Shown: in pieces, positions 1 through 64,000 of the stretch | Layout of the letters: every line of letters starts with the position of its first letter | Position numbering within the stretch: the stretch's first letter is position 1 | DNA from: Branchiibius hedensis | Lineage (GTDB): Bacteria; Actinomycetota; Actinomycetes; Actinomycetales; Dermatophilaceae | Reading direction: 5' to 3' | Length of the DNA stretch: 64,000 nt | NCBI RefSeq assembly: GCF_900108585.1 | Contig: NZ_UESZ01000001.1 | Coordinates: 3,286,001-3,350,000, forward strand | Program-made: the position numbers and the translations under genes | The notes under the pieces: generated by a model | What the model was told of the DNA's origin: nothing | Seen by the model: only the letters and a program-made list of their open reading frames with translations | Databases searched by the model: none

Positions 1-396
1 TACGGCCGCTTCGATGACGCCGGCCACCTGCACTTCGTCGACCGCGGGAAGGACTATCTGCGTCGCGGAGGCGAGAACATCTCGAGCGTGGAGATCGAGC
101 AGGTCATCGCCCAGCATCCCCAGGTGCGCGAGGTAGCAGTCCACGCGGTGCAGTCGCCGCTCGCCGAGGACGACCTCAAGGTCACCATCGTTGCTAGGGA
201 CGGATGCCGGATCGATGAGCAGGAGTTCTTCGACTGGGTGCGCCCACGAGTCCCGCGCTACGCGGTGCCGTCGCACGTCGAGGTCCGCACGCAGTTGCCG
301 AAGAACTCAGTGGGCCGGGTCTTGAAGCACGTGCTTCGGGCCGAAGGAGTCACCGCGGCCACGTGGAGCACCGACCCCAGAGCTGGCGAACGCTGA
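1..396 (+). CDS. Acyl-CoA synthetase, C-terminal part (5' end outside window)
   Basis: The frame is open from the first base and ends in TGA, giving the last 131 residues of an ANL-superfamily adenylating enzyme. The hallmark C-terminal hinge is visible near the start (DRGKDYLRRGGENISSVEIE), followed by the small lid domain and the catalytic-lysine region near the end (LPKNSVGRVLK). Such enzymes activate a carboxylate to its CoA thioester through an acyl-AMP. The gene converges with the ten-gene ipd operon on the other strand, so it may belong to the same catabolic island. The substrate cannot be inferred from this part alone. Confidence 0.9.
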   Translation, partial: YGRFDDAGHLHFVDRGKDYLRRGGENISSVEIEQVIAQHPQVREVAVHAVQSPLAEDDLKVTIVARDGCRIDEQEFFDWVRPRVPRYAVPSHVEVRTQLPKNSVGRVLKHVLRAEGVTAATWSTDPRAGER

Positions 397-485
397 TCAC
401 TCAGCCTGCAGGGGCGGCCATCCCACGCGGGGATTGCCTCAGACTGGTGCCAGCGCTACCTGCCCACATTGCCTGGTGAAAGTAA

Positions 486-1490
486 TTACTGCACAACTAG
501 ATTCACCCTCGCAGTGGCCAACACGTGGTCGCCCAGCGAATTGGAGCCTCGGACGTCGACCGTCACGATTGGCCCGTTGACGCTGGTGACCGCGCCGGTC
601 AACTGCAGGGTGTCTCCGGGGTGGTTCTGCACGGCCAGCCGAGCATCGAACGCGACGATCTCGGCTTCGGGTCCGGCCCAGTCCGTGAGGTAGCAGTTGA
701 TCAGGCCAGCGGTGCCGAGAATGTTCATGTAGACATCCCGAGCGCCGCGGGCCTGGGCGGCGTCCCGATCCAGATGCACGTCGTTGAAGTCGTGTGTCGC
801 TGTCGCGAGGGCGGCGATCGACGCCTGAGTGACGGGGATCGTCGCTGGGGGAAGGTGACCACCGGGCCTGAGTTGCGCGGGGAGCAGCGTCGCCGTCGCT
901 CGAGGCCGCCGAACCGGCGGCGGCACCGGCCAGGGGTGGCCCGGCGGTCCCCCGGTTGCCCGCCCGGCTGGCTCCGGCGGACGGGTTCTGGGATCCCAGC
1001 GCAGCATCCGCAGAAGCACGCTGCCCACGGATTCGCCTGCCAACGTGCGGTATTCGCTGAGGAGATCCACGAAATGACCTCGGCCGAGACGGGTGCTCTT
1101 CTGCGATGAGACCGCCGTGATCGACGGGTATTGCGCCAGCAGCTCCCCCGGCCGCAACGGGCGCGCGTAGCGATGTGACGTCTGAACGGCAGCCACCGAG
1201 GTGTATCCGCGCTCAGCGAGGACGGCGTTCACCCGGTCGAGGCTCTCACCCTGACGATGGGTCCTACGGTTGCCGGGCAGCGTCCACATGTTCAGGCTCG
1301 TCGCGGGCGCGATGATCCCACCCCATCGCGAGGCCGCCGCCCACGCCGGATCCTGGTAGGCCGGATTCTCATCACCGACGGCCTCGCACCAGATCCGGAT
1401 CGCTTGCTCGGTGATCGGGTCCTTCGCCACGCGCGGCGGGTCGGTGAGTCCGACAAGACCGGCCAGCCGACGGGCGAAGTCGTCGATCAC
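486..1490 (-). CDS. Double-hotdog MaoC-type enoyl-CoA hydratase (ChsH2N-ChsH1-like fusion)
   Basis: The 334-residue protein has two hotdog folds. The N-terminal half aligns by eye with the MaoC half of the ChsH2-like protein at 30435-31409 (shared pattern RGYTSV...RPL..G). It has tyrosine where the catalytic histidine would be (DENPAY). The C-terminal half aligns with the ChsH1-like protein at 32557-33015 and keeps the active D-x4-H (DFNDVH). This is the geometry of a degenerate plus active hotdog pair that hydrates bulky enoyl-CoAs, here fused in one chain and without the DUF35 domain. The GTG start overlaps the upstream stop as GTGA. An upstream extension of the frame reads into the preceding gene and was rejected. 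It is the last gene of the ipdA operon; the substrate is probably an acyl-CoA from HIP or its breakdown. Confidence 0.85.
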   Translation of the reverse strand: MIDDFARRLAGLVGLTDPPRVAKDPITEQAIRIWCEAVGDENPAYQDPAWAAASRWGGIIAPATSLNMWTLPGNRRTHRQGESLDRVNAVLAERGYTSVAAVQTSHRYARPLRPGELLAQYPSITAVSSQKSTRLGRGHFVDLLSEYRTLAGESVGSVLLRMLRWDPRTRPPEPAGRATGGPPGHPWPVPPPVRRPRATATLLPAQLRPGGHLPPATIPVTQASIAALATATHDFNDVHLDRDAAQARGARDVYMNILGTAGLINCYLTDWAGPEAEIVAFDARLAVQNHPGDTLQLTGAVTSVNGPIVTVDVRGSNSLGDHVLATARVNLVVQ

Positions 1491-2482
1491 GACGCAGGTA
1501 CGCCGAGGTCCGTGGCCAGTGCCTCGCGGTGCCACTGTGCCGTGCCCCACGATGCGGCATCGGCCCAGGCTCTCTTGGCGTACAACTGCAGGTCGTACTC
1601 GGTGGTGTAGCCCATGGCACCGTGGCACTGGATGGCCTGCCGGGCTGTCGTCCGTGCGGCGTCCGAGGCGGCGGCCTTCGCGGCGTGGACCTCACGCTGG
1701 GCGCCCGGCGCGCCGGCCGCGACCTGGGCGGCAGCGGACAGGACGAGGGGCGCCGCGAATTCCGTTGCCAGAGCGGCATCCGCGAGGTGGTGCTTGACGG
1801 CCTGGAACGACCCGATCGGAGCGCCGAACTGCTGACGATCGGTGACGTAGGCGACGGTGATGCCGAGCATTCGCCGGGCCACCCCCACCAACTCCGCGGC
1901 CGTCCCGAGGACACCGCGCAACCAGGCCCGGCGGACGATGTCCGGATCGTCAATTGTTGCGAGGAGCGTTGCGCCAGAGACATCTTCGAGAAGTGAGGCT
2001 GGGTCGATCGCCTCCGTTGCCGACCGATCGGCGGTTGTCAGGTCGAACACGCTCAGCGCACCACGGCCACCGAACCCGCCGCGGATCAGCAGGTCGGCTC
2101 CGCGACTGGGTGCGGGCCCCGTCAGCTGCGGGGTAGCCGCGCACAGCACCTCGCCGGAGGCGAGTTGCGCGCAGCGGTCGAGCTCGGCCAACACCCCCGG
2201 CGCGACGGCGAGCGTGCCGACGAGAGGCAGTGGAGCAGCGGCCGCCCCGGTCTCGGCCAGCACGGCCACCAGTGCGGTCTCATCCAGGCCGAGACCGCCA
2301 TCCTCCTCGGGGACCAGCAGACCCCAGATGCCCATCTCGTCACAGGCGGAGCGCAGTCCGTCGGCGGCAGCGGGCCCGGTCGCCGCGACGTCGCGCAGAA
2401 GGTCGGGCGGACACTGCTGCGCCATCACGGCCCGCACCACCTGCTGGAGCGCGGTCTGATCTTCGGTCAGTGCGAACCTCAT
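1487..2482 (-). CDS. Acyl-CoA dehydrogenase, short subunit type (FadE32-like)
   Basis: This 331-residue flavoprotein is shorter than a stand-alone acyl-CoA dehydrogenase. It resembles the small partner of the alpha2beta2 steroid dehydrogenases of actinobacteria. The C-terminal helical domain shows RQQFGAPIGSFQAVKHHLAD and QCHGAMGYT, typical for the FAD-binding half. The ATG at 2482 was chosen because a strong GGAGGTGA lies just upstream and the family N-terminus (FALTEDQTAL) begins there. It follows the larger dehydrogenase gene by 4 nt and overlaps the hydratase start. I infer that the two dehydrogenases form one heteromer acting on a branched or cyclic acyl-CoA, with electrons passed to ETF. 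The exact substrate is unknown. Confidence 0.85.
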   Translation of the reverse strand: MRFALTEDQTALQQVVRAVMAQQCPPDLLRDVAATGPAAADGLRSACDEMGIWGLLVPEEDGGLGLDETALVAVLAETGAAAAPLPLVGTLAVAPGVLAELDRCAQLASGEVLCAATPQLTGPAPSRGADLLIRGGFGGRGALSVFDLTTADRSATEAIDPASLLEDVSGATLLATIDDPDIVRRAWLRGVLGTAAELVGVARRMLGITVAYVTDRQQFGAPIGSFQAVKHHLADAALATEFAAPLVLSAAAQVAAGAPGAQREVHAAKAAASDAARTTARQAIQCHGAMGYTTEYDLQLYAKRAWADAASWGTAQWHREALATDLGVPAS

Positions 2483-2486
2483 GGGG

Positions 2487-3626
2487 TCACCTCCGGGGCA
2501 GGCCGAGCACCCGCTCGGCGATGATGTTGCGCTGGATCTCGTTAGTGCCGGCATAGATCGGGCCGGCGAGCGAGAAGAGGAAGCCGCGGGTCCACGGCCC
2601 GTCGACCAGCGCCTCGGGGCCGAGCACGTCCAATGCCGTTTCGTGGAGCGCGATGTCGAGCTCGGACCAATGCACCTTGTTCAGCGAGGATCGGGCACCG
2701 ACCGGGCGCTGCTCCATGATGTCGGTCACCTGGGCAAGGGTGAACGTGTCATAGGCGCGCGCCCGCACCCACGCATCGGCGATCCGTTGGCGGATGGACC
2801 CGGTCACGGCATCGGGCCGCTGCTCGGCAAGCGCCACCAGGCGGTCGACGGCCGCGGTGAAGCGACCGGGCGATCGCAGGGTCAGGCCCCGTTCGGATCC
2901 GGTGGTGGCCATCGCCACCGACCATCCCTGGCCGACTCCTCCGAGCACAGCGTCGTCGGGCACGAAGACGTCGGAGAAGAAGACCTCGGCGAAACCCTCA
3001 TCCCCGTCGAGCCGATCGAAGCCGCGGACCGTCACGCCCTCGGCGTCCAGCGGCACGAGGAAATACGTCAGGCCATGGTGTCGTTGCGACTCGGGGTCGG
3101 AGCGGAAGAGACCGAACAGGTGGGTGCAGAAGGCGCCACGCGTCGTCCAGGTCTTCTGGCCGTTGAGCCGCCATCCGCCGGCCGCTTCGTCGCGGTCGGC
3201 GCGGCTGCGGATCGAGGCCAAGTCGCTCCCGGCGCCGGGCTCCGACCAACCCTGGCACCAGAGGTCTTCGGCCGCGGCCATTCGCGGCAGGAGGGTGTCC
3301 TGCTGCTGTGGGGTGCCGAATTCGAAGAGGGTGGGTGCCAACAGGAAGATGCCGTTCTGGGTCACTCGTTGCGGCGCCCCGGCCCGGTAGTACTCCTCCT
3401 CGAAGATCAGCCACTCCCACAGGTCCGCGTCCCGGCCGCCGTACGCCTCGGGCCAGGACACGACACCCCAGCGATCGGCGTACAGCCGCTTCTCCCACTC
3501 CACGTGCTGGGCGAACCCCTCGCGGGTGTCGCCGGAGAGCAGCGGCTCGCGCGGCACGTTCTCCGTCAGCCAGATGCGGGCCTCGACGCGAAACGCCTCG
3601 TGTTGCGCGCTCCAGCTCAGGTCCAT
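2487..3626 (-). CDS. Acyl-CoA dehydrogenase (FadE31-like)
   Basis: A full-length acyl-CoA dehydrogenase of 379 residues. It shows the FAD/substrate signature CQGWSEPGAGSDLAS, the middle beta-domain motif NGQKTWTTRG, and the C-terminal IYAGTNEIQRNIIAERVLGLPR. In this last motif the position of the MCAD catalytic glutamate (YEGT) is alanine (YAGT), as usual in the steroid-type heteromeric enzymes. A GAGGAGA ribosome site precedes the ATG. It sits between echA20 and the short dehydrogenase gene in the ipdA operon. The arrangement suggests a FadE31/FadE32 type pair acting after ring opening of HIP; this assignment rests on context and length. Confidence 0.88.
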   Translation of the reverse strand: MDLSWSAQHEAFRVEARIWLTENVPREPLLSGDTREGFAQHVEWEKRLYADRWGVVSWPEAYGGRDADLWEWLIFEEEYYRAGAPQRVTQNGIFLLAPTLFEFGTPQQQDTLLPRMAAAEDLWCQGWSEPGAGSDLASIRSRADRDEAAGGWRLNGQKTWTTRGAFCTHLFGLFRSDPESQRHHGLTYFLVPLDAEGVTVRGFDRLDGDEGFAEVFFSDVFVPDDAVLGGVGQGWSVAMATTGSERGLTLRSPGRFTAAVDRLVALAEQRPDAVTGSIRQRIADAWVRARAYDTFTLAQVTDIMEQRPVGARSSLNKVHWSELDIALHETALDVLGPEALVDGPWTRGFLFSLAGPIYAGTNEIQRNIIAERVLGLPRR

Positions 3627-3647
3627 ACGACTTCTCCTCGTGGGTGG

Positions 3648-4391
3648 TCAGTGCTTGCCGAAGTCCTCGCGGATCCGGTCCGAGACGCCGCTGAGGTTGA
3701 GCTCGAAGGTGTAGCCCTGCTCGTAGCGGTAGGACCGGTTGACGTCGACCGGGTCGATGCCGTTCAGGGAGGCCTTCGCGGCGCGGATGACAGTGGGGTC
3801 CTTTGCCGCGATCTGCTTGGCGAGTTCCATTGCGGCAGAGCGCAATTGGTCCCGCGCCACGACCTGATACACAGAGCCGAACGCTGCGAGTTGCTCCGCT
3901 GTCGCCGTCGCGGAGGTGTAGACGATCGCACGCATCAGGTGCTGGGGGACCAGCCGGGACAGGTGGGTGGCGGCGCCGAGGGCTCCGCGATCCACCTCCG
4001 GCAGGCCGAAGAAGGCGTCGTCGGAGGCGACGATCACGTCCGCGTTGCCAACCAACCCGATGCCGCCGCCTACACAGAAGCCCTGCACCGCAGCGATAAC
4101 CGGGACCTCGCACTCGTAGACCGCGCGGAACGCTTCGAAACATCCGCGGTTGGCGCCGACCAGAGCGGCGAAACCGTCGGTGTCCCGGATCTCCTTGATG
4201 TCGACGCCGGCATTGAAGCCCTTGCCTTCGGCCCGCAGGATGACGACCCGCGTCGCTGCGTCGCGTCCGGCGTCCGTGACCGCGAGGGCCAGATCGAACC
4301 AGTCCTGCACGCGCAGCGCGTTGACCGGTGGTGCGTCGACGACAACTTCGACGACGCCGCCGTCTGCGACGGTCGTGCTGATCGCGCTCAT
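3648..4391 (-). CDS. echA20: EchA20-like crotonase-fold hydrolase of HIP ring D
   Basis: The 247-residue crotonase-superfamily protein has the same length as M. tuberculosis EchA20 (Rv3550) and, as I recall that sequence, a very similar core: GFNAGVDIKE, FCVGGGIGLVGNADVIVASDDAFFGLPEV and GALGAATHLSRLVPQHLMR. In the published pathway EchA20 hydrolytically opens ring D of a HIP-derived hydroxy-diketo CoA thioester, giving COCHEA-CoA, the IpdAB substrate. The oxyanion-hole segments are intact. The ATG at 4391 forms an ATGA overlap with the preceding MaoC gene, so translation is probably coupled. The neighbours ipdA, ipdB, ipdC and ipdF support the assignment strongly. Confidence 0.93.
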   Translation of the reverse strand: MSAISTTVADGGVVEVVVDAPPVNALRVQDWFDLALAVTDAGRDAATRVVILRAEGKGFNAGVDIKEIRDTDGFAALVGANRGCFEAFRAVYECEVPVIAAVQGFCVGGGIGLVGNADVIVASDDAFFGLPEVDRGALGAATHLSRLVPQHLMRAIVYTSATATAEQLAAFGSVYQVVARDQLRSAAMELAKQIAAKDPTVIRAAKASLNGIDPVDVNRSYRYEQGYTFELNLSGVSDRIREDFGKH

Positions 4392-4816
4392 GCCGACTCC
4401 TGCGACGGCAGCAGGTAGCTGGCCCACACCGTGACAGCGCGGCCGCCGCCCTCGCGGGTGCAGGCCGCCTCGACCTGTAGGCCCGGAGCGCCGTCGATGT
4501 CGATCGGTTCCACCTTTTCGCAGGTCATCGTCAATGTGTCGCCCGGCCAGACCTGTTCAACGAAGCGGATCCGGAATCGGCGCACGTTGTCCGGGCCGAG
4601 CCAGTCCGACAGGTAGGTGCCGATCAGACCAGCCTGCAACATGCCGATCCCGAGCGGCATCGGCAGACCCGACGCTCGTGCCCATGGCTCGTCGTGATGT
4701 ATCGGGTTCATGTCGCCGGATGCGCCCTGGTAGCGCACGATGTCAGTCCGTGTGATCGGCCCGACGCTCCAGGGCTTCGGCAGCGCCGGCATCATCGCGG
4801 GCGCTTCGGTGCTCAT
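4388..4816 (-). CDS. MaoC-type (R)-enoyl-CoA hydratase subunit, catalytic
   Basis: A single-hotdog MaoC-domain protein of 142 residues. The catalytic dyad D-x4-H is present as Asp35 and His40 (GDMNPIHHDE), followed by the conserved GIGMLQAGL helix. It overlaps the preceding 151-residue FAS1-dehydratase-like gene by an ATGA. This is the usual layout of heterodimeric HadA/HadB-type hydratases, where one subunit is catalytic and the other degenerate. It probably hydrates an enoyl-CoA formed by one of the acyl-CoA dehydrogenases of this island. Which step is not visible from the sequence, but its place between ipdF and echA20 suggests the propionyl side chain of HIP-CoA. Confidence 0.88.
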   Translation of the reverse strand: MSTEAPAMMPALPKPWSVGPITRTDIVRYQGASGDMNPIHHDEPWARASGLPMPLGIGMLQAGLIGTYLSDWLGPDNVRRFRIRFVEQVWPGDTLTMTCEKVEPIDIDGAPGLQVEAACTREGGGRAVTVWASYLLPSQESA

Positions 4817-5268
4817 CGTGGATCCTCCTCGCTGACGACGGCGCTGGTTTCGACGCCCGTCATGATCGACTCCGCGACCAGGGTGCCCGACTGGTCGGTG
4901 AATCTCGTGCGCATGACGACGAAGGTGAGTTCGCCGCCGCGGCGGCCGGGTTTGGTGTAGTAGTCGGTGATTTCGGATTGCGCCGTCAGCCGGGCGCCGG
5001 CCCGCGGTGGCGGACCGTGGAAGACGAATTCCTGCTCGGCGTGCATCCCGCGCTGCTGGTCCAGTTCGACATCGCCCCAAACCCCGCCCTCGACGGGCTG
5101 CCAGTGCATCGTCGTCGTGAGGAAGGTGGGCGGCGTGACCGGGGCCTCTTGCGCCCAGAATTGTGGGTTGGTGCTCATGGTCGCGCGGGCGAACTCGCGG
5201 ATCTTGCCGAGCTCGATGTCGATGCGAAACGGTTCGCCGACGGCGCCGACGGCGTCCGGATTGGCCAC
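4813..5268 (-). CDS. FAS1-dehydratase-like hotdog protein, partner of MaoC hydratase
   Basis: The 151-residue protein belongs to the N-terminal MaoC dehydratase (FAS1-like) group: an early acidic helix with PQFWAQEAPVTPPTFLTT, a long loop, and strands ending GGELTFVVMRTRFTDQSG. It lacks a D-x4-H dyad, as expected for the non-catalytic partner that shapes the acyl pocket. The GTG at 5268 was chosen because AAGGAGGA lies directly upstream and because the longer frame runs into ipdF in antisense. The gene starts 20 nt after ipdF and overlaps the catalytic MaoC gene. I infer a heterodimer with the product of 4388-4816. Confidence 0.83.
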   Translation of the reverse strand: MANPDAVGAVGEPFRIDIELGKIREFARATMSTNPQFWAQEAPVTPPTFLTTTMHWQPVEGGVWGDVELDQQRGMHAEQEFVFHGPPPRAGARLTAQSEITDYYTKPGRRGGELTFVVMRTRFTDQSGTLVAESIMTGVETSAVVSEEDPR

Positions 5269-5288
5269 GGTGTCCTCCTTCGATGGGG

Positions 5289-6074
5289 TCAGGGGTGCTG
5301 GCTGCTGACCGACACGACCTCGCCGGTCATGTATGTCGAGTAGTCGCTGGCGAGGAAGGCGATGACCGTGGCCACCTCCCACGGCTCCGCGGGCCGACCG
5401 AACGCCTCCTGCGCTGCGAGGTGCTCCAACAGCTCGTCCGTGGTGACCTTCGCCAGGAAGGGATGCATCGCGATCGACGGGGCGACTGCGTTGATCCGGA
5501 TCCCGTGCTCGGCGACGTCCAGAGCGGCGCAGCGGGTCAGCGCCATGACCCCGGCCTTCGCCGCGGCGTAGTGCGCCTGCCCGGCCTGCGCGCGCCAGCC
5601 GATGACGCTGGCGTTGTTGACGATGATGCCACGCCCGGCAGGGACCATGTGTCGCAATGCCGCGCGGGTCGCCTTGAAGCAGCTGGTCAGGGTGACCGCA
5701 ATGACCGAATCCCATTGCTCGTCAGTCATATCCACGACGCTGGCCGTGCCGCCGAGGCCGGCGTTGTTGACCAGGACGTCGATCCGCCCGTGCTGCTCGA
5801 CCGCCGCGTCCATCAGTGCGTCGATCTGGACCTGGTCGGTGACGTCGCACGGTACGGCGAGTGGTGCCGACCCGGTGTCGGTCGCCAGGCGCTCAGCGGC
5901 CTCCGCCAGACGTCGCTCATGGCGATCGGAGATCACCACCTGCGCACCTTCCTGCGCCGCTCGCTGCGCGGTGGCGTAGCCGATGCCGGTGCCGGCGGCG
6001 GCCGTGACCACGACGACCTTGTCCGCGAGCAGGTCCCGCGGGGCGGGCGGTGCGGGTGGAGGGGGAATGGTCAT
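5289..6074 (-). CDS. ipdF: IpdF-like short-chain dehydrogenase (HIP-CoA 5-oxo reductase)
   Basis: A classical SDR of 261 residues with an unusual glycine motif VVVTAAAGTGIG, NNAGLGG, the catalytic serine in NNASVIGWRAQ and YxxxK in HYAAAKAG. The end, FLASDYSTYMTGEVVSVSSQHP, and the AAAGTGIG motif match what I recall of mycobacterial IpdF, the NAD(P)-dependent enzyme acting at C5 of HIP-CoA. It overlaps ipdC by one base (TGATG) in the ipdA operon. IpdF is usually encoded within the KstR2 regulon, which fits the operator upstream of ipdA. Reaction direction is taken from the literature, not from sequence. Confidence 0.88.
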   Translation of the reverse strand: MTIPPPPAPPAPRDLLADKVVVVTAAAGTGIGYATAQRAAQEGAQVVISDRHERRLAEAAERLATDTGSAPLAVPCDVTDQVQIDALMDAAVEQHGRIDVLVNNAGLGGTASVVDMTDEQWDSVIAVTLTSCFKATRAALRHMVPAGRGIIVNNASVIGWRAQAGQAHYAAAKAGVMALTRCAALDVAEHGIRINAVAPSIAMHPFLAKVTTDELLEHLAAQEAFGRPAEPWEVATVIAFLASDYSTYMTGEVVSVSSQHP

Positions 6075-7150
6075 CAGGCGCTCACTTCCGGTTGCTCGGC
6101 ACCCAACCGGGCGAGCGTCGTGCGGGCCTGGACGATGATCCGCTCGACCAACTCGGCGACGCTGGGGATGTCGTCGATGAGGCCGACGACCTGGCCGGTC
6201 GCCATGACTCCTTCGTCACTGCGACCCTCCAACAAGGCCGAGCGGTAGAGCATCGGGGCATTGGCGGCCATCACCACCTGGCTCCAGGTGAGGTCGTTGC
6301 CCTGCTTCAACTGCAGACCCTGCCGCAGCATCTGCGGCAGCGGAGTGCCGGACATCTTCGAGAAGGCCAGTGCGTTGCGGCCGGCCCGTGCGAGCCGGCG
6401 GACCGGGCCGGTGTCCAGCAGGCGGTCGACGGCACCGGCGCGCAACACCCGTTGCGGCACGCCGTCCACCTCGGATGTGAGAACTGTGTCGGTGACGCGC
6501 GCCTGGAGGTAGACCTCCTTGACCGCGGGCTGGACCGGGCTGTCGCTGGTGAGCAGGAATCGGGTGCCCATCGCGATGCCCTGCGCACCGTAGGCCAGTG
6601 CGGCCACGAGGCCGCGACCGTCGAAGTAGCCGCCGGCCGCGACCACGGGGATGTCCACCGCGTCTACAACTTGCGGCAGCAACAGGCTGGTCGGGACCTG
6701 CCCGGTGTGGCCGCCACCCTCACCGCCTTGCACCAGCACCGCATCCGCACCCCACGAGGCGACCTTCTCGGCATGCCGACGCGCGCCGATCGAGGGGATG
6801 ACGACCAAACCGGCGTCCTTGCAGCGCTCGATCAGTTCTTTCGTGGGCGCGAGCGCGAACGACGCGACACGCACCCCGGTCCGCTGCAGCAGCTCGATGC
6901 GGCGCACCGCGTCGGGTTGGTCGGCCCGCAGATTGACGCCGAAGGGCGCCTCGGTGCGGGACGCAACGTCCGCGATCGCCGCCGCGAGTTCCTCGAAGTC
7001 GAGCAAGGCCGCTGACAGGATTCCCAGACCGCCGGCGTTCGCGGTGGCCGCCGTGAGCTTGGCGTCGGAGACGTAGCCCATCGCCGTCTGCACGATGGGG
7101 TAGCGCACTCCCACCAGATCGCACAGCCGGGTGTGCAGCGGATCGCTCAC
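6074..7150 (-). CDS. ipdC: IpdC-like flavin-dependent enzyme of nitronate monooxygenase family
   Basis: The 358-residue TIM-barrel protein shows the 2-nitropropane dioxygenase family features: an N-terminal PIVQTAMGYVSDAKLTAA, the phosphate-binding motif VQGGEGGGHTG near residue 145, VVAAGGYFDGRGLVAAL and MGTRFLLTSDSP, which together bind FMN. Its length and position beside ipdAB match M. tuberculosis IpdC (Rv3553). That enzyme acts on HIP-CoA-derived ring C/D intermediates before EchA20 and IpdAB, probably introducing a double bond. It starts with GTG in a GTGA overlap with ipdB. Confidence 0.9.
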   Translation of the reverse strand: MSDPLHTRLCDLVGVRYPIVQTAMGYVSDAKLTAATANAGGLGILSAALLDFEELAAAIADVASRTEAPFGVNLRADQPDAVRRIELLQRTGVRVASFALAPTKELIERCKDAGLVVIPSIGARRHAEKVASWGADAVLVQGGEGGGHTGQVPTSLLLPQVVDAVDIPVVAAGGYFDGRGLVAALAYGAQGIAMGTRFLLTSDSPVQPAVKEVYLQARVTDTVLTSEVDGVPQRVLRAGAVDRLLDTGPVRRLARAGRNALAFSKMSGTPLPQMLRQGLQLKQGNDLTWSQVVMAANAPMLYRSALLEGRSDEGVMATGQVVGLIDDIPSVAELVERIIVQARTTLARLGAEQPEVSA

Positions 7151-7929
7151 GTCGGGACTTCCTTGTCGCGCAACGACATGGGGTCGAGTATCTCTCGGAT
7201 GAGGTGGAGCTCGTCGGGAGTCGGCTCACGGGTGGTGGTGACCTCGGAGGTGTCACCGAGCTCGAATCCGGTGGCCCGGACGACGTCGTCGACCGACACC
7301 CCAGGATGCACGCTGATCAAGCGGATCGTCCCGTCCTCGCGGTAGCCGAGCACTGCGAGGTCGGTGACGATCTTGCGCAGGTCGTGATACCGCGATGCGG
7401 CCGGGCCGTTGGCCGCGGCCCGGTCATTGCCCACGCCGCAGACGAAGTCGACCCGATCGACGAAGACTCGCGTCGAATGGCGCGGCACCCAGTAGCTGGT
7501 CGGGTGGCACACAGAGTTGCCAGGGGCGCCGCGGACGCCGAGCAGTTGCACCTTGGGCCGGGCGTGGTCGCCGATGGCCGAGATGTTCGAGTTGCCGTAC
7601 CGGTCGAGTTGACTGGGCACCATCATCACGTGGCGACGGCCGTTCCAGAGGATGTCGAATATCCGCCGGAACGGGATGAAGCCCTCCACCGGGCCGGGCA
7701 ACGCGCCGGGGATCGGGCCGGTGCCGTGGACTAGGTTGGCTTCGCCGTCGGAGAGCAGCAGTTCCGGCTCGAAGGTCGAACGAGCCAGTCGCACGCCGAT
7801 GGAGGGGATGATCCCGAAGGCACTGGCGAGGATCTCCCCGCCGCCGCGGAAGGTCTCGGCACAGGCGATGACGGCGTGTTCGGCGCGTGTGGCCGGGATG
7901 ACCCCCGTCGCGTTGTCGGTGGTGGTCAT
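7147..7929 (-). CDS. ipdB: IpdB, beta subunit of COCHEA-CoA hydrolase (CoA-transferase fold)
   Basis: The 260-residue protein has the class I CoA-transferase beta fold (AEHAVIACAETFRGGGEILAS, GNSNISAIGDHARPKVQLLGVRG, FVDRVDFVCGVG). The SENG-type motif that carries the catalytic glutamate in true CoA transferases reads LLLSDGEANLV instead. This agrees with IpdAB being a ring-C hydrolase rather than a transferase. It overlaps ipdA by ATGA and ipdC by GTGA, so the three are translationally coupled. The start at 7929 avoids an extension that would overlap ipdA by 40 nt. IpdAB opens the last carbocyclic ring of cholesterol. Confidence 0.92.
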   Translation of the reverse strand: MTTTDNATGVIPATRAEHAVIACAETFRGGGEILASAFGIIPSIGVRLARSTFEPELLLSDGEANLVHGTGPIPGALPGPVEGFIPFRRIFDILWNGRRHVMMVPSQLDRYGNSNISAIGDHARPKVQLLGVRGAPGNSVCHPTSYWVPRHSTRVFVDRVDFVCGVGNDRAAANGPAASRYHDLRKIVTDLAVLGYREDGTIRLISVHPGVSVDDVVRATGFELGDTSEVTTTREPTPDELHLIREILDPMSLRDKEVPT

Positions 7930-8789
7930 CGACTCTCCTCCCGCCAGGCCTCGACGGCCTTCCAATAGGTCTCTGCATCACCACTGAGGAATCGCTGCTC
8001 GAAGTCCGCCCATTGCTGGGGATCGCCTGCGGCGCGGACGTATTCGCGCTGGAACGCCTCGTCGCGACCGTAGTCCGGCTCGCACGAGGTGAAGTGCGCT
8101 CCACCGGGTGCATGGACGACGCCGGTGACCCACATCCGCGGGACGAGCAGGGTCGCCGGGTGGTGCTCGCCGTTGGCGAGCTTCGAGGTGTCCACGACCT
8201 GCTCCACCGACACGTAGGCCTCCGTGGCGGCGGCGCAGTAGAGATCGTCGAAGTAGGGGTCCGCCCCGAGGTATTGGGCGTTGCCGTAGCGGTCGGCCCG
8301 GTTGAGGTGCACCAGCGCGACGTCGAGCGGGATGGCGGGCATGGCCACGGTCTCGTCGCCGCCGTAGGGATCCTGCACCGTGCGCAGGTGGGGATTCGCG
8401 CTCATGACATCGGAACCCAGCCCCGCGCGGGTCGGCAGGAAGGGCAGCCGCAACTGCGCGGCGTACAAACCCCACTGGAGCATGCCCTCGTCGTACTCCT
8501 CTACCTCGAGCCCCCCGGCCTGACGAACGGCCCGGAAGTGCGGATCCAACGGGATCGAGTCGAGGGAGACGAACCCGAAGATCAGCTTGCGGACCCGGCC
8601 GGCCGCGCACAGCAGACCGGCATCCGGGCCGCCGTAGGTGACCACGGTGAGGTCACGGATGTCCGAGCGAAGGATCGCCCGCACGAGGGACATCGGTTTG
8701 CGCCGCGAGCCCCAACCGCCGATGCCGATGGTCATTCCCGAGGACAGCCGAGCGACGACATCGTCCTCGGTCATCAGCTTGTCGCGCAT
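7926..8789 (-). CDS. ipdA: IpdA, alpha subunit of COCHEA-CoA hydrolase (CoA-transferase fold)
   Basis: A 287-residue class I CoA-transferase alpha-type subunit with the N-terminal GGWGSRRKPMSLVRAILRSDIRDLTVVTYGGPDAGLLCAAG. It has a glutamate cluster around residues 95-101 (EVEEYDEGM) where the literature places the essential glutamate of IpdAB. With IpdB it hydrolyses COCHEA-CoA to the open-chain dioxo diacid thioester. It is the first gene of a ten-gene minus-strand operon ending at 486. Upstream lie a GGAGGA ribosome site, a sigma70-like promoter and a KstR2-type operator within the promoter spacer. Confidence 0.92.
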   Translation of the reverse strand: MRDKLMTEDDVVARLSSGMTIGIGGWGSRRKPMSLVRAILRSDIRDLTVVTYGGPDAGLLCAAGRVRKLIFGFVSLDSIPLDPHFRAVRQAGGLEVEEYDEGMLQWGLYAAQLRLPFLPTRAGLGSDVMSANPHLRTVQDPYGGDETVAMPAIPLDVALVHLNRADRYGNAQYLGADPYFDDLYCAAATEAYVSVEQVVDTSKLANGEHHPATLLVPRMWVTGVVHAPGGAHFTSCEPDYGRDEAFQREYVRAAGDPQQWADFEQRFLSGDAETYWKAVEAWREESR

Positions 8790-8816
8790 CAGTCCTCCGA
8801 ATCCGTGGTTGACAGG

Positions 8817-8845
8817 ACCCTATCAAGCGCTTGGTTGGTCAGCAA
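8817..8845 (-). promoter_or_regulatory. Predicted promoter of the ipdA operon
   Basis: Read on the minus strand, TTGCTG (8845-8840) is followed after exactly 17 nt by TAGGGT (8822-8817), a plausible housekeeping-sigma promoter about 28 nt upstream of the ipdA ATG. The KstR2 operator fills most of the spacer, so repressor binding would exclude RNA polymerase. Confidence 0.6.
8822..8835. promoter_or_regulatory. KstR2-type operator 1 (ipdA operon)
   Basis: ATCAAGCGCTTGGT fits the published KstR2 motif AnCAAGnnCTTGnT at every fixed position. It lies between the end of fadD3 and the start of ipdA. The core CAAGCGCTTG is a perfect palindrome, shared by six sites in this window. Confidence 0.85.
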
Positions 8846-8874
8846 CGGCAGGCGCCCCCCGGGGAGGATGCTGC

Positions 8875-10515
8875 TCACTCGCCGACGTCCGTCAGTCGGA
8901 ACTTCTGGACCTTGCCCGCCGCGTTGCGCGGCAACTGCGGCAGGATCTGGAAGCTGCGCGGAACCTTGAAGTTGGCCATCTGCTCGCGGGCCCAGGTGTG
9001 CAACTCCTCACCGGTGACGGTGGCACCATCGCGCAACGTGACGTAGGCCCGGCCGACATCGCCGAGTCGGGCGTCAGGGACGCCGACTACAGCGCAATCG
9101 GAAACGGCCGGATGCCGCACCAGAATCTGCTCGACCTCGGCCGGGTAGACGTTGAATCCGCCGACCGTGAACATGTCTTTGATGCGATCGGTGATCGTCA
9201 AGTAGCCGTCGGCGTCCAGGAATCCGACGTCACCGGTGTGCAGCCAGCCCTCCGGGGTGATTGCTGCCGCGGTCGCCGCCGGATCCTGCCAGTAGCCCTT
9301 CATGACGTTGGCGCCGCGCACGAGGATCTCGCCGGCTTCTCCCGTCGGCAGTTCGGAGCCGTCCGGCCCGCTGATCCGCAGGCTGGTGCCCGGGATCGCC
9401 CGGCCCGAGGTTGAGGCGATCTTCTCGATCGGCGCATCGGGCGGGCACACCGTCGCGGTGCCGCACGTTTCGGTCTGCCCGTACGCCGTGATGATCGTGG
9501 CGAAACCCAGTTCGGACTTCATCCGTTCGATGAGGGCAACCGGGACCACGGCCGCTCCGGTGACGACCAGTCGCACCGAGGACAGCCGGCGGCCGGCGCG
9601 GCCCGGGTGGTCCAGGATCGAGGTGTAGATCGCCGGTGCGCCGGGGAAGACCGAGATGTGCTCGGTCTGGACGATGTGGATGGTCTCCTCGACGTCGAAG
9701 ACCGCCTGCAGAACGATCGTGGCCCCGCGCAGGAGGCACGCGATCAGGCCGGCCCGGTAGCCGAAACTGTGGAAGAGCGGGTTGACCAGCAGATAGCGAT
9801 CGTCCGGCAGTAGACCGACCAGGTCGGCCCACCCCCGGTCGACGACGACGTTCGCCACCTGGGTGGTCATCACACCCTTGGGAGCGCCGGTGGTGCCGGA
9901 GGTGAAGAGGATGTCCGCCACGTCGTCGGGTGCGATCCCAGCGATCCGCTCGTCGACGCGTTGCCGCGGGATGTCGTCGGCCAGGGCATCGAAGTCCGCC
10001 CAGTCCAGGACGCCGGACCCGGGATAGGTGTCGAACGCGATGATCGTGTGGATGGCCGGCAGCGACGGCACCAGCGGCTCGGGCGCTTCGGCGTGCCCGG
10101 CGTCGGCGCACGGTCCGGCGGCGGGCAACTCGGCGAGCATGCGCACGTAGTCGTTCTGCAGGAAGCGATGGGCCGCGACCAGCGCGATCGCACCGGAACG
10201 CCGCAGGACGTACTGCGCCTCCGCACCCTTGAAACGGGTGTTGACCGGGACGAGGATGGCGCCCGTGGACTGGATGCCGAGGGCGGCAACCACCCACTGC
10301 CACTGGTTGGGCCCCCACAGGCCGATCCGGTCGCCGGGTCGTACCCCGCGCGCCAGCAGGGCCTGTGCGAAGCGGTCGACTGCCTCACGCAGCTGCGCGT
10401 ACGTCAGGCGCACCGGGCCGTCGATCAGCGCCTCCTGGTCGGGGCGCCGCGCGGCCGTGTCGCGAAGTACCCCGGGCAGCGTCAAGGGGTCGCTGTGGAC
10501 CTCGGTGTCCGCCAT
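8875..10515 (-). CDS. fadD3: FadD3-like HIP-CoA ligase
   Basis: A 546-residue acyl-CoA synthetase with the P-loop-like ILFTSGTTGAPKGVM, the motif ITAYGQTETCGTATVCPP, the adenylate-binding GEILVRGANVMKGYW...GWLHTGDVG, the hinge DRIKDMFTVGGFNVYPAEVEQ and the catalytic lysine region LPRNAAGKVQKF. As recalled, these details match mycobacterial FadD3, which activates HIP to HIP-CoA, the KstR2 ligand. It is a single-gene unit, divergent from fadA6, with a KstR2 operator between them. ATG at 10515 is preferred. A GTG at 10530 is an alternative start, adding five residues. Confidence 0.88.
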   Translation of the reverse strand: MADTEVHSDPLTLPGVLRDTAARRPDQEALIDGPVRLTYAQLREAVDRFAQALLARGVRPGDRIGLWGPNQWQWVVAALGIQSTGAILVPVNTRFKGAEAQYVLRRSGAIALVAAHRFLQNDYVRMLAELPAAGPCADAGHAEAPEPLVPSLPAIHTIIAFDTYPGSGVLDWADFDALADDIPRQRVDERIAGIAPDDVADILFTSGTTGAPKGVMTTQVANVVVDRGWADLVGLLPDDRYLLVNPLFHSFGYRAGLIACLLRGATIVLQAVFDVEETIHIVQTEHISVFPGAPAIYTSILDHPGRAGRRLSSVRLVVTGAAVVPVALIERMKSELGFATIITAYGQTETCGTATVCPPDAPIEKIASTSGRAIPGTSLRISGPDGSELPTGEAGEILVRGANVMKGYWQDPAATAAAITPEGWLHTGDVGFLDADGYLTITDRIKDMFTVGGFNVYPAEVEQILVRHPAVSDCAVVGVPDARLGDVGRAYVTLRDGATVTGEELHTWAREQMANFKVPRSFQILPQLPRNAAGKVQKFRLTDVGE

Positions 10516-10542
10516 CCTTGCCGCCACCACCCTTTCTTGCCA

Positions 10543-10556
10543 ACCAAGCGCTTGCT
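10543..10556. promoter_or_regulatory. KstR2-type operator 2 (fadD3 / fadA6 divergent promoters)
   Basis: ACCAAGCGCTTGCT fits the KstR2 motif exactly. On the plus strand it lies between a weak -35 (TTCTTG, 10534-10539) and TAGGAT (10556-10561), the same layout as at ipdA. It can control both fadD3 (minus) and fadA6 (plus). Confidence 0.88.
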
Positions 10557-10595
10557 AGGATTGCACCGATCCGATCGCGACACAAGGGAGCCCTC

Positions 10596-11747
10596 ATGGC
10601 CGAGGCATATCTCGTAGACGCCGTCCGTACGCCGGTCACCCGACGTCGAGGTGACCTCGCCCAGGTCCACCCGGCGGACCTGGGCGCCCACGTGCTGACC
10701 GCACTGGTGGAACGCACCGGAATCGACCCCGGTGCCGTTGACGACGTGGTCATGGGCTGCGTCGACACGATCGGCGGCCAGGCCGGCGATGTCGCCCGGA
10801 CGGCGTGGTTGGCGGCCGGGCTGCCGAGCCACGTCCCCGGCGTGACGGTGGATCGGCAGTGCGGTTCGTCGCAGCAGGCCGTGCATTTCGCGGCGCAGGC
10901 GGTGATGAGTGGGACTGCCGACCTGGTCGTCGCCGGCGGTCTGCAGAACATGAGCGCCATCCCGATCTCCGCGGCGATGACAGTCGGAGAGCAGTTCGGC
11001 TTCCCCGATCCGGTGACCGGCTCGGTTGGCTTCCGGGAACGCTACGGCAGCGTCCCCCCGTCGCAGTATCGATCGGCCCAGATGATCGCGGAGAAGTGGG
11101 GCTGCAGTCGGCTGGACATGGAGCAGTTCGCGCTGCAGAGCCACCGCCGGGCGGCCCGGGCTCAGGATGAGGGCCGCTTCGACCGCGAGATCGCGCCGCT
11201 TGGCTCAGCGGTGCGCGACACCTGTGTGCGCAGGGACACCAGCTTGGAGGCGATGGCCGACCTCGACCCGCTGGAGGAGGGCGGCATCGTCACCGCGGCG
11301 ATGGCCAGCCAGATCTGCGACGGAGCCGCGGCGCTGCTGGTCGCCGGAGAGTCCGCCGTCCGCGATCATGGTCTGACTCCGCGGGCTCGCATCCACCACC
11401 TATCGGTCATGGGCGATGACCCGGTGTGGATGCTCACCGCGCCGATCCCGGCGACCGCACGCGCATTGCAGCGCACCGGTCTGTCGATCGATGACATCGA
11501 CCTCGCGGAGGTCAACGAGGCCTTCGCCAGCGTGGTCCTCGCCTGGCTGAAGGAGACCGGCGCCGATCCCGCGCGGGTCAACGTGAACGGCGGCGGTATC
11601 GCGCTGGGTCACCCGCTCGGCGCGACCGGTGCCCGGTTGATGACCAGCCTGCTGAACGAGTTGGAGAGCACCGGTGGCCGCTACGGTCTGCAGGTGATGT
11701 GCGAGGGCGGTGGCCAGGCCAACGTGACGATCATCGAGCGGCTGTGA
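10596..11747 (+). CDS. fadA6: FadA6-like thiolase of HIP catabolism
   Basis: This 383-residue thiolase has the nucleophilic cysteine Cys89 in VDRQCGSSQQA, NEAF, GHPLGATGAR and the C-terminal CEGGGQANVTIIERL. The opening (EAYLVDAVRTPV), the segment IPISAAMTVGEQFGFPDP and the end are nearly those I recall for M. tuberculosis FadA6 (Rv3556c). That enzyme thiolyses the beta-keto acyl-CoA produced by IpdAB to MOODA-CoA and acetyl-CoA. The ATG follows AAGGGAG. The gene overlaps the downstream SDR by GTGA. Operator 2 lies directly upstream. Confidence 0.93.
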   Translation: MAEAYLVDAVRTPVTRRRGDLAQVHPADLGAHVLTALVERTGIDPGAVDDVVMGCVDTIGGQAGDVARTAWLAAGLPSHVPGVTVDRQCGSSQQAVHFAAQAVMSGTADLVVAGGLQNMSAIPISAAMTVGEQFGFPDPVTGSVGFRERYGSVPPSQYRSAQMIAEKWGCSRLDMEQFALQSHRRAARAQDEGRFDREIAPLGSAVRDTCVRRDTSLEAMADLDPLEEGGIVTAAMASQICDGAAALLVAGESAVRDHGLTPRARIHHLSVMGDDPVWMLTAPIPATARALQRTGLSIDDIDLAEVNEAFASVVLAWLKETGADPARVNVNGGGIALGHPLGATGARLMTSLLNELESTGGRYGLQVMCEGGGQANVTIIERL

Positions 11748-12544
11748 CGGCATCGGGTACGCCGGCCGGTAGCGTCGATCTGCACGGTCGCCGCGCGCTG
11801 GTGACCGGCGGGCCGCGCGGCATCGGCAAGGTGATCGCGGAAGCGCTGCTCGCCGCTGGTGCCGAGGTGGTCGTCGCCAGTCGCTCTGAGCCGCAACAGC
11901 TTCCGCAGTACGGCGACCAGCGCGCGCACTTCATCGCGGCGGACATCCGCGATGTCGAGCAGCAGGCCCGGCTCGTCGATGAGACGGTGGCGGCAGTCGG
12001 CGGACTCGACCTCCTGGTCAACAACGCCGGAGGCTCTCCAGAGGCCGATGCCCGCACCGCTTCGCCGCGGTTGATGGCTTCGGTCATCACCCTGAATCTG
12101 GTCGCGCCGATGCAGTTAGCGCGCCTGGCCTACCCAGCCCTGGAGCAAAGTCACGCCGGAGGCTTGATCATCAACATCGGCTCGGTGTCTGGCCGGCACC
12201 CGATGCCCGGGACGGCCGCCTACAGCGCTGCGAAGGCCGGATTGAGCATGGCGACGCGGGCGCTCGCTGTGGAGTTCGCGCCGGCGGTGCGCGTCAACGA
12301 GGTCACAGTGGGGCTGGTGCTGACCGACGCGGCCAGCGACTACTACGGCGACGACGACGGCCCGGCTCGCGTCGCCGGCGTGATCCCGATGCAGCGGATG
12401 GCCACCGCACAGGATGTCGCGGGCGCGGTGCTCCTGCTGTGCTCGCCGCTTGCGGGATACATCAACGGTGCGTCACTGCTGGTCGACGGAGGCGGCGAAC
12501 TGCCGGCCCGACTACTGGCGGCGCGGCCGCCGACCCCCGGCTGA
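11744..12544 (+). CDS. Short-chain dehydrogenase/reductase downstream of fadA6
   Basis: A 266-residue classical SDR: cofactor motif TGGPRGIG, NNAGGSP, catalytic serine in NIGSVSG and YxxxK as AYSAAKAG, ending in INGASLLVDGGGELPA. It is translated from a GTG that overlaps the fadA6 stop, so it is in the same KstR2-controlled unit. A 3-hydroxyacyl-CoA or hydroxysteroid-type oxidoreductase is likely. It resembles the SDR class found beside echA20 in mycobacterial KstR2 regulons (Rv3548c/Rv3549c), but a one-to-one match is not certain. It converges with the dehydrogenase operon on the other strand, 16 nt away. Confidence 0.85.
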   Translation: MTASGTPAGSVDLHGRRALVTGGPRGIGKVIAEALLAAGAEVVVASRSEPQQLPQYGDQRAHFIAADIRDVEQQARLVDETVAAVGGLDLLVNNAGGSPEADARTASPRLMASVITLNLVAPMQLARLAYPALEQSHAGGLIINIGSVSGRHPMPGTAAYSAAKAGLSMATRALAVEFAPAVRVNEVTVGLVLTDAASDYYGDDDGPARVAGVIPMQRMATAQDVAGAVLLLCSPLAGYINGASLLVDGGGELPARLLAARPPTPG

Positions 12545-12560
12545 TCCGGCGGGTTGGACG

Positions 12561-13682
12561 TCACCGGGTGTTCAGCCCGAGCCGCTGTCCGAAATACGCC
12601 CGCCATGCCGAGTTGGTGCCCAGCCGATGCTGCTCGGCCTTACCGCGCTTGAGGTAGTGGTGGATCGGGTATTCGAAGGTGAAGCCGCTTCCGCCGTGCA
12701 GTTGCAGGCAATCGGCAGCGACCGTCATCAGGGCATCGGTGCAGACGACTTTGGCCAGAGGTGCAAGGACCGCGAGTTCGTCGCCGAGGGCCTCCTGCCC
12801 GGCGCGCGGTGTGACCTCCCCGCTCGCGACCCCGACCGCGTAGTCCGCGGTCGCCCTGGCTTCGGCTGCGGTCAGATACAGATCCGCCGCGCGATGCCGC
12901 AGCGCCTGGAAAGTGCCCAGTGCACGGCCGAACTGCTCTCGCGTCTTCAGATGCTCCACGGTCGTCTCGAGACACGATCGGGCCGCGGCCGCGCACTCGA
13001 CCGCGCTGGAGAGCAGGGCGATCATCCGCAGCTCATCCGCCAGGTCGGGGCCGCCGAGGATCCTGCCGTGCGCGCGGGTGAAGATCACCTCGCCGAGGCG
13101 GCGCGTGTGGTCGAGACCGGATTGGGCGGTCACGGCGACACCCTCGGCCGCGGCGTCGACGACGGCGACTTGGTCGGCTCCCACCGCGACCAGCAGATCG
13201 GCGCTGCCGGCGAAGGCGACGCAGCGAGCCGAGCCCGACACGATCCCGTCCGACCCGATCTCGATCCCGGTCGCCGTCACCGGCTCCCCGCGGTGGGCGG
13301 TCAGGCCGGCGACGGCAACGACCGCTGCCTCACCGGACAGCCGGCCGAGCACCTCCTGCGCGGCGGGTTCGACACCGACCCGGCCCAGCGCCGTACCCAC
13401 GACAAGGGCGTCGACCAGCGGTGAGGGCGCGAGCACCCGGCCCAGTTGCTCGATCACGGCCATCGCCTCGGCCAGTCCTAGACCAAGCCCGCCGAACTCC
13501 TCGGGGACCGGCACACCGGCCCAGCCCAGTCCCACCGCCTGCGCGTGCAGCAGTGGGTCGAAGCCCTCGTCGGTATCGATGACGCGGTCGCGCCAGCCGG
13601 ACTCCAGATCGGTGAAGACCTCCGCCACTCCGGCGGCCAATTGCGCTCGCAACTCGAGGGATTCGGTGCTGGTGATGGTCAT
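12561..13682 (-). CDS. Acyl-CoA dehydrogenase, partner of FadE30-like enzyme
   Basis: A 373-residue acyl-CoA dehydrogenase. The N-terminal helical domain contains GWAGVPVPEEFGGLGLG; the C-terminal part has REQFGRALGTFQALRHRAAD and QLHGGSGFTFEYPIHHYLKR. The HGGSGFTFE region is typical of FadE28/FadE33-like partners that supply the FAD site rather than the base. It lies 7 nt after the FadE30-like gene in an operon starting at 15796. A heteromer with that protein, or with one of the other dehydrogenases, is inferred. ATG 13682 was chosen because the longer frame overlaps the upstream gene. Confidence 0.85.
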   Translation of the reverse strand: MTITSTESLELRAQLAAGVAEVFTDLESGWRDRVIDTDEGFDPLLHAQAVGLGWAGVPVPEEFGGLGLGLAEAMAVIEQLGRVLAPSPLVDALVVGTALGRVGVEPAAQEVLGRLSGEAAVVAVAGLTAHRGEPVTATGIEIGSDGIVSGSARCVAFAGSADLLVAVGADQVAVVDAAAEGVAVTAQSGLDHTRRLGEVIFTRAHGRILGGPDLADELRMIALLSSAVECAAAARSCLETTVEHLKTREQFGRALGTFQALRHRAADLYLTAAEARATADYAVGVASGEVTPRAGQEALGDELAVLAPLAKVVCTDALMTVAADCLQLHGGSGFTFEYPIHHYLKRGKAEQHRLGTNSAWRAYFGQRLGLNTR

Positions 13683-13689
13683 CGGCTGG

Positions 13690-14883
13690 TTATCCCCTCG
13701 GCAGCCCGAGCACCCGCTCGGAGATGATGTTGCGCTGGATCTCATCGGATCCGCCGTAGATCGTGTCGGCTCGGCTGAAGAGGAAAGCGGTCTGCTGCGG
13801 CGAGAGGCCGTAGGTCGCGCCATCCACCGTCAACCCGTCGGTGCCCAGGACGTCGATCGCGAGCTCACCCAACGCACGGTGCCATCCGGCCCACTGGAGT
13901 TTGGATGCCGATGCTTCGAAGCCGCTCAACTCGGCGGAGGATCGCAGCGTCGACACCGCCAGATGCCGCAGCACCTGCAGGCCGACCCAGGCGCGGGTCA
14001 GGCGCTCGGCGATCTCCGGATCCTGCGCGGCGCCATTGTCGCGGGCCACGGCGATCACGCCGGCCAGTTCCCGCCCGAAGCCGATCTGCTGGCCAAGGGT
14101 GGAGACTCCGCGCTCGAAGCCCAACGTGCCCATCGCGACCTTCCAGCCCTGGCCCTCCTCGCCTACGAGGTTGGTGGTCGGGGTCCGAGCGCCGTCGAAG
14201 AACACCTCGTTGAACTCGCTGCGCCGAGTGATCTGAGGAATGGGGCGGACGTCGATGCCGGGCTGATCCATCGGGACCAGCAGGTAGGACAGACCGTGGT
14301 GCCGGACGGAATTCGGGTCAGTGCGGACGACCGCGAAGCACCAGTCCGCGAGATGGGCCAGCGAGGTCCACACCTTCTGACCGGTGATGACGTAGTCATC
14401 TCCATCGCGCCGGGCGCTGGTCCGCACGCCGGCGAGGTCGGACCCGGCGCCGGGCTCGGAGTAGCCCTGGCACCACAGAGTCGTGCCGGCCAGGATGCCC
14501 GGCAGGAACCGCTGGCGCTGATCTGCGGTACCGAAGGCAAGCAGCGTCGGACCCAGGAGCTGCTCACCGATGTGCCCCAATCGACCCGGCCCACCCGCCC
14601 GGGCGTATTCCTCGTGGAAGATCACCTGCTGGCCGAGGGTCGCCCCTCGTCCGCCGTCTGCCACCGGCCAGCCCAAACCGATCCACCCGCCCTCGCCGAG
14701 CCGGCGCTCCCAGTCGCGGCGCCGGTCGAGTGATTCATCCTCCTTGCCGGCGCCGCCACGTCCGACCAGATCACGGAACTCACCGCCGAGTTCGTGGTCG
14801 AGCCATTCGCGCGCCTCCCGTCGCACGTCCTCGTCGGCGACGTCGTGGCCCAATGGGCGAGGTGCACGGTGTTGTGACGTCAT
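13690..14883 (-). CDS. fadE30: FadE30-like acyl-CoA dehydrogenase
   Basis: A 397-residue acyl-CoA dehydrogenase with GWIGLGWPVADGGRG, CQGYSEPGAGSDLAGV, TGQKVWTSLAHLADWCF, FERGVSTLGQQIGF and IYGGSDEIQRNIISERVLGLPRG. The motifs WTSLAHL, EFNEVFFD and FERGVSTLGQQI are those I recall for M. tuberculosis FadE30 (Rv3560c). FadE30 dehydrogenates the propionyl side chain of the HIP-CoA series at the start of its beta-oxidation. The gene follows an Hsd4A-like SDR by one base and precedes another dehydrogenase. The unit starts at KstR2 operator 3. Confidence 0.9.
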   Translation of the reverse strand: MTSQHRAPRPLGHDVADEDVRREAREWLDHELGGEFRDLVGRGGAGKEDESLDRRRDWERRLGEGGWIGLGWPVADGGRGATLGQQVIFHEEYARAGGPGRLGHIGEQLLGPTLLAFGTADQRQRFLPGILAGTTLWCQGYSEPGAGSDLAGVRTSARRDGDDYVITGQKVWTSLAHLADWCFAVVRTDPNSVRHHGLSYLLVPMDQPGIDVRPIPQITRRSEFNEVFFDGARTPTTNLVGEEGQGWKVAMGTLGFERGVSTLGQQIGFGRELAGVIAVARDNGAAQDPEIAERLTRAWVGLQVLRHLAVSTLRSSAELSGFEASASKLQWAGWHRALGELAIDVLGTDGLTVDGATYGLSPQQTAFLFSRADTIYGGSDEIQRNIISERVLGLPRG

Positions 14884-14884
14884 C

Positions 14885-15796
14885 TCACGCTCCGTAGACA
14901 GGGGTGACTGGCTGGGCGCGCGATTCGAGGCTGGCCACGATGTCCGTCAGCTCAGCGGGGTCGAGCCGTCGACCCGCGTCCAGCGACGGACCGTGCGCCC
15001 AACCCTCGCACAACCACACCTGACCACCGGCCACCTCGAGGGTCCGACCGGTGACGTTCGCACGATCCGATCCGAGCCATACGACGACGGGCGAGATGTT
15101 GGCCGGATCCATGGCATCGAATCCTTCCTCGGGGGCGGCCATCTGGTCGGCGAAGACCGCTTCGGTCATCGGGGTGCGTGCCGACGGTGCGATCGCGTTG
15201 ACCAAGACGTCGTAGCGGCCCCATTCGGCCGCCGCCACCTGGGTCAACGCGAGGATCGCGGCCTTGCTGGCCGCGTAGTTACCCTGCCCGACTGAGCCGA
15301 AGAGCCCAGCGCCGGAACTGGTGTTGACCACGCGGGCCGCGACCGGCCGGCCCTCCTTGTGCCGGGCGCGCCAGTGCGCGACCGCGTGCCGCATGGTCGC
15401 GGCGTGACCTTTGAGGTTGACCCGGATCACTGCGTCCCATTCGTCCTCGCTGACCGTCGCGAGCATCCGGTCGCGGTTGATGCCCGCGTTGTTGACCAGG
15501 GTGTGCAACTCCCCGAATCGGTCGACAGTGGTCGCGATCAACTCGCAGGCGAACTCCCAATCGGCGATATCCCCGCGGACGACCAGCACCGGGTGACCCT
15601 GGGCAGCCAACTCGTCGGCAACCGTCTGAACATCGGGCCCGAGATCATTCAGGACGACCGTGGCGCCGGCTTCAGCGAAGGCGCGGGCGTGCGCAGCGCC
15701 GAGGCCCTGCCCGGCACCGGTCACAATGACAACGCGGCCGGCGCAGATCCCGTCGCGGACGCTGGGGGTCGGGGACGGATCGCGGACGGTCGCCAT
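14885..15796 (-). CDS. 17-beta-HSD4-type SDR (Hsd4A-like 3-hydroxyacyl-CoA dehydrogenase)
   Basis: The 303-residue SDR has the signature of the multifunctional-enzyme type 2 dehydrogenase domain: TGAGQGLG, VLNDLG, NNAGINRDRM, the catalytic serine in NTSSGAGLFGS and NYAASKAA, followed by a C-terminal extension of about 60 residues. Such proteins oxidise (R)-3-hydroxyacyl-CoAs, and Hsd4A does so during steroid side-chain oxidation. ATG 15796 begins the first gene of a three-gene unit with the two dehydrogenases. KstR2 operator 3 lies 31 nt upstream. Another protein of the same subtype is at 27681-28580. Confidence 0.85.
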   Translation of the reverse strand: MATVRDPSPTPSVRDGICAGRVVIVTGAGQGLGAAHARAFAEAGATVVLNDLGPDVQTVADELAAQGHPVLVVRGDIADWEFACELIATTVDRFGELHTLVNNAGINRDRMLATVSEDEWDAVIRVNLKGHAATMRHAVAHWRARHKEGRPVAARVVNTSSGAGLFGSVGQGNYAASKAAILALTQVAAAEWGRYDVLVNAIAPSARTPMTEAVFADQMAAPEEGFDAMDPANISPVVVWLGSDRANVTGRTLEVAGGQVWLCEGWAHGPSLDAGRRLDPAELTDIVASLESRAQPVTPVYGA

Positions 15797-15826
15797 GTCC
15801 TCAGACAACCACAAGCGGTCTAGTCA

Positions 15827-15840
15827 AGCAAGCGCTTGGT
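15827..15840. promoter_or_regulatory. KstR2-type operator 3 (divergent SDR units)
   Basis: AGCAAGCGCTTGGT fits the KstR2 motif fully. It lies between the minus-strand SDR-fadE30 unit and the plus-strand SDR pair starting at 15856, and overlaps TAGATA (15840-15845), a possible -10 for the plus unit. Confidence 0.88.
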
Positions 15841-15855
15841 AGATAGCCTGGGTGC

Positions 15856-16620
15856 ATGCCGCCTGAGTCGACGCACAGTGCTGTGGTCACGGGCGCCACG
15901 GGGGGTATCGGCAGTGCCGTGGCCCGGGTGCTCGCCCGGGACGGATTCGACCTCGCGCTCACCTACGGCAGAAGCAGTGCCGCTGCGCAGGACCTGGTCG
16001 ATGAGCTCGAAGGGATCGGACGCCGGGTGATCGCGCTACCGTTCGATCTGGGCGATCTCGACGCACCGAGCGCCCTCGCCGCGGCTGTGACAGCGGAGTT
16101 CGGCGGAGTCGACGCCCTGGTCCACGCCGCCGGACCGCATGTGCCGATGCGGCATCTGTCGACGGTCGACCCCGTCGAATTCGCCCGGCAGTGTCAGCAG
16201 GAGGGGATCGCCTTCTTCGCCCTGGTGGCGGCCTTCCTGCCGCTACTACGGGAGCGATCGGGCAGCATCACCGCCGTGACCACGGCGGCGACGACCCGGT
16301 ATCCCGTCCGCGACGGCCTCTCGGCGGCGCCGAAGGCGACCATTGAGGCTCTGGTGCGAGCCGTCGCCGCGGAGGAGGGCCGCTACGGCGTGCGGGCCAA
16401 TTGCGTGGGCCCCGGCATGCTGACCGACGGGATGGCCGCGCGGTTGATGGCGGATGGGGAATTGGACGACGCGGCGTTGGCGGTGACCCGCCGCAACATC
16501 CCACTGCGCCGTTTCGGCTCCGCGCTGGACGTGGCCGAGGCGGTCGCTTTCCTGGTCTCCGAGCGTGCCGGCTTCGTGTCGGGCCAGAAACTCGACGTCG
16601 ACGGAGCGTACGGCGTCTAG
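15856..16620 (+). CDS. SDR-fold protein with serine in place of the catalytic tyrosine
   Basis: A 254-residue SDR with an intact cofactor motif (TGATGGIG) and the C-terminal signature FVSGQKLDVDGAYGV. The active site is altered. The NNAG motif is HAAGPH, the serine region is TTAATTRYP, and the YxxxK tyrosine is serine (SAAPK). The lysine is kept. A conventional ketoreductase role is therefore doubtful; a divergent reductase or a different chemistry is possible. No ribosome site is visible, and the likely -10 lies only about 10 nt upstream, so the mRNA may be leaderless. It is the first gene of a two-SDR unit under operator 3. Confidence 0.78.
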   Translation: MPPESTHSAVVTGATGGIGSAVARVLARDGFDLALTYGRSSAAAQDLVDELEGIGRRVIALPFDLGDLDAPSALAAAVTAEFGGVDALVHAAGPHVPMRHLSTVDPVEFARQCQQEGIAFFALVAAFLPLLRERSGSITAVTTAATTRYPVRDGLSAAPKATIEALVRAVAAEEGRYGVRANCVGPGMLTDGMAARLMADGELDDAALAVTRRNIPLRRFGSALDVAEAVAFLVSERAGFVSGQKLDVDGAYGV

Positions 16621-16675
16621 TCACCCCCCGCGGGATGCCGGGAGTGATCATCGAACACCGCAGGAGAGGGAGTCC

Positions 16676-17422
16676 ATGCAGGAGCAGTCGCTGAACTTCG
16701 GGTTCACGCCGGGTGACGTCATCGTCGTGACCGGTGCCGGCAGCGGGATCGGGCGCGCCATAGCGGTGCGGGCCGCGCAGCAGGGGTTACGGGTGGCCGC
16801 CTGGGATCTCGCGCCCGACGGGCTGGCGCAGACCGTCGCGCAGATAGAGGCGGAGGGCGGCGAGGCGCTGCCGGTGGTGGCCGATGTCGCTGATCAGGAG
16901 GCGGTCGTCGCCGCGATGGAGGTGTCGCGCAGCGCCGGCACCGTGCGCCATCTTGTCAACAATGCCGGACCCGCCTCTGGCGGACCGACCCTCGAATTCG
17001 ACGAAGCTGTCCGGATTGCGCTGGGCAGCGTCCGCCGGGTCACCGAGACCTGGTTGGCCGAGGCACCCGCGGGAGCCACCCTGGTCAACATGGCCTCGGT
17101 GGCGGGCAACATCGTCGGCACCTCACCTGACTGGTACCCCGCGAGCAAGGCCGGGATCGCGGGCTACACCAGGCACCTCGCGGCCTACCGAGCCGATGTC
17201 GTGCGAGCCAACGCGGTGGCGCCGGGCATGGTGGACACCCCACGGCTGCAGGGATTTTCAGAGAGCGAGACCGGTCAATCGGTCCTGCGCCGCATCCCAC
17301 TGCACCGGATGGCGCAACCGGACGACATCGCGTACGTGACGCTCTTCCTGCTGTCTCCGGCCGCGGCGTACGTCAATGGCGTCCTGGTCCCGGTGGACGG
17401 CGGCTGGACCATCACGCAGTGA
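16676..17422 (+). CDS. Short-chain dehydrogenase/reductase
   Basis: A 248-residue classical SDR with TGAGSGIG, NNAGPASG, catalytic serine in NMASVAGN and YxxxK as WYPASKAG, and the C-terminal YVNGVLVPVDGGWT. ATG 16676 follows CAGGAGAGGG; the longer frame overlaps the upstream gene. It is 55 nt downstream of the atypical SDR and likely cotranscribed from operator 3. It probably oxidises or reduces a hydroxy/keto acyl-CoA intermediate; the substrate is not visible. It converges with the EchA-like gene on the other strand. Confidence 0.85.
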   Translation: MQEQSLNFGFTPGDVIVVTGAGSGIGRAIAVRAAQQGLRVAAWDLAPDGLAQTVAQIEAEGGEALPVVADVADQEAVVAAMEVSRSAGTVRHLVNNAGPASGGPTLEFDEAVRIALGSVRRVTETWLAEAPAGATLVNMASVAGNIVGTSPDWYPASKAGIAGYTRHLAAYRADVVRANAVAPGMVDTPRLQGFSESETGQSVLRRIPLHRMAQPDDIAYVTLFLLSPAAAYVNGVLVPVDGGWTITQ

Positions 17423-17442
17423 TCGTGGGCGGCCGTCGACGA

Positions 17443-18321
17443 TCAGTCGCCGGCCCGCTCCGAGTCCCGCTCCGAGTCCCGCATCGACCGGGCGTCCATG
17501 CCCGCCAGCGAGTCCCGGCCCACCTCGGCGTTGTGGGCATGTGCGGCGTGGTGCAGCCCGAAGACTGAATCCATCCCCGCCCGCATGCCCATGAGGTCCT
17601 CGGCCTGGTTGATCGCCCGCTTGGTCAATGCCAGGCCGAGCCGGGGCATGGTGGCGATCCGCTGCGCGATATGCAGGGTCGTCGATGCGAGGTCCTCGCG
17701 GGGGACAACATGGTTGACCATGCCCACCTCACGGGCTCGGGCGGCCGGCATCCGGTCGCCGGTGTAGAGGAACTCGCGCGCCACCGCGGGGGTCATGACC
17801 CACGGATGGGCGAAGTACTCCACACCCGGGATCCCCATCCGCACCACGGGATCCATGAAGAACGCATCGTCGGAAGCGACGATGAAGTCGCACACCCACG
17901 CCAGCATCAAGCCACCGGCGATGCACGCGCCGTGCACCTGAGCGATCATCGGCTTGGGCAGATCGCGCCAGCGCCGGCACATGCCGAGGTAGACCTCGGA
18001 CTCCCGCGCGAAGCGCTGGTCCACCCCCTCCTTGCCGACGTGACTCCACCACAGCCCGGCCTGGCGCTCGAAGGCGACATCGACGTCCCGCTCCGGTGTG
18101 CCGATGTCGTGACCCGCACAGAAGTGATCCCCCGCGCCGCGCAGGATCACCACCCGCACCTCGTCGTCCGCGGCGGCGCGATAGAACGCCCGATCCAGCG
18201 CGTAGGTCATCGCGGAATTCTGCGCGTTGCGGTATTGGGGGCGGTTCAGGGTGACGGTCGCGACCTGCCCGTCCGTCTCATAGATCACGGCCTGCGCCTC
18301 GGTGGCGTTGGGGGTGGTCAT
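17443..18321 (-). CDS. Enoyl-CoA hydratase/isomerase (EchA19-like)
   Basis: A crotonase-superfamily protein of 292 residues: NRPQYRNAQNSAM, FCAGHDIGTPERD for the first oxyanion-hole strand, and HGACIAGGLMLAWVCDFIVASDDAFFMDPVVRMGIPG for the second. It is longer than a typical crotonase because of an insertion after GHDIG with a WWSHVGKEG segment. As recalled, this resembles EchA19-type enzymes that hydrate steroid side-chain enoyl-CoAs. It follows the thiolase gene by one base in a two-gene unit under operator 4. The C-terminus ends in a short charged, repeated stretch (RDSERDSERAGD). Confidence 0.82.
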   Translation of the reverse strand: MTTPNATEAQAVIYETDGQVATVTLNRPQYRNAQNSAMTYALDRAFYRAAADDEVRVVILRGAGDHFCAGHDIGTPERDVDVAFERQAGLWWSHVGKEGVDQRFARESEVYLGMCRRWRDLPKPMIAQVHGACIAGGLMLAWVCDFIVASDDAFFMDPVVRMGIPGVEYFAHPWVMTPAVAREFLYTGDRMPAARAREVGMVNHVVPREDLASTTLHIAQRIATMPRLGLALTKRAINQAEDLMGMRAGMDSVFGLHHAAHAHNAEVGRDSLAGMDARSMRDSERDSERAGD

Positions 18322-18322
18322 G

Positions 18323-19543
18323 TCAGGACAATCGCTCCACGATGAGGGCCATCCCCTGACCACCTGCTGCGCACATCGTGACAACCCCCGTCGAGGCATC
18401 CCGCGCTGTCAGGCCGGTGAGCAGGGTCCGAGTCATGCGGGCGCCGGTCATGCCGAAGGGGTGGCCGAGCGCGATCGCTCCGCCGTGCACATTGACGCGC
18501 TCGAGGTCGAGTCCGAGGTCCTCGACGGTGGGCAGGACCTGCGCGGCGAACGCCTCGTTGATCTCCCACAGGTCGATATCGGAGGCCGACATTCCGGCGT
18601 AGGCCAGCGCCTGACGGGACGCGTCGACCGGACCCAGGCCCATGATCTCGGGCGACAAGGCGGAGACGCCGGTGGCCACCACCCGGGCGAGTGGGGTGAT
18701 CCCGAGTTCGCGGGCACGCACGTCCGACATCACGATGAGAGCCGCCGCGCCGTCGTTGAGCGGGCAACAGTTACCGGCCGTGACGGTGCCGTCGGGCCGG
18801 AAGACCGGCGCGAGCGCGGACACCTTCTCCATCGTCACGCTCCGGCGCGGTCCGTCGTCGGTGCTGACGACTGTGCCGTCGGCCAGGGTGACCGGGGTGA
18901 TATCAGCCTGGTAGAAGCCGGAGTCGATGGCCTTCTCGGCCAGATTCTGGCTGCGCACGCCGAACTCGTCCTGGGCGGCGCGGCTGACCGAGCGCAGACC
19001 GGCGACATTCTCAGCGGTCTGGCCCATGGCGAGATACGGATCGGGCAGGTGGCCTTCGTCGCGGGGGTCGGTCCACTCCGGGACGCCCGCGCCGGCGCGT
19101 CGTGCGGAGCGAGCCTCGGCGTCGGCGTACCGAGGATGGTGGGTGTCCGGCATGCCGTCGCTGCGGCCGAGGCGGTATCGGGAGACCGACTCCACTCCGG
19201 CGGAGAGGAAGATCGAGCCCTCGCCGGCCTTGATGGCGTGGAACGCCATCCGGGTGGTTTGCACGCTGGAGGCGCAGTAGCGCGACACGGTGGCCCCGGG
19301 CACCGCGTCGGCACCGGCGAAGATCGACGCCTGACGGCCAAGGTTGTAGCCCTGCTCGCCTGCTGGCTGGGCCGTCCCGACGTACGTGTCGTCGATCTGT
19401 GTCCGGGACAGTTGCGGGACCTGCGCGAGCGCCGCCTCGATCATCTGACCCAGCAGATCGAGCGGTCGTACGTCGACCAGAGACCCCTTGCCTGCTCGTC
19501 CGATCGGCGATCGGGCCGCCGCGACAATGACTGCTTCCACCAT
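18323..19543 (-). CDS. Thiolase (acetyl-CoA C-acyltransferase family)
   Basis: A 406-residue thiolase with the nucleophilic cysteine in SRYCASSVQTTRMAFHAI, NEAFAAQ, GHPFGMTGARM and the second catalytic cysteine in VTMCAAGGQGMALIVERL. It differs from the FadA5- and FadA6-like thiolases elsewhere in the island, and belongs to a general degradative group found next to enoyl-CoA hydratases. The ATG follows GGAGGG. The unit with the EchA19-like gene starts just downstream of operator 4, so both belong to the KstR2 regulon. It may remove acetyl-CoA or propionyl-CoA from a side-chain or ring-derived beta-keto acyl-CoA. Confidence 0.88.
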   Translation of the reverse strand: MVEAVIVAAARSPIGRAGKGSLVDVRPLDLLGQMIEAALAQVPQLSRTQIDDTYVGTAQPAGEQGYNLGRQASIFAGADAVPGATVSRYCASSVQTTRMAFHAIKAGEGSIFLSAGVESVSRYRLGRSDGMPDTHHPRYADAEARSARRAGAGVPEWTDPRDEGHLPDPYLAMGQTAENVAGLRSVSRAAQDEFGVRSQNLAEKAIDSGFYQADITPVTLADGTVVSTDDGPRRSVTMEKVSALAPVFRPDGTVTAGNCCPLNDGAAALIVMSDVRARELGITPLARVVATGVSALSPEIMGLGPVDASRQALAYAGMSASDIDLWEINEAFAAQVLPTVEDLGLDLERVNVHGGAIALGHPFGMTGARMTRTLLTGLTARDASTGVVTMCAAGGQGMALIVERLS

Positions 19544-19575
19544 TTTGCCCTCCGAGCGGATCGGCGCCGTGACCG

Positions 19576-19589
19576 AGCAAGCGCTTGGT
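19576..19589. promoter_or_regulatory. KstR2-type operator 4 (thiolase-EchA unit)
   Basis: AGCAAGCGCTTGGT fits the KstR2 motif fully, about 33 nt upstream of the thiolase ATG on the minus strand. The LLM gene upstream ends at 19619, so this site serves only the thiolase unit. Confidence 0.86.
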
Positions 19590-19618
19590 AGCGACTCTAG
19601 GACGGGTCTCACGGCCGG

Positions 19619-20731
19619 TCAAGCAGGCCCGGACGCTACCTGTCGATGCAGCTCAGCGATGGCCGAGGCGAAGCCATCGAGGATGTGAGTGGGCGGTTGC
19701 TGAGGAGCGCTGACCAGCGCGGGCGGCAGGGGCAGTGCGACGGTGTCGCACAGTCCGTCGTACCGCGTGGTGAGGATCCGCGCGATCTGGTCATAGGTGC
19801 CCTCGGGCACGAGGTCGGCCACCAGCGTCGCGGGCATGGCCTCGGCGAGTTCGCTCCATCGGCGCTCGCGGGACAGGGCGTGCAGTTGCGCCCCCACGTC
19901 GGGGTGGCCCAGCAGGGTCAACGTGCGGTGGTAAGCCGGTGTGGAGAACAGGACAGACAGCTCGCGCCGGATCCGGGCACGTTCGGATTCGATGGCGGCG
20001 TGGTCGATGCCGGTCAGGCACCACGGCACGACCGTGATCCCCGGACGGTCCTGCCGACCTGCCGCCAGCACGCCCTCGGTCAGCCGCGGCAGGATCTGCT
20101 GGCGCACCACCTCGGGATGCGATGCGGTCGGATGTGCGACGAACTCATCGGCGACCTCGCCCGCGACGCGACACATCCGCGGACCGACGCCTCCAGCGAC
20201 CAGCCGGGGTGGACCGTAGCCGTGATCGCGTGGGGTGAAGAGAGGTTGAAGCCGGGTGAACCGGTAGTACGGACCTTCGTAGGTCAGCCCGGTGCGGCGT
20301 TCGAAGGCGGCGAAGATCGCCCGGACCGCGTGGAAGTAGTCGCGCATCTGTGCCGCAGGGTCGGACCATTGGCTCGAGTAGCGGTCGACGATGTTGCCAC
20401 GCACCTGGCTGCCGAGGCCGAGCTCGAAGCGGCCTCCCGACACCTCCACCAGGTCCCAGGCGGCGAGGGCGGTGACCATCGGGCTGCGCGGCAGCGCCAC
20501 GGTGAGTGATGTCCGCACGCGCAACGTCGTGGTCGATTGCAGGGCGAGCAACGCGACCAGAAACGAGTCGTGCACCGACTCCGGCACATGCAGGACGTCG
20601 ATACCGCAGTCCTGGATCGCCCGGCACAGCGCCGGGACGTCCGCGAGGGCGACGTCACCTGGCAGTGCGGTCGCGACGCCCCAGCGCGGCGACGCACGAG
20701 GCGCCGGCGGGACCTTCGCAGCATCGGGCAT
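19619..20731 (-). CDS. LLM-class flavin-dependent oxidoreductase (probably F420-linked)
   Basis: A 370-residue luciferase-like monooxygenase-fold protein: an N-terminal strand WGVATALPGD, the SVHDSF helix, RTSLTVALPRSPMVTALAAWDLVEVSGGRFELGLGSQVRGN, and GYGPPRLVAGGVGPRMCRVAGEVADEF. These are typical of the F420-dependent branch of the family. A comparable LLM gene (Rv3520c) sits among the steroid genes of M. tuberculosis. It is transcribed from the opposite side of operator 5 to the FadD-FadA5 unit. It could reduce or oxygenate a steroid intermediate; the cofactor is inferred from family only. Confidence 0.83.
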   Translation of the reverse strand: MPDAAKVPPAPRASPRWGVATALPGDVALADVPALCRAIQDCGIDVLHVPESVHDSFLVALLALQSTTTLRVRTSLTVALPRSPMVTALAAWDLVEVSGGRFELGLGSQVRGNIVDRYSSQWSDPAAQMRDYFHAVRAIFAAFERRTGLTYEGPYYRFTRLQPLFTPRDHGYGPPRLVAGGVGPRMCRVAGEVADEFVAHPTASHPEVVRQQILPRLTEGVLAAGRQDRPGITVVPWCLTGIDHAAIESERARIRRELSVLFSTPAYHRTLTLLGHPDVGAQLHALSRERRWSELAEAMPATLVADLVPEGTYDQIARILTTRYDGLCDTVALPLPPALVSAPQQPPTHILDGFASAIAELHRQVASGPA

Positions 20732-20773
20732 CGGGACCCCCTTGACCTCCTGTGCAGTCGACGCATAGTGTCA

Positions 20774-20787
20774 ACCAAGCGCTTGCT
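20774..20787. promoter_or_regulatory. KstR2-type operator 5 (LLM / FadD-FadA5 divergent units)
   Basis: ACCAAGCGCTTGCT fits the KstR2 motif fully and is extended by TG as in most copies. It sits between the divergent LLM gene and the five-gene plus-strand unit starting at 20814. Confidence 0.88.
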
Positions 20788-20813
20788 TGTCAATGGTGAG
20801 GAGAGGTACTCGC

Positions 20814-22502
20814 GTGCTGACGTTCGCTGACGTGGTTCGCTCGCGCAGCGGTGACGATCATCTGGGTGTGCGGGCCGGTGCGGCCGTCTGGACCTGGGAC
20901 CAGGTAGTCCGCGAATCCACGATCCGCGCGAATTATCTACTCTCCCAACCGCGTCCAGCAGGCAGACCGCGCCACATCGGCATCCTTCTAGACAACGTGC
21001 CCGACTTCGTGTTCTGGGTCTGCGCCGCCGCTCTCAGCGGATCGGTGATCGTGGCCGCCAACCCGACGCGCCGAGGAGCCGAACTGGCTGGCGACATCCG
21101 GCACACCGATTGCGACCTGCTGATCACCAGCGAGGAGCGCTGGCCACTGGTGGAAGCGGCCGGTCTGGCTGGACCGTCGGCGGACGCCCTGCCGACCCTG
21201 ATCATCGGCACCAGTGAGTATCAGGAGGCACTCAGCCGGTTCTCCGCGGCCGGACTGCCCGCGATCGAACCGGACCCGGCTGACACGCTGTTACTTCTCT
21301 TCTCGTCGGGGTCCACCGGCGCCCCCAAGGCAGTGGTGTGCAGCCAGGGGCGGCTGGCCTCGTTGGCCGAGTCGCTGCGGACCCGCACCGAGATCGATCG
21401 CGATTCGGTCACCTACGTGTGCATGCCGCTCTTCCACGGCAACTCCCTGATGATGAACCTGGCCCCGGCGATGCATGCCGGGGCGACCGTGTGCCTTGCG
21501 CCGCGCTTCACCGCATCCGGATTCTCGCGAGACGTGCACCGGTACGGCGTCACCTTCGTCAACTATGTCGGCCGCGCGTTGTCCTACGTGCTGGCGCAGC
21601 CACCGGACCCCAGGGACGCCACCTCGACCCTGCGACTGGCGGTCGGCACCGAGGCCTCTGCCTCCGATGTGCGCGCGTTCGCCGAGCGCTTCGGCTGCCG
21701 GGTCTCCGAGGGCTACGGCATGAGTGAGGGCGTAGTGCGCATCAACCGGACCCCCGAGACGCCGGATGACGCGCTGGGGCTGCCGGTGGGCGGATTGGAT
21801 CTGCGCATCCTCGATCCACTCACCGAGCAGGAGTGCCCGCGGGCGGTGCGGGGCGCCGACGGCCGGTTGCTGAATGCACAGGAGGCCACAGGTCAGATCG
21901 TCGCGATCGGCGCTGCCGGTGCCTTCGACGGCTACTACCGCAACCCGGGCGCCGACGCCGAGCGGATCCGGGGTGGCAACTTCTGGACCGGTGACCTGGG
22001 CTGGCGCGACGAGCGCGGCTTCTTCTACTTCGCAGGCCGCGGCGCCGATTGGTTGCGGGTCGATGGAGAGAACCTCGCCGCGGCACCGATCGAGCGGATC
22101 ATCGAGCGCTGGGACGACGTCACGGTCGCCGCGGCGTACGCCGTACCCGATCCGCGCACCGGCGACCAATTGATGGTGACTCTCCAGATGCGGCCCGGGG
22201 TGTCCTTCGATCCCGACCGGCTCGTGCGGCACCTGCAGGAGCAGAGCGACCTCGGCACCAAGGCGTGGCCGCGCTTCGTGCGGGTGATCGAGGAGCTTCC
22301 GACGACCGCTAGCGGAAAGTTGGCCAAGGTGGGCCTCAGGCGGCAGGGTTGGCACGTGGACGACCCCGTGTACGAATCGACTGGATTCGGAACGGGATTC
22401 AGCGTCCTCGATGCCTTGGCGCGGGATCGTCTCGAGCGCGAGTTCGCTGCCCACGGCCGCGACGTGCTCCTGCCGCAGCAGGGCGGAGTCGCCCGTGGGT
22501 GA
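20814..22502 (+). CDS. Acyl-CoA synthetase, FadD17/FadD19-like
   Basis: A 562-residue adenylating enzyme with LLFSSGSTGAPKAVVCSQG, YGMSEGVVRIN, NFWTGDLGWRDERGFFYFAGRGADWLRVDGENLA and the C-terminal lysine region PTTASGKLAKVGL. The YFAGRGADWLRVDGEN hinge is characteristic of the FadD17/FadD19 group that activates steroid side-chain carboxylates. GTG 20814 was chosen for the GAGGAGAGG directly upstream; an ATG at 20793 would place that ribosome site inside the gene. It heads a unit with a FadA5-like thiolase, an SDR, another ligase and a carboxyltransferase, all with overlapping ends. Confidence 0.86.
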   Translation: MLTFADVVRSRSGDDHLGVRAGAAVWTWDQVVRESTIRANYLLSQPRPAGRPRHIGILLDNVPDFVFWVCAAALSGSVIVAANPTRRGAELAGDIRHTDCDLLITSEERWPLVEAAGLAGPSADALPTLIIGTSEYQEALSRFSAAGLPAIEPDPADTLLLLFSSGSTGAPKAVVCSQGRLASLAESLRTRTEIDRDSVTYVCMPLFHGNSLMMNLAPAMHAGATVCLAPRFTASGFSRDVHRYGVTFVNYVGRALSYVLAQPPDPRDATSTLRLAVGTEASASDVRAFAERFGCRVSEGYGMSEGVVRINRTPETPDDALGLPVGGLDLRILDPLTEQECPRAVRGADGRLLNAQEATGQIVAIGAAGAFDGYYRNPGADAERIRGGNFWTGDLGWRDERGFFYFAGRGADWLRVDGENLAAAPIERIIERWDDVTVAAAYAVPDPRTGDQLMVTLQMRPGVSFDPDRLVRHLQEQSDLGTKAWPRFVRVIEELPTTASGKLAKVGLRRQGWHVDDPVYESTGFGTGFSVLDALARDRLEREFAAHGRDVLLPQQGGVARG

Positions 22503-23643
22503 GCCGGTCATCGTCGACGTCGTGAGGTCGCCGTTCGCGCGTCGGCGTACCGATCTCGCGGGCGTCCATCCTGCAACGCTGCTGGGAACGGTCCAGCAGG
22601 CTGCTCTCGATCGGCTGGGGCTCGACGCGTCCGAGGTGGGTCAGGTGATCGGCGGTTGTGTGACGCAGGCCGGTGAGCAGTCCAGCAACGTGACCCGTAC
22701 TGCGTGGCTCTCCCGCGGCCTGCCGTCCCAGGTTGCCGCGACGACACTGGATGCACAATGCGGGTCCGGCCAGCAGTCCATCCATCTGATCGCCGCGCTC
22801 ATCGCGGTCGGCGCCATCGATGTTGGTCTCGCGTGCGGGGTCGAGTCGATGAGCCGAGTCCCGTTGATGGCCAACGTCGTCAACGGTCCGGGCAAGGTCC
22901 GCCCTGAGCCCTTCCCTCTCGAGATGCCGGGGCAGTTCGTCGGTGCCGATCGGATCGCACGCCGCCGTGGCTTCTCACGCGACGATCTCGATGCCTTCGG
23001 CGCGCGCTCCCAGCAACGTGCGATGACCGCCTGGGCGGAGCATCGCTTCGACGCTGACATCGTCCCAATCACGGTGACCGACGCCGAGAGTGGTGAGCGC
23101 GTCGTCGAGCGCGACAGCGGCCTGCGTGAGACGACGCTGGAGACGCTCGGCGGACTGGATCCGGTCATCGCCGACGGGCTGCACACCCCGGGGACCTCCT
23201 CACAGGTGACCGACGGCGCGGCGACCGCGGTGCTCATGGATCGCAGCCGTGCCATCGCCGAGGGACTGCGCCCCCGGGGCAGGTTGCTCGCCCAGGCGCT
23301 GGTCGGTGCGCAGGAGCCGGAGTACCTGCTCGATGGTCCCGTTCAGGCGATCGAACGTGTCCTCGGCGCAGCGGGACTCACCGTCGGCGATGTGGACATC
23401 TTCGAAATCAACGAGGCGTTCGCGGCCGTCCCGATGTCCAGCGCGCAGGTGCACGGCATCGATGAGACAAGGCTGAACGTCAACGGCGGCGCGATCGCGC
23501 TCGGGCATCCCGTTGGCGCGACCGGCGTGCGACTGGTGGGAGCGGCCCTGCGCGAGCTGGAGCGCATCGACGGGGAGATCGCGGTCGTTGCGATCTGTGC
23601 TGGCGGAGCGATGGCGACCGGCGCTGTGGTGCAACGGTGCTGA
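22495..23643 (+). CDS. fadA5: FadA5-like steroid side-chain thiolase
   Basis: A 382-residue thiolase. QVIGGCVTQAGEQSSNVTRTAWLSRGLPSQVAATTLDAQCGSGQQSIHLIAALIAVGAIDVGLACGVESMSR follows, as recalled, the FadA5 (Rv3546) sequence closely, as do LDGPVQ and the end NVNGGAIALGHPVGATGVR...CAGGAMATG. Both catalytic cysteines and the histidine of GHPVG are present. FadA5 cleaves the beta-keto acyl-CoA of the cholesterol side chain, releasing acetyl-CoA. The GTG start lies 8 nt inside the preceding ligase gene. The KstR2 operator upstream differs from mycobacteria, where fadA5 is under KstR. Confidence 0.87.
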   Translation: MGEPVIVDVVRSPFARRRTDLAGVHPATLLGTVQQAALDRLGLDASEVGQVIGGCVTQAGEQSSNVTRTAWLSRGLPSQVAATTLDAQCGSGQQSIHLIAALIAVGAIDVGLACGVESMSRVPLMANVVNGPGKVRPEPFPLEMPGQFVGADRIARRRGFSRDDLDAFGARSQQRAMTAWAEHRFDADIVPITVTDAESGERVVERDSGLRETTLETLGGLDPVIADGLHTPGTSSQVTDGAATAVLMDRSRAIAEGLRPRGRLLAQALVGAQEPEYLLDGPVQAIERVLGAAGLTVGDVDIFEINEAFAAVPMSSAQVHGIDETRLNVNGGAIALGHPVGATGVRLVGAALRELERIDGEIAVVAICAGGAMATGAVVQRC

Positions 23644-24461
23644 ATCCCGGCGCGGACCTCGCCGGCAAGGTCGCGCTCGTGACCGGTGCTGGCCGCATGC
23701 GTTCGATCGGCCGGTCCATTGCACAGCGTCTCGCCGATGCTGGGGCTGCGGTCGCAGTGAGCGGCACCGGCCGGGACAGTTCGGTGCAACTTGAGACTGA
23801 GCGTGCCGCCGGGTGGCGAGGTGTCGACTCGGTCGCGGCGGAACTGACTGCCCGCGGCGGAGCCGCGATGGCCCTTCGGTTCGACATCACCGACGAGGCC
23901 GCGGTGGTGGCGGCCTTCGATGAAATCGAGCATCAGCTCGGGCCGGTCGACGTCTGCGTCAACAATGCTGCCGCGGCGCGGGGCCCCGACCGGGTGCCGG
24001 TGGTCGACACGGACCTGGACGCCTGGGAGAAGGTAGTGGCGGTCAACCTCCGGGGGACCTTTCTGGTCAGCCGCGAGGCGGCGCGGCGGATGCTGGCCCG
24101 CCGCAGCCCCGGAGCGATCGTCAACATCTCTTCGGTCGCGGGGAAGACCGGTCCGCCACGGATGGCCGCGTACGGCGCGTCGAAAGCGGCCGTGCAGTCG
24201 CTCACCGTCTCCATGGCCAGGGAGTTGGCCAGCGACGGGATCCGGGTGAACGCGGTATGTCCGGGTGTGATTGCCACCTCTCGGATCGATGACGTCGATG
24301 AAGCGGGTTGGGCCCGCTACGTGGCCGCGACCGTGCCTCTTGGCCGGGTCGGATCGGGTGACGACATCGCTGAGGTGGTCGCCCTCCTTGCCTGCGAGCG
24401 TGGCGGATTCATCACCGGGCAGTGCTGGAATGTCGACGGTGGCCAGGTGGTGCAGCGGTGA
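23637..24461 (+). CDS. Short-chain dehydrogenase/reductase (FabG-like)
   Basis: A 274-residue SDR with a variant glycine motif TGAGRMRSIG, VNNAAAARG, serine in NISSVAGKTG, YxxxK as AYGASKAA, and FITGQCWNVDGGQVVQ at the end. The glycine loop carries an inserted MRS, which is seen in some enoyl- or oxo-acyl reductases. The GTG overlaps the end of the thiolase gene by 7 nt, and its own stop overlaps the next ligase (GTGA). In this context it probably handles the 3-hydroxy/keto step preceding the FadA5-like thiolase. That role is inferred. Confidence 0.85.
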   Translation: MLNPGADLAGKVALVTGAGRMRSIGRSIAQRLADAGAAVAVSGTGRDSSVQLETERAAGWRGVDSVAAELTARGGAAMALRFDITDEAAVVAAFDEIEHQLGPVDVCVNNAAAARGPDRVPVVDTDLDAWEKVVAVNLRGTFLVSREAARRMLARRSPGAIVNISSVAGKTGPPRMAAYGASKAAVQSLTVSMARELASDGIRVNAVCPGVIATSRIDDVDEAGWARYVAATVPLGRVGSGDDIAEVVALLACERGGFITGQCWNVDGGQVVQR

Positions 24462-26164
24462 TCGGAAGCCCGGTGAGGCCACGAGATCCGGCCGAGCGGT
24501 CTGAGCTGGTGATTGCTGCAGAGCAGGCGGCGCAGCGACGGGCCGACGCCGTCGCTGAACTCACCGCGACCGGCGCTAGCTTCGAGATCGCCGTCGAGCC
24601 GGTGTGCGGCGTGGTGCTGCCTGTCTACCGCCACCGGCGTCGCTCGTTGCGGGAGTTGCTGATCGACTCCGCGCGGCACGGGCAGAACGAATATCTCGTC
24701 GACGGTGAGCTGCGGCTGACCCATGCCCAGCATCGCGATTGGGTCGCAGCGGTCGCACGGCGCCTGATCGGTGCGGGGATCGGACCAGGGGATCGAGTCG
24801 CGATCCTCGGTCAGCCGTGCGCGGAATGGATCGTGACCTGGTGGGCAACGGTGGCGATCGGTTCGGTTGCCGTCGCGGTGAACTCGTGGTGGAGCTCCGG
24901 GGAGATCCGAGACGCTCTCGACCTCACCCAGCCGGCGGTGGCCGTCGTCGACGGCGCGCTGCGCGGAATGCTGCCGGAGGGTGCGCCGACCCTTTCGATG
25001 GAGGACCTGCGCGAACTGCTGCCAGATCCGGGTGCACACACGGTCGAGCTACCCGGCGCTGAGCTGGGCGAGGACGATCCGGCGACCATCCTCTTCACCT
25101 CCGGGACGACGGGTCGCTCGAAAGGCGTCATTCACAGTCACCGAAATATCCTGTGCGCCAACGATTTTCATCGTCTCAACGACGCGGTCGCCGAGCGGCT
25201 CGGCGCGCCCCCTGCGCGGCGGCGGTTCCTGCTCGCGACGCCGCTCTTCCACATCGCCGGGCTGTATAACCTGGTTGTTCCGCGGTTGGATGTCGGCGAC
25301 ACCGCAGTCATCGTGCGGGGCCGCTTCGATGCTGGCGAGGTGCTCGCCCTCATCGAGCGGGAAGGCGTGACCAATTGGGGGGCGGTCCCCACGATGGCTG
25401 CGCGAATCGCGGCCTACCCGCACCTGGAGCGCTACGACTTGTCGTCACTGCGGACGATGTCGCTCAATTCCGCGGCCTACTCACCGGCGTTGCGGGCCGC
25501 CGTCACTGCGGCACTGCCACAGGCCCGGCGGGCGCTTGGGACGACGTACGGGTCGACGGAGACGGCGACGGCGGTGACCCTCGGCTCTGCTGCCGACGTT
25601 GACGCCTACCCTGCGACGGCCGGTCGGGTCGTCCCGACCGTCGAGGTGCAGATCCGGGACGAGTCCGGGCGACCTCTGCCGGATGGTCAGGAGGGTGAGA
25701 TCCACGCCCGCGGGCCGCAACTCATGCTCGGCTATTGGGAGAACGAGGCGGCGACCACCGCTGCGTTCCGGCCGGGAGGTTGGTATCGAACAGGCGACCT
25801 CGGTTACCTCGAGGGCGGGCAACTCTACGTCTCCTCGCGGCGCAGCGATCTGGTGGTGCGCGGCGGTGAGAATGTCTACCCTGCGGAAGTCGAGGCAGCC
25901 CTCGCAACCCATCCGGCGGTTGCCGAGATCATCGTCTACGGGGTCACGCACCCGGAGCTCGGCCAAGAGGTTGCCGCGGTGGTGGTGGTGACACCGCAGT
26001 GGGCGCACCGTGGCGACGCCGAGCTGGTCGCCGCGCTGCGCGAGCACGCAGCCGACCAGATCGCGCGTTACAAAACACCAACGCGGTGGCGGTTCACTTC
26101 CGAGCCGCTGCCGCGCAACGCAACGGGAAAAGTCCAGATCCGACGAGTGATCTCCGGTGGCTGA
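24458..26164 (+). CDS. Acyl-CoA synthetase (AMP-dependent)
   Basis: A 568-residue adenylating enzyme. It starts with about 90 residues of family-specific N-terminus, then has ILFTSGTTGRSKGVIHSH, GTTYGSTETATAVTLG, GWYRTGDLGYLEGGQLYVSSRRSDLVVRGGENVYPAEVE and LPRNATGKVQIRRV. All catalytic segments look complete. The GTG start overlaps the SDR stop, and the end overlaps the carboxyltransferase by 8 nt, so it is fully coupled to the FadA5-like operon. It is a third FadD of the island, with a substrate different from the FadD3 and FadD17/19 types; a short or branched product of ring cleavage is possible. Confidence 0.86.
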   Translation: MIGSPVRPRDPAERSELVIAAEQAAQRRADAVAELTATGASFEIAVEPVCGVVLPVYRHRRRSLRELLIDSARHGQNEYLVDGELRLTHAQHRDWVAAVARRLIGAGIGPGDRVAILGQPCAEWIVTWWATVAIGSVAVAVNSWWSSGEIRDALDLTQPAVAVVDGALRGMLPEGAPTLSMEDLRELLPDPGAHTVELPGAELGEDDPATILFTSGTTGRSKGVIHSHRNILCANDFHRLNDAVAERLGAPPARRRFLLATPLFHIAGLYNLVVPRLDVGDTAVIVRGRFDAGEVLALIEREGVTNWGAVPTMAARIAAYPHLERYDLSSLRTMSLNSAAYSPALRAAVTAALPQARRALGTTYGSTETATAVTLGSAADVDAYPATAGRVVPTVEVQIRDESGRPLPDGQEGEIHARGPQLMLGYWENEAATTAAFRPGGWYRTGDLGYLEGGQLYVSSRRSDLVVRGGENVYPAEVEAALATHPAVAEIIVYGVTHPELGQEVAAVVVVTPQWAHRGDAELVAALREHAADQIARYKTPTRWRFTSEPLPRNATGKVQIRRVISGG

Positions 26165-27674
26165 CTCTCCGACAGCTTCTGCGGACATCCCTGAGCAGTG
26201 GCGCCCCTTGCTGGAGGACCTGGCCCTACGGCAGGCGCAGGCGCTCGCGATGGGCGGGACCGAACGGCTCGAGCGGCTGGCCGAGCGCGGCGGCCGCGAT
26301 GCGCGGGCCTGGGTGAAGCTGCTCGTCGACCCGGATAGCTTCCGGGAGATCGGGCTGCTCGCCGGCTCCGTCGGTGACGGCATCGAGCCGCCACGCGCGG
26401 CGGACGGTTTCGTGGCGGGCACGGCGCGGATCGACGGCCGGGTGGTCTGCGTGGGGGTGGAGGATCCGACGGTCGCTGGCGGATCGATCGGAGTCCCCGG
26501 TGGTAGCAAGCGGGTCCGCTTGGCAATGCTCGCCGCCCAGTTGCACGCCCCGCTGATCCTGCTCCTGTCCGGGGCGGGGCACCGGGCCACCAACCCGCTG
26601 GCGCCCCACCGACCGGCGCCGCACGACTTGCAGATCCTGGCCGATCTGCACGGGGTCGTCCCGGTGTTGTCGGTGGTGACCGGGCCCTCGGCCGGTCACG
26701 GCGCCCTTGCCGCGCCGCTGTCCGACATCTGCGTGATGGTCCGCGGGCGAGGCGCGCTGTTCTCCGCCGGACCGCCGCTGGTGGCCGCCTCCATCGGCGA
26801 ACGTGTGGACGCCCAGGAGCTTGGGGGCGTTGACGTTCACGCGAGGGAGTCGGGGTTGGTGCACCTGGTGGCGGACGATGCCCCGGTCGCCGCCCTCGCC
26901 GTACGCCGAGTGCTTGGCTATCTGCCCGGCGGGCCCGTGCCGTCTACCGACCCGGCCGTCACGGCCGCCCGGGATCTGCCCGAATTGCTCGATCTGATCC
27001 CGGTCGATAGTCGCCGCCCGTTCGACATGCGACCGGTCGTGCAGGCCCTGACTGATGCTGGCAGCAGTATGGAACTGCAGCGCGATTACGGCGTCGGACT
27101 ATTGACCGTGCTCGCCCGGATCGGCGGTCACGCCGTGGCGATCGTTGCCAGCCAGCCGGCGGTGCTCGCCGGGTCCATCGACGTGGCGGCGGCCGACAAG
27201 GCGACGCACTTCATCGAACGGACCGGTCGGTGGGGACTGCCGCTGCTCCTGCTGGCCGACTCGCCGGGGATGCTGCCCGGCAGTTCATCTGAGCGGGCCG
27301 GAATCCTGCGGGCCGGCGCTGGCTTCTTCCTGGCCCAGCGGCGTTCGCCCGTCCCGAAGATTCACGTCACGGTCCGCAAGGCCTTCGGCTTCGGCAGTTC
27401 GGTCTTCGGTGCGAATCCCTTTGATCACCAGATGCGCTCGTTCGCCTTCCCCGGTGCCACGCTCGGCGGGATGCCCGCGGGGGTCGGCGGCGCGACGTCG
27501 GGAGCAGACGCGGCTCGCCGCGAGGAACTGCTGGCGGCTGAGGGCGCGGGACCGTGGCGATTTGCCTCCACCGGAACCTACGACGAGATCATCGATCCGC
27601 GGCAACTGCGCCGGGCGCTGATCGAGGTCCTCGGCCTGCCCGCTGCGGCACCTCGTGCCGGCGAGCCCGGCTGA
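26157..27674 (+). CDS. Acyl-CoA carboxylase carboxyltransferase subunit (AccD-like)
   Basis: A 505-residue protein of the biotin-dependent carboxyltransferase family. The N-lobe has FREIGLLAG...ADGFVAGTARIDGRVVCVGVEDPTVAGGSIGVPGGSKRVRLAMLAAQLHAPLILLLSGAGHR. The C-lobe has GHAVAIVASQPAVLAGSID, ADKATHFIERTGRWGLPLLLLADSPGMLPGSSSERAG and VTVRKAFGFGSSVFG. No biotin carboxylase or biotin carrier gene is near, so it would have to borrow a partner, act in reverse as a decarboxylase or transcarboxylase, or serve propionyl-CoA from the side chain. It closes the five-gene KstR2-controlled unit. Confidence 0.87.
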   Translation: MADSPTASADIPEQWRPLLEDLALRQAQALAMGGTERLERLAERGGRDARAWVKLLVDPDSFREIGLLAGSVGDGIEPPRAADGFVAGTARIDGRVVCVGVEDPTVAGGSIGVPGGSKRVRLAMLAAQLHAPLILLLSGAGHRATNPLAPHRPAPHDLQILADLHGVVPVLSVVTGPSAGHGALAAPLSDICVMVRGRGALFSAGPPLVAASIGERVDAQELGGVDVHARESGLVHLVADDAPVAALAVRRVLGYLPGGPVPSTDPAVTAARDLPELLDLIPVDSRRPFDMRPVVQALTDAGSSMELQRDYGVGLLTVLARIGGHAVAIVASQPAVLAGSIDVAAADKATHFIERTGRWGLPLLLLADSPGMLPGSSSERAGILRAGAGFFLAQRRSPVPKIHVTVRKAFGFGSSVFGANPFDHQMRSFAFPGATLGGMPAGVGGATSGADAARREELLAAEGAGPWRFASTGTYDEIIDPRQLRRALIEVLGLPAAAPRAGEPG

Positions 27675-27680
27675 CCGAGG

Positions 27681-28580
27681 TCAGGCTTCGTCGAACGCGT
27701 GCGCCACCTGCGGCGCTGCAAAGCCGCGCCCTGCGAATTCGGTCCGCAGGAAATCACCCAAGCCGGCGTCGAGCGTGTCGTCATCGAAGGCGACGTCCGC
27801 CCGGAAGGTGGCGGCGACCGTCGGTGCGGCTAGCACTGCGACCCTGGGACCGTAGGTGACCAGCACCTGACCGGTGATGCCGGCGGCCGCCGGCCCGGCG
27901 AGGTAGCGCACGAGTCGCGCGACGTGTTCCGGTGCCCACGGGTCGCGTCCGGCCTCCGTCGGGTGCTGTTCCTCGCCGTACAGATCGGCGGTCATCGCGG
28001 TGCGGGCGCGTGGGCAGATGGCGTTGGCGGTCACGCCGTACTGGCCGAGGGCGCGCGCCGTCGACAAGGTGAGTGCCACGATCCCGGCCTTAGCCGCGGC
28101 GTAGTTCGCTTGGCCGGGCGGCCCGAACAGGAAGGATTCCGAGGCGGTGTTGATAACCCGGGCGTCGACCGGGTCGCCGGTCTTAGCAAGGGTGCGCCAG
28201 TAGGCAGCTGCCGCTCGCGACGTCGCGGCATGACCGGTCAGGTGCACCGCCATCACGCTCTCCCAGTCACTTCGGGCGAGGTTGAACAGCATGCGGTCGC
28301 GGGTGATCCCCGCGTTGTTGACCAGGATGTCGAGCCCACCCAAGGCACCGATCGTGTCGGAGACGAGCGTCTCAGCGGCGACCCAATCGCCGACGTCGGC
28401 AACCAGCGGGATCGCGCGTCCGCCGAGACGTTCGATCTGCTCGGCGACAGCGTGAGCGCGGTCGTCGATGTCATTGACGGCGACCGCTGCGCCGGCCGCG
28501 GCAAGAGTCAGCGCCTCGACCCTGCCGAGACCGTCCCCGGCTCCGGTCACCAGAGCAACGCGTCCTTCGAGGGTCCTCAC
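27681..28580 (-). CDS. 17-beta-HSD4-type short-chain dehydrogenase
   Basis: A 299-residue SDR with TGAGDGLG, VNDIDD, NNAGITRDRM, a serine region NTASESFLFG, NYAAAKAG and a C-terminal extension of about 70 residues. This subtype matches (R)-3-hydroxyacyl-CoA dehydrogenases of beta-oxidation and is a paralogue of 14885-15796. The GTG start overlaps the stop of the TetR-type regulator gene (GTGA), so the two are cotranscribed and divergent from the igr-like operon. It probably works with that operon on the steroid side chain. Confidence 0.84.
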   Translation of the reverse strand: MRTLEGRVALVTGAGDGLGRVEALTLAAAGAAVAVNDIDDRAHAVAEQIERLGGRAIPLVADVGDWVAAETLVSDTIGALGGLDILVNNAGITRDRMLFNLARSDWESVMAVHLTGHAATSRAAAAYWRTLAKTGDPVDARVINTASESFLFGPPGQANYAAAKAGIVALTLSTARALGQYGVTANAICPRARTAMTADLYGEEQHPTEAGRDPWAPEHVARLVRYLAGPAAAGITGQVLVTYGPRVAVLAAPTVAATFRADVAFDDDTLDAGLGDFLRTEFAGRGFAAPQVAHAFDEA

Positions 28581-29194
28581 TCCAGTTCTCCCAGCAGGGC
28601 ATCGACCGTCCGGTCGAGGACCTGGCGCACCTCGCCGACATCGCGCCCGGCGGCCACGGAGACCATCGCTCCGAGGAAGAGGAGGGACACCGACTCGGTG
28701 AGAGCGCGGCGATCGGGGGACGGATCGTCGTCTCCGGGGAAGAGCGCTTCCAGGATCCAACCGGCGCGGTCCGGCCCGAACGCCGGCAGTCCGGAGGCCA
28801 CGACGATCGACGCGGCGTCGGACAGATAGGCCCGCAGCAGCGCCCGGTAGAGCAAGGGGCGTGCGGCGATCTGTCGCATGATCCTGTCCAACACCACCCC
28901 AAGGCGAGTCGCCGGGGAGGCGTCGACCGCCAGTTCGGTGCGCACTGCGTGCGTCGACCGCTCGGATAGCGACAACAGCGCGTGGACCAGCAACTCATCC
29001 TTGGAGCCGACGAGTTGATAGGCGCGCGCCGCCGACATGCCGGCGGCGGCGGCGACCTCCCGGACGCCGGCGGCTTCGTACCCTCCGACTGCGGCCAGTT
29101 CGATGGCCGCGTCGGTCAGCGCGCGCAGTCCAGCCGCCTGGGCGGGCGAGAACGCTCGGGGGACCACCGTGGCATGAGCCGGGAATTCGAACAC
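28577..29194 (-). CDS. TetR-family regulator, KstR-like, next to the igr-like operon
   Basis: A 205-residue TetR protein: helix-turn-helix in the first 60 residues (TDAAIELAAVGGYEAAGVREVAAAAGMSAARAYQLVGSKDELLVHAL) and a ligand domain with RPLLYRALLRAYLSDAASIV. The pattern AAIELA..GG and PLL..A..RAY..D resembles mycobacterial KstR as I recall it. The GTG at 29194 lies 6 nt downstream of a TATAGT on the same strand, which suggests a leaderless transcript. An upstream GTG at 29209 is possible. It is divergent from the igr-like operon across a 20-bp palindrome, so it most likely represses that operon and itself. The ligand is unknown, plausibly a steroid CoA thioester. Confidence 0.83.
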   Translation of the reverse strand: MFEFPAHATVVPRAFSPAQAAGLRALTDAAIELAAVGGYEAAGVREVAAAAGMSAARAYQLVGSKDELLVHALLSLSERSTHAVRTELAVDASPATRLGVVLDRIMRQIAARPLLYRALLRAYLSDAASIVVASGLPAFGPDRAGWILEALFPGDDDPSPDRRALTESVSLLFLGAMVSVAAGRDVGEVRQVLDRTVDALLGELE

Positions 29195-29219
29195 GGTGGC
29201 ACTATACACGGGCGTCTCT

Positions 29220-29239
29220 ACAGTAGTCTAGACAACTGT
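29220..29239. promoter_or_regulatory. Predicted operator of the TetR regulator (igr-like operon)
   Basis: ACAGTAGTCTAGACAACTGT is a 20-bp inverted repeat that is perfect except for one symmetrical pair (positions 6 and 15). It sits between the divergent regulator and ChsE-like genes, 25 nt upstream of the plus-strand ATG. It shares nothing with the CAAGCGCTTG operators. Confidence 0.75.
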
Positions 29240-29263
29240 CTACAAGCGTGTCAGGATGCGGTC

Positions 29264-30430
29264 ATGCGACTCGAAGATACGGCCGAACAACTCCGGCTGC
29301 GCCATGAGCTTCGTGAGTACTTCGCAACCTTCATGCCCGCGGACGAACTGCGGGCGGCGGGTGAAGGTGGTGCCGGCGGTCCGCGGTTCCGGGAGGTGAC
29401 GCGCCGGCTCGGAGCCGATGGCTGGCTCGGACTCGGCTGGCCGAAGGAGTACGGCGGCCGCGGCCTGGGTCAACGCGACCAGTTCGTGTTCTTCGACGAG
29501 GTGCAGCGAGCCGGCGTGCCGTTCCCGTTCGTCACCGTCAACACCATCGGGCCGACCCTGATGAAGCTGGGCACGGCCCAGCAGCGCCAGCGGTATCTGC
29601 CCGGCATCCTGGCCGGCGAGATCGTCTTCGCGGTGGGTTACACCGAGCCGTCGGCCGGCACCGATCTCGCCGCGCTGCACACCCGGGCCGTCGCCGACGG
29701 TGACGAATGGGTGATCGACGGCAGCAAGGTCTTCACGACGGGAGGCAACACCGCCGATTTCATCTGGTTGGCGGTGCGCACGGGCGCGACGGACTCGCGG
29801 CATCGAGGTATCTCGATGGTCATCGTGCCGACCGACGACCCGGGCTACTCCTGGAGCCCGATCCGCACCGTCGGGGGGATGTCGGTGACCGCGACCTACT
29901 TCACCGGGATCAGGATCGGCGCCGACGCCTTCGTCGGTGGTGTCGATGGTGGGTGGCGGGTCATCACCGAGATGCTCAACCACGAGCGGGTGGGGTTGGC
30001 GGCCCTAGGTGGTCGCACGCTGGGCCTGTGGCAACGCGTATCGGACTGGGCGCGGGTGGAGGGACTGGTCGACGTCCCGTGGGTTCGCGCGGACCTTGCC
30101 GAGAGCTTCGCCCGGCTTGACGCGATGCGCCTGCTCAACTGGAGGATGACCGATCTGATGGCGCGCGGCGAGTTGGATGTCGCCGACGCCAGTGCCACCA
30201 AGGTCTACGGCACCGAGGCGCATATCGCCGTGCAACGCATCCTGCTGCGCGTCCTCGGCGCCAGGGGCCGGATCCGTCCCGACGAGCCCTGTGCAGTCCT
30301 CGCCGGAGAGTTGGAGCAACTGAGTCGCCAGAGCGTTGTCAACACGTTCGGTGGCGGGGTCAACGATGTCCTGCGTGACATGGTCGCCACGACGGGCTAC
30401 GGGTTGCCCCGGACGCCGCGGAGGGGGTAG
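29264..30430 (+). CDS. Acyl-CoA dehydrogenase, FadE29 (ChsE2)-like
   Basis: A 388-residue acyl-CoA dehydrogenase, close to FadE29 in length. It has GWLGLGWPKEYGGRG, the FAD segment FAVGYTEPSAGTDLAAL, DGSKVFTTGGNTADFIWLAVRTG and the C-terminal VNTFGGGVNDVLRDMVATTGYGLPR. In mycobacteria FadE28-FadE29 form a heterotetramer that dehydrogenates the C22 steroid propionyl-CoA side chain. The gene order here (dehydrogenase, ChsH2, dehydrogenase, ChsH1, Ltp2) is the igr operon with one dehydrogenase moved. ATG 29264 follows GTCAGGATGCGGTC; a longer open frame upstream runs through the operator and was rejected. Confidence 0.88.
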   Translation: MRLEDTAEQLRLRHELREYFATFMPADELRAAGEGGAGGPRFREVTRRLGADGWLGLGWPKEYGGRGLGQRDQFVFFDEVQRAGVPFPFVTVNTIGPTLMKLGTAQQRQRYLPGILAGEIVFAVGYTEPSAGTDLAALHTRAVADGDEWVIDGSKVFTTGGNTADFIWLAVRTGATDSRHRGISMVIVPTDDPGYSWSPIRTVGGMSVTATYFTGIRIGADAFVGGVDGGWRVITEMLNHERVGLAALGGRTLGLWQRVSDWARVEGLVDVPWVRADLAESFARLDAMRLLNWRMTDLMARGELDVADASATKVYGTEAHIAVQRILLRVLGARGRIRPDEPCAVLAGELEQLSRQSVVNTFGGGVNDVLRDMVATTGYGLPRTPRRG

Positions 30431-30434
30431 CGAC

Positions 30435-31409
30435 GTGAGCGACATCGCCGACGAGACTGCGACCATCGGGCCGAGTCCACAGCGCCGTGCCGAGATCGAG
30501 CAACGGCTGCAGGCGATGGTCGGCGAGCAACTCGGAGCACCGACATCGGCACGCTGGGCGGTGGATGAGGCGCGCATCGACCAGTGGGTCGAGGCGATGG
30601 GGATGGTGGCGCCCGAACCTGCCGGCCGTGCGCCGGCAGCGATGTTGCAGGCGTGGACCATGCGCGGCTATCGCAAGACGGTCGCAGGTCCGCCGGAGAG
30701 TAGCCGGGAGCTCTTCGCGTTGCTCGCCGAGCTGGGTTACACCTCAGTGGTCGCCACCGACTCCGACATCGACGTACGCCGACCGTTGGTCGTCGGTGAC
30801 CGGATCACCGTGACCGAGCGGCTGACCGAGATCACCCCGGAGAAGAAGACCGCGCTGGGCCCCGGTCGCTTCGTGACGACGAGCCGCACCTACACCGATG
30901 AAGGCGGGGAGGTTGTCGGCATCCAGCGCTGGCGGTTGCTGCGCTTCGCACCGCCCGTCCGCCAAGAGCGAGGTCCGAGCAGCGAAACAGCGCAGCGCGC
31001 CCCACGCCCCCGACCAGCCGTCAACCGCGACAATTCCTTCTTCTTCGACGCGGCGCGGCGTCATGAACTGGTCATTCAGCGGTGCTCCGCCTGCGGCCGG
31101 TTACGTCATCCCCCGGGACCGATGTGCCCGCACTGCCACAGCCTCGCGTTCGAGACGATCGAAGCATCGGGTCAGGGGACGGTCTTCAGCTACACGGTGG
31201 TCCATCACCCTCGCCACCCCGCGTTCGACTACCCGCTCGTGATCGCCGTGGTCCAGCTGTCCGAGGGAACCCGGCTGATCGCCGACGTCGTCGACGTGGA
31301 CCCAGCGCAGGTGCACATCGGGATGTCGGTATCCCTTGGCTGGCTGGATGCCGATCCCGACCTGACACTGCCGGTCTTCCGCCGGTCTGATCCCACCGCA
31401 AGGAGTTGA
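30435..31409 (+). CDS. chsH2: ChsH2-like MaoC-DUF35 fusion
   Basis: The 324-residue protein joins an N-terminal hotdog domain (residues about 1-175) to a C-terminal DUF35 domain (about 195-324). The DUF35 part has a zinc-ribbon with two CxxC pairs (CSACGRLRHPPGPMCPHC), then an OB-fold (GQGTVFSYTVVHHPRHPAFDYPLVIAVVQL). This architecture is specific to ChsH2. Its MaoC half pairs with ChsH1 to hydrate the side-chain enoyl-CoA, and its DUF35 half binds the aldolase Ltp2. The GTG follows GAGGGGGT with 4 nt after the dehydrogenase stop. Zinc ligands and the hotdog core look intact. Confidence 0.92.
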   Translation: MSDIADETATIGPSPQRRAEIEQRLQAMVGEQLGAPTSARWAVDEARIDQWVEAMGMVAPEPAGRAPAAMLQAWTMRGYRKTVAGPPESSRELFALLAELGYTSVVATDSDIDVRRPLVVGDRITVTERLTEITPEKKTALGPGRFVTTSRTYTDEGGEVVGIQRWRLLRFAPPVRQERGPSSETAQRAPRPRPAVNRDNSFFFDAARRHELVIQRCSACGRLRHPPGPMCPHCHSLAFETIEASGQGTVFSYTVVHHPRHPAFDYPLVIAVVQLSEGTRLIADVVDVDPAQVHIGMSVSLGWLDADPDLTLPVFRRSDPTARS

Positions 31410-31414
31410 GCGCC

Positions 31415-32560
31415 ATGGAATTCGCCTTGGACGATGTGTTGCGCGAGCTGCTGATGCTGGCCCGCGAGGTATTCGCCGACCACAGCGACCCGGAGCGACT
31501 CAGTGCCCTCGCATCGCAGGGATCGGCGGTCGACCCCGATCTCTGGGCAGCGCTGGCCGCGTCCGGACTGTTGGGTGTTTCGCTCCCCGAGCAGGTCGGC
31601 GGCGGCGACCTCGGGATGGTCGCCTTGGCCCTGGTGCTCGAGGAGCAAGGAGCGCACCTCGCGCAGGTGCCCCTCTGGTCGGCTGCGGTGGCCGCCCGCT
31701 GCATCGCGGCCGGCCCGCATGAGTTGGCCGGGGCGGTCCTACCGACCTACGTCGACGGTGGTTGCCGCATCGCGCTCGGTCTCGAGGAAGCCGCCAGCCC
31801 CGATTGCCTGTTGCCGACCACCTGGTGTGAGCCATCGGTCGGACAAGCCACCGTGCGGTCCGTTCCGGCCACGCACGTGGTCACCGGCGCCAAGGTTCTG
31901 ATTCCCGCCGGTGGCGATGCCGCTGTGTTGGTCCTTACCGCCATGACCGCCGACGGCCCGGTGGTCCTGGCTGTCGATCCCGAGGGCGCAGGGGTGCAGG
32001 CGACGATGTCGAGAACCACGTCGTGCGACACAGCGGCGACGGTGGACCTCGACCGTGCGCCGGCCGTCCAGGTGGCCGGGCCGGGTCCGGCGGGTGTCCC
32101 GCGACTTCTTGCGGAGGCGCAGACGGCGCTTGCCGCCTGCCAGACCGGGGTCGCACGGGGAGCCACCCGGCTCGCTGCCGACTACGTCAGCTCACGCGAG
32201 CAGTTCGGCCGGCCGATCGGCACCTTCCAGGCGGTGCAACACAAGGTCGCCGACTGCCACATCGACGTGTCCGCCCAGCGAGCGACGTGCTGGCAGGCGG
32301 CGTACGCCCTGGATGCCGCAGACACCCCCACCGACCAGACCCTCGCGCATGCCCATGTTGCGGCGTGGTGGGCTCAACGAGCGGGACTGGATGTCGTCCA
32401 CCGGGTACTGCACCTGCATGGCGGGATGGGCGTCGACGTCGACTATCCGGCGCACCGGTACTTCTTGCGCGGCAAGGAGAACGCCAGCTTCTTCGGCGCT
32501 CAACAGCAGTCGCTCGCCAGCCTCGGCACGCTGGTGGCCCTGGGCGGAGTCAGCGCGTGA
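31415..32560 (+). CDS. Acyl-CoA dehydrogenase, FadE28 (ChsE1)-like
   Basis: A 381-residue acyl-CoA dehydrogenase with a divergent, alanine-rich middle domain and the conserved C-terminal SREQFGRPIGTFQAVQHKVADCHIDV and LHLHGGMGVDVDYPAHRYFLRGKENASFFG. The HGGMGVD...YF signature and the weakened active-site region fit the FadE28-type partner in the ChsE1-ChsE2 complex. The ATG follows AAGGAG. The last codons overlap the ChsH1-like gene (GTGA). With the product of 29264-30430 it probably dehydrogenates a 2'-propanoate side chain attached at C17 of the steroid nucleus or HIP. Confidence 0.87.
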   Translation: MEFALDDVLRELLMLAREVFADHSDPERLSALASQGSAVDPDLWAALAASGLLGVSLPEQVGGGDLGMVALALVLEEQGAHLAQVPLWSAAVAARCIAAGPHELAGAVLPTYVDGGCRIALGLEEAASPDCLLPTTWCEPSVGQATVRSVPATHVVTGAKVLIPAGGDAAVLVLTAMTADGPVVLAVDPEGAGVQATMSRTTSCDTAATVDLDRAPAVQVAGPGPAGVPRLLAEAQTALAACQTGVARGATRLAADYVSSREQFGRPIGTFQAVQHKVADCHIDVSAQRATCWQAAYALDAADTPTDQTLAHAHVAAWWAQRAGLDVVHRVLHLHGGMGVDVDYPAHRYFLRGKENASFFGAQQQSLASLGTLVALGGVSA

Positions 32561-33015
32561 CCGAGCCACGGACCCAGACCCTGCCGCGACGGCTTCCCGA
32601 GGTGAGGATCCCGGTGGATCGCACGTTCGTCGTCGCCTCCGCGATGGCCTCGCAGGACTTCCAGGATGTACATCATGACCCGGACCTCGCTCGTGAGCGG
32701 GGAGCGCCGGACATTTTCCTGAACATCCTGACCAGCACCGGACTGGTCGAGCGACTCGTCACTGATTGGGCAGGCCCGGCTGTCACCGTCAACCGCCTGC
32801 AGATCCGCCTTGGGATGCCCTGTCATCCCGGTGATGAACTCGTCCTCACCGGGGAGGTCAGTGACGAGGACTCCGATCAGGTCGTGGTGCAGGTGCGGGG
32901 GACACACGAGCGGGGCGTCCATGTCTCCGGATCGGTCACGGTCGCCCTTCCCGAGGGAACGACGCTGGCAACGCTCAACGACGGTCGGCCGGCGATCGAG
33001 GAGCGTTCGCGATGA
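32557..33015 (+). CDS. chsH1: ChsH1-like MaoC hydratase subunit
   Basis: A 152-residue single-hotdog protein with the catalytic Asp34 and His39 (SQDFQDVHHDP) and the following helix PDIFLNILTSTGLVERLVTDWAG. It is the active partner of the ChsH2 hotdog domain in hydrating the C17 side-chain enoyl-CoA. The GTG overlaps the upstream dehydrogenase stop, and the stop overlaps the Ltp2-like ATG. It is clearly paralogous to the second half of the fused protein at 486-1490 (shared NIL..TGL and TDWAGP). Confidence 0.9.
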   Translation: MTEPRTQTLPRRLPEVRIPVDRTFVVASAMASQDFQDVHHDPDLARERGAPDIFLNILTSTGLVERLVTDWAGPAVTVNRLQIRLGMPCHPGDELVLTGEVSDEDSDQVVVQVRGTHERGVHVSGSVTVALPEGTTLATLNDGRPAIEERSR

Positions 33016-34196
33016 CACGACGGGGTCGCTCCATCTCCGGGCGGGCGGCAATCGTCGGCATCGGTGCCACGGAGTTCTCCAAGAACTCCGGGCGCAGTGA
33101 GTTGCAGTTGGCCTGCGAGGCAGTGCTCGCCGCGCTCCAGGATGCCGGGATCGCCCCCGCCGAGGTGGACGGCCTGTGCACCTTCACGATGGACAGCAGC
33201 GCGGAGATCCACGTGGCCCGCAACCTTGGCATGGACGATCTGCGCTTCTTTTCCCGCGTCGGTTATGGAGGCGGGGCAGCGTGCGGCACGGTCGCCCACG
33301 CCGCGATGGCGGTCGCCACCGGAATGGCCGACGTCGTCGTCTGCTACCGGGCCTTCAACGAGCGGTCCGGGGAGCGCTTCGGCCTCGGCCAGGCGGATCG
33401 TCCGATGAACACCTCCGCCGACCGGGCGGCGTACTCCTGGATGACGCCGTTCGGTCTGTCGACCCCGGCGCAGTGGGTCGCGATGTTCGCGATGCGCTAC
33501 TTGCACGTCTACGGGCGGTCGTCGCTGGACTTCGGGCGGGTGTCGGTCATCGACCGGGCGCGGGCCGCCACGAATCCCAAGGCCTACTTCTACGGTCGGC
33601 CGATCACGCTGGAGGAGCATCAAGAGTCGCGATGGATCTCTGAGCCGTTGCGGCTGTTGGACTGTTGCCAGGAGACGGACGGCGGCCAAGCCATCGTCGT
33701 TGTCTCCGCGGAGCGGGCGGCAGATCTGCCCGGTCCGCCCGCACTGATCGCCGCGGCCGCCCAGGGGAGTGCCAAGGATCAGCACATGATGACCAGCTAC
33801 TACCGAGACGATCTCACCTCGCTGCCCGAGATGGGCGTCGTCGCCCGGTCGCTCTTCGGTCAGGCCGGGATCACCGCCGCGGAGCTGGATGCCGCGATCC
33901 TCTACGACCACTTCACGCCGTTGGTGCTGCCGCAGTTGGAGGAGATGGGCTTGTGTGGTCGGGGGGAAGCGGCGGACTTCATCGCCGACGGTCACCTCGA
34001 CCTGGACGGGTCGCTCCCGCTGAACACGCACGGCGGGCAGCTCGGCGAGGCCTACCTGCATGGAATGAACGGAATCGCTGAGGCCGTCCGGCTGGTGCGC
34101 GGCACGTCGGTGAATCAGCCGCGCACGGTGGAGCGAGTGGTAGTGACAGCGGGCACCGGAGTCCCCACCAGCGGCTTGATTCTCGCCGCTCGATGA
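33012..34196 (+). CDS. ltp2: Ltp2-like steroid side-chain aldolase (thiolase fold)
   Basis: A 394-residue protein of the SCP2-thiolase group without the thiolase nucleophilic cysteine arrangement. Key parts are AAIVGIGATEFSKNSGRSELQLACEAVLAALQDAGI, YDHFTPLVLPQLEEMGLCGRGE and NTHGGQLGEAYLHGMNGI. Such proteins form a complex with the DUF35 domain of ChsH2 and carry out the retro-aldol cleavage that releases propionyl-CoA and leaves a 17-keto product. The ATG overlaps the ChsH1-like stop. It is the last gene of the operon, followed by a weak hairpin and then the liv promoter. Confidence 0.92.
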   Translation: MTRRGRSISGRAAIVGIGATEFSKNSGRSELQLACEAVLAALQDAGIAPAEVDGLCTFTMDSSAEIHVARNLGMDDLRFFSRVGYGGGAACGTVAHAAMAVATGMADVVVCYRAFNERSGERFGLGQADRPMNTSADRAAYSWMTPFGLSTPAQWVAMFAMRYLHVYGRSSLDFGRVSVIDRARAATNPKAYFYGRPITLEEHQESRWISEPLRLLDCCQETDGGQAIVVVSAERAADLPGPPALIAAAAQGSAKDQHMMTSYYRDDLTSLPEMGVVARSLFGQAGITAAELDAAILYDHFTPLVLPQLEEMGLCGRGEAADFIADGHLDLDGSLPLNTHGGQLGEAYLHGMNGIAEAVRLVRGTSVNQPRTVERVVVTAGTGVPTSGLILAAR

Positions 34197-34198
34197 GG

Positions 34199-34225
34199 CC
34201 CGACACCGCGGCGTGGTCGGGTTTG
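34199..34225 (+). terminator. Possible terminator after the igr-like operon
   Basis: CCCGAC (34199-34204) and GTCGGG (34216-34221) can form a stem with a GC-rich loop followed by TTTG. The stem is short, so this may be a weak terminator. Confidence 0.45.
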
Positions 34226-34234
34226 TGAGTTCGC

Positions 34235-34263
34235 TTGACGTGTGACGTGGGCCACTCTACGCT
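34235..34263 (+). promoter_or_regulatory. Predicted promoter of the liv-kstR2 operon
   Basis: TTGACG (34235-34240) and TACGCT (34258-34263) are separated by 17 nt, a good housekeeping-sigma promoter. The start point would fall near 34270, inside KstR2 operator 6. Confidence 0.65.
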
Positions 34264-34268
34264 ACACA

Positions 34269-34282
34269 AGCAAGCGCTTGGT
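34269..34282. promoter_or_regulatory. KstR2-type operator 6 (liv transporter and kstR2)
   Basis: AGCAAGCGCTTGGT fits the KstR2 motif fully and covers the predicted transcription start. It links the transporter to the catabolic regulon and makes kstR2 autoregulated. Confidence 0.88.
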
Positions 34283-34317
34283 TTATTGGCCCGCGTACCG
34301 CCTGGGAAGGACGATCA

Positions 34318-35541
34318 ATGAAGATCAGAGCAGTTCGAATTGTTGCTGTGGCAGTGGCCGCTGCTTCGCTCAGTCTCGCCGGTTGCGGGTCGTCCTCCGA
34401 CAGCTCCTCCGGCTCGAGCGGTGGCGCGGGTGACCCGTTCAAGCTCCTTGTGTCGGGTGCGGCATCCGGGCCGCTCGCCGCGCAAGGCAGCACCGCGATC
34501 AACGCGGCGAAGGCAGCGGCGGACAAGGTGAACTCCGAAGGTGGGGTCGCTGGACGAAAGATCCAGGTCACGGTCGTTGACGACCAAGGGGATCCGACAA
34601 CCGCCGTCTCGGTCCTGCAGCAAGCGATCGCCAAGGGCAAGCCCGATGCCTACATGAACTCCGGGCCATCGACCATCGCGGCAGCCACGTTGCCGATCCT
34701 GACCAACAACAAGATCTTGTCGTTCAACACCGGTCCCACGGCCGACTCGGACAACCCCGCCAAGTACCCGTACAACTTCGATCTCGCCCAGGACGCCGGG
34801 ACCGGCGTCAAGGGCATCGCCGAGGAACTGAAGAGCAAGGGCTACAAGAAGATCGGGGTCATCCACGGCAATAGCGCCTACGGGCAGACGTTCGGCAAGC
34901 TCGCCCAAAGCACCCTCTCCGACATGGGGATGACAGTCGTCGCGAATCAGGAGTACGACACGACCGCTTTGGACATGACCCCCCAGCTCGAGAACGTCAA
35001 GTCTGCGAACCCCGATGCTGTGGTGCTCGATGCCTACGGGGCTCCGGTCGGTTACGTGCTCAAAGGCGTCGAGAAGCTAAACTGGACCGTGCCGATCTAC
35101 GGGAACACCTCGGTGACGGCTACATCGCTCACGGGTATGCGCGCTCCTCAAGGGATCCTGGGCACCAAGGGTGCAGAGAATCTCCTGGTGGAGGCGACGC
35201 CGTCCTCGGTGTTCGACGCCAAAGCCACCGATGTCAACCAGGCCGTCGCGGCGATGGCGAAGCTGGCGCCGATCCAGACCAGTGTGATTCTCGCCGTCAA
35301 TTACGACGGCGTGCTCTTGATCAAGGCGGCGGCGGACAAGGTCGGCGCAGCGAACGACTCGACCAAGCTGGCCCAGGCTCTCACCGATTCGCAGGTGCAG
35401 AAGGACGCCAAGACGGTGATCACGCCGCTGTACGCCTACACGGCCACCAAGCACGCCCCATCGGCCGGCCTTGACAAGACGATCTACATCTTCGTCCAGC
35501 CAGCACCCGTCAAGAACGGCCAGATCCATCCCGAGAGCTGA
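34318..35541 (+). CDS. livK: LivK-like substrate-binding lipoprotein of ABC transporter
   Basis: The 407-residue protein has a lipoprotein signal: charged start, hydrophobic stretch and lipobox LAGC (Cys23), followed by a serine/glycine linker. The mature part is a periplasmic-binding-protein type I fold (Peripla_BP_6): VSGAASGPLAAQG at the start, GGVAGRKIQVTVVDDQGDPTTAVSVLQQAI, KKIGVIHGNSAYGQTFG and DAVVLDAYG. The family binds branched amino acids but also aromatic acids, amides and other carboxylates. Operator 6 and the ring-degradation neighbours suggest a steroid-derived carboxylate here. A ribosome site GGAAGG precedes the ATG. Confidence 0.92.
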   Translation: MKIRAVRIVAVAVAAASLSLAGCGSSSDSSSGSSGGAGDPFKLLVSGAASGPLAAQGSTAINAAKAAADKVNSEGGVAGRKIQVTVVDDQGDPTTAVSVLQQAIAKGKPDAYMNSGPSTIAAATLPILTNNKILSFNTGPTADSDNPAKYPYNFDLAQDAGTGVKGIAEELKSKGYKKIGVIHGNSAYGQTFGKLAQSTLSDMGMTVVANQEYDTTALDMTPQLENVKSANPDAVVLDAYGAPVGYVLKGVEKLNWTVPIYGNTSVTATSLTGMRAPQGILGTKGAENLLVEATPSSVFDAKATDVNQAVAAMAKLAPIQTSVILAVNYDGVLLIKAAADKVGAANDSTKLAQALTDSQVQKDAKTVITPLYAYTATKHAPSAGLDKTIYIFVQPAPVKNGQIHPES

Positions 35542-35556
35542 CCTCTCAACGTATGT

Positions 35557-35597
35557 CGCGCCCCGCGGACGGTCAGGTTTTTTCCGTCCGCGGGCGC
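35557..35597 (+). terminator. Intercistronic hairpin between livK and livH
   Basis: CGCGCCCCGCGGACGG (35557-35572) and CCGTCCGCGGGCGC (35584-35597) pair almost fully around a U-rich loop. No U-tract follows, so partial termination or stabilisation of the livK message is more likely than full termination. It would give more binding protein than permease. Confidence 0.65.
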
Positions 35598-35628
35598 ACA
35601 TCACGTGGGCACTCACCGAGGAGATTAG

Positions 35629-36486
35629 ATGACACTCGTTTGGGCGGCGCTGTCGACCGGCGGTATCTACGCGCTGGTCGCGTTCGGCTACAACATCGTG
35701 TACATGGGCTACCGCACCTTCAATTTCGCGCATGCCCAGTTGATGATGCTCGGCGCATTCATCGCATACACCGGCCTGGTCAGTTGGACGCTTCCTTCAG
35801 TCGTCGTGGCCGTGCTCGTGACAGTGGCAGTTCTCGTGGTTGCCGTCGTGGAGGAACGCATCGCCATCCGACCTCTGTCGGATATGCACAGCGCCCTCAT
35901 CACAACGCTCGGCGTGTCCGTGTTGTTGACCGGAGTATCCGAACTGGTCTGGGGATCGTCGCCGTTGACCGTCCCGTTCGCCGGCGGTAACGACCCTGTG
36001 CGCGTTCTGGGCGGCCAGGCCTATCCGGTCCAGTTCGCGATCGTCATCTTCGCGGTACTGCTGGTGCTTGCCTTCGAAGTGATCACCCGGCGTACGACGG
36101 TCGGCTTGTCGCTGATGGCGATCACCGAAGATCGCGAGGCCGCCATGCTGCGCGGGATCAACGTGCGGCTCCTTGCGCTGGGCACCTTCGCGGTGTCGGG
36201 AGCGGTGGCCGGCCTGTCCGGAATGTTGATCGGTCCATCGACCTACGCGGTTGCGACGCTGGGGTCCTCGTTGGCCCTCAAGGGGTTCGTGGCTCTCGCG
36301 CTCGGCGGCTTCGGGAACATGCCCGGTGCGCTCGTCGGCGGTATGACCGTCGGCTTCGTCGAGGCGGCGACCATCAGATATGTCGGGGCCGAGTACGCCA
36401 ACATCGCCGTCTTCCTGGTCCTGGTGGTTGTCCTCATGGCCCGCCCCACCGGGATATTCGTCCGGGCCCAGGAAAGGACCGTCTGA
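35629..36486 (+). CDS. livH: LivH-type ABC transporter permease
   Basis: A 285-residue polytopic membrane protein of the BPD_transp_2 (LivH) family. It has about eight hydrophobic helices and the family segments GGIYALVAFGYNIVYMGYRTFNFAHAQLMMLGAF and LGGFGNMPGALVGGMTVGFVEA (the EAA-like loop that contacts the ATPase). ATG 35629 follows GAGGAG. It ends in a TGATG overlap with the livM-livG fusion. It forms the membrane pore with the LivM half of the next protein. Confidence 0.92.
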   Translation: MTLVWAALSTGGIYALVAFGYNIVYMGYRTFNFAHAQLMMLGAFIAYTGLVSWTLPSVVVAVLVTVAVLVVAVVEERIAIRPLSDMHSALITTLGVSVLLTGVSELVWGSSPLTVPFAGGNDPVRVLGGQAYPVQFAIVIFAVLLVLAFEVITRRTTVGLSLMAITEDREAAMLRGINVRLLALGTFAVSGAVAGLSGMLIGPSTYAVATLGSSLALKGFVALALGGFGNMPGALVGGMTVGFVEAATIRYVGAEYANIAVFLVLVVVLMARPTGIFVRAQERTV

Positions 36487-38285
36487 TGCAGATATGGCGC
36501 GCCGTGCGGACGCTGCCTTCCTGGACCATTCCCGCCATAATCGGCGTACTCATCATCCTGGTCCCGTTCCTGGGCCTGGATTATGCACAAGTCCGACAGA
36601 TAGAGCTCGCACTCGTGTTGTCCCTGGTCACCAGTGGTCTCAATCTCTCTCTCGGTTACGCCGGTGAGTTGGCGCTCGGGCAAGCAGCGATGTACGCCGC
36701 GGGCGCCTACGCCGGCGCTCGCCTGTCCGTCAGTGGCCACACCGATCTGTTGCTGCAGCTGGTCGTGGCCGCCGCGGTTGCGCTGGTTGTCGGACTTGTC
36801 ACCGGCATCCCGGGGCTGCGACTGGGGTCGTGGTCGTTGGCCATGACGTCCTTCTTCCTCATCCTCATCGTGCCCGACGTGCTGAGCATGTTCCCTGACC
36901 AGACGGGTGGCCGTAATGGTCTGGTGGGGATCCAGCCGCCCACCGTGTTCGGCCAGGCACTCGGTGCCAATGGGCTTGCCGTGGCGATCGGGGTGGTGAG
37001 CGTCGTGTGGTTCTGGGTGATGCGCAACATCGTCACCTCCAGTTTCGGAACGCGATTCCGCATCTTGAAGCAGAGCCCGGTCCTGGCGTCCTCCATGGGC
37101 ATCCCGGTCTACCGGATGAAACTGCTCGCCTACGGGCTCGGGTCGATACCTGCTGGTCTGGGTGGAGCGCTGTTCGCCAACATCGACCTGTTCGTCGCTC
37201 CGGATTCCTTCGACTTCCACACGGTCACGACGTTGCTTGCGGCATCGATCCTGGGTGGCTCGACGAGTGTGTACGGCGCCGCGGTCGGATCGTTCATCAT
37301 GCAGTTCGGTCCGAACCAATCGAACGCCTTCCAGCAGTACTCGCTCATCTTCAGCGGCGCGTTCCTCCTGGTCGGCGGACTGTTGCTCAAAGGCGGCCTG
37401 GCGAGGTTGGGGAAGCTGGCCGTTCGGCGCCTTGACCAGTCGGCTCACATCACGCCGCCCGACTCGATCGCGCCGGAGGTGTTGCCGGATCCGGAGCCAG
37501 TCGCTGGGAGTGCCTTGGTCATCGAAGGGGTGAGTAAGGCATTCGGTGGGAACCGGGCATTGTCCGACGTGACGTTCACCGCGAAGCCAGGGCACGTCAC
37601 GGCACTCATCGGTCCCAACGGTTCGGGCAAGACGACGCTGCTCAACATGGTGTGTGGGTTCTATCGGGCAGACGGCGGCACGATCTCGCTGGGCGGCAAG
37701 CCGCTGCCGACCCGACATCCACATGAGGTGGCGCGAGCCGGCGTGTCGCGAACATTCCAGACTCCCAACATTCCCGAGGGCATGACAGTGCTCGAGGTCG
37801 TGAGGAGCGGACGGTCCGCGCGCGAGCGGGTTGGCCTCGTGCCGGCTGTCCTACGACTGCCTTCCTACCGGCGCGCTCGCGAGAGCGATCGCGGCGAGGC
37901 CTGGCGATTGCTCGAGTTGGTCGGCCTGGAAGGTCACGCTGCCGACGAAGCGATCTCCCTCCCGCTGGGGATGCGCCGGCTGCTCGAGGTCGCGCGCTGC
38001 TTGGCCTCGGGTGCGGGCGTGCTGATGTTGGACGAGGTCGCTTCGGGACTGGATGAGCACGAGGTGCCGCGACTGACAAACATCATTCGTGGCATCCGTG
38101 ATACGGGCGGCACGATCGTGCTGGTCGAGCACAATTTCGAACTGATCATGGGTCTCGCCGACGAGGTGGTGGCTCTGGCGCACGGGCAGGTGATCGCGCA
38201 CGGGAACCCCTCGGAGGTGGCCGCCAACGAGCAGGTGCGGCGGGAGTATCTCGGCGCGGCTGCGAGCACAGTGGGGCAGGCATGA
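36486..38285 (+). CDS. Fused LivM permease and LivG ATPase
   Basis: A 599-residue fusion. Residues about 1-310 are a LivM-type permease (LSLGYAGELALGQAAMYAAGAYAGA, and GGSTSVYGAAVGSFIM near the coupling loop). After a linker of about 35 residues comes a LivG-type ATPase with Walker A GPNGSGKTT, a Q-loop in SRTFQTPNIPEGMTV, Walker B VLMLDEVASGLD and the switch histidine in VLVEHNFELIM. The signature motif is degenerate (SLPLGMRRLLEVAR instead of LSGGQ). LivM and LivG are separate in the best-known systems. The protein completes the transporter with LivH, LivF and the lipoprotein. Confidence 0.92.
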   Translation: MQIWRAVRTLPSWTIPAIIGVLIILVPFLGLDYAQVRQIELALVLSLVTSGLNLSLGYAGELALGQAAMYAAGAYAGARLSVSGHTDLLLQLVVAAAVALVVGLVTGIPGLRLGSWSLAMTSFFLILIVPDVLSMFPDQTGGRNGLVGIQPPTVFGQALGANGLAVAIGVVSVVWFWVMRNIVTSSFGTRFRILKQSPVLASSMGIPVYRMKLLAYGLGSIPAGLGGALFANIDLFVAPDSFDFHTVTTLLAASILGGSTSVYGAAVGSFIMQFGPNQSNAFQQYSLIFSGAFLLVGGLLLKGGLARLGKLAVRRLDQSAHITPPDSIAPEVLPDPEPVAGSALVIEGVSKAFGGNRALSDVTFTAKPGHVTALIGPNGSGKTTLLNMVCGFYRADGGTISLGGKPLPTRHPHEVARAGVSRTFQTPNIPEGMTVLEVVRSGRSARERVGLVPAVLRLPSYRRARESDRGEAWRLLELVGLEGHAADEAISLPLGMRRLLEVARCLASGAGVLMLDEVASGLDEHEVPRLTNIIRGIRDTGGTIVLVEHNFELIMGLADEVVALAHGQVIAHGNPSEVAANEQVRREYLGAAASTVGQA

Positions 38286-39106
38286 CGTCGTCGACATCCG
38301 CGGTCGGCGCGCCGTCGCTCGAGGTGCGCACCCTTGCAACCGGGTACGGCGATCTGCAGGTCGTCTGGGATGTGTCCTTTGCCGTGCACCCGGGGCAGAT
38401 CACGGCACTGGTGGGACGCAACGGCTCGGGAAAGACCAGCACCCTGCGCGCCATTAGTGGTCTGAACAAACTCACGGGCGGCTCGGTCCATTTGTTGGGC
38501 GAGGATGCGGGCACGGCGGGTGTCGCTGAGCGGGTGCATCGCGGTCTCGCTTACGTGCAGGAGGGCAAACGGGTCTTCCGGCGACTCACCGTGGAGCAGA
38601 ATCTGATCCTCGGTGCGCACACTCGCCGGTTGTCGCGGACGGAACTGCGCGATCAACTCACCGGAACGTACGACCTCTTTCCGATCCTGCAGGAGAAGAG
38701 CGGCGCGCTGGCCGGCTCGATGTCCGGCGGCCAACAGCAGATGCTCGCCATCGGACAGGCGCTCATGGCCAAACCGCAGGTGCTGATGCTGGACGAGCCG
38801 TCGGGCGGCCTGGCGCCCGCCATTGTGGCGGAGGTCATGGCACGTATCGGCGCTCTCGCCGACGCGGGATTGGGAATCCTGCTCGTCGAGCAGTCGATCG
38901 ACGCCGCGCTCAATATCGCCCATGATGTCGTGGTGCTCGACAATGGACGGGTCAGTTTCGCCGGCCGCGTCTCGGAGAGTCATCCCGATCAGATCCGGGA
39001 GGCGGTCCTCGGGGAGTATGTCGGGGCTATAGGTTTGCAACGATCTAACAAGGCGGTCGGCTCGGTCGAGACGAAGGAGCAGGATATGGGCGGAAGGAGC
39101 CACTAG
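38282..39106 (+). CDS. livF: LivF-type ABC transporter ATPase
   Basis: A 274-residue ATPase with Walker A GRNGSGKTS, Q-loop region VQEGKRVFRRLTVEQNL, the signature SMSGGQQQMLAIGQALM, Walker B VLMLDEPSGGLAP and the switch region LLVEQSIDAAL. It overlaps the upstream fusion by ATGA and ends directly before the GTG of kstR2 (TAG then GTG). Its C-terminal tail beyond the usual LivF end is about 20 residues long and hydrophilic. Its signature motif is complete, whereas that of the LivG half is not, so hydrolysis may be asymmetric. Confidence 0.92.
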   Translation: MTSSTSAVGAPSLEVRTLATGYGDLQVVWDVSFAVHPGQITALVGRNGSGKTSTLRAISGLNKLTGGSVHLLGEDAGTAGVAERVHRGLAYVQEGKRVFRRLTVEQNLILGAHTRRLSRTELRDQLTGTYDLFPILQEKSGALAGSMSGGQQQMLAIGQALMAKPQVLMLDEPSGGLAPAIVAEVMARIGALADAGLGILLVEQSIDAALNIAHDVVVLDNGRVSFAGRVSESHPDQIREAVLGEYVGAIGLQRSNKAVGSVETKEQDMGGRSH

Positions 39107-39738
39107 GTGAGCCCGAGGAACAACGGGGGCTCGTCCGGCAGGGGCGAGGCCGATACCCTGCCGCAATCCGAACGGCGGCGCGAGCTCCTGGCGATCGCCG
39201 AGGACCTTTTCGCAACCAAGGGTTACGCCGAAACCACCGTCCGAGACATCGCCCAGCACGGCGGCATCCTTTCCGGCAGCCTGTACCACCACTTCTCGTC
39301 CAAGGACGAGATGGCGCACGAGATCCTCCGCTCGTTCGTTGACGACTTGCACACGAAGACTGCGGCGGCGGTGGCTGCCGGCGGATCGGCGACCGATCTG
39401 GTCGATCGCTTGGTGCGAGATGCGTTCGAGATCATCCACGAACGGCCGCTGACCGTGGCGCTTTACCAGAACGAAGCCTCCAGCCTGGCCACGCAACCGG
39501 GTTTCGGCTACCTGGTCGACGCCGGCCGCGAGGTGGAGCAGGTCTGGCGTAGCGCGATCATCAGCGGCCAGGAGGGCGGCGAGTTCCGCCCCGACCTGGA
39601 TGCCCGGATCCTCTATCGCTTCATCCGAGACACGGTGTGGTCGTCGGTCCGTTGGTATCGCCCGGGGGCAGCTACACCCCGACGGTGCTGGCCGACCAAT
39701 TCCTCGCACTGCTGCACGGCGGCCTGTTGCAGCGTTGA
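39107..39738 (+). pseudogene. kstR2: KstR2-like TetR regulator, single-base frameshift near the C-terminus
   Basis: The first 187 residues are a TetR protein that matches, as recalled, mycobacterial KstR2: helix-turn-helix ERRRELLAIAEDLFATKGYAETTVRDIAQHGGILSGSLYHHFSSKDEM, then ALYQNEASSLATQPGF and RPDLDARILYRFIRDTVWSSVRWYRPG. The frame is then lost at the C3G5 tract 39661-39668. One base shift restores GSYTPTVLADQFLALLHGGLLQR and a TGA at 39736-39738, the expected KstR2-type end. Without the shift the frame runs on antisense to the next gene as far as 40666. A sequencing error, a real mutation or -1 frameshifting at C CCG GGG are all possible. KstR2 represses HIP genes and is released by HIP-CoA. 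GTG start with GGAAGGAG upstream. Confidence 0.85.
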
Positions 39739-39781
39739 GGCTGCCGGCGAGCCGGTCGCGGAACTCCCGGACGGGCGCCGA

Positions 39782-41353
39782 TCACCCGACCTGGCGAGTT
39801 TGACCCTGCCAATAACGCTGTCGCAGTGTAGGTTTGTCCGGTTTGCCGACGGCCGTCAGTGGGAGTTCGCTGACGATGTCGACGCTCTTCGGCGCGTGAC
39901 TGGGGCCTTTGCGCTCGCGCACAGCGGCGATGATGGCTGCCACGTCCGGGTGCTGACCGGGTTGAGGGACCACGACCGCCTTCACGGCCTCCCCCCACTT
40001 CGGGTCAGGTACGCCGATCACGGCGACCTCGGCGACCGCGGGCTGTGCGGAGATCACGTCCTCGATCTCCCGGGGGAAGACGTTGAATCCTCCCGAGATG
40101 ATGACGTCCTTGGTCCGGTCGACGATGGTCAGGAAGCCATCCGCGTCCTGGCGCGCGATGTCGCCGGTGTGCAACCATCCGCCGGCGAAGAGCCGATCGG
40201 TCTCCTCCGGCCGATTCCAATAGCCGTCGGTGACCAGGGGGCCACGCACGCAGACCTCTCCGGAGACACCAGGCGAGACCGCGGTCCCGTCCGGATCCAA
40301 CAGCGCCACCTCGAGCCAGGCGACGGGCCGACCGCAACTGGCGAGGCGCTCGAGATCGTCTTCACGGTGCTCGCTGCGTCGCATGACCGAGATCGTCATC
40401 GGCGATTCGGTCTGACCGTAGAACTGGAAGAAGATCGGCCCGAATCTGCGGATGGCCTCGGCCAAGCGACTGGGCGAGATGGGAGAAGCCCCGTAGTAGA
40501 TGACCTCCAGCGACGACACGTCGTAAGAGTCCAGATCCGGGTGATCGAGGATGGCGTAGAGCATCGTCGGCACCAACATCGTGGCCGTAATCCGTTCGCG
40601 CTGAACCGTTTCCAGGAAAGCCGTGGCGGAGAAGGCGGACATCGCGACCATCGAGCCGCCGCGTAGCAGCACAGGGATCCAGAATCCACCGGCAGCATGA
40701 CCGAGCGGCGTACAGAAGAGGAAGCGCAGCGTCGTCGGCCACTCCCATTCTGACAACTGGATCTGGGTGAGCATCGCGGTGCTCCGGTAGGTCCCGACGA
40801 CCCCCTTGGGCCGACCGGTCGAACCTCCGGTGTAGACCAGGCTGGAAGGTTGATCGGCGTGCACCTGAGGGGCCACCAACCGTCGCGGGGTGAACGTGTC
40901 GGCCAGGGTCACCAGATCGGTGCCGATGGGGGCCGGGCCGAGGGAGAACAGACGGGTCAGACCCGGCAGGCGCTCGGCGAGCGCCACGACGTGATCGGCG
41001 TACCCGGCAGGATCGAAGACCAGGGTGTCGATGCCGGCATCTTCCAGGACGAAAGCGTGGTCATCGAGCGAGCCCTTCGGGTGCAGCGCGGTGGCTCGCG
41101 TTGCGGTGAGGTACCCCGCCCCCAGCACGAAGAACACCTCGGGGCGGTTGGCCGAGAGGACGGCGACGGGGGTGCCAGGCATCACACCGGCGGCCGTATA
41201 CGCCTGGGCGAACTGGCTGATCCGATCCCGTAGCTGGGCGTAGGACAGCGTCGCCCCGGGCAGTTGGACAGCCGGGAGGCTGCGGCCGCGCGCGAGCGCC
41301 CGCACGAGCAGATCGGGCATGTACGCCGGGGCGCGGAGTCGGTCGGTGATCAT
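39782..41353 (-). CDS. Acyl-CoA synthetase (AMP-dependent)
   Basis: A 523-residue adenylating enzyme with SLVYTGGSTGRPKGVVGTYRS, FQFYGQTESPMTISVM, GEVCVRGPLVTDGYWNRPEETDRLFAGGWLHTGDIARQDADGFLTIVDRTKDVIISGGFNVFPREIE, and the catalytic lysine region LPLTAVGKPDKPTLR. The ATG overlaps the preceding SDR stop (ATGA). No KstR2 operator precedes this unit, so it lies beside the regulon rather than in it. Its substrate is unknown. It converges with kstR2, 43 nt away. Confidence 0.87.
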   Translation of the reverse strand: MITDRLRAPAYMPDLLVRALARGRSLPAVQLPGATLSYAQLRDRISQFAQAYTAAGVMPGTPVAVLSANRPEVFFVLGAGYLTATRATALHPKGSLDDHAFVLEDAGIDTLVFDPAGYADHVVALAERLPGLTRLFSLGPAPIGTDLVTLADTFTPRRLVAPQVHADQPSSLVYTGGSTGRPKGVVGTYRSTAMLTQIQLSEWEWPTTLRFLFCTPLGHAAGGFWIPVLLRGGSMVAMSAFSATAFLETVQRERITATMLVPTMLYAILDHPDLDSYDVSSLEVIYYGASPISPSRLAEAIRRFGPIFFQFYGQTESPMTISVMRRSEHREDDLERLASCGRPVAWLEVALLDPDGTAVSPGVSGEVCVRGPLVTDGYWNRPEETDRLFAGGWLHTGDIARQDADGFLTIVDRTKDVIISGGFNVFPREIEDVISAQPAVAEVAVIGVPDPKWGEAVKAVVVPQPGQHPDVAAIIAAVRERKGPSHAPKSVDIVSELPLTAVGKPDKPTLRQRYWQGQTRQVG

Positions 41354-42084
41354 GCGGTAGCTCCTCCATCGATAACGATTTCCGTGCCGGTCATGTAGCC
41401 GCTGGCATCGGACGCCAGGTAGGCGACGATGAATGCGACCTCCTCCGGCGTCCCCTTGCGGGGCACCGGAAGCAGGCTGAGGTCGGCGGTGCTGTTCTGC
41501 GTCATCGGGGTATCCACCGATCCGGGACAGACGCAGTTGACCCGGATCTGCCGTGGAGCCAGTTCCCCGGCGAGCGAGCGGGTGGCGCCACGCAGACCCC
41601 ACTTGGACGCCGCATAGGGGACGGCACCAGGGTGCCCGCGAAGGGCCGAGATGGAGGCGATGTTGATGATGGAGCCGCCCGGGGGCATCACGGGTACGAC
41701 CGCCTGGACACCCAGCAGTGGCCCGATCAGATTGACGTCCAACACGTGCCGAAGGTCTGCCTCCAGCCACGGCAGGAATTCGCCCGTCCGGTAGACGCCG
41801 GCGTTGTTGACCAGGACGTCGAGGTGGCCGTGCACCTCCACCGTGGCAGCCACGACATCGTCCCAGGAAGAGCGGGACGCCGTGTCGTGAGCCAACCCGG
41901 TCACTGAGGGCCCGAGCCGCCGGGCGACATCGGCGACCTCGGCGTGCAGCAGGTCGGTGGCGATCACCGTGGCCCCGAGGCTGGCGAAGAGTGCTGCTTC
42001 GGCGGCTCCCTGTCCGTGTGCGGCACCGGTGACCAGGGCGGTCTTTCCGGCGAGGGAGGGTGCGATTGTCGCCTCGCCGTTCAT
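41350..42084 (-). CDS. Short-chain dehydrogenase (3-alpha/20-beta-HSD-like)
   Basis: A 244-residue classical SDR: TGAAHGQGAAEAALFASLGATVIATDL, NNAGVYRTG, serine in NIASISALRGH, YxxxK as PYAASKWG, and the end SGYMTGTEIVIDGGATA. The TGAAHGQG glycine motif is common in 3-alpha,20-beta-hydroxysteroid dehydrogenases, so a steroid hydroxyl is a possible substrate. That is inference. It starts a two-gene unit with the downstream ligase gene; a CGGAGGA ribosome site lies before the ATG. An imperfect inverted repeat upstream does not match the KstR2 operator. Confidence 0.85.
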   Translation of the reverse strand: MNGEATIAPSLAGKTALVTGAAHGQGAAEAALFASLGATVIATDLLHAEVADVARRLGPSVTGLAHDTASRSSWDDVVAATVEVHGHLDVLVNNAGVYRTGEFLPWLEADLRHVLDVNLIGPLLGVQAVVPVMPPGGSIINIASISALRGHPGAVPYAASKWGLRGATRSLAGELAPRQIRVNCVCPGSVDTPMTQNSTADLSLLPVPRKGTPEEVAFIVAYLASDASGYMTGTEIVIDGGATA

Positions 42085-42218
42085 CCTCCGAGCGATCGAT
42101 TCTGGCAGTTCACGCCAACAAAGCTATCGTTTGCTTGGTATGGATTCAATCGCCAACGAGATGGTCGTGACAAGGGGTGCTGACGGCATCGGTGCACGCG
42201 GACTGCGCCGTCGCCGAC

Positions 42219-42554
42219 CTACTCGGCGGAAGCGTCCGGCGTAGCCGTCCCGGCCAGTCGCTGCTGGACCCGCTGGTCGACCAACGCGTCCAGCTTCTTC
42301 TGCGACAACGACCGGTGCAGCGGCAAACCCAAGCCCAACCCGATCAACAGGCCCGCACCCAGTGCGAGGCCGCAGATGATGCCCATCTTGGGTCGCGGAT
42401 CGGTCAACCCCTTGGTCGTGCCGCCTCCCTGGTATCGGGTGGCGATCTCCCAGATGACCTTCAAGTCCACACTGAGCACCATGAACAGCAGGATGCCGCC
42501 GACCACCAGCGCGATGAGGCCGAGCACCACGAGCGTCAGCTTGAACTTCTTCAT
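42219..42554 (-). CDS. Small two-helix membrane protein of unknown function
   Basis: A 111-residue protein with two predicted membrane helices: LTLVVLGLIALVVGGILLFMVLSV (residues about 6-30) and MGIICGLALGAGLLIGLGLGLPL (about 56-78). A hydrophilic segment lies between and a charged tail follows (SQKKLDALVDQRVQQRL). ATG 42554 begins with the basic MKKFK expected for an inner-membrane start. I recognise no family. It is divergent from the riboswitch-controlled DUF1684 gene across 230 nt. Confidence 0.7.
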   Translation of the reverse strand: MKKFKLTLVVLGLIALVVGGILLFMVLSVDLKVIWEIATRYQGGGTTKGLTDPRPKMGIICGLALGAGLLIGLGLGLPLHRSLSQKKLDALVDQRVQQRLAGTATPDASAE

Positions 42555-42651
42555 GGACAAACCGTATTGCACACAGGTCACGGACAGACCCGCAAAACCG
42601 CGACCGGACAGAAGTGGACACGGGCTAACCCGATAACCTACCGTCGCAGTA

Positions 42652-42770
42652 GGCATTGAGTGTCAGTGACAAGCCCTGGCTGGCTGACCGGCAACCCTCC
42701 TTCCACGGTGGGGTGCTCCAGGTGAAAGCCCGGCCCGACCGGAACCCCGGCGGGCAAGCGTGAGAGTGAC
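42652..42770 (+). ncRNA. SAM-IV-like riboswitch
   Basis: The leader of the DUF1684 gene contains the conserved blocks of the actinobacterial SAM-IV class as I recall it. These are GACAAGCCCTGGCTGGCTG (42668-42686), CCGGCAACCCTCC (42688-42700), GGTGGGGTGCTCCAGGTGA (42707-42725), a variable stem, and GGCAAGCG (42753-42760). It ends about 15 nt before the start codon, so it could act by masking the ribosome site CAGGGAG. SAM riboswitches usually switch genes off at high S-adenosylmethionine. Confidence 0.82.
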
Positions 42771-42784
42771 CTCAGGGAGCAGCA

Positions 42785-43585
42785 ATGAGTAATGCCGTGA
42801 TCGACAGCACCGACTTCGCCGCCGACTGGCAGCAGTGGCACCAGCAGCATGAGCAGACCCGCGCCGACCGGCACGGCTTCCTGGCCGTCACCGGTCTGCA
42901 CTTCTTGTCGCAGGAGCCGCAGCGCTTCGACCGCGCTCCGGGCCAGTGGTGGACCGACCAGAGCGGCGTCCACGTCCGCCTCGATGACGGCGAAACGCTG
43001 ACTAGGGACGGTGAGCGCCTCGATGGCACTGTCGACTTCGGCGTGATCCCCGAACGCGCCGGTGTCACAGTGGGATTCGAGGATGGCGTCATCGAAGTCG
43101 CCAAGCGTGGAGGTGAGGACATCATCCGCCCACGGCACCCCGACCACGAGATCCTGGCTGGCTACGAGGGCACGCCCACGTTCGCCCCCGATCCGGCGTG
43201 GGTGATCGAGGGCCGCTACTCGGCGTACGACGAACCCATCCCCACCACGGTCGGTGCCGCGGTCGACGGCTTGCAGCACGTCTACGACGCACCCGGGGAG
43301 ATCCACTTCACCAAGGACGGCCAGGACCTGACCCTGGTCGCCTTCCCGGGGCACGGGGGCAATCTGCTGGTGCTGTTGCGTGACGCCACGAGCGGGATCA
43401 GCACGTACGCCGCGAACCGGGCTCTGTCGGTGCCCGCACCTGATGCGGCGGGTCGGGTCACGCTCGACTTCAACCGCGCGACCAACCTGCCGTGCGCGTA
43501 CACGCCGTACGCCACCTGCCCGCTGCCGCCGGCGCAGAACACGCTGCCGATCGCGGTCGAGGCCGGTGAGAAGACGCCGCTGTGA
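42785..43585 (+). CDS. DUF1684 family protein
   Basis: The 266-residue protein matches the DUF1684 pattern: an N-terminal helix with WQQWHQQHEQTRADRHGFLAVTGLHFLS, a beta-rich centre, and the conserved C-terminus LDFNRATNLPCAYTPYATCPLPPAQNTLPIAVEAGEK. The Asp-Phe-Asn-Arg and NPPCAY-like segments are the family's most conserved parts. No signal peptide or membrane helix is visible, so it is probably cytoplasmic. Its function is unknown. Control by a SAM-IV-like riboswitch suggests a link to methionine, sulfur or one-carbon metabolism. It is not visibly connected with the steroid genes. Confidence 0.88.
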   Translation: MSNAVIDSTDFAADWQQWHQQHEQTRADRHGFLAVTGLHFLSQEPQRFDRAPGQWWTDQSGVHVRLDDGETLTRDGERLDGTVDFGVIPERAGVTVGFEDGVIEVAKRGGEDIIRPRHPDHEILAGYEGTPTFAPDPAWVIEGRYSAYDEPIPTTVGAAVDGLQHVYDAPGEIHFTKDGQDLTLVAFPGHGGNLLVLLRDATSGISTYAANRALSVPAPDAAGRVTLDFNRATNLPCAYTPYATCPLPPAQNTLPIAVEAGEKTPL

Positions 43586-43616
43586 CGATGCGCTCACCCG
43601 CGCTGGGCGTGCCCCG

Positions 43617-45065
43617 TCAGGCGGGCGGGATCTCCACCCGCGACCACCAGCCGGCGGCCTGCCGCTCGAAGGGTGTCAGGCCGGGCTCCTGGGCCAACGT
43701 CGCCAAGCCGGGATGGGCGGACATCCCGGCGGCGTAGAGCAATCGGCGGTGCTCGACGTCCGGCGCCTGAGTCTCAGTACGCAGGTCGAGGTCGTGCGGG
43801 AACGCCCGGTTGTGCGCCAGCGGCACCAGAAGTCGGGCGCGGTCGCTCGGCTCAGCGGTCCGGTAGGCGTCCGCGAGGGAACTCGCGTCGTACCGCTGAC
43901 AGGAGTTCAGTGTCACCTCGGCGCCAGGCAGATCGCGGTCGTGACGCTCCAAGTGGTGCGACAGCGCGTCGGCGAACGGGCTGGAGGCCAGGACGATCGC
44001 GCCTTCCAGCGGCAGATGCTCATCCGCCAGGGCTTCGCGCAGCCAGTAGATGAGTCCCTCGGTCAACGTGGCCGGTCGGTGCGGCCGGGTCTGTTCGAGC
44101 AACATCTCGGCGATGCGGTCACACCGGGCGCGCAGCACCCGGACTTCTTCGGGGCTGCGCACCACGGCCGAGTGCGCCTTGCGCAGTTCGGTCAGGGCCT
44201 GCCGTGCGCTGTCCCCCAGCCGCCCGATCAGGTGAGCCTGCACCGGACGCGGCAGCAGATCGAAGATCAACGTCGCCGGTCGGTACCGAGCTGAGTCCGG
44301 CTGACTCAGGTCGGCGAGCAACTGCTCGGACAGCCGCGCCCAGAAGACCGGGCTGATCTGGTCCTCGATGATGGCCATCTCGATCGCGCCGGCGGAGAGC
44401 ATCAGCGCGACCCCCTCGAGCTTTTCGTAGCTGTCCATGAGGACCCCGGCCGTACGCGGATGATGCGCCTTGGGCAACAACTCCAGGGCATCGCCGATCA
44501 CCGAGTAGCCGCAGGCCGACAGGTGAGCCTCGATGGCGTCACCCACCAGATCACGGGTGAATTCGTCCTTGGCCAACCGGATCAGCGCCTGCATCCGGAA
44601 CTGATACGCCGGGCCGAGAGAGACGGTCATCTCGGTCATCAGCCGGGCAATGAGCGCCTGGGTGTCGTCGCTGCGTAGCACCAACCCACCGGTGGGTGCG
44701 GTCAGCAGGTGGCTGAGCCGCTGCCAGTCCGGTCCGTCCAGGCCGCGGTCCACACCGTCCAGGAACGCCCGTCGCTGCCATCGGTCGATCTGCACCACGT
44801 CGGTGTCTTCCAGGTGCGCGCCGATGATCCCCGGCGCCAGACCGAGCACCTGCTCGAACGCGGTCACCAGTTCCAGCGTGACCGGCACCGTGCCGTTCTC
44901 GTAGCGCGACAGCGTCGTGTGCGACAGATCCTTGGGAACCCCGGGGTAGACGCGCATCAGCGGCGCGATGTTGCGTTGGGTCCGCAGATCGACATCGGGT
45001 GCACAGTGTCGCCACACCCGCATCAACCAGGGCACCGGCGCATAAGGCGCGGGTACATAGGACAT
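43617..45065 (-). CDS. XRE-family transcriptional regulator with large C-terminal domain
   Basis: A 482-residue protein. Residues about 30-80 form a Cro/C1-type helix-turn-helix (PKDLSHTTLSRYENGTVPVTLELVTAFEQVLGLAPG), and the remainder is a helical domain without recognisable enzymatic motifs. Long XRE regulators of this sort in actinobacteria often link to development or antibiotic control; nothing here shows the target. ATG 45065 starts MSYVPAPYAPVP; a longer frame would pass into dinB. It is divergent from dinB, but the SOS box there lies over the dinB start, over 100 nt away. Confidence 0.75.
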   Translation of the reverse strand: MSYVPAPYAPVPWLMRVWRHCAPDVDLRTQRNIAPLMRVYPGVPKDLSHTTLSRYENGTVPVTLELVTAFEQVLGLAPGIIGAHLEDTDVVQIDRWQRRAFLDGVDRGLDGPDWQRLSHLLTAPTGGLVLRSDDTQALIARLMTEMTVSLGPAYQFRMQALIRLAKDEFTRDLVGDAIEAHLSACGYSVIGDALELLPKAHHPRTAGVLMDSYEKLEGVALMLSAGAIEMAIIEDQISPVFWARLSEQLLADLSQPDSARYRPATLIFDLLPRPVQAHLIGRLGDSARQALTELRKAHSAVVRSPEEVRVLRARCDRIAEMLLEQTRPHRPATLTEGLIYWLREALADEHLPLEGAIVLASSPFADALSHHLERHDRDLPGAEVTLNSCQRYDASSLADAYRTAEPSDRARLLVPLAHNRAFPHDLDLRTETQAPDVEHRRLLYAAGMSAHPGLATLAQEPGLTPFERQAAGWWSRVEIPPA

Positions 45066-45167
45066 GACGGAACCATAAGGACTTGTTACAGGTGCCCGCA
45101 GCAAAATTGCATACCCACCGTAGCTGCGCAACAAGCCCGCCATTCCGCACTCTGTCAGCACGGGGTG

Positions 45168-45181
45168 CGAACATATGTTCG
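45168..45181. promoter_or_regulatory. LexA (SOS) box over the dinB start codon
   Basis: CGAACATATGTTCG is a perfect palindrome and fits the actinobacterial SOS box (GAAC-N4-GTTC). The ATG at 45175 lies in its centre, so LexA would block initiation or early elongation of dinB. Confidence 0.82.
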
Positions 45182-46407
45182 TGTCCAGTGCAGCGTCGTG
45201 GCAGTCCCAGGGCTCGATCCTGCACGCCGACCTCGATGCGTTCTTCGCCTCCGTCGAGCAGCGTGACGATCCGGACCTGCGGGGTCGACCGGTCATCGTC
45301 GGGGGCGGCATTGCGATGGCCGCCAGTTATGAGGCCAAAGCCTGCGGTGTTCGTGCGGCCATGCCCGAGCGGATCTGGCGCTCGCTGTGCCCGGACGCGA
45401 TCGTCGTACCGCCCCGGTTGTCCGCCTACTCCCAGGCCAGCAAGGACGTCTTCGCCGTCCTGCGGGACATCACTGCGGTCGTCGAGCCGCTGTCGATCGA
45501 CGAAGCGTTCCTCGACGTCAGCGGGCTGCGTCGCAGCTACACCAGCCCGCAGGAAGTCGCCGCCGTGATCCGCTCCGAGGTGCGGGCCGTCGTGGGCCTG
45601 CCGATCTCGGTCGGTGTCGCCCGCACGAAGTTCCTGGCCAAGATCGCCAGCGCGCACTGCAAACCGGACGGGTTGCTCGTGGTGCCCGCCGACGAGGCGG
45701 GTTTCCTGCACCCGCTTCCCATCGAAAGGCTTTGGGGCGTCGGCAAAGTCACGGCTGAGAAGCTGCGCTCACGCGGCATTCGTACGGTGGGTCAGTTGGC
45801 GGCACTCGACGAGCGCACGCTCACCCACGCCCTCGGACCGGCCGCCGGTCGGCATTTGCACGCCGTCGCCAACCTGCGCGATCCGCGCCCGGTGCACACC
45901 GGTCACCGCCGTCGCTCGATCGGATCCCAGAGCGCGTTCGGCGCCCGGCCGCGCAGCGAGAGCGAGATCGACGACATCCTGACCCGCCTGGTGGACCGGG
46001 TCACCCACCGCCTGCGCGACGCCGACCTGCGGGCGCGCACCGTGACGGTGCGGTTGCGCTGGGCCGACTTCTCCCGCGCCACCCGCTCGCGCACGCTGGC
46101 CAGCGCCACCGACTCGACCGCGCCGATCCTGGCCGCGACCCGATCCTTGATGTACGACGTGTGGGGGCAGGCCGTCGACCGCGGGCTCACGCTCGTCGGA
46201 GTCACCCTGTCCGGGCTGGACCCCCGCGGGTCGGAGCAACTGCTGTTGCCGTTGGATGACGTACGCCGAGACCAGACCCGCGCGGAACTCGAACAGGCCG
46301 TGGACGACGTACGTCAGCGATTCGGCACCACAGCCCTGACTCGGGCCCGGATGCTCGACCAGGATGTCGGCACCCAGACCCCGGTGTTGCCGATCAGCGA
46401 ACCGTAG
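45175..46407 (+). CDS. dinB: DNA polymerase IV (DinB, Y-family)
   Basis: A 410-residue Y-family polymerase. The catalytic acids are Asp19 and Asp21 in LHADLDAFFASVEQ, and Asp109-Glu110 in LSIDEAFLDV. The helix-hairpin-helix thumb (IERLWGVGKVTAEKLRSRGIRTVGQLAAL) and little-finger domain follow. The C-terminus reads SGLDPRGSEQLLLPLDD, a segment resembling the beta-clamp-binding motif (EQLLLPL). It performs error-prone translesion synthesis. The SOS box on its start codon predicts DNA-damage induction. If the ATG inside the box is not used, a GTG at 45181 is the next start. Confidence 0.94.
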   Translation: MFVSSAASWQSQGSILHADLDAFFASVEQRDDPDLRGRPVIVGGGIAMAASYEAKACGVRAAMPERIWRSLCPDAIVVPPRLSAYSQASKDVFAVLRDITAVVEPLSIDEAFLDVSGLRRSYTSPQEVAAVIRSEVRAVVGLPISVGVARTKFLAKIASAHCKPDGLLVVPADEAGFLHPLPIERLWGVGKVTAEKLRSRGIRTVGQLAALDERTLTHALGPAAGRHLHAVANLRDPRPVHTGHRRRSIGSQSAFGARPRSESEIDDILTRLVDRVTHRLRDADLRARTVTVRLRWADFSRATRSRTLASATDSTAPILAATRSLMYDVWGQAVDRGLTLVGVTLSGLDPRGSEQLLLPLDDVRRDQTRAELEQAVDDVRQRFGTTALTRARMLDQDVGTQTPVLPISEP

Positions 46408-46410
46408 GGG

Positions 46411-47328
46411 TCAGTTTCCGCGGCGGGCGCGGCGGGTCTGCGCGTTGCCGTCGATCGCGTTGTCGAGGGAGTTCTCGACGCCCGCGACGGCATCGTCGGC
46501 CTTGTCCACAAGGGTGTCGCCGGCATCGGCGGCCCGGCCCTGCAATTTGGCGGTGGTCTCCTCGACCTGCGCCGCGATGTCAGCGGCCGCTTGCTTCGGC
46601 TCGCCCTGCTGGGCCTTCTTGCGACGGGCCGCCACGATCAGCGCGCCGGCCGTGGCCAGCCCCGCGACGCCGACGACGATCAGGAACTTGCCGCGCTTCT
46701 TCTTCGGCACCGCGACCAGCGTCTGTTTGCTGCTCTGGGCGGCGGCCGCACTCGCGGCGGTCACCGCAGCGAAACCCTTCTCGATGAGGTCACGCACGTC
46801 CTGGGCGGACAAGCCCGACGCAGCGTGCACCGCCTGCGCCGTCGCGTCCTTGGCATCGGCGGCCTTGTCCGCGGCGGAGTCCTTGAAGTCCGCCGTCTTC
46901 TGCGCGGCCGCTTCCTTCGCGTCCGAGGTCTTCTCGGCAGCGGCCACCTTCAGATCGGCTGCCTTGTCCGCAGCGGACTCCTTGAGGTCAGCGGTCTTCT
47001 GCGCTGCGGCGTCCTTCAGGTCGGCCGCCTTGTCGGCCGCCGCCTCCTTGGCCTCCGCGAAGTGGTGGTCCGCGGCGTCCTTCAGGTCATCGGCTTTGTC
47101 GGCGGCGGCGTCTTTCAGGTCGTCTGCCTTGTCGGCCAGCGTCTCGCGCGCGTCCTCGGTCTTCTCCGCGATGACCTCTTTGGCGTGCTCGGCGCCCTCG
47201 ACCAGTTTCTCCTTGGCCTCTTCGAGCACCGGGGCCGCTGCTTCCTTCGCCGTAGCAAACTGCTCGTTCAGCTTCTCGCCCACTTCGTGCACGGCGTCCA
47301 GCAGTCCTTCGGTCCTGGTCTTGGCCAC
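46411..47328 (-). CDS. Membrane-anchored protein with LEA-like helical repeats
   Basis: A 305-residue protein of low complexity. Residues about 15-170 are made of tandem 11-residue helical repeats of the form ADKADDLKDAA, rich in Ala, Asp, Lys and Glu, resembling late-embryogenesis-abundant proteins. Then comes a basic KKKRGK, one membrane helix FLIVVGVAGLATAGALIVAA (about 222-241), and a second short repeat-like tail. GTG 47328 has AAAGGGG upstream. A role in desiccation or osmotic stress, or as a helical spacer at the membrane, is possible but unproven. It converges with dinB, three nt apart, and is divergent from ppiA. Confidence 0.8.
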   Translation of the reverse strand: MAKTRTEGLLDAVHEVGEKLNEQFATAKEAAAPVLEEAKEKLVEGAEHAKEVIAEKTEDARETLADKADDLKDAAADKADDLKDAADHHFAEAKEAAADKAADLKDAAAQKTADLKESAADKAADLKVAAAEKTSDAKEAAAQKTADFKDSAADKAADAKDATAQAVHAASGLSAQDVRDLIEKGFAAVTAASAAAAQSSKQTLVAVPKKKRGKFLIVVGVAGLATAGALIVAARRKKAQQGEPKQAAADIAAQVEETTAKLQGRAADAGDTLVDKADDAVAGVENSLDNAIDGNAQTRRARRGN

Positions 47329-47471
47329 GTCATTGCCCCTTTGCGGTTCGGCCGGCCGCCTCGAAGCGACCGGAGTGCTCGGTCCCAGTCTGCCGGTCTT
47401 TGCGCCCGACCGGGTGGCTGGGGGCCCAAGACCGTGCGGTGCCGCGGCGCGCGGCGTGCCAGACTGGCGCC

Positions 47472-47990
47472 ATGAAGGCAACGTTGCACACCAACCACGG
47501 CGACATCGTCGTCGACCTCTACGAGAACGACGCCCCCAAGACGGTCGAGAACTTCGTCGGCCTGGCCGAGGGCACCAAGGAGTACACCGACGACGCCGGG
47601 CGCTCGAACCCGACGAAGTTCTACGACGGTGTGGTCTTCCACCGGATCATCCCCGGCTTCATGATCCAGGGCGGCGACCCGCTGGGTCAGGGCGTCGGCG
47701 GCCCCGGCTTCACCTTCGATGACGAGATCTCCCCGGCCCGCGACTTCACCGCCCCGTACATCCTGGCGATGGCTAACGCCGGTAAGCGTGGCGGCAAGGG
47801 CACCAACGGCTCGCAGTTCTTCATCACCGTCGCGCCGACCACCTGGTTGCAGGGCAAGCACACGATCTTCGGTGCCGTCGCCGACCAGCCCAGCCGCGAC
47901 GTCGTGGACGCGATCGCCGCGGTGCCCACCGGGGCCCAGGACCGCCCGGTCGAGCCCGTCGTGATCGAATCCGTGGACATTCAGCGCTGA
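47472..47990 (+). CDS. ppiA: Peptidyl-prolyl cis-trans isomerase, cyclophilin type
   Basis: A 172-residue cyclophilin without a signal peptide: MKATLHTNHGDIVVDLYENDAPKTVENFVGLAEG, catalytic arginine region FHRIIPGFMIQGGDP, GTNGSQFFIT and the calcineurin-loop tryptophan region TTWLQGKHTIFG. It catalyses proline isomerisation in cytoplasmic proteins. In M. tuberculosis, ppiA (Rv0009) is likewise found close to crgA and pknB, so the position is syntenic. ATG 47472 fits the family start; a longer frame has no family similarity. Confidence 0.95.
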   Translation: MKATLHTNHGDIVVDLYENDAPKTVENFVGLAEGTKEYTDDAGRSNPTKFYDGVVFHRIIPGFMIQGGDPLGQGVGGPGFTFDDEISPARDFTAPYILAMANAGKRGGKGTNGSQFFITVAPTTWLQGKHTIFGAVADQPSRDVVDAIAAVPTGAQDRPVEPVVIESVDIQR

Positions 47991-48020
47991 GCCGACCGCC
48001 CAGCCGACCCAAACGACGAG

Positions 48021-48061
48021 GATCGGGTACGTCGTGGGGTAACCCCACGGCGTACCCGATC
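48021..48061 (+). terminator. Strong hairpin between ppiA and the rhomboid gene
   Basis: GATCGGGTACGTCGTGGGG (48021-48039) and CCCCACGGCGTACCCGATC (48043-48061) form a 19-bp stem with a three-base loop. The single mismatch is a G-U pair in RNA. A short CGTTT follows. It may end the ppiA transcript or sit as a structured leader 12 nt before the rhomboid ATG. Confidence 0.75.
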
Positions 48062-48073
48062 GTTTGAGAGAAC

Positions 48074-48970
48074 ATGACCGACCAGTCCTCGAGCGCTCCC
48101 GCGCTGCCCACCTGCCCGCGACACCCCGATCGGGTCGCGCTGGTGTCCTGCCAGCGTTGCGGCCGGCCGACGTGCCCCGAATGCCAGCGCCCGGCGCCGG
48201 TCGGCATCCAGTGCGTTGACTGCGTCAACGAGGGCGCGAAAACAGTGCGTACGGCGGGTGGCATCTTCGGGGGCACCGTCACCCGCGGCAACCCGGTGGT
48301 CACCTACACCCTGATCGGCATCTGTGCCGTCGTGTGGTTGATCCAGAAGGCCGTGCCCACCTTCACCAGCGACATCTGGTTCGCGCCGGTGCAGTTCGGT
48401 TCGCAGCCGTGGCGGACGATGACGGCCGCCTTCGCGCACTCCGAAGGCTCGATCTTCCACATCGTGTTCAACATGTACGCCCTGTGGATCTGCGGGCAGT
48501 ACCTCGAACCGCTGCTGGGCCGGGTGCGGTTCGCGGCGCTCTACCTGATCTCAGCGTTCGGCGGCTCGGTCGGCTACATGCTGCTGGCCAGCACGCCGCG
48601 CACCCTGCAGGAGGCACCGACCTCCGGCTGGTTCACCCCCACCGTGGGGGCATCGGGAGCGGTCTTCGGGCTCTTCCTGGCCCTCGTGGTCCTGAACCGG
48701 CACCTGGGGCGTGACTACAGCCAGATCATCGTGCTCATCGTGATCAACGCGGTCCTGGGTTTTGTCGTGGGTGGTATCGCCTGGCAAGCGCACCTGGGTG
48801 GTGCGATCACCGGTGGCGTGTGTGCCGGTATTTACACCGCGCTGAAGAAGCGTCCGCCGGTGCAGTGGGCGGCGCTCGCAGGGGTTGTCGTCGTTCTCAT
48901 CGCCCTCGCGGTGTGGCGTTACCAGACCGCCGACGTGCCCTCATTCATCCTGCACGCCTACAACTTCTGA
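48074..48970 (+). CDS. Rhomboid-family intramembrane serine protease with N-terminal zinc finger
   Basis: A 298-residue protein. Residues 14-50 hold a cysteine/histidine zinc finger (CPRHPDRVALVSCQRCGRPTCPECQ...GIQCVDC) typical of actinobacterial rhomboids. About seven membrane helices follow. The catalytic serine is in GASGAVFG, the histidine in QAHLGGAITG, and the oxyanion asparagine region is HIVFNMYAL. It is predicted to cleave membrane proteins within the bilayer. In M. tuberculosis, rhomboid genes are elsewhere, but near ppiA this position is common in other actinobacteria. The long hairpin lies just upstream. Confidence 0.93.
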   Translation: MTDQSSSAPALPTCPRHPDRVALVSCQRCGRPTCPECQRPAPVGIQCVDCVNEGAKTVRTAGGIFGGTVTRGNPVVTYTLIGICAVVWLIQKAVPTFTSDIWFAPVQFGSQPWRTMTAAFAHSEGSIFHIVFNMYALWICGQYLEPLLGRVRFAALYLISAFGGSVGYMLLASTPRTLQEAPTSGWFTPTVGASGAVFGLFLALVVLNRHLGRDYSQIIVLIVINAVLGFVVGGIAWQAHLGGAITGGVCAGIYTALKKRPPVQWAALAGVVVVLIALAVWRYQTADVPSFILHAYNF

Positions 48971-48982
48971 ACCGACAGGGCG

Positions 48983-49016
48983 TTATCCCCAGGGTTATCC
49001 ACAGGCCGTGGATAAC
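48983..49016. promoter_or_regulatory. Cluster of DnaA-box-like sequences, partly palindromic
   Basis: TTATCCACA (48995-49003) is a perfect DnaA box. TTATCCCCA (48983-48991) and, on the other strand, TTATCCACG (49007-49015) each differ by one base. Two of them form a perfect inverted repeat GTTATCCAC-AGGCC-GTGGATAAC (48994-49016). It may bind DnaA, as an origin-proximal or titration site, or act as a hairpin after the rhomboid gene. Confidence 0.6.
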
Positions 49017-49143
49017 TACACGGGTGTAACTTCGAACGCGCGTCCTAGCGTGGAATGGCTGGCGTATTCCGCCGCGGTGGTCTATCTCTTCAAGAGGTAC
49101 AGCCGGGCAACCCCGCCCACCTGTCTCAACGAAGGAAACCGTC

Positions 49144-49977
49144 ATGCGCCCTCTCCGTCACGTTTCACCCAAGGTCGCGGGCGTCGCCGCGGCCGTCCTG
49201 GTCGCCTCGAGTGCGACCGTCGCCGTCGCCGCCGGCGGCGGTACCAGCCCCAATGGCGGCGCCTCCGGCGGTCGCCAGGCGCACGTCGCCGGCGCGCCGA
49301 CGTTACCAGCGGGATCGCAGCTGCAGTTCGTTGCCGTGACCCCGTGTCGTGTCCTGGACACCCGGACCGCCGGTGGTCGGCTCAACAACTCCCAGCGCAG
49401 CTTCAAAGCGGTCGGCAACCTGTCCAGCCAAGGCGGCAAGTCCGCCGGGTGTGGCGTGCCCAGCTATGCCGTGGCGCTGTCGCTGAACCTGGTCGCCATC
49501 GGCCAGTCCTCGAGCAGCTACATGTACGCGTGGCCGGCGGGCACAGCGCTGCCGACGGCCTCCGCGATCAACTACCCGAAGACCGGCGCGATCGCCAACG
49601 GCATTACGTTGCCGATCACGGCTGGTGGCGGCTGGGCGTTCAACCTGAAGACGCCGGGCAAGGCGCACGCGGTTGCGGATGTGACCGGCTACTACGTCAA
49701 ACCGCTCTACGCGGTGCTCACACCCACCGGCACCGTCTACGGCGGGTCGTCGGGCGTGGTGTCGAGCACCAGGGTCTCGACGGGGCGTTACCAGATCGAG
49801 TTCGACCGCAACGTGCGTAAGTGCTCAGCCGCGACCTCCGATCTGATCTTCGCCAACACCGAGGACGTGTCAGCGGACATGACCTACGCGACAGATCCGA
49901 CCACGGTCACCATTCAGGTCACCAACAAGGACGGCAACGCCGAGGACACCTATTTCTCGGTGGCCATGAACTGCTGA
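49144..49977 (+). CDS. Secreted protein with TPCRVLDTR-type domain
   Basis: A 277-residue protein with a signal peptide (basic start, hydrophobic VAGVAAAVLVASSATVAVAA, probable cleavage after AVAA about residue 30). The mature part contains QLQFVAVTPCRVLDTRTAGG, a motif repeated in surface proteins of actinobacteria and other soil bacteria, then a GWAFNLKTPGKAHAVADVTGYY strand pair. It ends with a beta domain bearing two cysteines. No enzymatic residues are evident; an adhesive or cell-surface role is possible. GAAGGAAACC precedes the ATG. Its terminator is shared with crgA on the other strand. Confidence 0.78.
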   Translation: MRPLRHVSPKVAGVAAAVLVASSATVAVAAGGGTSPNGGASGGRQAHVAGAPTLPAGSQLQFVAVTPCRVLDTRTAGGRLNNSQRSFKAVGNLSSQGGKSAGCGVPSYAVALSLNLVAIGQSSSSYMYAWPAGTALPTASAINYPKTGAIANGITLPITAGGGWAFNLKTPGKAHAVADVTGYYVKPLYAVLTPTGTVYGGSSGVVSSTRVSTGRYQIEFDRNVRKCSAATSDLIFANTEDVSADMTYATDPTTVTIQVTNKDGNAEDTYFSVAMNC

Positions 49978-50000
49978 CCGCAGGAGCTGACCAGGTACGA

Positions 50001-50036
50001 CGAGGGGCCGCCGGTGGATGTACCGGCGGCCCCTCG
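50001..50036. terminator. Bidirectional terminator hairpin
   Basis: CGAGGGGCCGCCGGT (50001-50015) and ACCGGCGGCCCCTCG (50022-50036) pair perfectly over 15 bp around a six-base loop. The hairpin lies between the converging secreted-protein and crgA genes and can serve both. Confidence 0.85.
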
Positions 50037-50050
50037 ACGTACTCAAGCAG

Positions 50051-50566
50051 CTATTTCCAGCGGGTGGTCATCGCAAAGCCGGTCATCAACAGCACGAAAC
50101 CGATCGCCAGGTTCCAGGTGCCGATGCCCGGGACCGGGTATTTGGAGCTGGACAGGTAGAACACGACGAGCCAGAGCAGGCCGAGCACCATCAGACCGAG
50201 CATGGTCGGAACCCACCAGGACGGGTTCAGACCACTGGCGACCTTCGCCGGTTTGGGTTCCCGCCGACTGCGTTTGGTGGGCTGCTCGGTGTCCTCGGCG
50301 GCGGAGTCCTTGGTCTTGGTGACGGCCGCTGCCTTGTCCTTGGCCTTGGCGGCGCCGTCCTTGCCCGCTTTGTCCTTGGTCGCTTTGTCAGCCGGCTGCT
50401 TCGTGCCGGATGTGCGGTCGGTGGCGGCGTCCTTCGACTCGGCGGGGCTGCCGTCGGTGTCCGCGTCGGCAGCATCTTCTCGGGCGGCTGCGGCGTTGGC
50501 CGCGTCCTTGGCCTGCCTGGTGAACTCGTCGTCGACGTCCTCGACCCCGTTGTCGGCCCTGCTCAC
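50051..50566 (-). CDS. crgA: CrgA, cell division inhibitor/septum protein, with long charged N-terminus
   Basis: The C-terminal 60 residues match CrgA (UPF0233): NPSWWVPTMLGLMVLGLLWLVVFYLSS and the second helix GIGTWNLAIGFVLLMTGFAMTTRWK. The protein is 171 residues long, about twice the usual 80-95. The extra N-terminal 105 residues are rich in Ala, Asp and Lys (AAREDAADADTD, KDKAGKDGAAKAKDKAA) and probably disordered. CrgA binds FtsZ, FtsQ, FtsI and CwsA at the septum. GTG 50566 with GGGAG upstream was chosen; longer frames read into the DUF881 gene. Its position next to DUF881 and pabA is conserved. Confidence 0.92.
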   Translation of the reverse strand: MSRADNGVEDVDDEFTRQAKDAANAAAAREDAADADTDGSPAESKDAATDRTSGTKQPADKATKDKAGKDGAAKAKDKAAAVTKTKDSAAEDTEQPTKRSRREPKPAKVASGLNPSWWVPTMLGLMVLGLLWLVVFYLSSSKYPVPGIGTWNLAIGFVLLMTGFAMTTRWK

Positions 50567-50683
50567 ATCTACTCCCGGTTGCGGCCAGTCGGCCCGCGGT
50601 TGCCTGCGGTGCGAGCGGCGGGCGCTCGCGCGGTTTACCGTAGAGCCTAGGCGACGACGCACGGGTAGGCGGGGGGCGATGGT

Positions 50684-51430
50684 ATGAAACGGCTGGCAAC
50701 ACGCGGCCGCTGGTCCTACGCCGTGCCCGCGATCGCGATCCTGGCCGGGGTGCTCTTCGGGGTCAGCGCCGCCACCTCGGGCGGTCAGGACTTGCGCCCC
50801 GAGACGCGCAGCCTGGTCGACGTGGTGCAGTCCGGGAACGACCGGGTGGCCGCGCAGCAGCGCACGGTGGCGAAGCTGCAAGCGGAAGTGAATGCGCTGA
50901 ACAGCCAGTCCGACTCGAGCGGGCTGCGCAGTCTGCAGGCGCAGGTCGACCAGAAAGCGCGCAGCGCCGGCTTCACCGGGGTCACCGGCACGGTCGTCAG
51001 TGTCACGCTCAACGACTCCAAACTCGACCCGAGCCAACTGCCCGAGGGCGCCAACAACGACTGGTTGCTGGTCCACCAACAGGATGTGCAGGGGGTCGTC
51101 AACGCGCTCTGGAAGGGCGGCGCGACCGCCATGATGCTGATGGACCAGCGGGTCATCAGCACCTCCGCCGTCCGCTGCGTCGGCAACACGCTGCTGCTGC
51201 AGGGCCGGGTCTACTCCCCACCCTTCACGATCACCGCGATGGGCGATCCGGCGCAGCTCAAAGCGGCCCTGGAGAACGACCCCTCGGTGGCCGGCTACCG
51301 GCAGTACGTCGACATGATCGGCCTGGGCTACGACGTACAGACCAAGAAGAACGTGACCTTCCCGGCGTACGGCGGTGGGTTGAGTCTGCAGTACGCGAAG
51401 GTGCCCGCCGGGTCCGTGGGCGCACAGTAG
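50684..51430 (+). CDS. DUF881 family membrane-anchored protein
   Basis: A 248-residue protein with one N-terminal membrane helix (YAVPAIAILAGVLFGVSAA), a heptad-like coiled stretch (NDRVAAQQRTVAKLQAEVNALNSQ) and the DUF881 core: GVTGTVVSVTLNDSK, LLVHQQDVQGVVNALWKGGATAMMLMDQRVISTSAVRCVGNTLLLQGRVYSPPFTITAMGD. The family sits between crgA and pabA in actinobacteria (Rv0012 in M. tuberculosis) and has no settled function. A cell-division or envelope role is suggested by context. It is transcribed divergently from crgA. Confidence 0.9.
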   Translation: MKRLATRGRWSYAVPAIAILAGVLFGVSAATSGGQDLRPETRSLVDVVQSGNDRVAAQQRTVAKLQAEVNALNSQSDSSGLRSLQAQVDQKARSAGFTGVTGTVVSVTLNDSKLDPSQLPEGANNDWLLVHQQDVQGVVNALWKGGATAMMLMDQRVISTSAVRCVGNTLLLQGRVYSPPFTITAMGDPAQLKAALENDPSVAGYRQYVDMIGLGYDVQTKKNVTFPAYGGGLSLQYAKVPAGSVGAQ

Positions 51431-51529
51431 CGTTGTGAATCAGAAACAGATCGAGTGTGGATGCGGCCAACGGCGCGGGTCAGGAGCGGAGCGAGTGGCA
51501 CGCAACTGTGGACGCGCCACAATAGAGCG

Positions 51530-52156
51530 GTGACCCGCATCCTGGTCGTGGACAACTACGACAGCTTCGTTTTCACCATCGTCGGCTACCTGCAGCAGCT
51601 CGGCGCCGAGACTGACGTCGTGCGCAACGACGCGGTCACGCCCCAGGAGGGCGCGGCGTACGACGGAGTGTTGGTCTCCCCCGGTCCGGGCACGCCCGAG
51701 GAGGCCGGCGTGTCGATGGCCATGATCGAGGCGTGTGCACAGCGGGCACAACCGATGCTCGGCGTGTGTCTGGGCCACCAGGCGCTCGGGGTGGTGTACG
51801 GCGCGACCGTGTCGCGAGCCCCCGAGTTGTTGCACGGTAAGACTTCCCAGGTGATCCACGACGGCCGCGGTGTGCTGGAGGGCCTGCCGTCACCGTTCAC
51901 CGCCACCCGCTACCACTCGCTGGCGATCGAGTCCGACACGGTCACCGACGACTTGGTCGTCACCGCCCGCACCGACAGCGGCGTCATCATGGCCGTGCAG
52001 CACCCCAGCCTGCCGCTGCACGGGGTGCAGTTCCACCCCGAGTCAGTGCTGACCCAGGGTGGCCACCGGTTGCTGGCCAATTGGCTCGCGATCTGCGGTG
52101 CCACCGACGCCGTGCAACGCTCCGCGGGTCTGGTGCCCTTGGTGCACACCGCCTGA
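51530..52156 (+). CDS. pabA: Aminodeoxychorismate/anthranilate synthase glutamine amidotransferase subunit
   Basis: A 208-residue class I glutamine amidotransferase: VDNYDSFVFTIVGYLQQLGAE, the catalytic cysteine in MLGVCLGHQALG, and the histidine-glutamate pair in GVQFHPESVLTQGG. It hydrolyses glutamine and passes ammonia to chorismate for folate or tryptophan synthesis. In this location (between DUF881 and pknB) it is normally called trpG or pabA and may serve both pathways. GTG 51530 gives the family-typical start TRILVVDNYD; no strong ribosome site is visible. Confidence 0.93.
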   Translation: MTRILVVDNYDSFVFTIVGYLQQLGAETDVVRNDAVTPQEGAAYDGVLVSPGPGTPEEAGVSMAMIEACAQRAQPMLGVCLGHQALGVVYGATVSRAPELLHGKTSQVIHDGRGVLEGLPSPFTATRYHSLAIESDTVTDDLVVTARTDSGVIMAVQHPSLPLHGVQFHPESVLTQGGHRLLANWLAICGATDAVQRSAGLVPLVHTA

Positions 52157-52176
52157 CCGGTCGCGACCCGCAGTCC

Positions 52177-54090
52177 TCAGGGCTGCGCCGGTGTGGTTGT
52201 GGTGGTGGGCGGCTCAGACGTCGTGGTCGTGGTCGGGGTCGGCGAGGTGGGCTCGCTGGACGACGTCGGAGGACTGGTCGGTGTGGTCGGCGGGGAGGTC
52301 GGGCTCACCGTGATCGTCGTGTTCGGCGGCGTGTAGGTACCGACGTAGACGTCGATGCTGGAATTCACGGACACCTTCTCGCCCGCGTCCTGCACTTTGC
52401 GCACCAGGCCGACCTGACTCTGACTACCTACCGGCGTCAGCTTGAGGTTCATGAACAGATGCGCCTTGAGCAGCGCCGCGCTCGCCTCGGAGGCCGTCAT
52501 GTTGACCAGGTTCTGCGGCACGGTGACCTGGCCGCTGGACAGGTTCAGGTAGACGGTCTGGGTCGCCGGAATGGTCGTCCCCGCGGCAGGACTGGTCGTG
52601 GCCACCAGACCCTGCGCCCACTGGGTGTCGTCCACCTGTTGGTCGCCCTGTTTGACGTTCTGGAATCCAGCGGCCGACAGCGCCGCCGTGGCGTCGGCGT
52701 AGCTCATCCCCGCCAGGTTGGCCGGGATGACCTTGTTGCCGGGCCCGGCTGAAACCGTGATGGTCACGACCGAACCGACGTTGGCTTCGGTGCCACTGGG
52801 TGGGTCCTGGTCGATCACCGTGCCCTTGGCGGCGTTGTCCGCCTCGTTCCGCACGCTGACCTGGAAGCCCTTGGCGGTCAGAGCGGTTTCCGCCGCGGCT
52901 TGGGTCATGCCGCTCAAGGGAGGTACGACGGCCGTCTTGTCGCGGGACTGCTGGTTGATCAACAATCCGACGCCGACGATGGCGACCAGGGCCGCGAGCG
53001 CCGCAATGGCCCACAACCACATGCGTCGTTTGCGCGGCGGTGCGGTCTGCAGATCCTTGGTGTGATCACGACGGTCGACACTGTCGGGTCGTTCCGTGAC
53101 CGGGCGGGTCACCCCGGCTTCGCGCAACGTGTGTTGGGCTGCCGCGCTGATCGGTCGCCCGGCGCGGGCGTTCTGCAGATCGGCGCGGAAGTCTTCGGCG
53201 CTCTGGTAGCGGGCGTCCCGGCCTTTCTCCAGCGAGTGCAGGGTCACGGCATCCATCGCGGCCGGCACGCTGTGCTCGTAGACGCTCGGCGGCTGGGGTT
53301 TGTCGGTGATGTGCTGGTAGACCAGCGACACCGGTTCGCCGACGAACGGGGTACGGCCGGTGAGCAGTTCGTAGAGAACGCAGCCGGCCGAGTACAGGTC
53401 TGAGCGGGCGTCCACCGACTCGCCCTGCGCCTGCTCGGGCGACAGGTAGCGCGCCGTACCGACCACGGCCTGCGCCCCGGTCATGGTCGCGCCGGAATCG
53501 GCGATCGCCCGGGCGATACCGAAGTCCATCACCTTCACGCTGCCGCCCCGGGTGAGCATGACGTTGCCCGGCTTGATGTCGCGGTGCACGATGCCCTTCT
53601 CGTGCGAGTACTCCAGCGCGGACAGGATGCCCATCGTGATTCGGGCCGCCTCATCGGGACTCAGGTGTCCCTCTTCGTTCAGGACTTCCCGCAGCGTCCG
53701 GCCATCGACGTACTCCATGACGATGTAGGGGATCTGAACCCGGGCGCCGCCGGATTCGATGAAGATGTCTTCACCGGAGTCGTAGACGGAGACGATCGCA
53801 TGGTGGTTGAGCCCGGCGGCTGAGTGCGCCTCGCGGCGGAACCGGGTCAGGAACGCGTTGTCGCGGGCCAGATCGGTGCGCAACACCTTGATCGCGACGG
53901 TGCGACCGAGCCGGTTGTCATGGCCCAGGTGCACCTCGGCCATGCCACCACGGCCGATGAGTTCGCCGACCTCGTAGCGGCCGCCGAGAATGCGTGGCGT
54001 GTTGTCGCCGACCGGGATCTGGTCCTGTGCCGGCGGCGGATCGGCGACCGTGTGATCCCCGTCGTCGATCGGCGGATTCTGGTCGCTCAC
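52177..54090 (-). CDS. pknB: PASTA-domain serine/threonine protein kinase PknB
   Basis: The 637-residue membrane kinase has an intact catalytic domain: GRGGMAEV loop, Lys68, HRDIKPGN with Asp171, DFG at 189-191 and a threonine-containing activation loop (SGATMTGAQAVVGTARYLSPE). A membrane helix lies at about 357-378. Three extracellular PASTA repeats follow (about 388-585), and then a proline/threonine-rich tail. Mycobacterial PknB has four PASTA repeats. It senses peptidoglycan fragments or lipid II and phosphorylates division and wall-synthesis proteins. The GTG follows GGAGGT, and the gene ends the pstP-rodA-pbpA operon. No second kinase (pknA) lies upstream. Confidence 0.96.
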   Translation of the reverse strand: MSDQNPPIDDGDHTVADPPPAQDQIPVGDNTPRILGGRYEVGELIGRGGMAEVHLGHDNRLGRTVAIKVLRTDLARDNAFLTRFRREAHSAAGLNHHAIVSVYDSGEDIFIESGGARVQIPYIVMEYVDGRTLREVLNEEGHLSPDEAARITMGILSALEYSHEKGIVHRDIKPGNVMLTRGGSVKVMDFGIARAIADSGATMTGAQAVVGTARYLSPEQAQGESVDARSDLYSAGCVLYELLTGRTPFVGEPVSLVYQHITDKPQPPSVYEHSVPAAMDAVTLHSLEKGRDARYQSAEDFRADLQNARAGRPISAAAQHTLREAGVTRPVTERPDSVDRRDHTKDLQTAPPRKRRMWLWAIAALAALVAIVGVGLLINQQSRDKTAVVPPLSGMTQAAAETALTAKGFQVSVRNEADNAAKGTVIDQDPPSGTEANVGSVVTITVSAGPGNKVIPANLAGMSYADATAALSAAGFQNVKQGDQQVDDTQWAQGLVATTSPAAGTTIPATQTVYLNLSSGQVTVPQNLVNMTASEASAALLKAHLFMNLKLTPVGSQSQVGLVRKVQDAGEKVSVNSSIDVYVGTYTPPNTTITVSPTSPPTTPTSPPTSSSEPTSPTPTTTTTSEPPTTTTTPAQP

Positions 54091-54121
54091 CGGACTACCT
54101 CCATTGCTGCGTCCCCCGGGT

Positions 54122-55573
54122 TCATTGCTGCAGCACCGCTTCCATGACCTTCTTGGCGATCGGCGCCGCGACGGTGCCGCCGAGGGCTTCCTGGCCGGCG
54201 GTGCCGCCGTCTTCGACCAGCACCGCGACGGCCACCGTCGGATTGTCCGCCGGCGCGAAGCCGACGAACCACACGTCGGCGTTGCGGTTCGCGGCGGTCT
54301 CGGCGGTGCCGGTCTTGCCCGCGACCTTCACCCCATCGATTCGCGCCTTGGTGCCGGTGCCTTCGTCGACGACGCTGACCATCATCGTGGTGAGGTCATT
54401 CGCGACCTGTGGCGTGACCGCGGTCGAGAACAGCTTCGGGTCGGCGCTTTGGATGATGTTGAGATTGGCGTCGCGCACCGTCTGCCCGAGGTACGGCGTC
54501 ATCACCTTGCCGTCGTTGGCGATGCCCGCGGCCACCATCGCCATCTGTAGCGGGGTCGCCCGCACATCGAACTGACCGATCGCCGACATGGCCGTCTGGG
54601 CCTTGTCCATCCCGGTCGGGTAAACGCTGGGGGTGACGCTCATCGGGACGGTGACCGGTTGGCTGAAGCCGAACTTGCTGGCCTGGTTGCGCAGGGCGTC
54701 CTCGCCCAGGTCGATACCCAGCGACCCGAACGCCGTGTTGCAGCTGATCGTCAGTGCATGTTGCAAGGTCGTCTTGTCGTTCGCGCCGCACGCCTGGCCG
54801 TTGTCGTTGGGCAGCGAGATGGACGTACCGGGCAACGGCAGCCGGGCGGCACCGTTCAGCTCGGATTGGGTGGTGTACTTCCCGCTGCTGAGGGCGGCGG
54901 CGGAGGTGATCAGTTTGAACGTGGATCCCGGCGGGTAGAGCTCATTGATCGACCGGTTCAGCATCGGATTGGACTGCTCCGTCGTGAGCTGCTGCCACGT
55001 CTTCATCACCGACGAAAGGTCGTGCGAGGCAAGGGAGTTGGGGTTGTACGACGGGGAGCTGTACATCGCCAGGATCGCACCGGAGCGGGGGTCGAGGGCG
55101 ACGACCGCGCCGCGCTGGCTGCCCATCGCGTCGGCAGCGACCTGCTGTGCCTTGGGATTGATGGTCAGCTCGACGCTGGCACCCTTCTGGCTCTGACCGG
55201 TGACCATGTCGACGATCCGCCGGTAGAAGAGTTTGTCCGAGCTGCCCGAGAGCAGGTCGTTGTAGGAGTTCTCGATCCCGCTGGTGCCGTAGACGATCGA
55301 GTAGTAGCCGGTGACGCTGGCGTACAGCTTGCCTTGCGGGTAGGTGCGCAGGTACTTGTAGTCGTCGTCGACCGGCACGGACTGGGCCACCGCTTTGCCG
55401 TCGACCAGGATCGCACCGCGCTGCTTGCCGTAGGTCGCCAGCAGGGTGCGCCGGTTGCCGGGGCGTTCGTTGAGGCTCTGCGCCTGCACGAACTGGATCG
55501 TGGTGGCGGCCACCAGCAGCGCGCAGAACATCGCGGCGAGAACCAGGCCGAGGCGGCGGATCGGTGCGTTCAT
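54122..55573 (-). CDS. pbpA: Penicillin-binding protein PbpA (class B transpeptidase)
   Basis: A 483-residue class B PBP with an N-terminal membrane anchor (LVLAAMFCALLVAATTIQFV) and the transpeptidase motifs SxxK (Ser217-Lys220 in PPGSTFKLITSA), SxN (Ser277-Asn279 in SCNTAF) and KTG (Lys420-Gly422 in AGKTGTAE). It crosslinks peptidoglycan together with the glycosyltransferase RodA encoded just upstream. In M. tuberculosis PbpA is a PknB substrate. Start and stop overlap rodA by ATGA. The enzyme ends without an additional C-terminal PASTA domain. Confidence 0.96.
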   Translation of the reverse strand: MNAPIRRLGLVLAAMFCALLVAATTIQFVQAQSLNERPGNRRTLLATYGKQRGAILVDGKAVAQSVPVDDDYKYLRTYPQGKLYASVTGYYSIVYGTSGIENSYNDLLSGSSDKLFYRRIVDMVTGQSQKGASVELTINPKAQQVAADAMGSQRGAVVALDPRSGAILAMYSSPSYNPNSLASHDLSSVMKTWQQLTTEQSNPMLNRSINELYPPGSTFKLITSAAALSSGKYTTQSELNGAARLPLPGTSISLPNDNGQACGANDKTTLQHALTISCNTAFGSLGIDLGEDALRNQASKFGFSQPVTVPMSVTPSVYPTGMDKAQTAMSAIGQFDVRATPLQMAMVAAGIANDGKVMTPYLGQTVRDANLNIIQSADPKLFSTAVTPQVANDLTTMMVSVVDEGTGTKARIDGVKVAGKTGTAETAANRNADVWFVGFAPADNPTVAVAVLVEDGGTAGQEALGGTVAAPIAKKVMEAVLQQ

Positions 55574-56940
55574 CGGGCCGGCACCGCCTGCGTGGGCTCA
55601 TCGCCCAGTGCGATCGGGCGTGCGGCGATGTCCGGTCGACGGGCACCGTCGCTGATCCGCAGGAGCAGGGCGATGATCAACCAGTTGGCCAGCAGCGAAG
55701 AGCCACCCGCGGACAGGAACGGTGTCGTCAGACCGGTCAACGGGATCACCCGCATCACCCCACCCAGCACGGTGAAGCACTGGAAGCCGACGATCGCGGC
55801 GAAGCCGGTGGCCAGCAGTTTGCCGAAGGAGTCCCGGCTGGCGACGCCGGCGCGCAGTGCTCGCTCGACGATGATCACGTAGCAGGTGAGCAGCGCCGCG
55901 ACGCCGACCAGACCCAACTCCTCCCCGAAGGAGGCCATGATGAAGTCGGAGTTGGCGAAGTAGGTGATCTCCGGGTGCCCCTGACCCAGACCGGTCCCGA
56001 ACAGTCCACCGGCCGCCATCCCCATCAGGCCCTTGGCCAACTGGTCGGACATGCCCGGGGTGAACGGGTCCAGCCACAGATCCACCCGGACCCGGAAGTG
56101 CGCGAACAGCAGATATGCGACGTAACAACCGGCCCCGAAGAGGACCATGCCGATCGCGATCCAGCTGACCCGTTCGGTGGCCACGTAGAGCATGGCGACG
56201 AAGACCCCGAAGAGCATCAGCGAGGTGCCCAGGTCGGATTCGAAGACCAGCACCACCAGGCTGGCGAGCCAGGCCACGATGATCGGGCCCAGGTCGCGCG
56301 CTCGCGGCAACGGGAACCCCAGCACCCGGCGGCCCACCAGGGACAACGCGTCCCGGGTCTGCACCAGATACGCCGCGAAGAAGATGACCAGACAGATCTT
56401 GGCCAGCTCGCCGGGCTGGAAGGTGAAGCCGCCCAGGCCGATCCAGATGCGAGCGCCGTTGACGTTGCGGCCGATGACCGGCAGCAACGGCAACAGCAGC
56501 AGGATCAGCCCGGCGAGGGCGAAGGTGTACTTGTAGCGCTGCAGGCGGCGGTGATCGCGCAGGAAGATCACCAACAGCGCGGCACACACGATGGACAGCG
56601 CACTCCACATCAACTGGCGCAGCGCCGCGCCCTCGCCGATCGACAACCCCTTCGCCAGATCGATCCGGTGGATCATGACCACACCCAGCCCGTTGAGGAG
56701 GGTGACGATCGGCAGCAGGACCGGATCGGCGTACGGTGCCCGCCACCTCAGGACCAGGTGGAACACCAGGGTCAGCGCGGCAAACCCGACCCCAAGGGTG
56801 ACCAGATCGGCCGGCACTGTGCCGTCGATGGCCAGCCCCACGTTGGTGTAGCACAGCAGCACGATCGCGATCGCGAAGATCAGCAGGAGCAGTTCGGTGT
56901 TGCGCCGGGTGCGCGGCGCGGCGGCGGTGACGATACTCAT
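55570..56940 (-). CDS. rodA: RodA/FtsW-type peptidoglycan glycosyltransferase
   Basis: A 456-residue SEDS protein with about twelve membrane helices. The family motifs include GRNVNGARIWIGLGGFTFQPGELAKI, VVLVFESDLGTSLMLFGVFVAML and the C-terminal GVMRVIPLTGLTTPFLSAGGSSLLANW. The conserved aspartate in ESDLG and the FxGGSS-like loop are present. It polymerises lipid II during growth and works with PbpA, whose gene overlaps its end. Its ATG overlaps the pstP stop by TGATG. It is called rodA by synteny; by sequence it could also be read as an FtsW relative. Confidence 0.95.
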   Translation of the reverse strand: MSIVTAAAPRTRRNTELLLLIFAIAIVLLCYTNVGLAIDGTVPADLVTLGVGFAALTLVFHLVLRWRAPYADPVLLPIVTLLNGLGVVMIHRIDLAKGLSIGEGAALRQLMWSALSIVCAALLVIFLRDHRRLQRYKYTFALAGLILLLLPLLPVIGRNVNGARIWIGLGGFTFQPGELAKICLVIFFAAYLVQTRDALSLVGRRVLGFPLPRARDLGPIIVAWLASLVVLVFESDLGTSLMLFGVFVAMLYVATERVSWIAIGMVLFGAGCYVAYLLFAHFRVRVDLWLDPFTPGMSDQLAKGLMGMAAGGLFGTGLGQGHPEITYFANSDFIMASFGEELGLVGVAALLTCYVIIVERALRAGVASRDSFGKLLATGFAAIVGFQCFTVLGGVMRVIPLTGLTTPFLSAGGSSLLANWLIIALLLRISDGARRPDIAARPIALGDEPTQAVPAR

Positions 56941-58193
56941 CAGCTGCACCCCAGTGGGTTGGACTGACACGCCGCCTGCTGGACCCGCAAGTTGGTGACG
57001 ATCTGCTGGGCGTCCTCGGAGGAGGAAGCGTAGATGGTGTCGTTGACCTGCTGGCGGAACGCGCTGGGCAGATCGGTCAGCGCGATGTCCGTGCGCTCCT
57101 TGACCGAATGGAGCCGGATCGGCCCGATGTCTTGCGAAACCCCTTGGAAGATGGCGACATTGCCGTCTGCGGAACCGACGTAGTACTGCTGTTGGGTCCA
57201 GGCGTACCCGAAGTACGTGGCCAGCCCGAGGACCGCGGCGACCACAGCAGCAACAACACTCCAGCGCAGCCAACGGGGCCGACGCGACTGCTCGGCCAAC
57301 TCCAACTCGTCGGTGGCTTCCTGCTCCGGCAACGGATCGGACAGCGACCGTCGCAGGGCAGCGGCCTTCTCCGCGGGGGTGCGGGGTTCGGGCGAGGACG
57401 GATCACCGACGGTGCGGGTCGCGGCGGCACCGACCACCGTGGGGTCCTGGGTGGCCGAGTCGTCATCACCTTCGACGACATCGGCGACGACCACCGTCAC
57501 GTTGTCCCGGGTGGAGGCGCGTAAGGCGATCTCGATGAGTCGGTCCGCGGCCTCCTCGACGGTGTCGGCGGTGCGGACGATCTCCTCGATCGTGCTCCCG
57601 GCGACGTAGTCCGACAGGCCGTCGGAGCACAGCAGGTAGCGGTCCCCGACTTTGGCCTCGCGCAGCGACAGATCGGGCTCGTCGTCGGGTCGACCGGTGA
57701 GGACCCGGGTGACCAGCGAACGCTGCGGATGGTGGACGGCCTGGTCCGCGGTGATCCGACCCTCGTCCAGCAGCGACTGGACGAACGAATGGTCCTTGGT
57801 GATCTGGGTGAAGGTGCCATCGCGCAACAGATAGGCGCGGCTGTCACCGATGTTGGCCAGGGCCAACATGTCCCCGGACCGCACGAGCGCGATCAACGTG
57901 GTGCCCATGCCGTCCAGGTCGGCGTTGGCGGTCATGTAGTCGGTCAGCCGGGCGTTGGCGCCGGCCACGGAATCACCGAGGTCGCGCAGGACGTCATCGG
58001 CGCCGTGCGAGTCGTCGTCCAACTCCAGCAGGTGCGCGACCACGGTGGAACTGGCCACGTCACCGGCCGCGTGACCGCCCATACCGTCGGCCAGGATCAG
58101 CAGGTCCGGGCTGGCGTAGGCGGAGTCCTCGTTGCGCGCCTTGGAGCCCAGGCCCAGATCGGACCGCGCGGCGTACCGCAGAGCGATGCTCAT
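56940..58193 (-). CDS. pstP: PP2C-type protein phosphatase PstP
   Basis: A 417-residue phosphatase. The N-terminal PP2C domain has the metal-binding residues in RNEDSAY (Asp23), LADGMGGHAAGD (Asp36), and SDGLSDY and DNVTVVVAD further along. A linker of about 75 residues leads to a membrane helix (WSVVAAVVAAVLGLATYFGYAW, about residues 308-330) and an extracellular tail. It removes phosphates placed by PknB and is in turn phosphorylated by it. ATGA and TGATG overlaps couple it to fhaB and rodA. Confidence 0.96.
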   Translation of the reverse strand: MSIALRYAARSDLGLGSKARNEDSAYASPDLLILADGMGGHAAGDVASSTVVAHLLELDDDSHGADDVLRDLGDSVAGANARLTDYMTANADLDGMGTTLIALVRSGDMLALANIGDSRAYLLRDGTFTQITKDHSFVQSLLDEGRITADQAVHHPQRSLVTRVLTGRPDDEPDLSLREAKVGDRYLLCSDGLSDYVAGSTIEEIVRTADTVEEAADRLIEIALRASTRDNVTVVVADVVEGDDDSATQDPTVVGAAATRTVGDPSSPEPRTPAEKAAALRRSLSDPLPEQEATDELELAEQSRRPRWLRWSVVAAVVAAVLGLATYFGYAWTQQQYYVGSADGNVAIFQGVSQDIGPIRLHSVKERTDIALTDLPSAFRQQVNDTIYASSSEDAQQIVTNLRVQQAACQSNPLGCS

Positions 58194-58657
58194 CGCACCT
58201 CGAGGACGGTCTGCCCGATCCGGATCTCGCTGCCCTGCTTCAACGCGGCGTGCTCGCTGATCCGGCGGTCCTCGACGAAGGTGCCGTTCGTGGAGCCCAG
58301 GTCATCGGCGTACCACTGCAGGCCGTCGCGGTAGATGCGGGTGTGCCGCCCGCTGGCGAAGTCGTCGCTCAGGACCAGGCTGCACTCGGGGTTGCGACCG
58401 ATCAGGATCGGTGTGTCGCCCAGGGGGATGCGGCTGCCGCGCATCGAACCGTCGGTCACCATCAGATGGGTCGGGCCGCTGGCGCGCTTGCGGCGCTGCG
58501 CCCGCTCGCGAGGTACGGCGCTCGCGGCCGTCGCGCCGCGCGTCACCACCCGGGTGCCGTAGAGGTCGTTGCGCAGCACGAGGGCGATCGCGATGACGAA
58601 CGCCCAGATGGCGATCAACACGCCGAACCGGATCAGCGTGATGGTCAGTTCGCTCAT
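58190..58657 (-). CDS. fhaB: FHA-domain protein FhaB (FipA-like)
   Basis: A 155-residue protein with an N-terminal membrane helix (LIRFGVLIAIWAFVIAIALVL), a basic linker and a C-terminal FHA domain: PILIGRNPECSLVLSDDFASGRHTRIYRDGLQWYADDLGSTNGTFVEDRRI. The phosphothreonine-contacting Arg in GRNP and Ser-Gly-Arg-His are present. FhaB (FipA) links PknA/PknB signalling to FtsZ. It overlaps pstP by ATGA and follows fhaA by 25 nt. Confidence 0.95.
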   Translation of the reverse strand: MSELTITLIRFGVLIAIWAFVIAIALVLRNDLYGTRVVTRGATAASAVPRERAQRRKRASGPTHLMVTDGSMRGSRIPLGDTPILIGRNPECSLVLSDDFASGRHTRIYRDGLQWYADDLGSTNGTFVEDRRISEHAALKQGSEIRIGQTVLEVR

Positions 58658-58682
58658 GCAGCACCTCTGGGGGGTTGCCCGC

Positions 58683-59606
58683 TCACCGGCGGGACCCGTC
58701 GCCGTACGTCATGCTGGTGCGCCCGATGGTGATCCGGTCACCGTTCCGCAACCGCGCGGAGGTGATCTGGTCGCCGTTGACGTAGGTGCCGTTGGTGGAG
58801 CCGAGGTCGCGCACGGAGGCGACCTTGTGCGGGCCGTCGTTGGTCACCCGGATCTCACTGTGCCGCCGGGAGACGCCCGGGTCGGAGATGATGATGTCGG
58901 CTTCCTCGTCACGGCCAAGGACGGTGATCGCACCGGCCAGTTCGTAGCGTTCGCCCTGGATGACCAGGTACGGGCGGGCCTGGAACTGGCGGGGAGCCGC
59001 GGCGTACGGGTCGCGCTCGTCGACCTCGTCCTGCCAGGTGTTCGCGTTGAAGTCGGGCTCGTCGTACTGCGGGGCGTTGAACGGTGACTGGTCCTCGACC
59101 CGTTCGTCGAACGTCTCGACCGGCGGTTGCTGCCACTGGGCGTACGCCGCGCCCAGACCCGCCGGCCGGACGTTGAACGGCTCGTCGGAGGCAGCCTCGG
59201 CGCTCGCGGGTGCTTCGTTCATCGCCGCGGGGTCCTTGGCGATGGAGGGCCGCAACCGGAAGACGCCGGTCTCCAGGGTGTCGTCCAACTCGAAGGTGAC
59301 CGCCCACGGTCCGCGCGCGGCGTACCGCTGGGTGTCGGCGTGCTCGGCGGTGGCCGCGATCAGCTGGTCGGCCAGGCCCTTCTCGTCCTTGGTGAGCTCC
59401 GCGTGGTCCTCGGTGGACAGGTAGACGGTGAAGACGTTGGGCACCACCGGCTGCTCACCCCGCTTGGTGCGCGAGGCGGTGTCGTCCATTGCGCCGCGGA
59501 TGGCGCTGGCGATCTCGACCGGTTGCACTGTGGAGCGGAACGCCCGGGCGAAGGCAGAGTTCACGCTCTTGTCGAGGCGCCTTTCCAGCTTCTCGAACAC
59601 ACCCAT
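58683..59606 (-). CDS. fhaA: FHA-domain protein FhaA
   Basis: A 307-residue protein with an N-terminal DUF3662 domain (MGVFEKLERRLDKSVNSAFARAFRSTVQPVEIASAIRGAMDD, residues about 1-120), an acidic disordered middle, and a C-terminal FHA domain ITVLGRDEEADIIISDPGVSRRHSEI...DLGSTNGTYVNG (about 215-300). FhaA binds phosphorylated partners such as the MviN pseudokinase domain and controls peptidoglycan export. It is the first gene of the minus-strand operon that runs to pknB, 180 nt from tRNA-Leu, as in mycobacteria. Confidence 0.96.
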   Translation of the reverse strand: MGVFEKLERRLDKSVNSAFARAFRSTVQPVEIASAIRGAMDDTASRTKRGEQPVVPNVFTVYLSTEDHAELTKDEKGLADQLIAATAEHADTQRYAARGPWAVTFELDDTLETGVFRLRPSIAKDPAAMNEAPASAEAASDEPFNVRPAGLGAAYAQWQQPPVETFDERVEDQSPFNAPQYDEPDFNANTWQDEVDERDPYAAAPRQFQARPYLVIQGERYELAGAITVLGRDEEADIIISDPGVSRRHSEIRVTNDGPHKVASVRDLGSTNGTYVNGDQITSARLRNGDRITIGRTSMTYGDGSRR

Positions 59607-59785
59607 GTCTGGCCTCCCGGTCGGTGCCGCGCGCGTTGTGCGTGACGGCTGCCCTGGGCGTTGGCGCAGGGCACGATCATGGTAACTGCGCTAGGTGTGG
59701 CGATCGGCGAGCCGCGCTGGACCCGAGCTGGGCGCCACTCAGTTTGGTGAATCGGCCGATGAACAGGCACACTAGACCGGCACTC

Positions 59786-59869
59786 GCGCGAGTGGCGGAA
59801 TAGGCAGACGCGCACGGTTCAGGTCCGTGTGCCCGAAAGGGCGTGGGGGTTCAACTCCCCCCTCGCGCA
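59786..59869 (+). tRNA. tRNA-Leu (anticodon CAG)
   Basis: An 84-nt tRNA with a long variable arm, as expected for leucine. The acceptor stem GCGCGAG/CTCGCGC, the D arm GTGGCGGAATAGGCAGACGC, the anticodon loop TTCAGGT (CAG at 59820-59822), a variable stem GCCC...GGGC and T arm GGGGGTTCAACTCCCCC are all visible. The discriminator base is A and CCA is not encoded. It reads CUG, the main leucine codon at this GC content. Its place upstream of fhaA matches mycobacteria. Confidence 0.97.
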
Positions 59870-59878
59870 CAGATCAGC

Positions 59879-59907
59879 AGACCCCGGTCCTCATGGGCCG
59901 GGGTCTT
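59879..59907 (+). terminator. Terminator after tRNA-Leu
   Basis: AGACCCCGGTCC (59879-59890) pairs with GGGCCGGGGTCTT (59895-59907) around TCAT and is followed by TGTTGTTGG, a good intrinsic terminator 10 nt after the tRNA. Confidence 0.85.
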
Positions 59908-60081
59908 GTTGTTGGTCCCGTCTTCGGCCCGCGGATCTGGGAGCGATCGAGACGTTTGCTGCCGCCGATGTCTCCTGGATCCCGGATCTCTCCTAGAACC
60001 TGACCACTGCGCTTCCCGGTACGCCGATCGCGGGCTGGCCGTGTGAGTAGACGCACGCCGGTTCGGCTGGCGAGCCCTCCT

Positions 60082-60095
60082 ACTACAGATGTAGT
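60082..60095. promoter_or_regulatory. BlaI/MecI-type palindrome upstream of an ABC-2-like gene
   Basis: ACTACAGATGTAGT is a perfect inverted repeat (ACTACA-GA-TGTAGT), 59 nt before the following ATG. It resembles the TACTACA-N2-TGTAGTA operators described for BlaI-family repressors. No blaI gene is in the window. A partial copy GATGTAG lies at 60103-60109. Confidence 0.6.
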
Positions 60096-60153
60096 GTCGA
60101 AATGATGTAGGGGTGCCCTTGCGCCCGAACAACTCTTGGCCGTAGGAAGTTTC

Positions 60154-61290
60154 ATGCCCCGCGAACCCAAACACGCTGCTCCGACGTTTGCCGAAGAGCT
60201 GCGCGATTCCATCGATGCCCGCACCGTCGTGCTGATGATCGGCGTCCTGCTCCTTCAGGTCGCGTTCATCTGGTCCTACGTCGGGGCGTTCCACGAGCCG
60301 AAGCCGAAGGATGTGCCGGTTGCGGTGGTCGCGCCCACCCAGCAGGTCGGCGAGCAGACCGTGGCCAAGCTCAACGGCATCGACGGCTCGCCGGTTAAGG
60401 CGCATGTCGTCGCCAGTGAGGCGGCCGCTCGGCAGCAGATCAAGGACGTCGAGGTGAGCGCGGCCTTCGTGATCAACCCCTCGGGCACGCAGGACACCCT
60501 GCTCGTGGCCAGCGGAGGCGGCACGTCGGTTGTCACCAGCATGGAAACGCTGTTCACCCAGGCGACCGCGACACAGCAGCGCACGATCAAGTCCGTGGAC
60601 GTCGTACCTCTGCAATCGGGTGACGGGCGCGGTCTGACCGGGTTCTACCTGGCGATCGGCTGGATGGTCGGCGGTTACCTGGTGGCCTCACTGCTGGGTG
60701 TCGCCAAGGGCACCCGGGCGCACAACCTGACCCGCGCCTCCGCCCGAGTGCTGGGTCTACTGCCCTACGCCTTCCTGTCCGGTCTCGGCGGCGCCCTGGT
60801 CGTCGACCAGGGGTTGGGGGCCATCACCGGCCACTTCTGGGCGTTGGTCGGGATCGGGACGTTGGTGTCGTACGCCGCGAGCAGCGTGACCATCGCCTTC
60901 CAATCCTTCCTGGGGGTGCTGGGGATCGGACTTGCCGTGCTGCTCTTCGTGGTGCTGGGTAACCCCAGCGCGGGCGGCGCCTACCAGACCGATGTGCTGC
61001 CGACCTTCTGGCGGGTCATCGGCGATTGGCTGCCGAACGGGTCAGCGACAGAGGCGATCCGACGGGTCGTCTACTTCGACGGGGCAGGTGTGTGGCCGTT
61101 CCTGGTGACGATCCTGGTGTGGGCACTCGCCGGAATCATCCTCACCTTCCTGGGCACCAAACTGCTGGCCGATGAAGAGCACCTGAGCGTGTTGTTGCCA
61201 GAGGCCGAGGAAGAACTGGACGAGTTGCGGCGCGCCGCAGAGCACGCCCCGGACGCGACTACTGCGGAAGGTGCTGCTCCAACCAGCTGA
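60154..61290 (+). CDS. ABC-2/YhgE-Pip-like membrane protein
   Basis: The 378-residue protein has one helix near the start (TVVLMIGVLLLQVAFIWSYVGAF, about 23-45), an extracellular domain of about 120 residues (VPVAVVAPTQQVGEQTVAKLNGI...), and then five helices from about residue 170. The tail is acidic and cytoplasmic (LLPEAEEELDELRR). This layout is that of ABC-2-type export permeases and YhgE/Pip proteins; no ATPase gene is adjacent. The substrate is unknown. It is preceded by a BlaI-type palindrome and by GTAGGAAG. Its last 32 nt overlap the end of the converging lipase gene. Confidence 0.78.
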   Translation: MPREPKHAAPTFAEELRDSIDARTVVLMIGVLLLQVAFIWSYVGAFHEPKPKDVPVAVVAPTQQVGEQTVAKLNGIDGSPVKAHVVASEAAARQQIKDVEVSAAFVINPSGTQDTLLVASGGGTSVVTSMETLFTQATATQQRTIKSVDVVPLQSGDGRGLTGFYLAIGWMVGGYLVASLLGVAKGTRAHNLTRASARVLGLLPYAFLSGLGGALVVDQGLGAITGHFWALVGIGTLVSYAASSVTIAFQSFLGVLGIGLAVLLFVVLGNPSAGGAYQTDVLPTFWRVIGDWLPNGSATEAIRRVVYFDGAGVWPFLVTILVWALAGIILTFLGTKLLADEEHLSVLLPEAEEELDELRRAAEHAPDATTAEGAAPTS

Positions 61291-62185
61291 GGACACCCTC
61301 GGTGACCTCGTCGCGGTTGGTCTCGTTGAGCAGTTCGTGGCGGGCGCCGGGGTAGAGGATCACCGTGACGTCAGTGACGCCGAGCTTCTCGTACTGCGCG
61401 CCGACGGCCTCGACGCCCTTGCCGTTGTCGCCAACCGGGTCTTTGTCGCCCGCGATCAGCAGGATCGGCAGGTCGCGGCGCACCGTGGCGACGTGCTCCT
61501 CGGAGTTGATCCGGTCCAACCCGGAGAGCAGGTCGGCGTAGAAGCCGGAACTGAACACCTTGCCGCAGTGCGGATCCGCGATGTAGGCGTCGACCTCGGC
61601 CTCGTCGCGCGACAACCAGTCGAAGTCGGTGCGGTTGGGCTTGAACGCCTTGTTGTACTCGCCGAAGACCAGTTTGTTCATCAGCGGACTCGGTGTGCGC
61701 TTGCCGCGGACCTTGGACTCCAGGGTGGCGACGACCTTGCCGGCCTTGCCGAGAAGGCCGGGGTCACCTGCCGTGCCCGAGACGATCAGCGCGGAGATGT
61801 CGTCGCTGTGCTTGGTCGCGAAGTGTCGGGCCAGCATCGAGCCCATGCTGTGCCCGAAGAGCACCCTGGGGAGGCCGGGGAACTCGTCGCTGGCCTTGTC
61901 GAAGACCGTCACGAAGTCCTCGGCGACCGTGTCGAAGCCGTCGCCGTCCGCGAGGTACCCCACCCCGGTCGTCTCGGAGGTGACGCCGTGACCACGGTGA
62001 TCCTCGGCGTACACCGCGTAGCCATGGTCTGTGAGGGCCTGGGCGAAGCGTTCGTAACGGCCGGCGTGCTCGGCCATCCCGTGCGCGATCTGCACGATCG
62101 CGGTCGGCTCGCCGTCGGGCAGCCAGCGGTAGACGTGGAGCTGGGTGCCGTCGCCGGCGGTCAGGGTGAGCGTGTCGGAGCGCAT
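61259..62185 (-). CDS. Monoacylglycerol-lipase-like alpha/beta hydrolase
   Basis: A 308-residue hydrolase of the serine aminopeptidase S33/monoacylglycerol lipase group. The oxyanion motif IAHGMAEHAGRYERF, nucleophile elbow LFGHSMGSML, the acidic residue in LLIAGDKDPVGDNG and the histidine in YPGARHELLNETNRDEV complete a catalytic triad. Such enzymes release fatty acids from mono- or diacylglycerols or lysophospholipids. ATG 62185 is preferred over an upstream TTG. It lies 35 nt after the ABM-domain gene on the same strand. Confidence 0.92.
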   Translation of the reverse strand: MRSDTLTLTAGDGTQLHVYRWLPDGEPTAIVQIAHGMAEHAGRYERFAQALTDHGYAVYAEDHRGHGVTSETTGVGYLADGDGFDTVAEDFVTVFDKASDEFPGLPRVLFGHSMGSMLARHFATKHSDDISALIVSGTAGDPGLLGKAGKVVATLESKVRGKRTPSPLMNKLVFGEYNKAFKPNRTDFDWLSRDEAEVDAYIADPHCGKVFSSGFYADLLSGLDRINSEEHVATVRRDLPILLIAGDKDPVGDNGKGVEAVGAQYEKLGVTDVTVILYPGARHELLNETNRDEVTEGVLSWLEQHLPQ

Positions 62186-62220
62186 GCTCAAAACCTACGC
62201 TGTCCCCGCCGGGCGCGGGG

Positions 62221-62517
62221 TCAGTCCTCGACGGGCACCAGTGGGTGGATCGCGACGTCGCCGGCCAGCGCGCCATCGGCCGCCGCGAACGCCTCAGCCA
62301 GATGGGGTGAACGCATGTGCTCATCGAGCGCGGCCTGATCACGCCACCGTTCCACGGTCACAAACGTGTTGGGCGCGGCGGCCGACTCGAAGAGGTCGTA
62401 GGACACGCAACCCTCCTCCTGCCGGGTCTGCTCGACCAGCGCGCTGAGCGCGGCGCGAATCGCGTCGGCAGCCTCGGGCTTGGCGGGAATGGTGGCAACG
62501 ACCTGCAGATCCGACAC
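62221..62517 (-). CDS. ABM-domain protein (antibiotic biosynthesis monooxygenase/YgiN-like)
   Basis: A 98-residue protein with the ABM dimeric alpha/beta fold: VVATIPAKPEAADAIRAALSALVEQTRQEEGCVSYDLFES, NTFVTVERWRDQAALDEHMRSPHLAEAF. Proteins of this type include quinone- and aromatic-ring-modifying monooxygenases without cofactor, and many of unknown function. GTG 62517 was chosen because GAGGAG lies upstream; a start 14 codons earlier is possible. It is probably cotranscribed with the lipase gene. Confidence 0.82.
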   Translation of the reverse strand: MSDLQVVATIPAKPEAADAIRAALSALVEQTRQEEGCVSYDLFESAAAPNTFVTVERWRDQAALDEHMRSPHLAEAFAAADGALAGDVAIHPLVPVED

Positions 62518-62641
62518 GGTGCTCTCCTCGCTGAGATGGACTGCGATCACGCTACTCACCGCGCGGGGTTCAAGGCCGCCACTTTGGGCGGTATCCAGCC
62601 GGTTGCGGGAGAAGATGAGGTCACGAAGGGGGTGTGGCCGG

Positions 62642-63715
62642 ATGTGGCTGTTGTTCGTCGCGTGGACGCTGTTGGTGGTCGCCTTGACCTGGTGGCTGAC
62701 CCGTCACTTCGACGTACGCCGATCGCCTGGTCAGCAGCCCAGCGGCGGCGATGTGTTCGCTGAGGCCCGTGACGTGTTGAGCACGGCGGTCGACGGCACC
62801 GACACGGATTTGCCGGCTCGGGTGGGGCGGCGCCAGTCCTTCCTGGGTATCCAGCAGCAGGCAGAGACCCAGGCGGCGGCCGCGGCGATCGTGCAGGGCC
62901 ATCGCGCGCTGCGGGAGATCCCGGGCTATCTGCGGCGGACCGCGGACGAGGACGGCGTGACGCCGGAGCAACGCTTCGCGGGGATCGTGCAAGCGGCGCA
63001 GAACGTGCTGCGAGAAGCCGAAGCGGCCAGCTTCGTCAGTGACACAACCACCTTGCGAGCCTTAGAGCAGTACGCGAAGTCGCAATGGTCGCAACAGGAT
63101 CCGTTGGATCTCGATCCGCAGCAGTCGATGGAGAGGGTGAGCGTTCTCGCCGACGTGGACCCACCCGGCCCGCTCGTCGTGACGGGCTACCGACACTCGG
63201 AGCTGCTCGCGGCGCAGCGCGAGTTGACGCGTAGCGGCCGTCCGCGGGACGCCGCGCAACTGCAGGAGTGGGTCGCGAGCACCACCCGCAGCGAGCAGGA
63301 GGCCGTCGTCGACCGGGCGCAGGAGGTGGTCACGGCGTGCCGGCAACAACACTTGTCGTGGGGCGACGGTCGGGTGCAGGAAGCGATGTTCCGGCTACGG
63401 GAAGCGCTGCTCGAAGCCTCCAGCCAGCAACGCAACCAGGACGCGAATCTGGCCGACTACCAGGCAGATTGGCTCGGCGAAGTGATCCTGACCCTCGGCC
63501 GGACCGGCTCCGGTGACATCGCTGCTGGATTGAGCCGGTCCAGGGAGTGGCTCACCGCCGTGCAGGCGGCAAGCCTCGCGCACGACGCCCAGCGCCTCGA
63601 TCGAATCTGTCGGCAACCTGCGCAGTACCCGCCGGGCACCCGGCAGAAGGAGACCGCCGAACTCGTGGCGACGGTCGAGCGCATGCGGGAGGAGACCCGC
63701 CGCGCCCGCCGATGA
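62642..63715 (+). CDS. Membrane-anchored helical protein of unknown function
   Basis: A 357-residue protein with one N-terminal helix (MWLLFVAWTLLVVALTWWL), a short linker, and then about 330 residues of mainly alpha-helical, Gln-, Ala- and Arg-rich sequence (QQAETQAAAAAIVQGHRALREIPGYLRRT, ALLEASSQQRNQDANLADYQADWLGEVILTL). I recognise no family and see no catalytic motif. The start follows AAGGGGGTG. It converges with the acetyltransferase gene. Confidence 0.72.
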   Translation: MWLLFVAWTLLVVALTWWLTRHFDVRRSPGQQPSGGDVFAEARDVLSTAVDGTDTDLPARVGRRQSFLGIQQQAETQAAAAAIVQGHRALREIPGYLRRTADEDGVTPEQRFAGIVQAAQNVLREAEAASFVSDTTTLRALEQYAKSQWSQQDPLDLDPQQSMERVSVLADVDPPGPLVVTGYRHSELLAAQRELTRSGRPRDAAQLQEWVASTTRSEQEAVVDRAQEVVTACRQQHLSWGDGRVQEAMFRLREALLEASSQQRNQDANLADYQADWLGEVILTLGRTGSGDIAAGLSRSREWLTAVQAASLAHDAQRLDRICRQPAQYPPGTRQKETAELVATVERMREETRRARR

Positions 63716-63720
63716 CGGGT

Positions 63721-64000
63721 TCAGTGCAGGTCGAGCTCCAGATGCCAGGACTGGGTGCGGTAGCTGGTCACCCAACCCATCGAGGTGTAGAGGCCGTCGG
63801 CTCCGGTCGGTGAGTCCGCATCCACCTCCAGGCCGACGCGATTGCCACCGCGCTTGGCAGTTTCTGAAATGACTTTGTTGAGAAGGGATTTGGCGACCCC
63901 ACGGCCACGGGCCCGGCGATGCACACCGATGTAATCGACGTACGTACCTTCGAATCCGTCCGCGTCCTCGGGCAGCACGGTGGTGACGACGGCCCCCGCC
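63721..64000 (-). CDS. GNAT-family acetyltransferase, C-terminal part (5' end outside window)
   Basis: The frame is open to the window edge. The last 93 residues contain the acetyl-CoA binding motif of the GNAT fold, YIGVHRRARGRGVAKSLLNKVI, then VGLEVDADSPTGADGLYTSMGWVTSYRTQSWHLEL. This transfers an acetyl group to an amine or protein N-terminus; the substrate is not evident. The promoter and start lie outside the window. Confidence 0.88.
   Translation of the reverse strand, partial: AGAVVTTVLPEDADGFEGTYVDYIGVHRRARGRGVAKSLLNKVISETAKRGGNRVGLEVDADSPTGADGLYTSMGWVTSYRTQSWHLELDLH

Follow-up and report, generated by a model that had tools for sequence, protein, structure and literature searches.

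The window, a stretch of 64,000 nucleotides from the genome of Branchiibius hedensis, contains at 34318-39106 a four-gene ABC importer of the LIV type, with an operator on its 5' side and kstR2 on its 3' side. The features of the region are as follows.

2487 to 11747, strand not assigned: C/D-ring genes, comprising FadE-type, EchA20-type, SDR, IpdC/B/A-type, FadD3 and FadA6-type thiolase genes (FadD3 scores over its cut-off; the other names are our reading)
Within 20787 to 27674, + strand: CasI-like and CasG-like steroid acyl-CoA synthetases, both below the curated cut-off
Within 20787 to 27674, + strand: steroid 3-ketoacyl-CoA thiolase (over cut-off), SDR and acyl-CoA carboxylase-like gene
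28982 to 33015, + strand: ChsE-type acyl-CoA dehydrogenases, ChsH2-type protein (zf-ChsH2, OB_ChsH2_C) and MaoC-domain protein
33012 to 34196, + strand: aldolase immediately 5' of the importer region, over the cut-off of PRK07855 ('lipid-transfer protein'), which we take to be of Ltp2 type
34235 to 34263, + strand: sigma-70-like promoter TTGACG-17-TACGCT, identified by eye
34269 to 34282, strand not assigned: KstR2-type operator AGCAAGCGCTTGGT
34318 to 35541, + strand: substrate-binding lipoprotein (SBP; Peripla_BP_6) of LIV/HAAT type
35629 to 36486, + strand: LivH-type permease
36486 to 38285, + strand: LivM permease (N-terminal) fused to LivG ATPase (residues 344-591)
38282 to 39106, + strand: LivF-type ATPase
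39107 to 39738, + strand: kstR2, with a change of frame in a G-run
39782 to 42084, - strand: FadD8-like acyl-CoA ligase and SDR

The LIV/HAAT subunit set is complete, with a Peripla_BP_6 binding protein, two permeases of LivH/LivM type and two ATPases of LivG/LivF type. The relatives of the LivM-LivG fusion also match as one long protein. Over residues 21-189 the regulator encoded at 39107 scores about 160 bits against the solved KstR2 structures, and 60 against the family that comes second. Its reading frame shifts in a run of G near 39667, a detail absent from the earlier note; the C-terminal 23 residues come from the following frame and end at 39738. Lying on the same strand immediately 3' of the importer, kstR2 probably shares its transcript. 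The genes, the perfect operator and the match of the regulator to KstR2 structures thus bear out the earlier note, which had described a complete transporter under a KstR2 operator and directly before kstR2. Homologues of the C/D-ring genes of the island surround kstR2 in other genomes, and the island also carries side-chain genes of C24/C22 type.

The operator fits AnCAAGnnCTTGnT, which we take to be the KstR2 operator motif. None of 200 shuffles of the region upstream of the SBP equals it. Six perfect 14-mers occur in the window, and CAAGNNCTTG with at most one mismatch is found there 25 times against 12.5 expected, a number reached in none of 100 shuffles. Genome-wide the KstR2-type 14-mer occurs at 11 places, compared with two for a reversed control, and 7 of these fall in the importer island, between C1:3283569 and C1:3320282. 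Further matches are located outside the island at C1:259288, C1:904492 and C1:3354550. Another, at C1:2003586, falls inside a long open reading frame and may be due to chance. The importer of Thermomonospora echinospora (L095) has a promoter-like sequence, TTGACG-17-TAGTCT, in the same place as that of Branchiibius. Both an operator in the promoter and a KstR2 orthologue in the genome are present, and assignment of the importer to the predicted KstR2 regulon is supported by its operator, its position and its conservation in other genera.

The ligand site of the SBP was compared with that of LivJ. Thr102, Tyr150 and Tyr202 of LivJ are conserved as Thr141, Tyr188 and Tyr240, and Ser79 aligns with Pro117, with an invariant Ser118 adjacent. 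Glu226, the ligand of the amino group in leucine binders, is replaced by Thr264, so that the acidic amino-group ligand is lost. The SBP scores 65 bits against the curated LivJ/K model PRK15404, where the cut-off is 477. The loss of Glu226 and this low score, together with the KstR2-type operators or clusters that accompany the importer in other genera, make it very improbable that we are dealing with an ordinary transporter of branched-chain or other amino acids that lies beside kstR2 by chance, despite its LIV-type fold and subunit set. A fold model of the SBP fits leucine binders (Z 34.8) no worse than aromatic-acid binders (34-36.5), which counts for the amino-acid reading.

Among the solved structures closest to the SBP are binders of p-coumarate and of 3- and 4-hydroxybenzoate, and a Thermomonospora curvata relative (4n03) carries the title of a fatty-acid binder. 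A non-steroid carboxylic acid, whether aromatic, alicyclic or fatty, might thus be the cargo of an importer recruited into the regulon, and more distant LIV genes also adjoin acyl-CoA ligase genes (L059). We consider this unlikely, given that the neighbours of the importer recognized beside kstR2 are C/D-ring genes and that HIP-CoA is the published effector of KstR2.

Used alone as a query, the SBP appears isolated. A single-protein scan of genome contigs gave no close relative; at E 1e-60 it matched one of 396 genomes of the phylum, its own, and at E 1e-25 three of 186 genomes of the family, its own and two at 29-31% identity. Among 286 plasmid records all matches were below 60% identity, the 15 listed being at 24-31%. 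An orthologous group emerged only when the Thermomonospora echinospora sequence, obtained by walking KstR2 loci, was used as a second query. There the importer lies inside another KstR2 cluster, of different gene order from that of Branchiibius, in which the SBP is 50%, LivH 59%, LivMG 62% and LivF 57% identical to those of Branchiibius. The group comprises 23 loci with SBPs of 43-51% identity (a further locus, L178, at 28%, is outside every count of 23) in Rhodococcus, Prescottella, Amycolatopsis, Thermomonospora, Actinomadura, Microbacterium, Arthrobacter and other genera; the alignment leaves out L161 and L174, which have stop codons, and L173, which is in two pieces. In the type strain of R. 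jostii, NBRC 16295 (L168), there is a four-gene orthologue (SBP 46%, the others 58-59%) with an operator at one mismatch. No LivH, LivMG or LivF follows the SBP in seven of the 23 (L155-L158, L160, L171, L173). At four of the 23, those of Thermomonospora echinospora, Actinomadura rifamycini, Actinomadura sp. CNU-125 and Microbacterium luticocti, kstR2, fadD3 and ipdAB are no more than 10 kb away. The Rhodococcus and Prescottella loci have homologues of both the FadD8-like ligase and the SDR at up to 10 kb from the SBP. At other KstR2 loci, an orthologous SBP or LivH was found within about 10 kb in 1 of 84. LivMG and LivF matches of 37-41% some 4-8 kb from kstR2 at five loci of one other family (L123, L124, L131, L133, L137), and weaker pairs at L101 and L142, were not counted as orthologues because their SBP and LivH fell below threshold.

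Of the 23 relatives, 13 have a KstR2-type operator with no more than one mismatch in the 300 bp preceding the SBP, and seven (L155-L158, L162, L171, L173) have no convincing one. The association was examined at the 18 loci that have no C/D-ring genes nearby (leaving out L162, L167, L170, L174 and L175, where such genes adjoin the SBP), with genes taken from our own simple gene caller. Perfect operators precede the SBP at 6 of the 18, compared with none of 258 other upstream regions (Fisher p 3e-8), and with up to one mismatch allowed the numbers become 11 of 18 and 14 of 258 (Fisher p 7e-9); the species are related, so these are not independent observations. Six of the 14 control regions at one mismatch precede LivMG of the same operons, and seven precede two genes flanking one site in close Rhodococcus relatives. 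These conserved, operator-linked SBP orthologues in several genera are what is new here.

The earlier note had remarked on the absence of ring A/B and Mce genes from the window; in the genome as a whole we looked for Mce, KshA, KstD and HsaC. There are no matches to MlaD/Mce proteins in a genome-wide MlaD-domain search (the Mce search covered this genome and 22 other KstR2 carriers, Microbacterium luticocti not among them), no KshA_C match genome-wide and no clear KstD or HsaC in the genome. A FAD_binding_2 search for KstD gave eight matches (L062-L069). One of these, L062, is a long KstD-like flavoprotein of PRK12839/ChcC-like type that is below every curated cut-off and resembles alicyclic-acid dehydrogenases, with neighbours that we read as genes of quinate/shikimate catabolism; KstD activity is possible, because the solved structure closest to it is that of a 3-oxosteroid 1-dehydrogenase (7p18, 263 bits). 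L063 was assigned to PRK12834, and L064 and L065 were read by eye as NadB and SdhA; L066-L069 are weak or partial matches. The sole HsaC-type match resembles catechol 2,3-dioxygenase. The earlier note had named ring A/B genes under the KstR2 operator as a finding that would refute it, yet even full degraders would not be expected to show this, because in them KstR rather than KstR2 controls rings A/B.

Among the carriers of the importer, KshA was found in 18 of the 20 searched, in genomes of unreported completeness including that of M. luticocti. In a separate KshA_C search several matches are weak (e.g. G031, 31 bits) and may be other proteins than KshA. The earlier proposal that the importer serves to finish remnants released by others fits this genome and M. 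luticocti, which have no KshA match, yet with KshA in 18 of the 20 it does not describe the importer in general. The carriers that have KshA are no less likely to use it for recovering intermediates that they have leaked themselves. We tentatively suggest, and think it possible though short of an even chance, that there is a guild of actinobacteria that have no ring A/B degradation and live on the half-degraded steroid acids of others by means of a KstR2-controlled LIV-type importer. Its examples would come from two genera, this genome with side-chain and C/D-ring genes, and M. luticocti, in which KshA was not found in a genome of unreported completeness. C/D-ring genes are present in M. luticocti, with no homologue of CasI, CasG or Ltp2 in the 100 kb examined.

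The distribution of KshA also bears on CamABCD of R. jostii RHA1 (ro04888-ro04885), an ABC importer of cholate metabolites according to two reports (PMC6498646, PMC8399759). The Branchiibius importer could be CamABCD or its orthologue, a system for re-uptake of intermediates leaked by a complete cholate degrader, which would here have been left behind after the pathway was shortened. The mechanism would be the same and the cargo might be larger, such as a seco-steroid acid with an aromatized A-ring, so this overlaps with the explanation we prefer and differs from it in cargo and role. The four-gene orthologue of the R. jostii type strain, with its one-mismatch operator, is consistent with this possibility, as are the 18 carriers with KshA, and we give it close to an even chance; against it, this genome lacks a KshA match, and the search gave no HsaC able to process a substrate with an aromatic A-ring.

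We conclude that this LIV-type ABC importer is probably regulated by KstR2 and takes up carboxylated remnants of the steroid C/D rings, namely perhydroindane acids of the HIP type. Counting for this are the operator and regulator, the orthologous importers near kstR2, fadD3 and ipdAB, the operators upstream of the SBP in relatives, the conserved LivJ residues with Glu226 replaced, the aromatic-acid binders among the nearest structures and the induced transporter gene of Nocardioides simplex described below. Counting against it are the equally good fit of leucine binders, the alignment of Ser79 with Pro117, the rarity of the importer at other KstR2 loci (1 of 84), the seven relatives without a convincing operator and the seven without the other subunits. 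The HIP-type cargo proposed in the earlier note is retained, although cargoes other than plain HIP are also likely, given the side-chain genes of C24/C22 type in the island; the molecule imported in Branchiibius hedensis perhaps still carries a C24- or C22-type side chain at C17. For the importer so understood, the lipoprotein would capture the acid at the membrane for a channel made of LivH and LivM, with ATP hydrolysed by LivG and LivF. FadD3 or the CasI- and CasG-like ligases could then make the CoA ester, and HIP-CoA would lift repression by KstR2. We propose that uptake would therefore reinforce its own expression.

Steroid uptake systems in taxa other than mycolic-acid bacteria had not been identified according to one account (PMC4810484), which marks an open gap. 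Several genera, some harmless and cultivated, carry a conserved candidate linked to an operator, and this makes the question of uptake testable by one deletion and one binding assay. With the importer as a molecular marker, it could also become possible to trace cross-feeding on intermediates of steroid breakdown in soil, manure and sewage.

A search of the open-access literature turned up no account of a KstR2-controlled importer of LIV type. The earlier statement that a LIV-type importer of such compounds is not described is nonetheless weakened by two systems. CamABCD, which may belong to the same family, is like the present importer in being of ABC type, linked to steroid catabolism and responsible for uptake of partly degraded acidic steroid metabolites; it differs in its reported cargo with an aromatized A-ring and in a host that is a full degrader, on a comparison of published descriptions. 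In Nocardioides simplex, the gene most strongly induced by phytosterol (59-fold) is KR76_25195, an 'ABC amino acid transporter' of cluster C, whose locus-tag range includes kstR2, fadD3 and one ipdAB pair (PMC7807495); by this position it may be a counterpart of our importer. The sterol importer Mce4 also feeds actinobacterial steroid catabolism, and this genome has no MlaD-domain match. The LIV/HAAT importers (LivKHMGF) and their aromatic-acid members share with this importer the subunit set, the fold and several residues of the ligand site. It departs from LivKHMGF in the loss of the Glu226 ligand, in the fusion of LivM to LivG and in the KstR2-type operator that lies upstream.

The importer is a genuine part of the predicted KstR2 regulon. 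Its four genes encode a Peripla_BP_6 substrate-binding lipoprotein (SBP), a LivH-type permease, a fused LivM-LivG and LivF, all running in one direction with intergenic gaps of at most 87 bases. The claim of the earlier note, that a complete LIV-type importer lies under a KstR2 operator directly before kstR2, is borne out by the following arrangement in the window.

34269-34282, no strand assigned: KstR2-type operator AGCAAGCGCTTGGT, a sequence match ending 35 bases 5' of the lipoprotein start
34318-39106: the four importer genes
39107-39738: kstR2, the next gene after the importer, from its match to solved KstR2 structures

Residues 21-189 of the kstR2 product match the solved KstR2 structures with about 160 bits, the next family scoring 60. 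Its last 23 residues lie in a different frame, 3' of a G-run (five G; window 39660-39738), and this may be an assembly error or a genuine alteration of these residues. The next-frame tail resembles other KstR2 proteins. The operators were called with what we take to be the literature motif for KstR2. Perfect 14-mers occur six times in the window and 11 times genome-wide, and the reversed pattern occurs twice in the genome. The island of KstR2-linked steroid genes holds seven of the 11, one of which lies 2.4 kb upstream of the window start. GC content is 0.63-0.66 over the importer and kstR2 (window 34001-40000) against 0.68-0.72 in window 1-34000. The LivG part of the fused protein (window 36486-38285) has the ATPase signature LPLGMRR, where LSGGQ-type motifs are usual; LPLGMRR is also found in the Thermomonospora counterpart (L095:3796-6456), and LivF has MSGGQ (by eye).

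The importer shares the window with predicted steroid genes. The C/D-ring set in the window comprises FadD3 (over its cut-off), a FadA6-type thiolase, and IpdA/B/C-, EchA20- and FadE-type proteins. The side-chain set comprises CasI-like and CasG-like ligases (under cut-offs), a steroid 3-ketoacyl-CoA thiolase and an Ltp2-type protein (both over), and ChsE/ChsH-type genes. The names IpdA/B/C, EchA20, FadA6, Ltp2 and ChsE are our reading of family matches and of gene order shared with KstR2 clusters elsewhere. The side-chain proteins have counterparts in a cluster of another genome, L057, that we read as cholate-type (ChsE 66%, Ltp2 75%). Two other genomes (L057 and L154) have KstR2-like copies next to side-chain genes of the ChsE/ChsH/Ltp2 types. 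Further features at and around the island are listed below, the L001 intervals lying upstream of the window.

L001:3545-7445: transposase-like ORFs (our reading), beside the island and upstream of the window
L001:9027-14396: flavin monooxygenase (our reading; no NCBIfam match) and LipL-like esterase (under its cut-off)
45175-46407 and 52177-54090 of the window: DNA polymerase IV and PknB-type kinase

The island seems to stop at about 42 kb, with the polymerase and the kinase lying beyond. It may have been acquired, since transposase-like ORFs adjoin it and the 105 other KstR2 genomes of the class sample are all 'same class', with none of the same family or order. An operator at C1:3283569 on the host contig separates the flavin monooxygenase-like and LipL-like genes from genes for an acyl-CoA ligase and a metallo-beta-lactamase-fold protein. 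These flanking genes possibly tie ketone-to-lactone cleavage to the KstR2 regulon.

Searches of the host assembly (4.0 Mb, 98.85% complete) gave no matches to KshA_C or to MlaD/Mce. The single long KstD-like protein is PRK12839/ChcC-like, falls below every cut-off and adjoins genes read as quinate/shikimate catabolism. This flavoprotein may still have KstD-like activity, because among solved structures it is closest to a 3-oxosteroid 1-dehydrogenase (7p18, 263 bits). With the 2,3-dihydroxybiphenyl dioxygenase model, the top hit in the host is a protein that narrowly misses the catechol 2,3-dioxygenase cut-off. By these genome-wide searches, which covered KshA, MlaD/Mce, KstD and HsaC, the host lacks KshA and a clear HsaC, and KstD is doubtful. 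In the phylum sample (396 genomes, 23 with KstR2) KshA_C is found in 18 of the 23 KstR2 carriers and MlaD in 15. Neither is found in the host or in G161, G182 and G193, genomes of another family, so the host is not alone in having kstR2 and neither marker. It may be common for C/D-ring clusters to occur in the absence of markers for rings A/B. G128, G161, G182 and G193 are four large genomes of one genus with kstR2 and no KshA_C match, three also being without MlaD.

Importer orthologues stand behind the same kind of predicted operator in several genera. No LIV operon turned up near any of the 24 other KstR2 matches in the phylum sample. In the class sample one of 60 further KstR2 loci inspected, L095 of Thermomonospora echinospora, has all four subunits (50-62%), within a KstR2 cluster of different gene order. 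The importer is therefore beside KstR2 in 1/84 other loci (counted over about 10 kb, or a shorter stretch where a contig ends). The L095 promoter has the same layout as that in the window and reads TTGACG, 17 bases, TAGTCT, then AACAAGCGTTTGTT.

A search with an alignment of the window and L095 SBPs gave 24 loci in named genomes, 23 at 43-51% identity. LivH, LivMG and LivF lie 3' of the SBP in 16 of these 23. kstR2, fadD3 and ipdA/B are within 10 kb of it in four (T. echinospora, Actinomadura rifamycini, Actinomadura sp. CNU-125 and Microbacterium luticocti), as are ipdA/B and a thiolase in Arthrobacter sp. AQ5-05. Within 300 bases upstream of the SBP, 13/23 loci have a KstR2-type site with 0-1 mismatch, each equalled in no more than 2 of 200 shuffles, and at seven no convincing site was found. 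The palindrome AACAAATGTTTGTT (2 mismatches) is upstream of the SBP in L170, L172 and L174 (equalled in 3, 18 and 6 of 200 shuffles). At the 18 loci where the SBP has no C/D-ring genes close by, a perfect site is present in 6/18 SBP regions against 0/258 other upstream regions, and a site with 0-1 mismatch in 11/18 against 14/258, counts that are not independent because some loci are from near-identical species. In the SBP tree the orthologous group is fully separate from two distant LIV proteins, and the window protein lies beside Arthrobacter and Microbacterium with weak support (0.118). In another family (L123, L124, L131, L133 and L137), more distant LivMG/LivF pairs (37-41%) occur at about 4-8 kb from kstR2 and may be a second LIV lineage that does the same job.

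The cargo of the importer is most likely carboxylated C/D-ring steroid remnants. We compared the SBP with LivJ, assuming the roles of its ligand-site residues as we understand them. LivJ Thr102, Tyr150 and Tyr202 are conserved in the SBP and Thr264 stands in place of Glu226, a pattern that fits an acid ligand lacking an amino group. LivJ Ser79 aligns with Pro117, adjacent to the invariant Ser118; Tyr240 is invariant across 21 aligned proteins and Thr141 nearly so. An AlphaFold2 model (pLDDT 84.7, pTM 0.83) has the standard LIV-type fold. Its best structural matches include 3-hydroxybenzoate, 4-hydroxybenzoate and p-coumarate binders, with leucine binders tying; the ligand cannot be chosen from the modeled fold alone.

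We searched for KshA in 20 importer carriers, the host and the genomes of 19 of the 24 loci. It is present in 18, with no match in the host and M. luticocti. The latter has C/D-ring genes, and a search of about 100 kb surrounding its importer at E 1e-15 gave no homologue of CasI, CasG or Ltp2. The proposal that the importer serves to finish remnants freed by other degraders thus agrees with these two genomes but less well with the other 18. In the KshA-bearing carriers re-uptake of leaked intermediates, as for CamABCD, would be the simpler role. The boldest reading, a guild of partial-steroid feeders using a KstR2-linked importer, we hold tentatively, leaning slightly against it.

In published work, ro04888-ro04885 are the camABCD genes (PMC6498646), CamABCD and CamM import cholate metabolites and cross-feeding with steroid intermediates is discussed (PMC8399759), and released intermediates are re-imported by CamABCD (PMC6678751, PMC12882949); general background is in PMC5790920, PMC7593942 and PMC9782250. 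An orthologue of the importer with all four genes, which may be camABCD, is present in Rhodococcus jostii NBRC 16295 (L168). The gene most induced on phytosterol in PMC7807495 is KR76_25195, an 'ABC amino acid transporter'; cluster C is KR76_25015-25200 (its Table 2), with kstR2 KR76_25115, fadD3 KR76_25120 and second ipdA/B copies KR76_25105/25110 (its Table 3). The available sections of that paper contain no discussion that we found of KR76_25195 as a steroid importer. Both LIV-type importers and, through CamABCD of R. jostii, ABC re-uptake of steroid metabolites are already known, so the earlier view that import of such compounds by a LIV-type system is undescribed requires qualification; the window importer is LIV-type with a putative steroid cargo, and the strongest new point is that its operator link spans genera.
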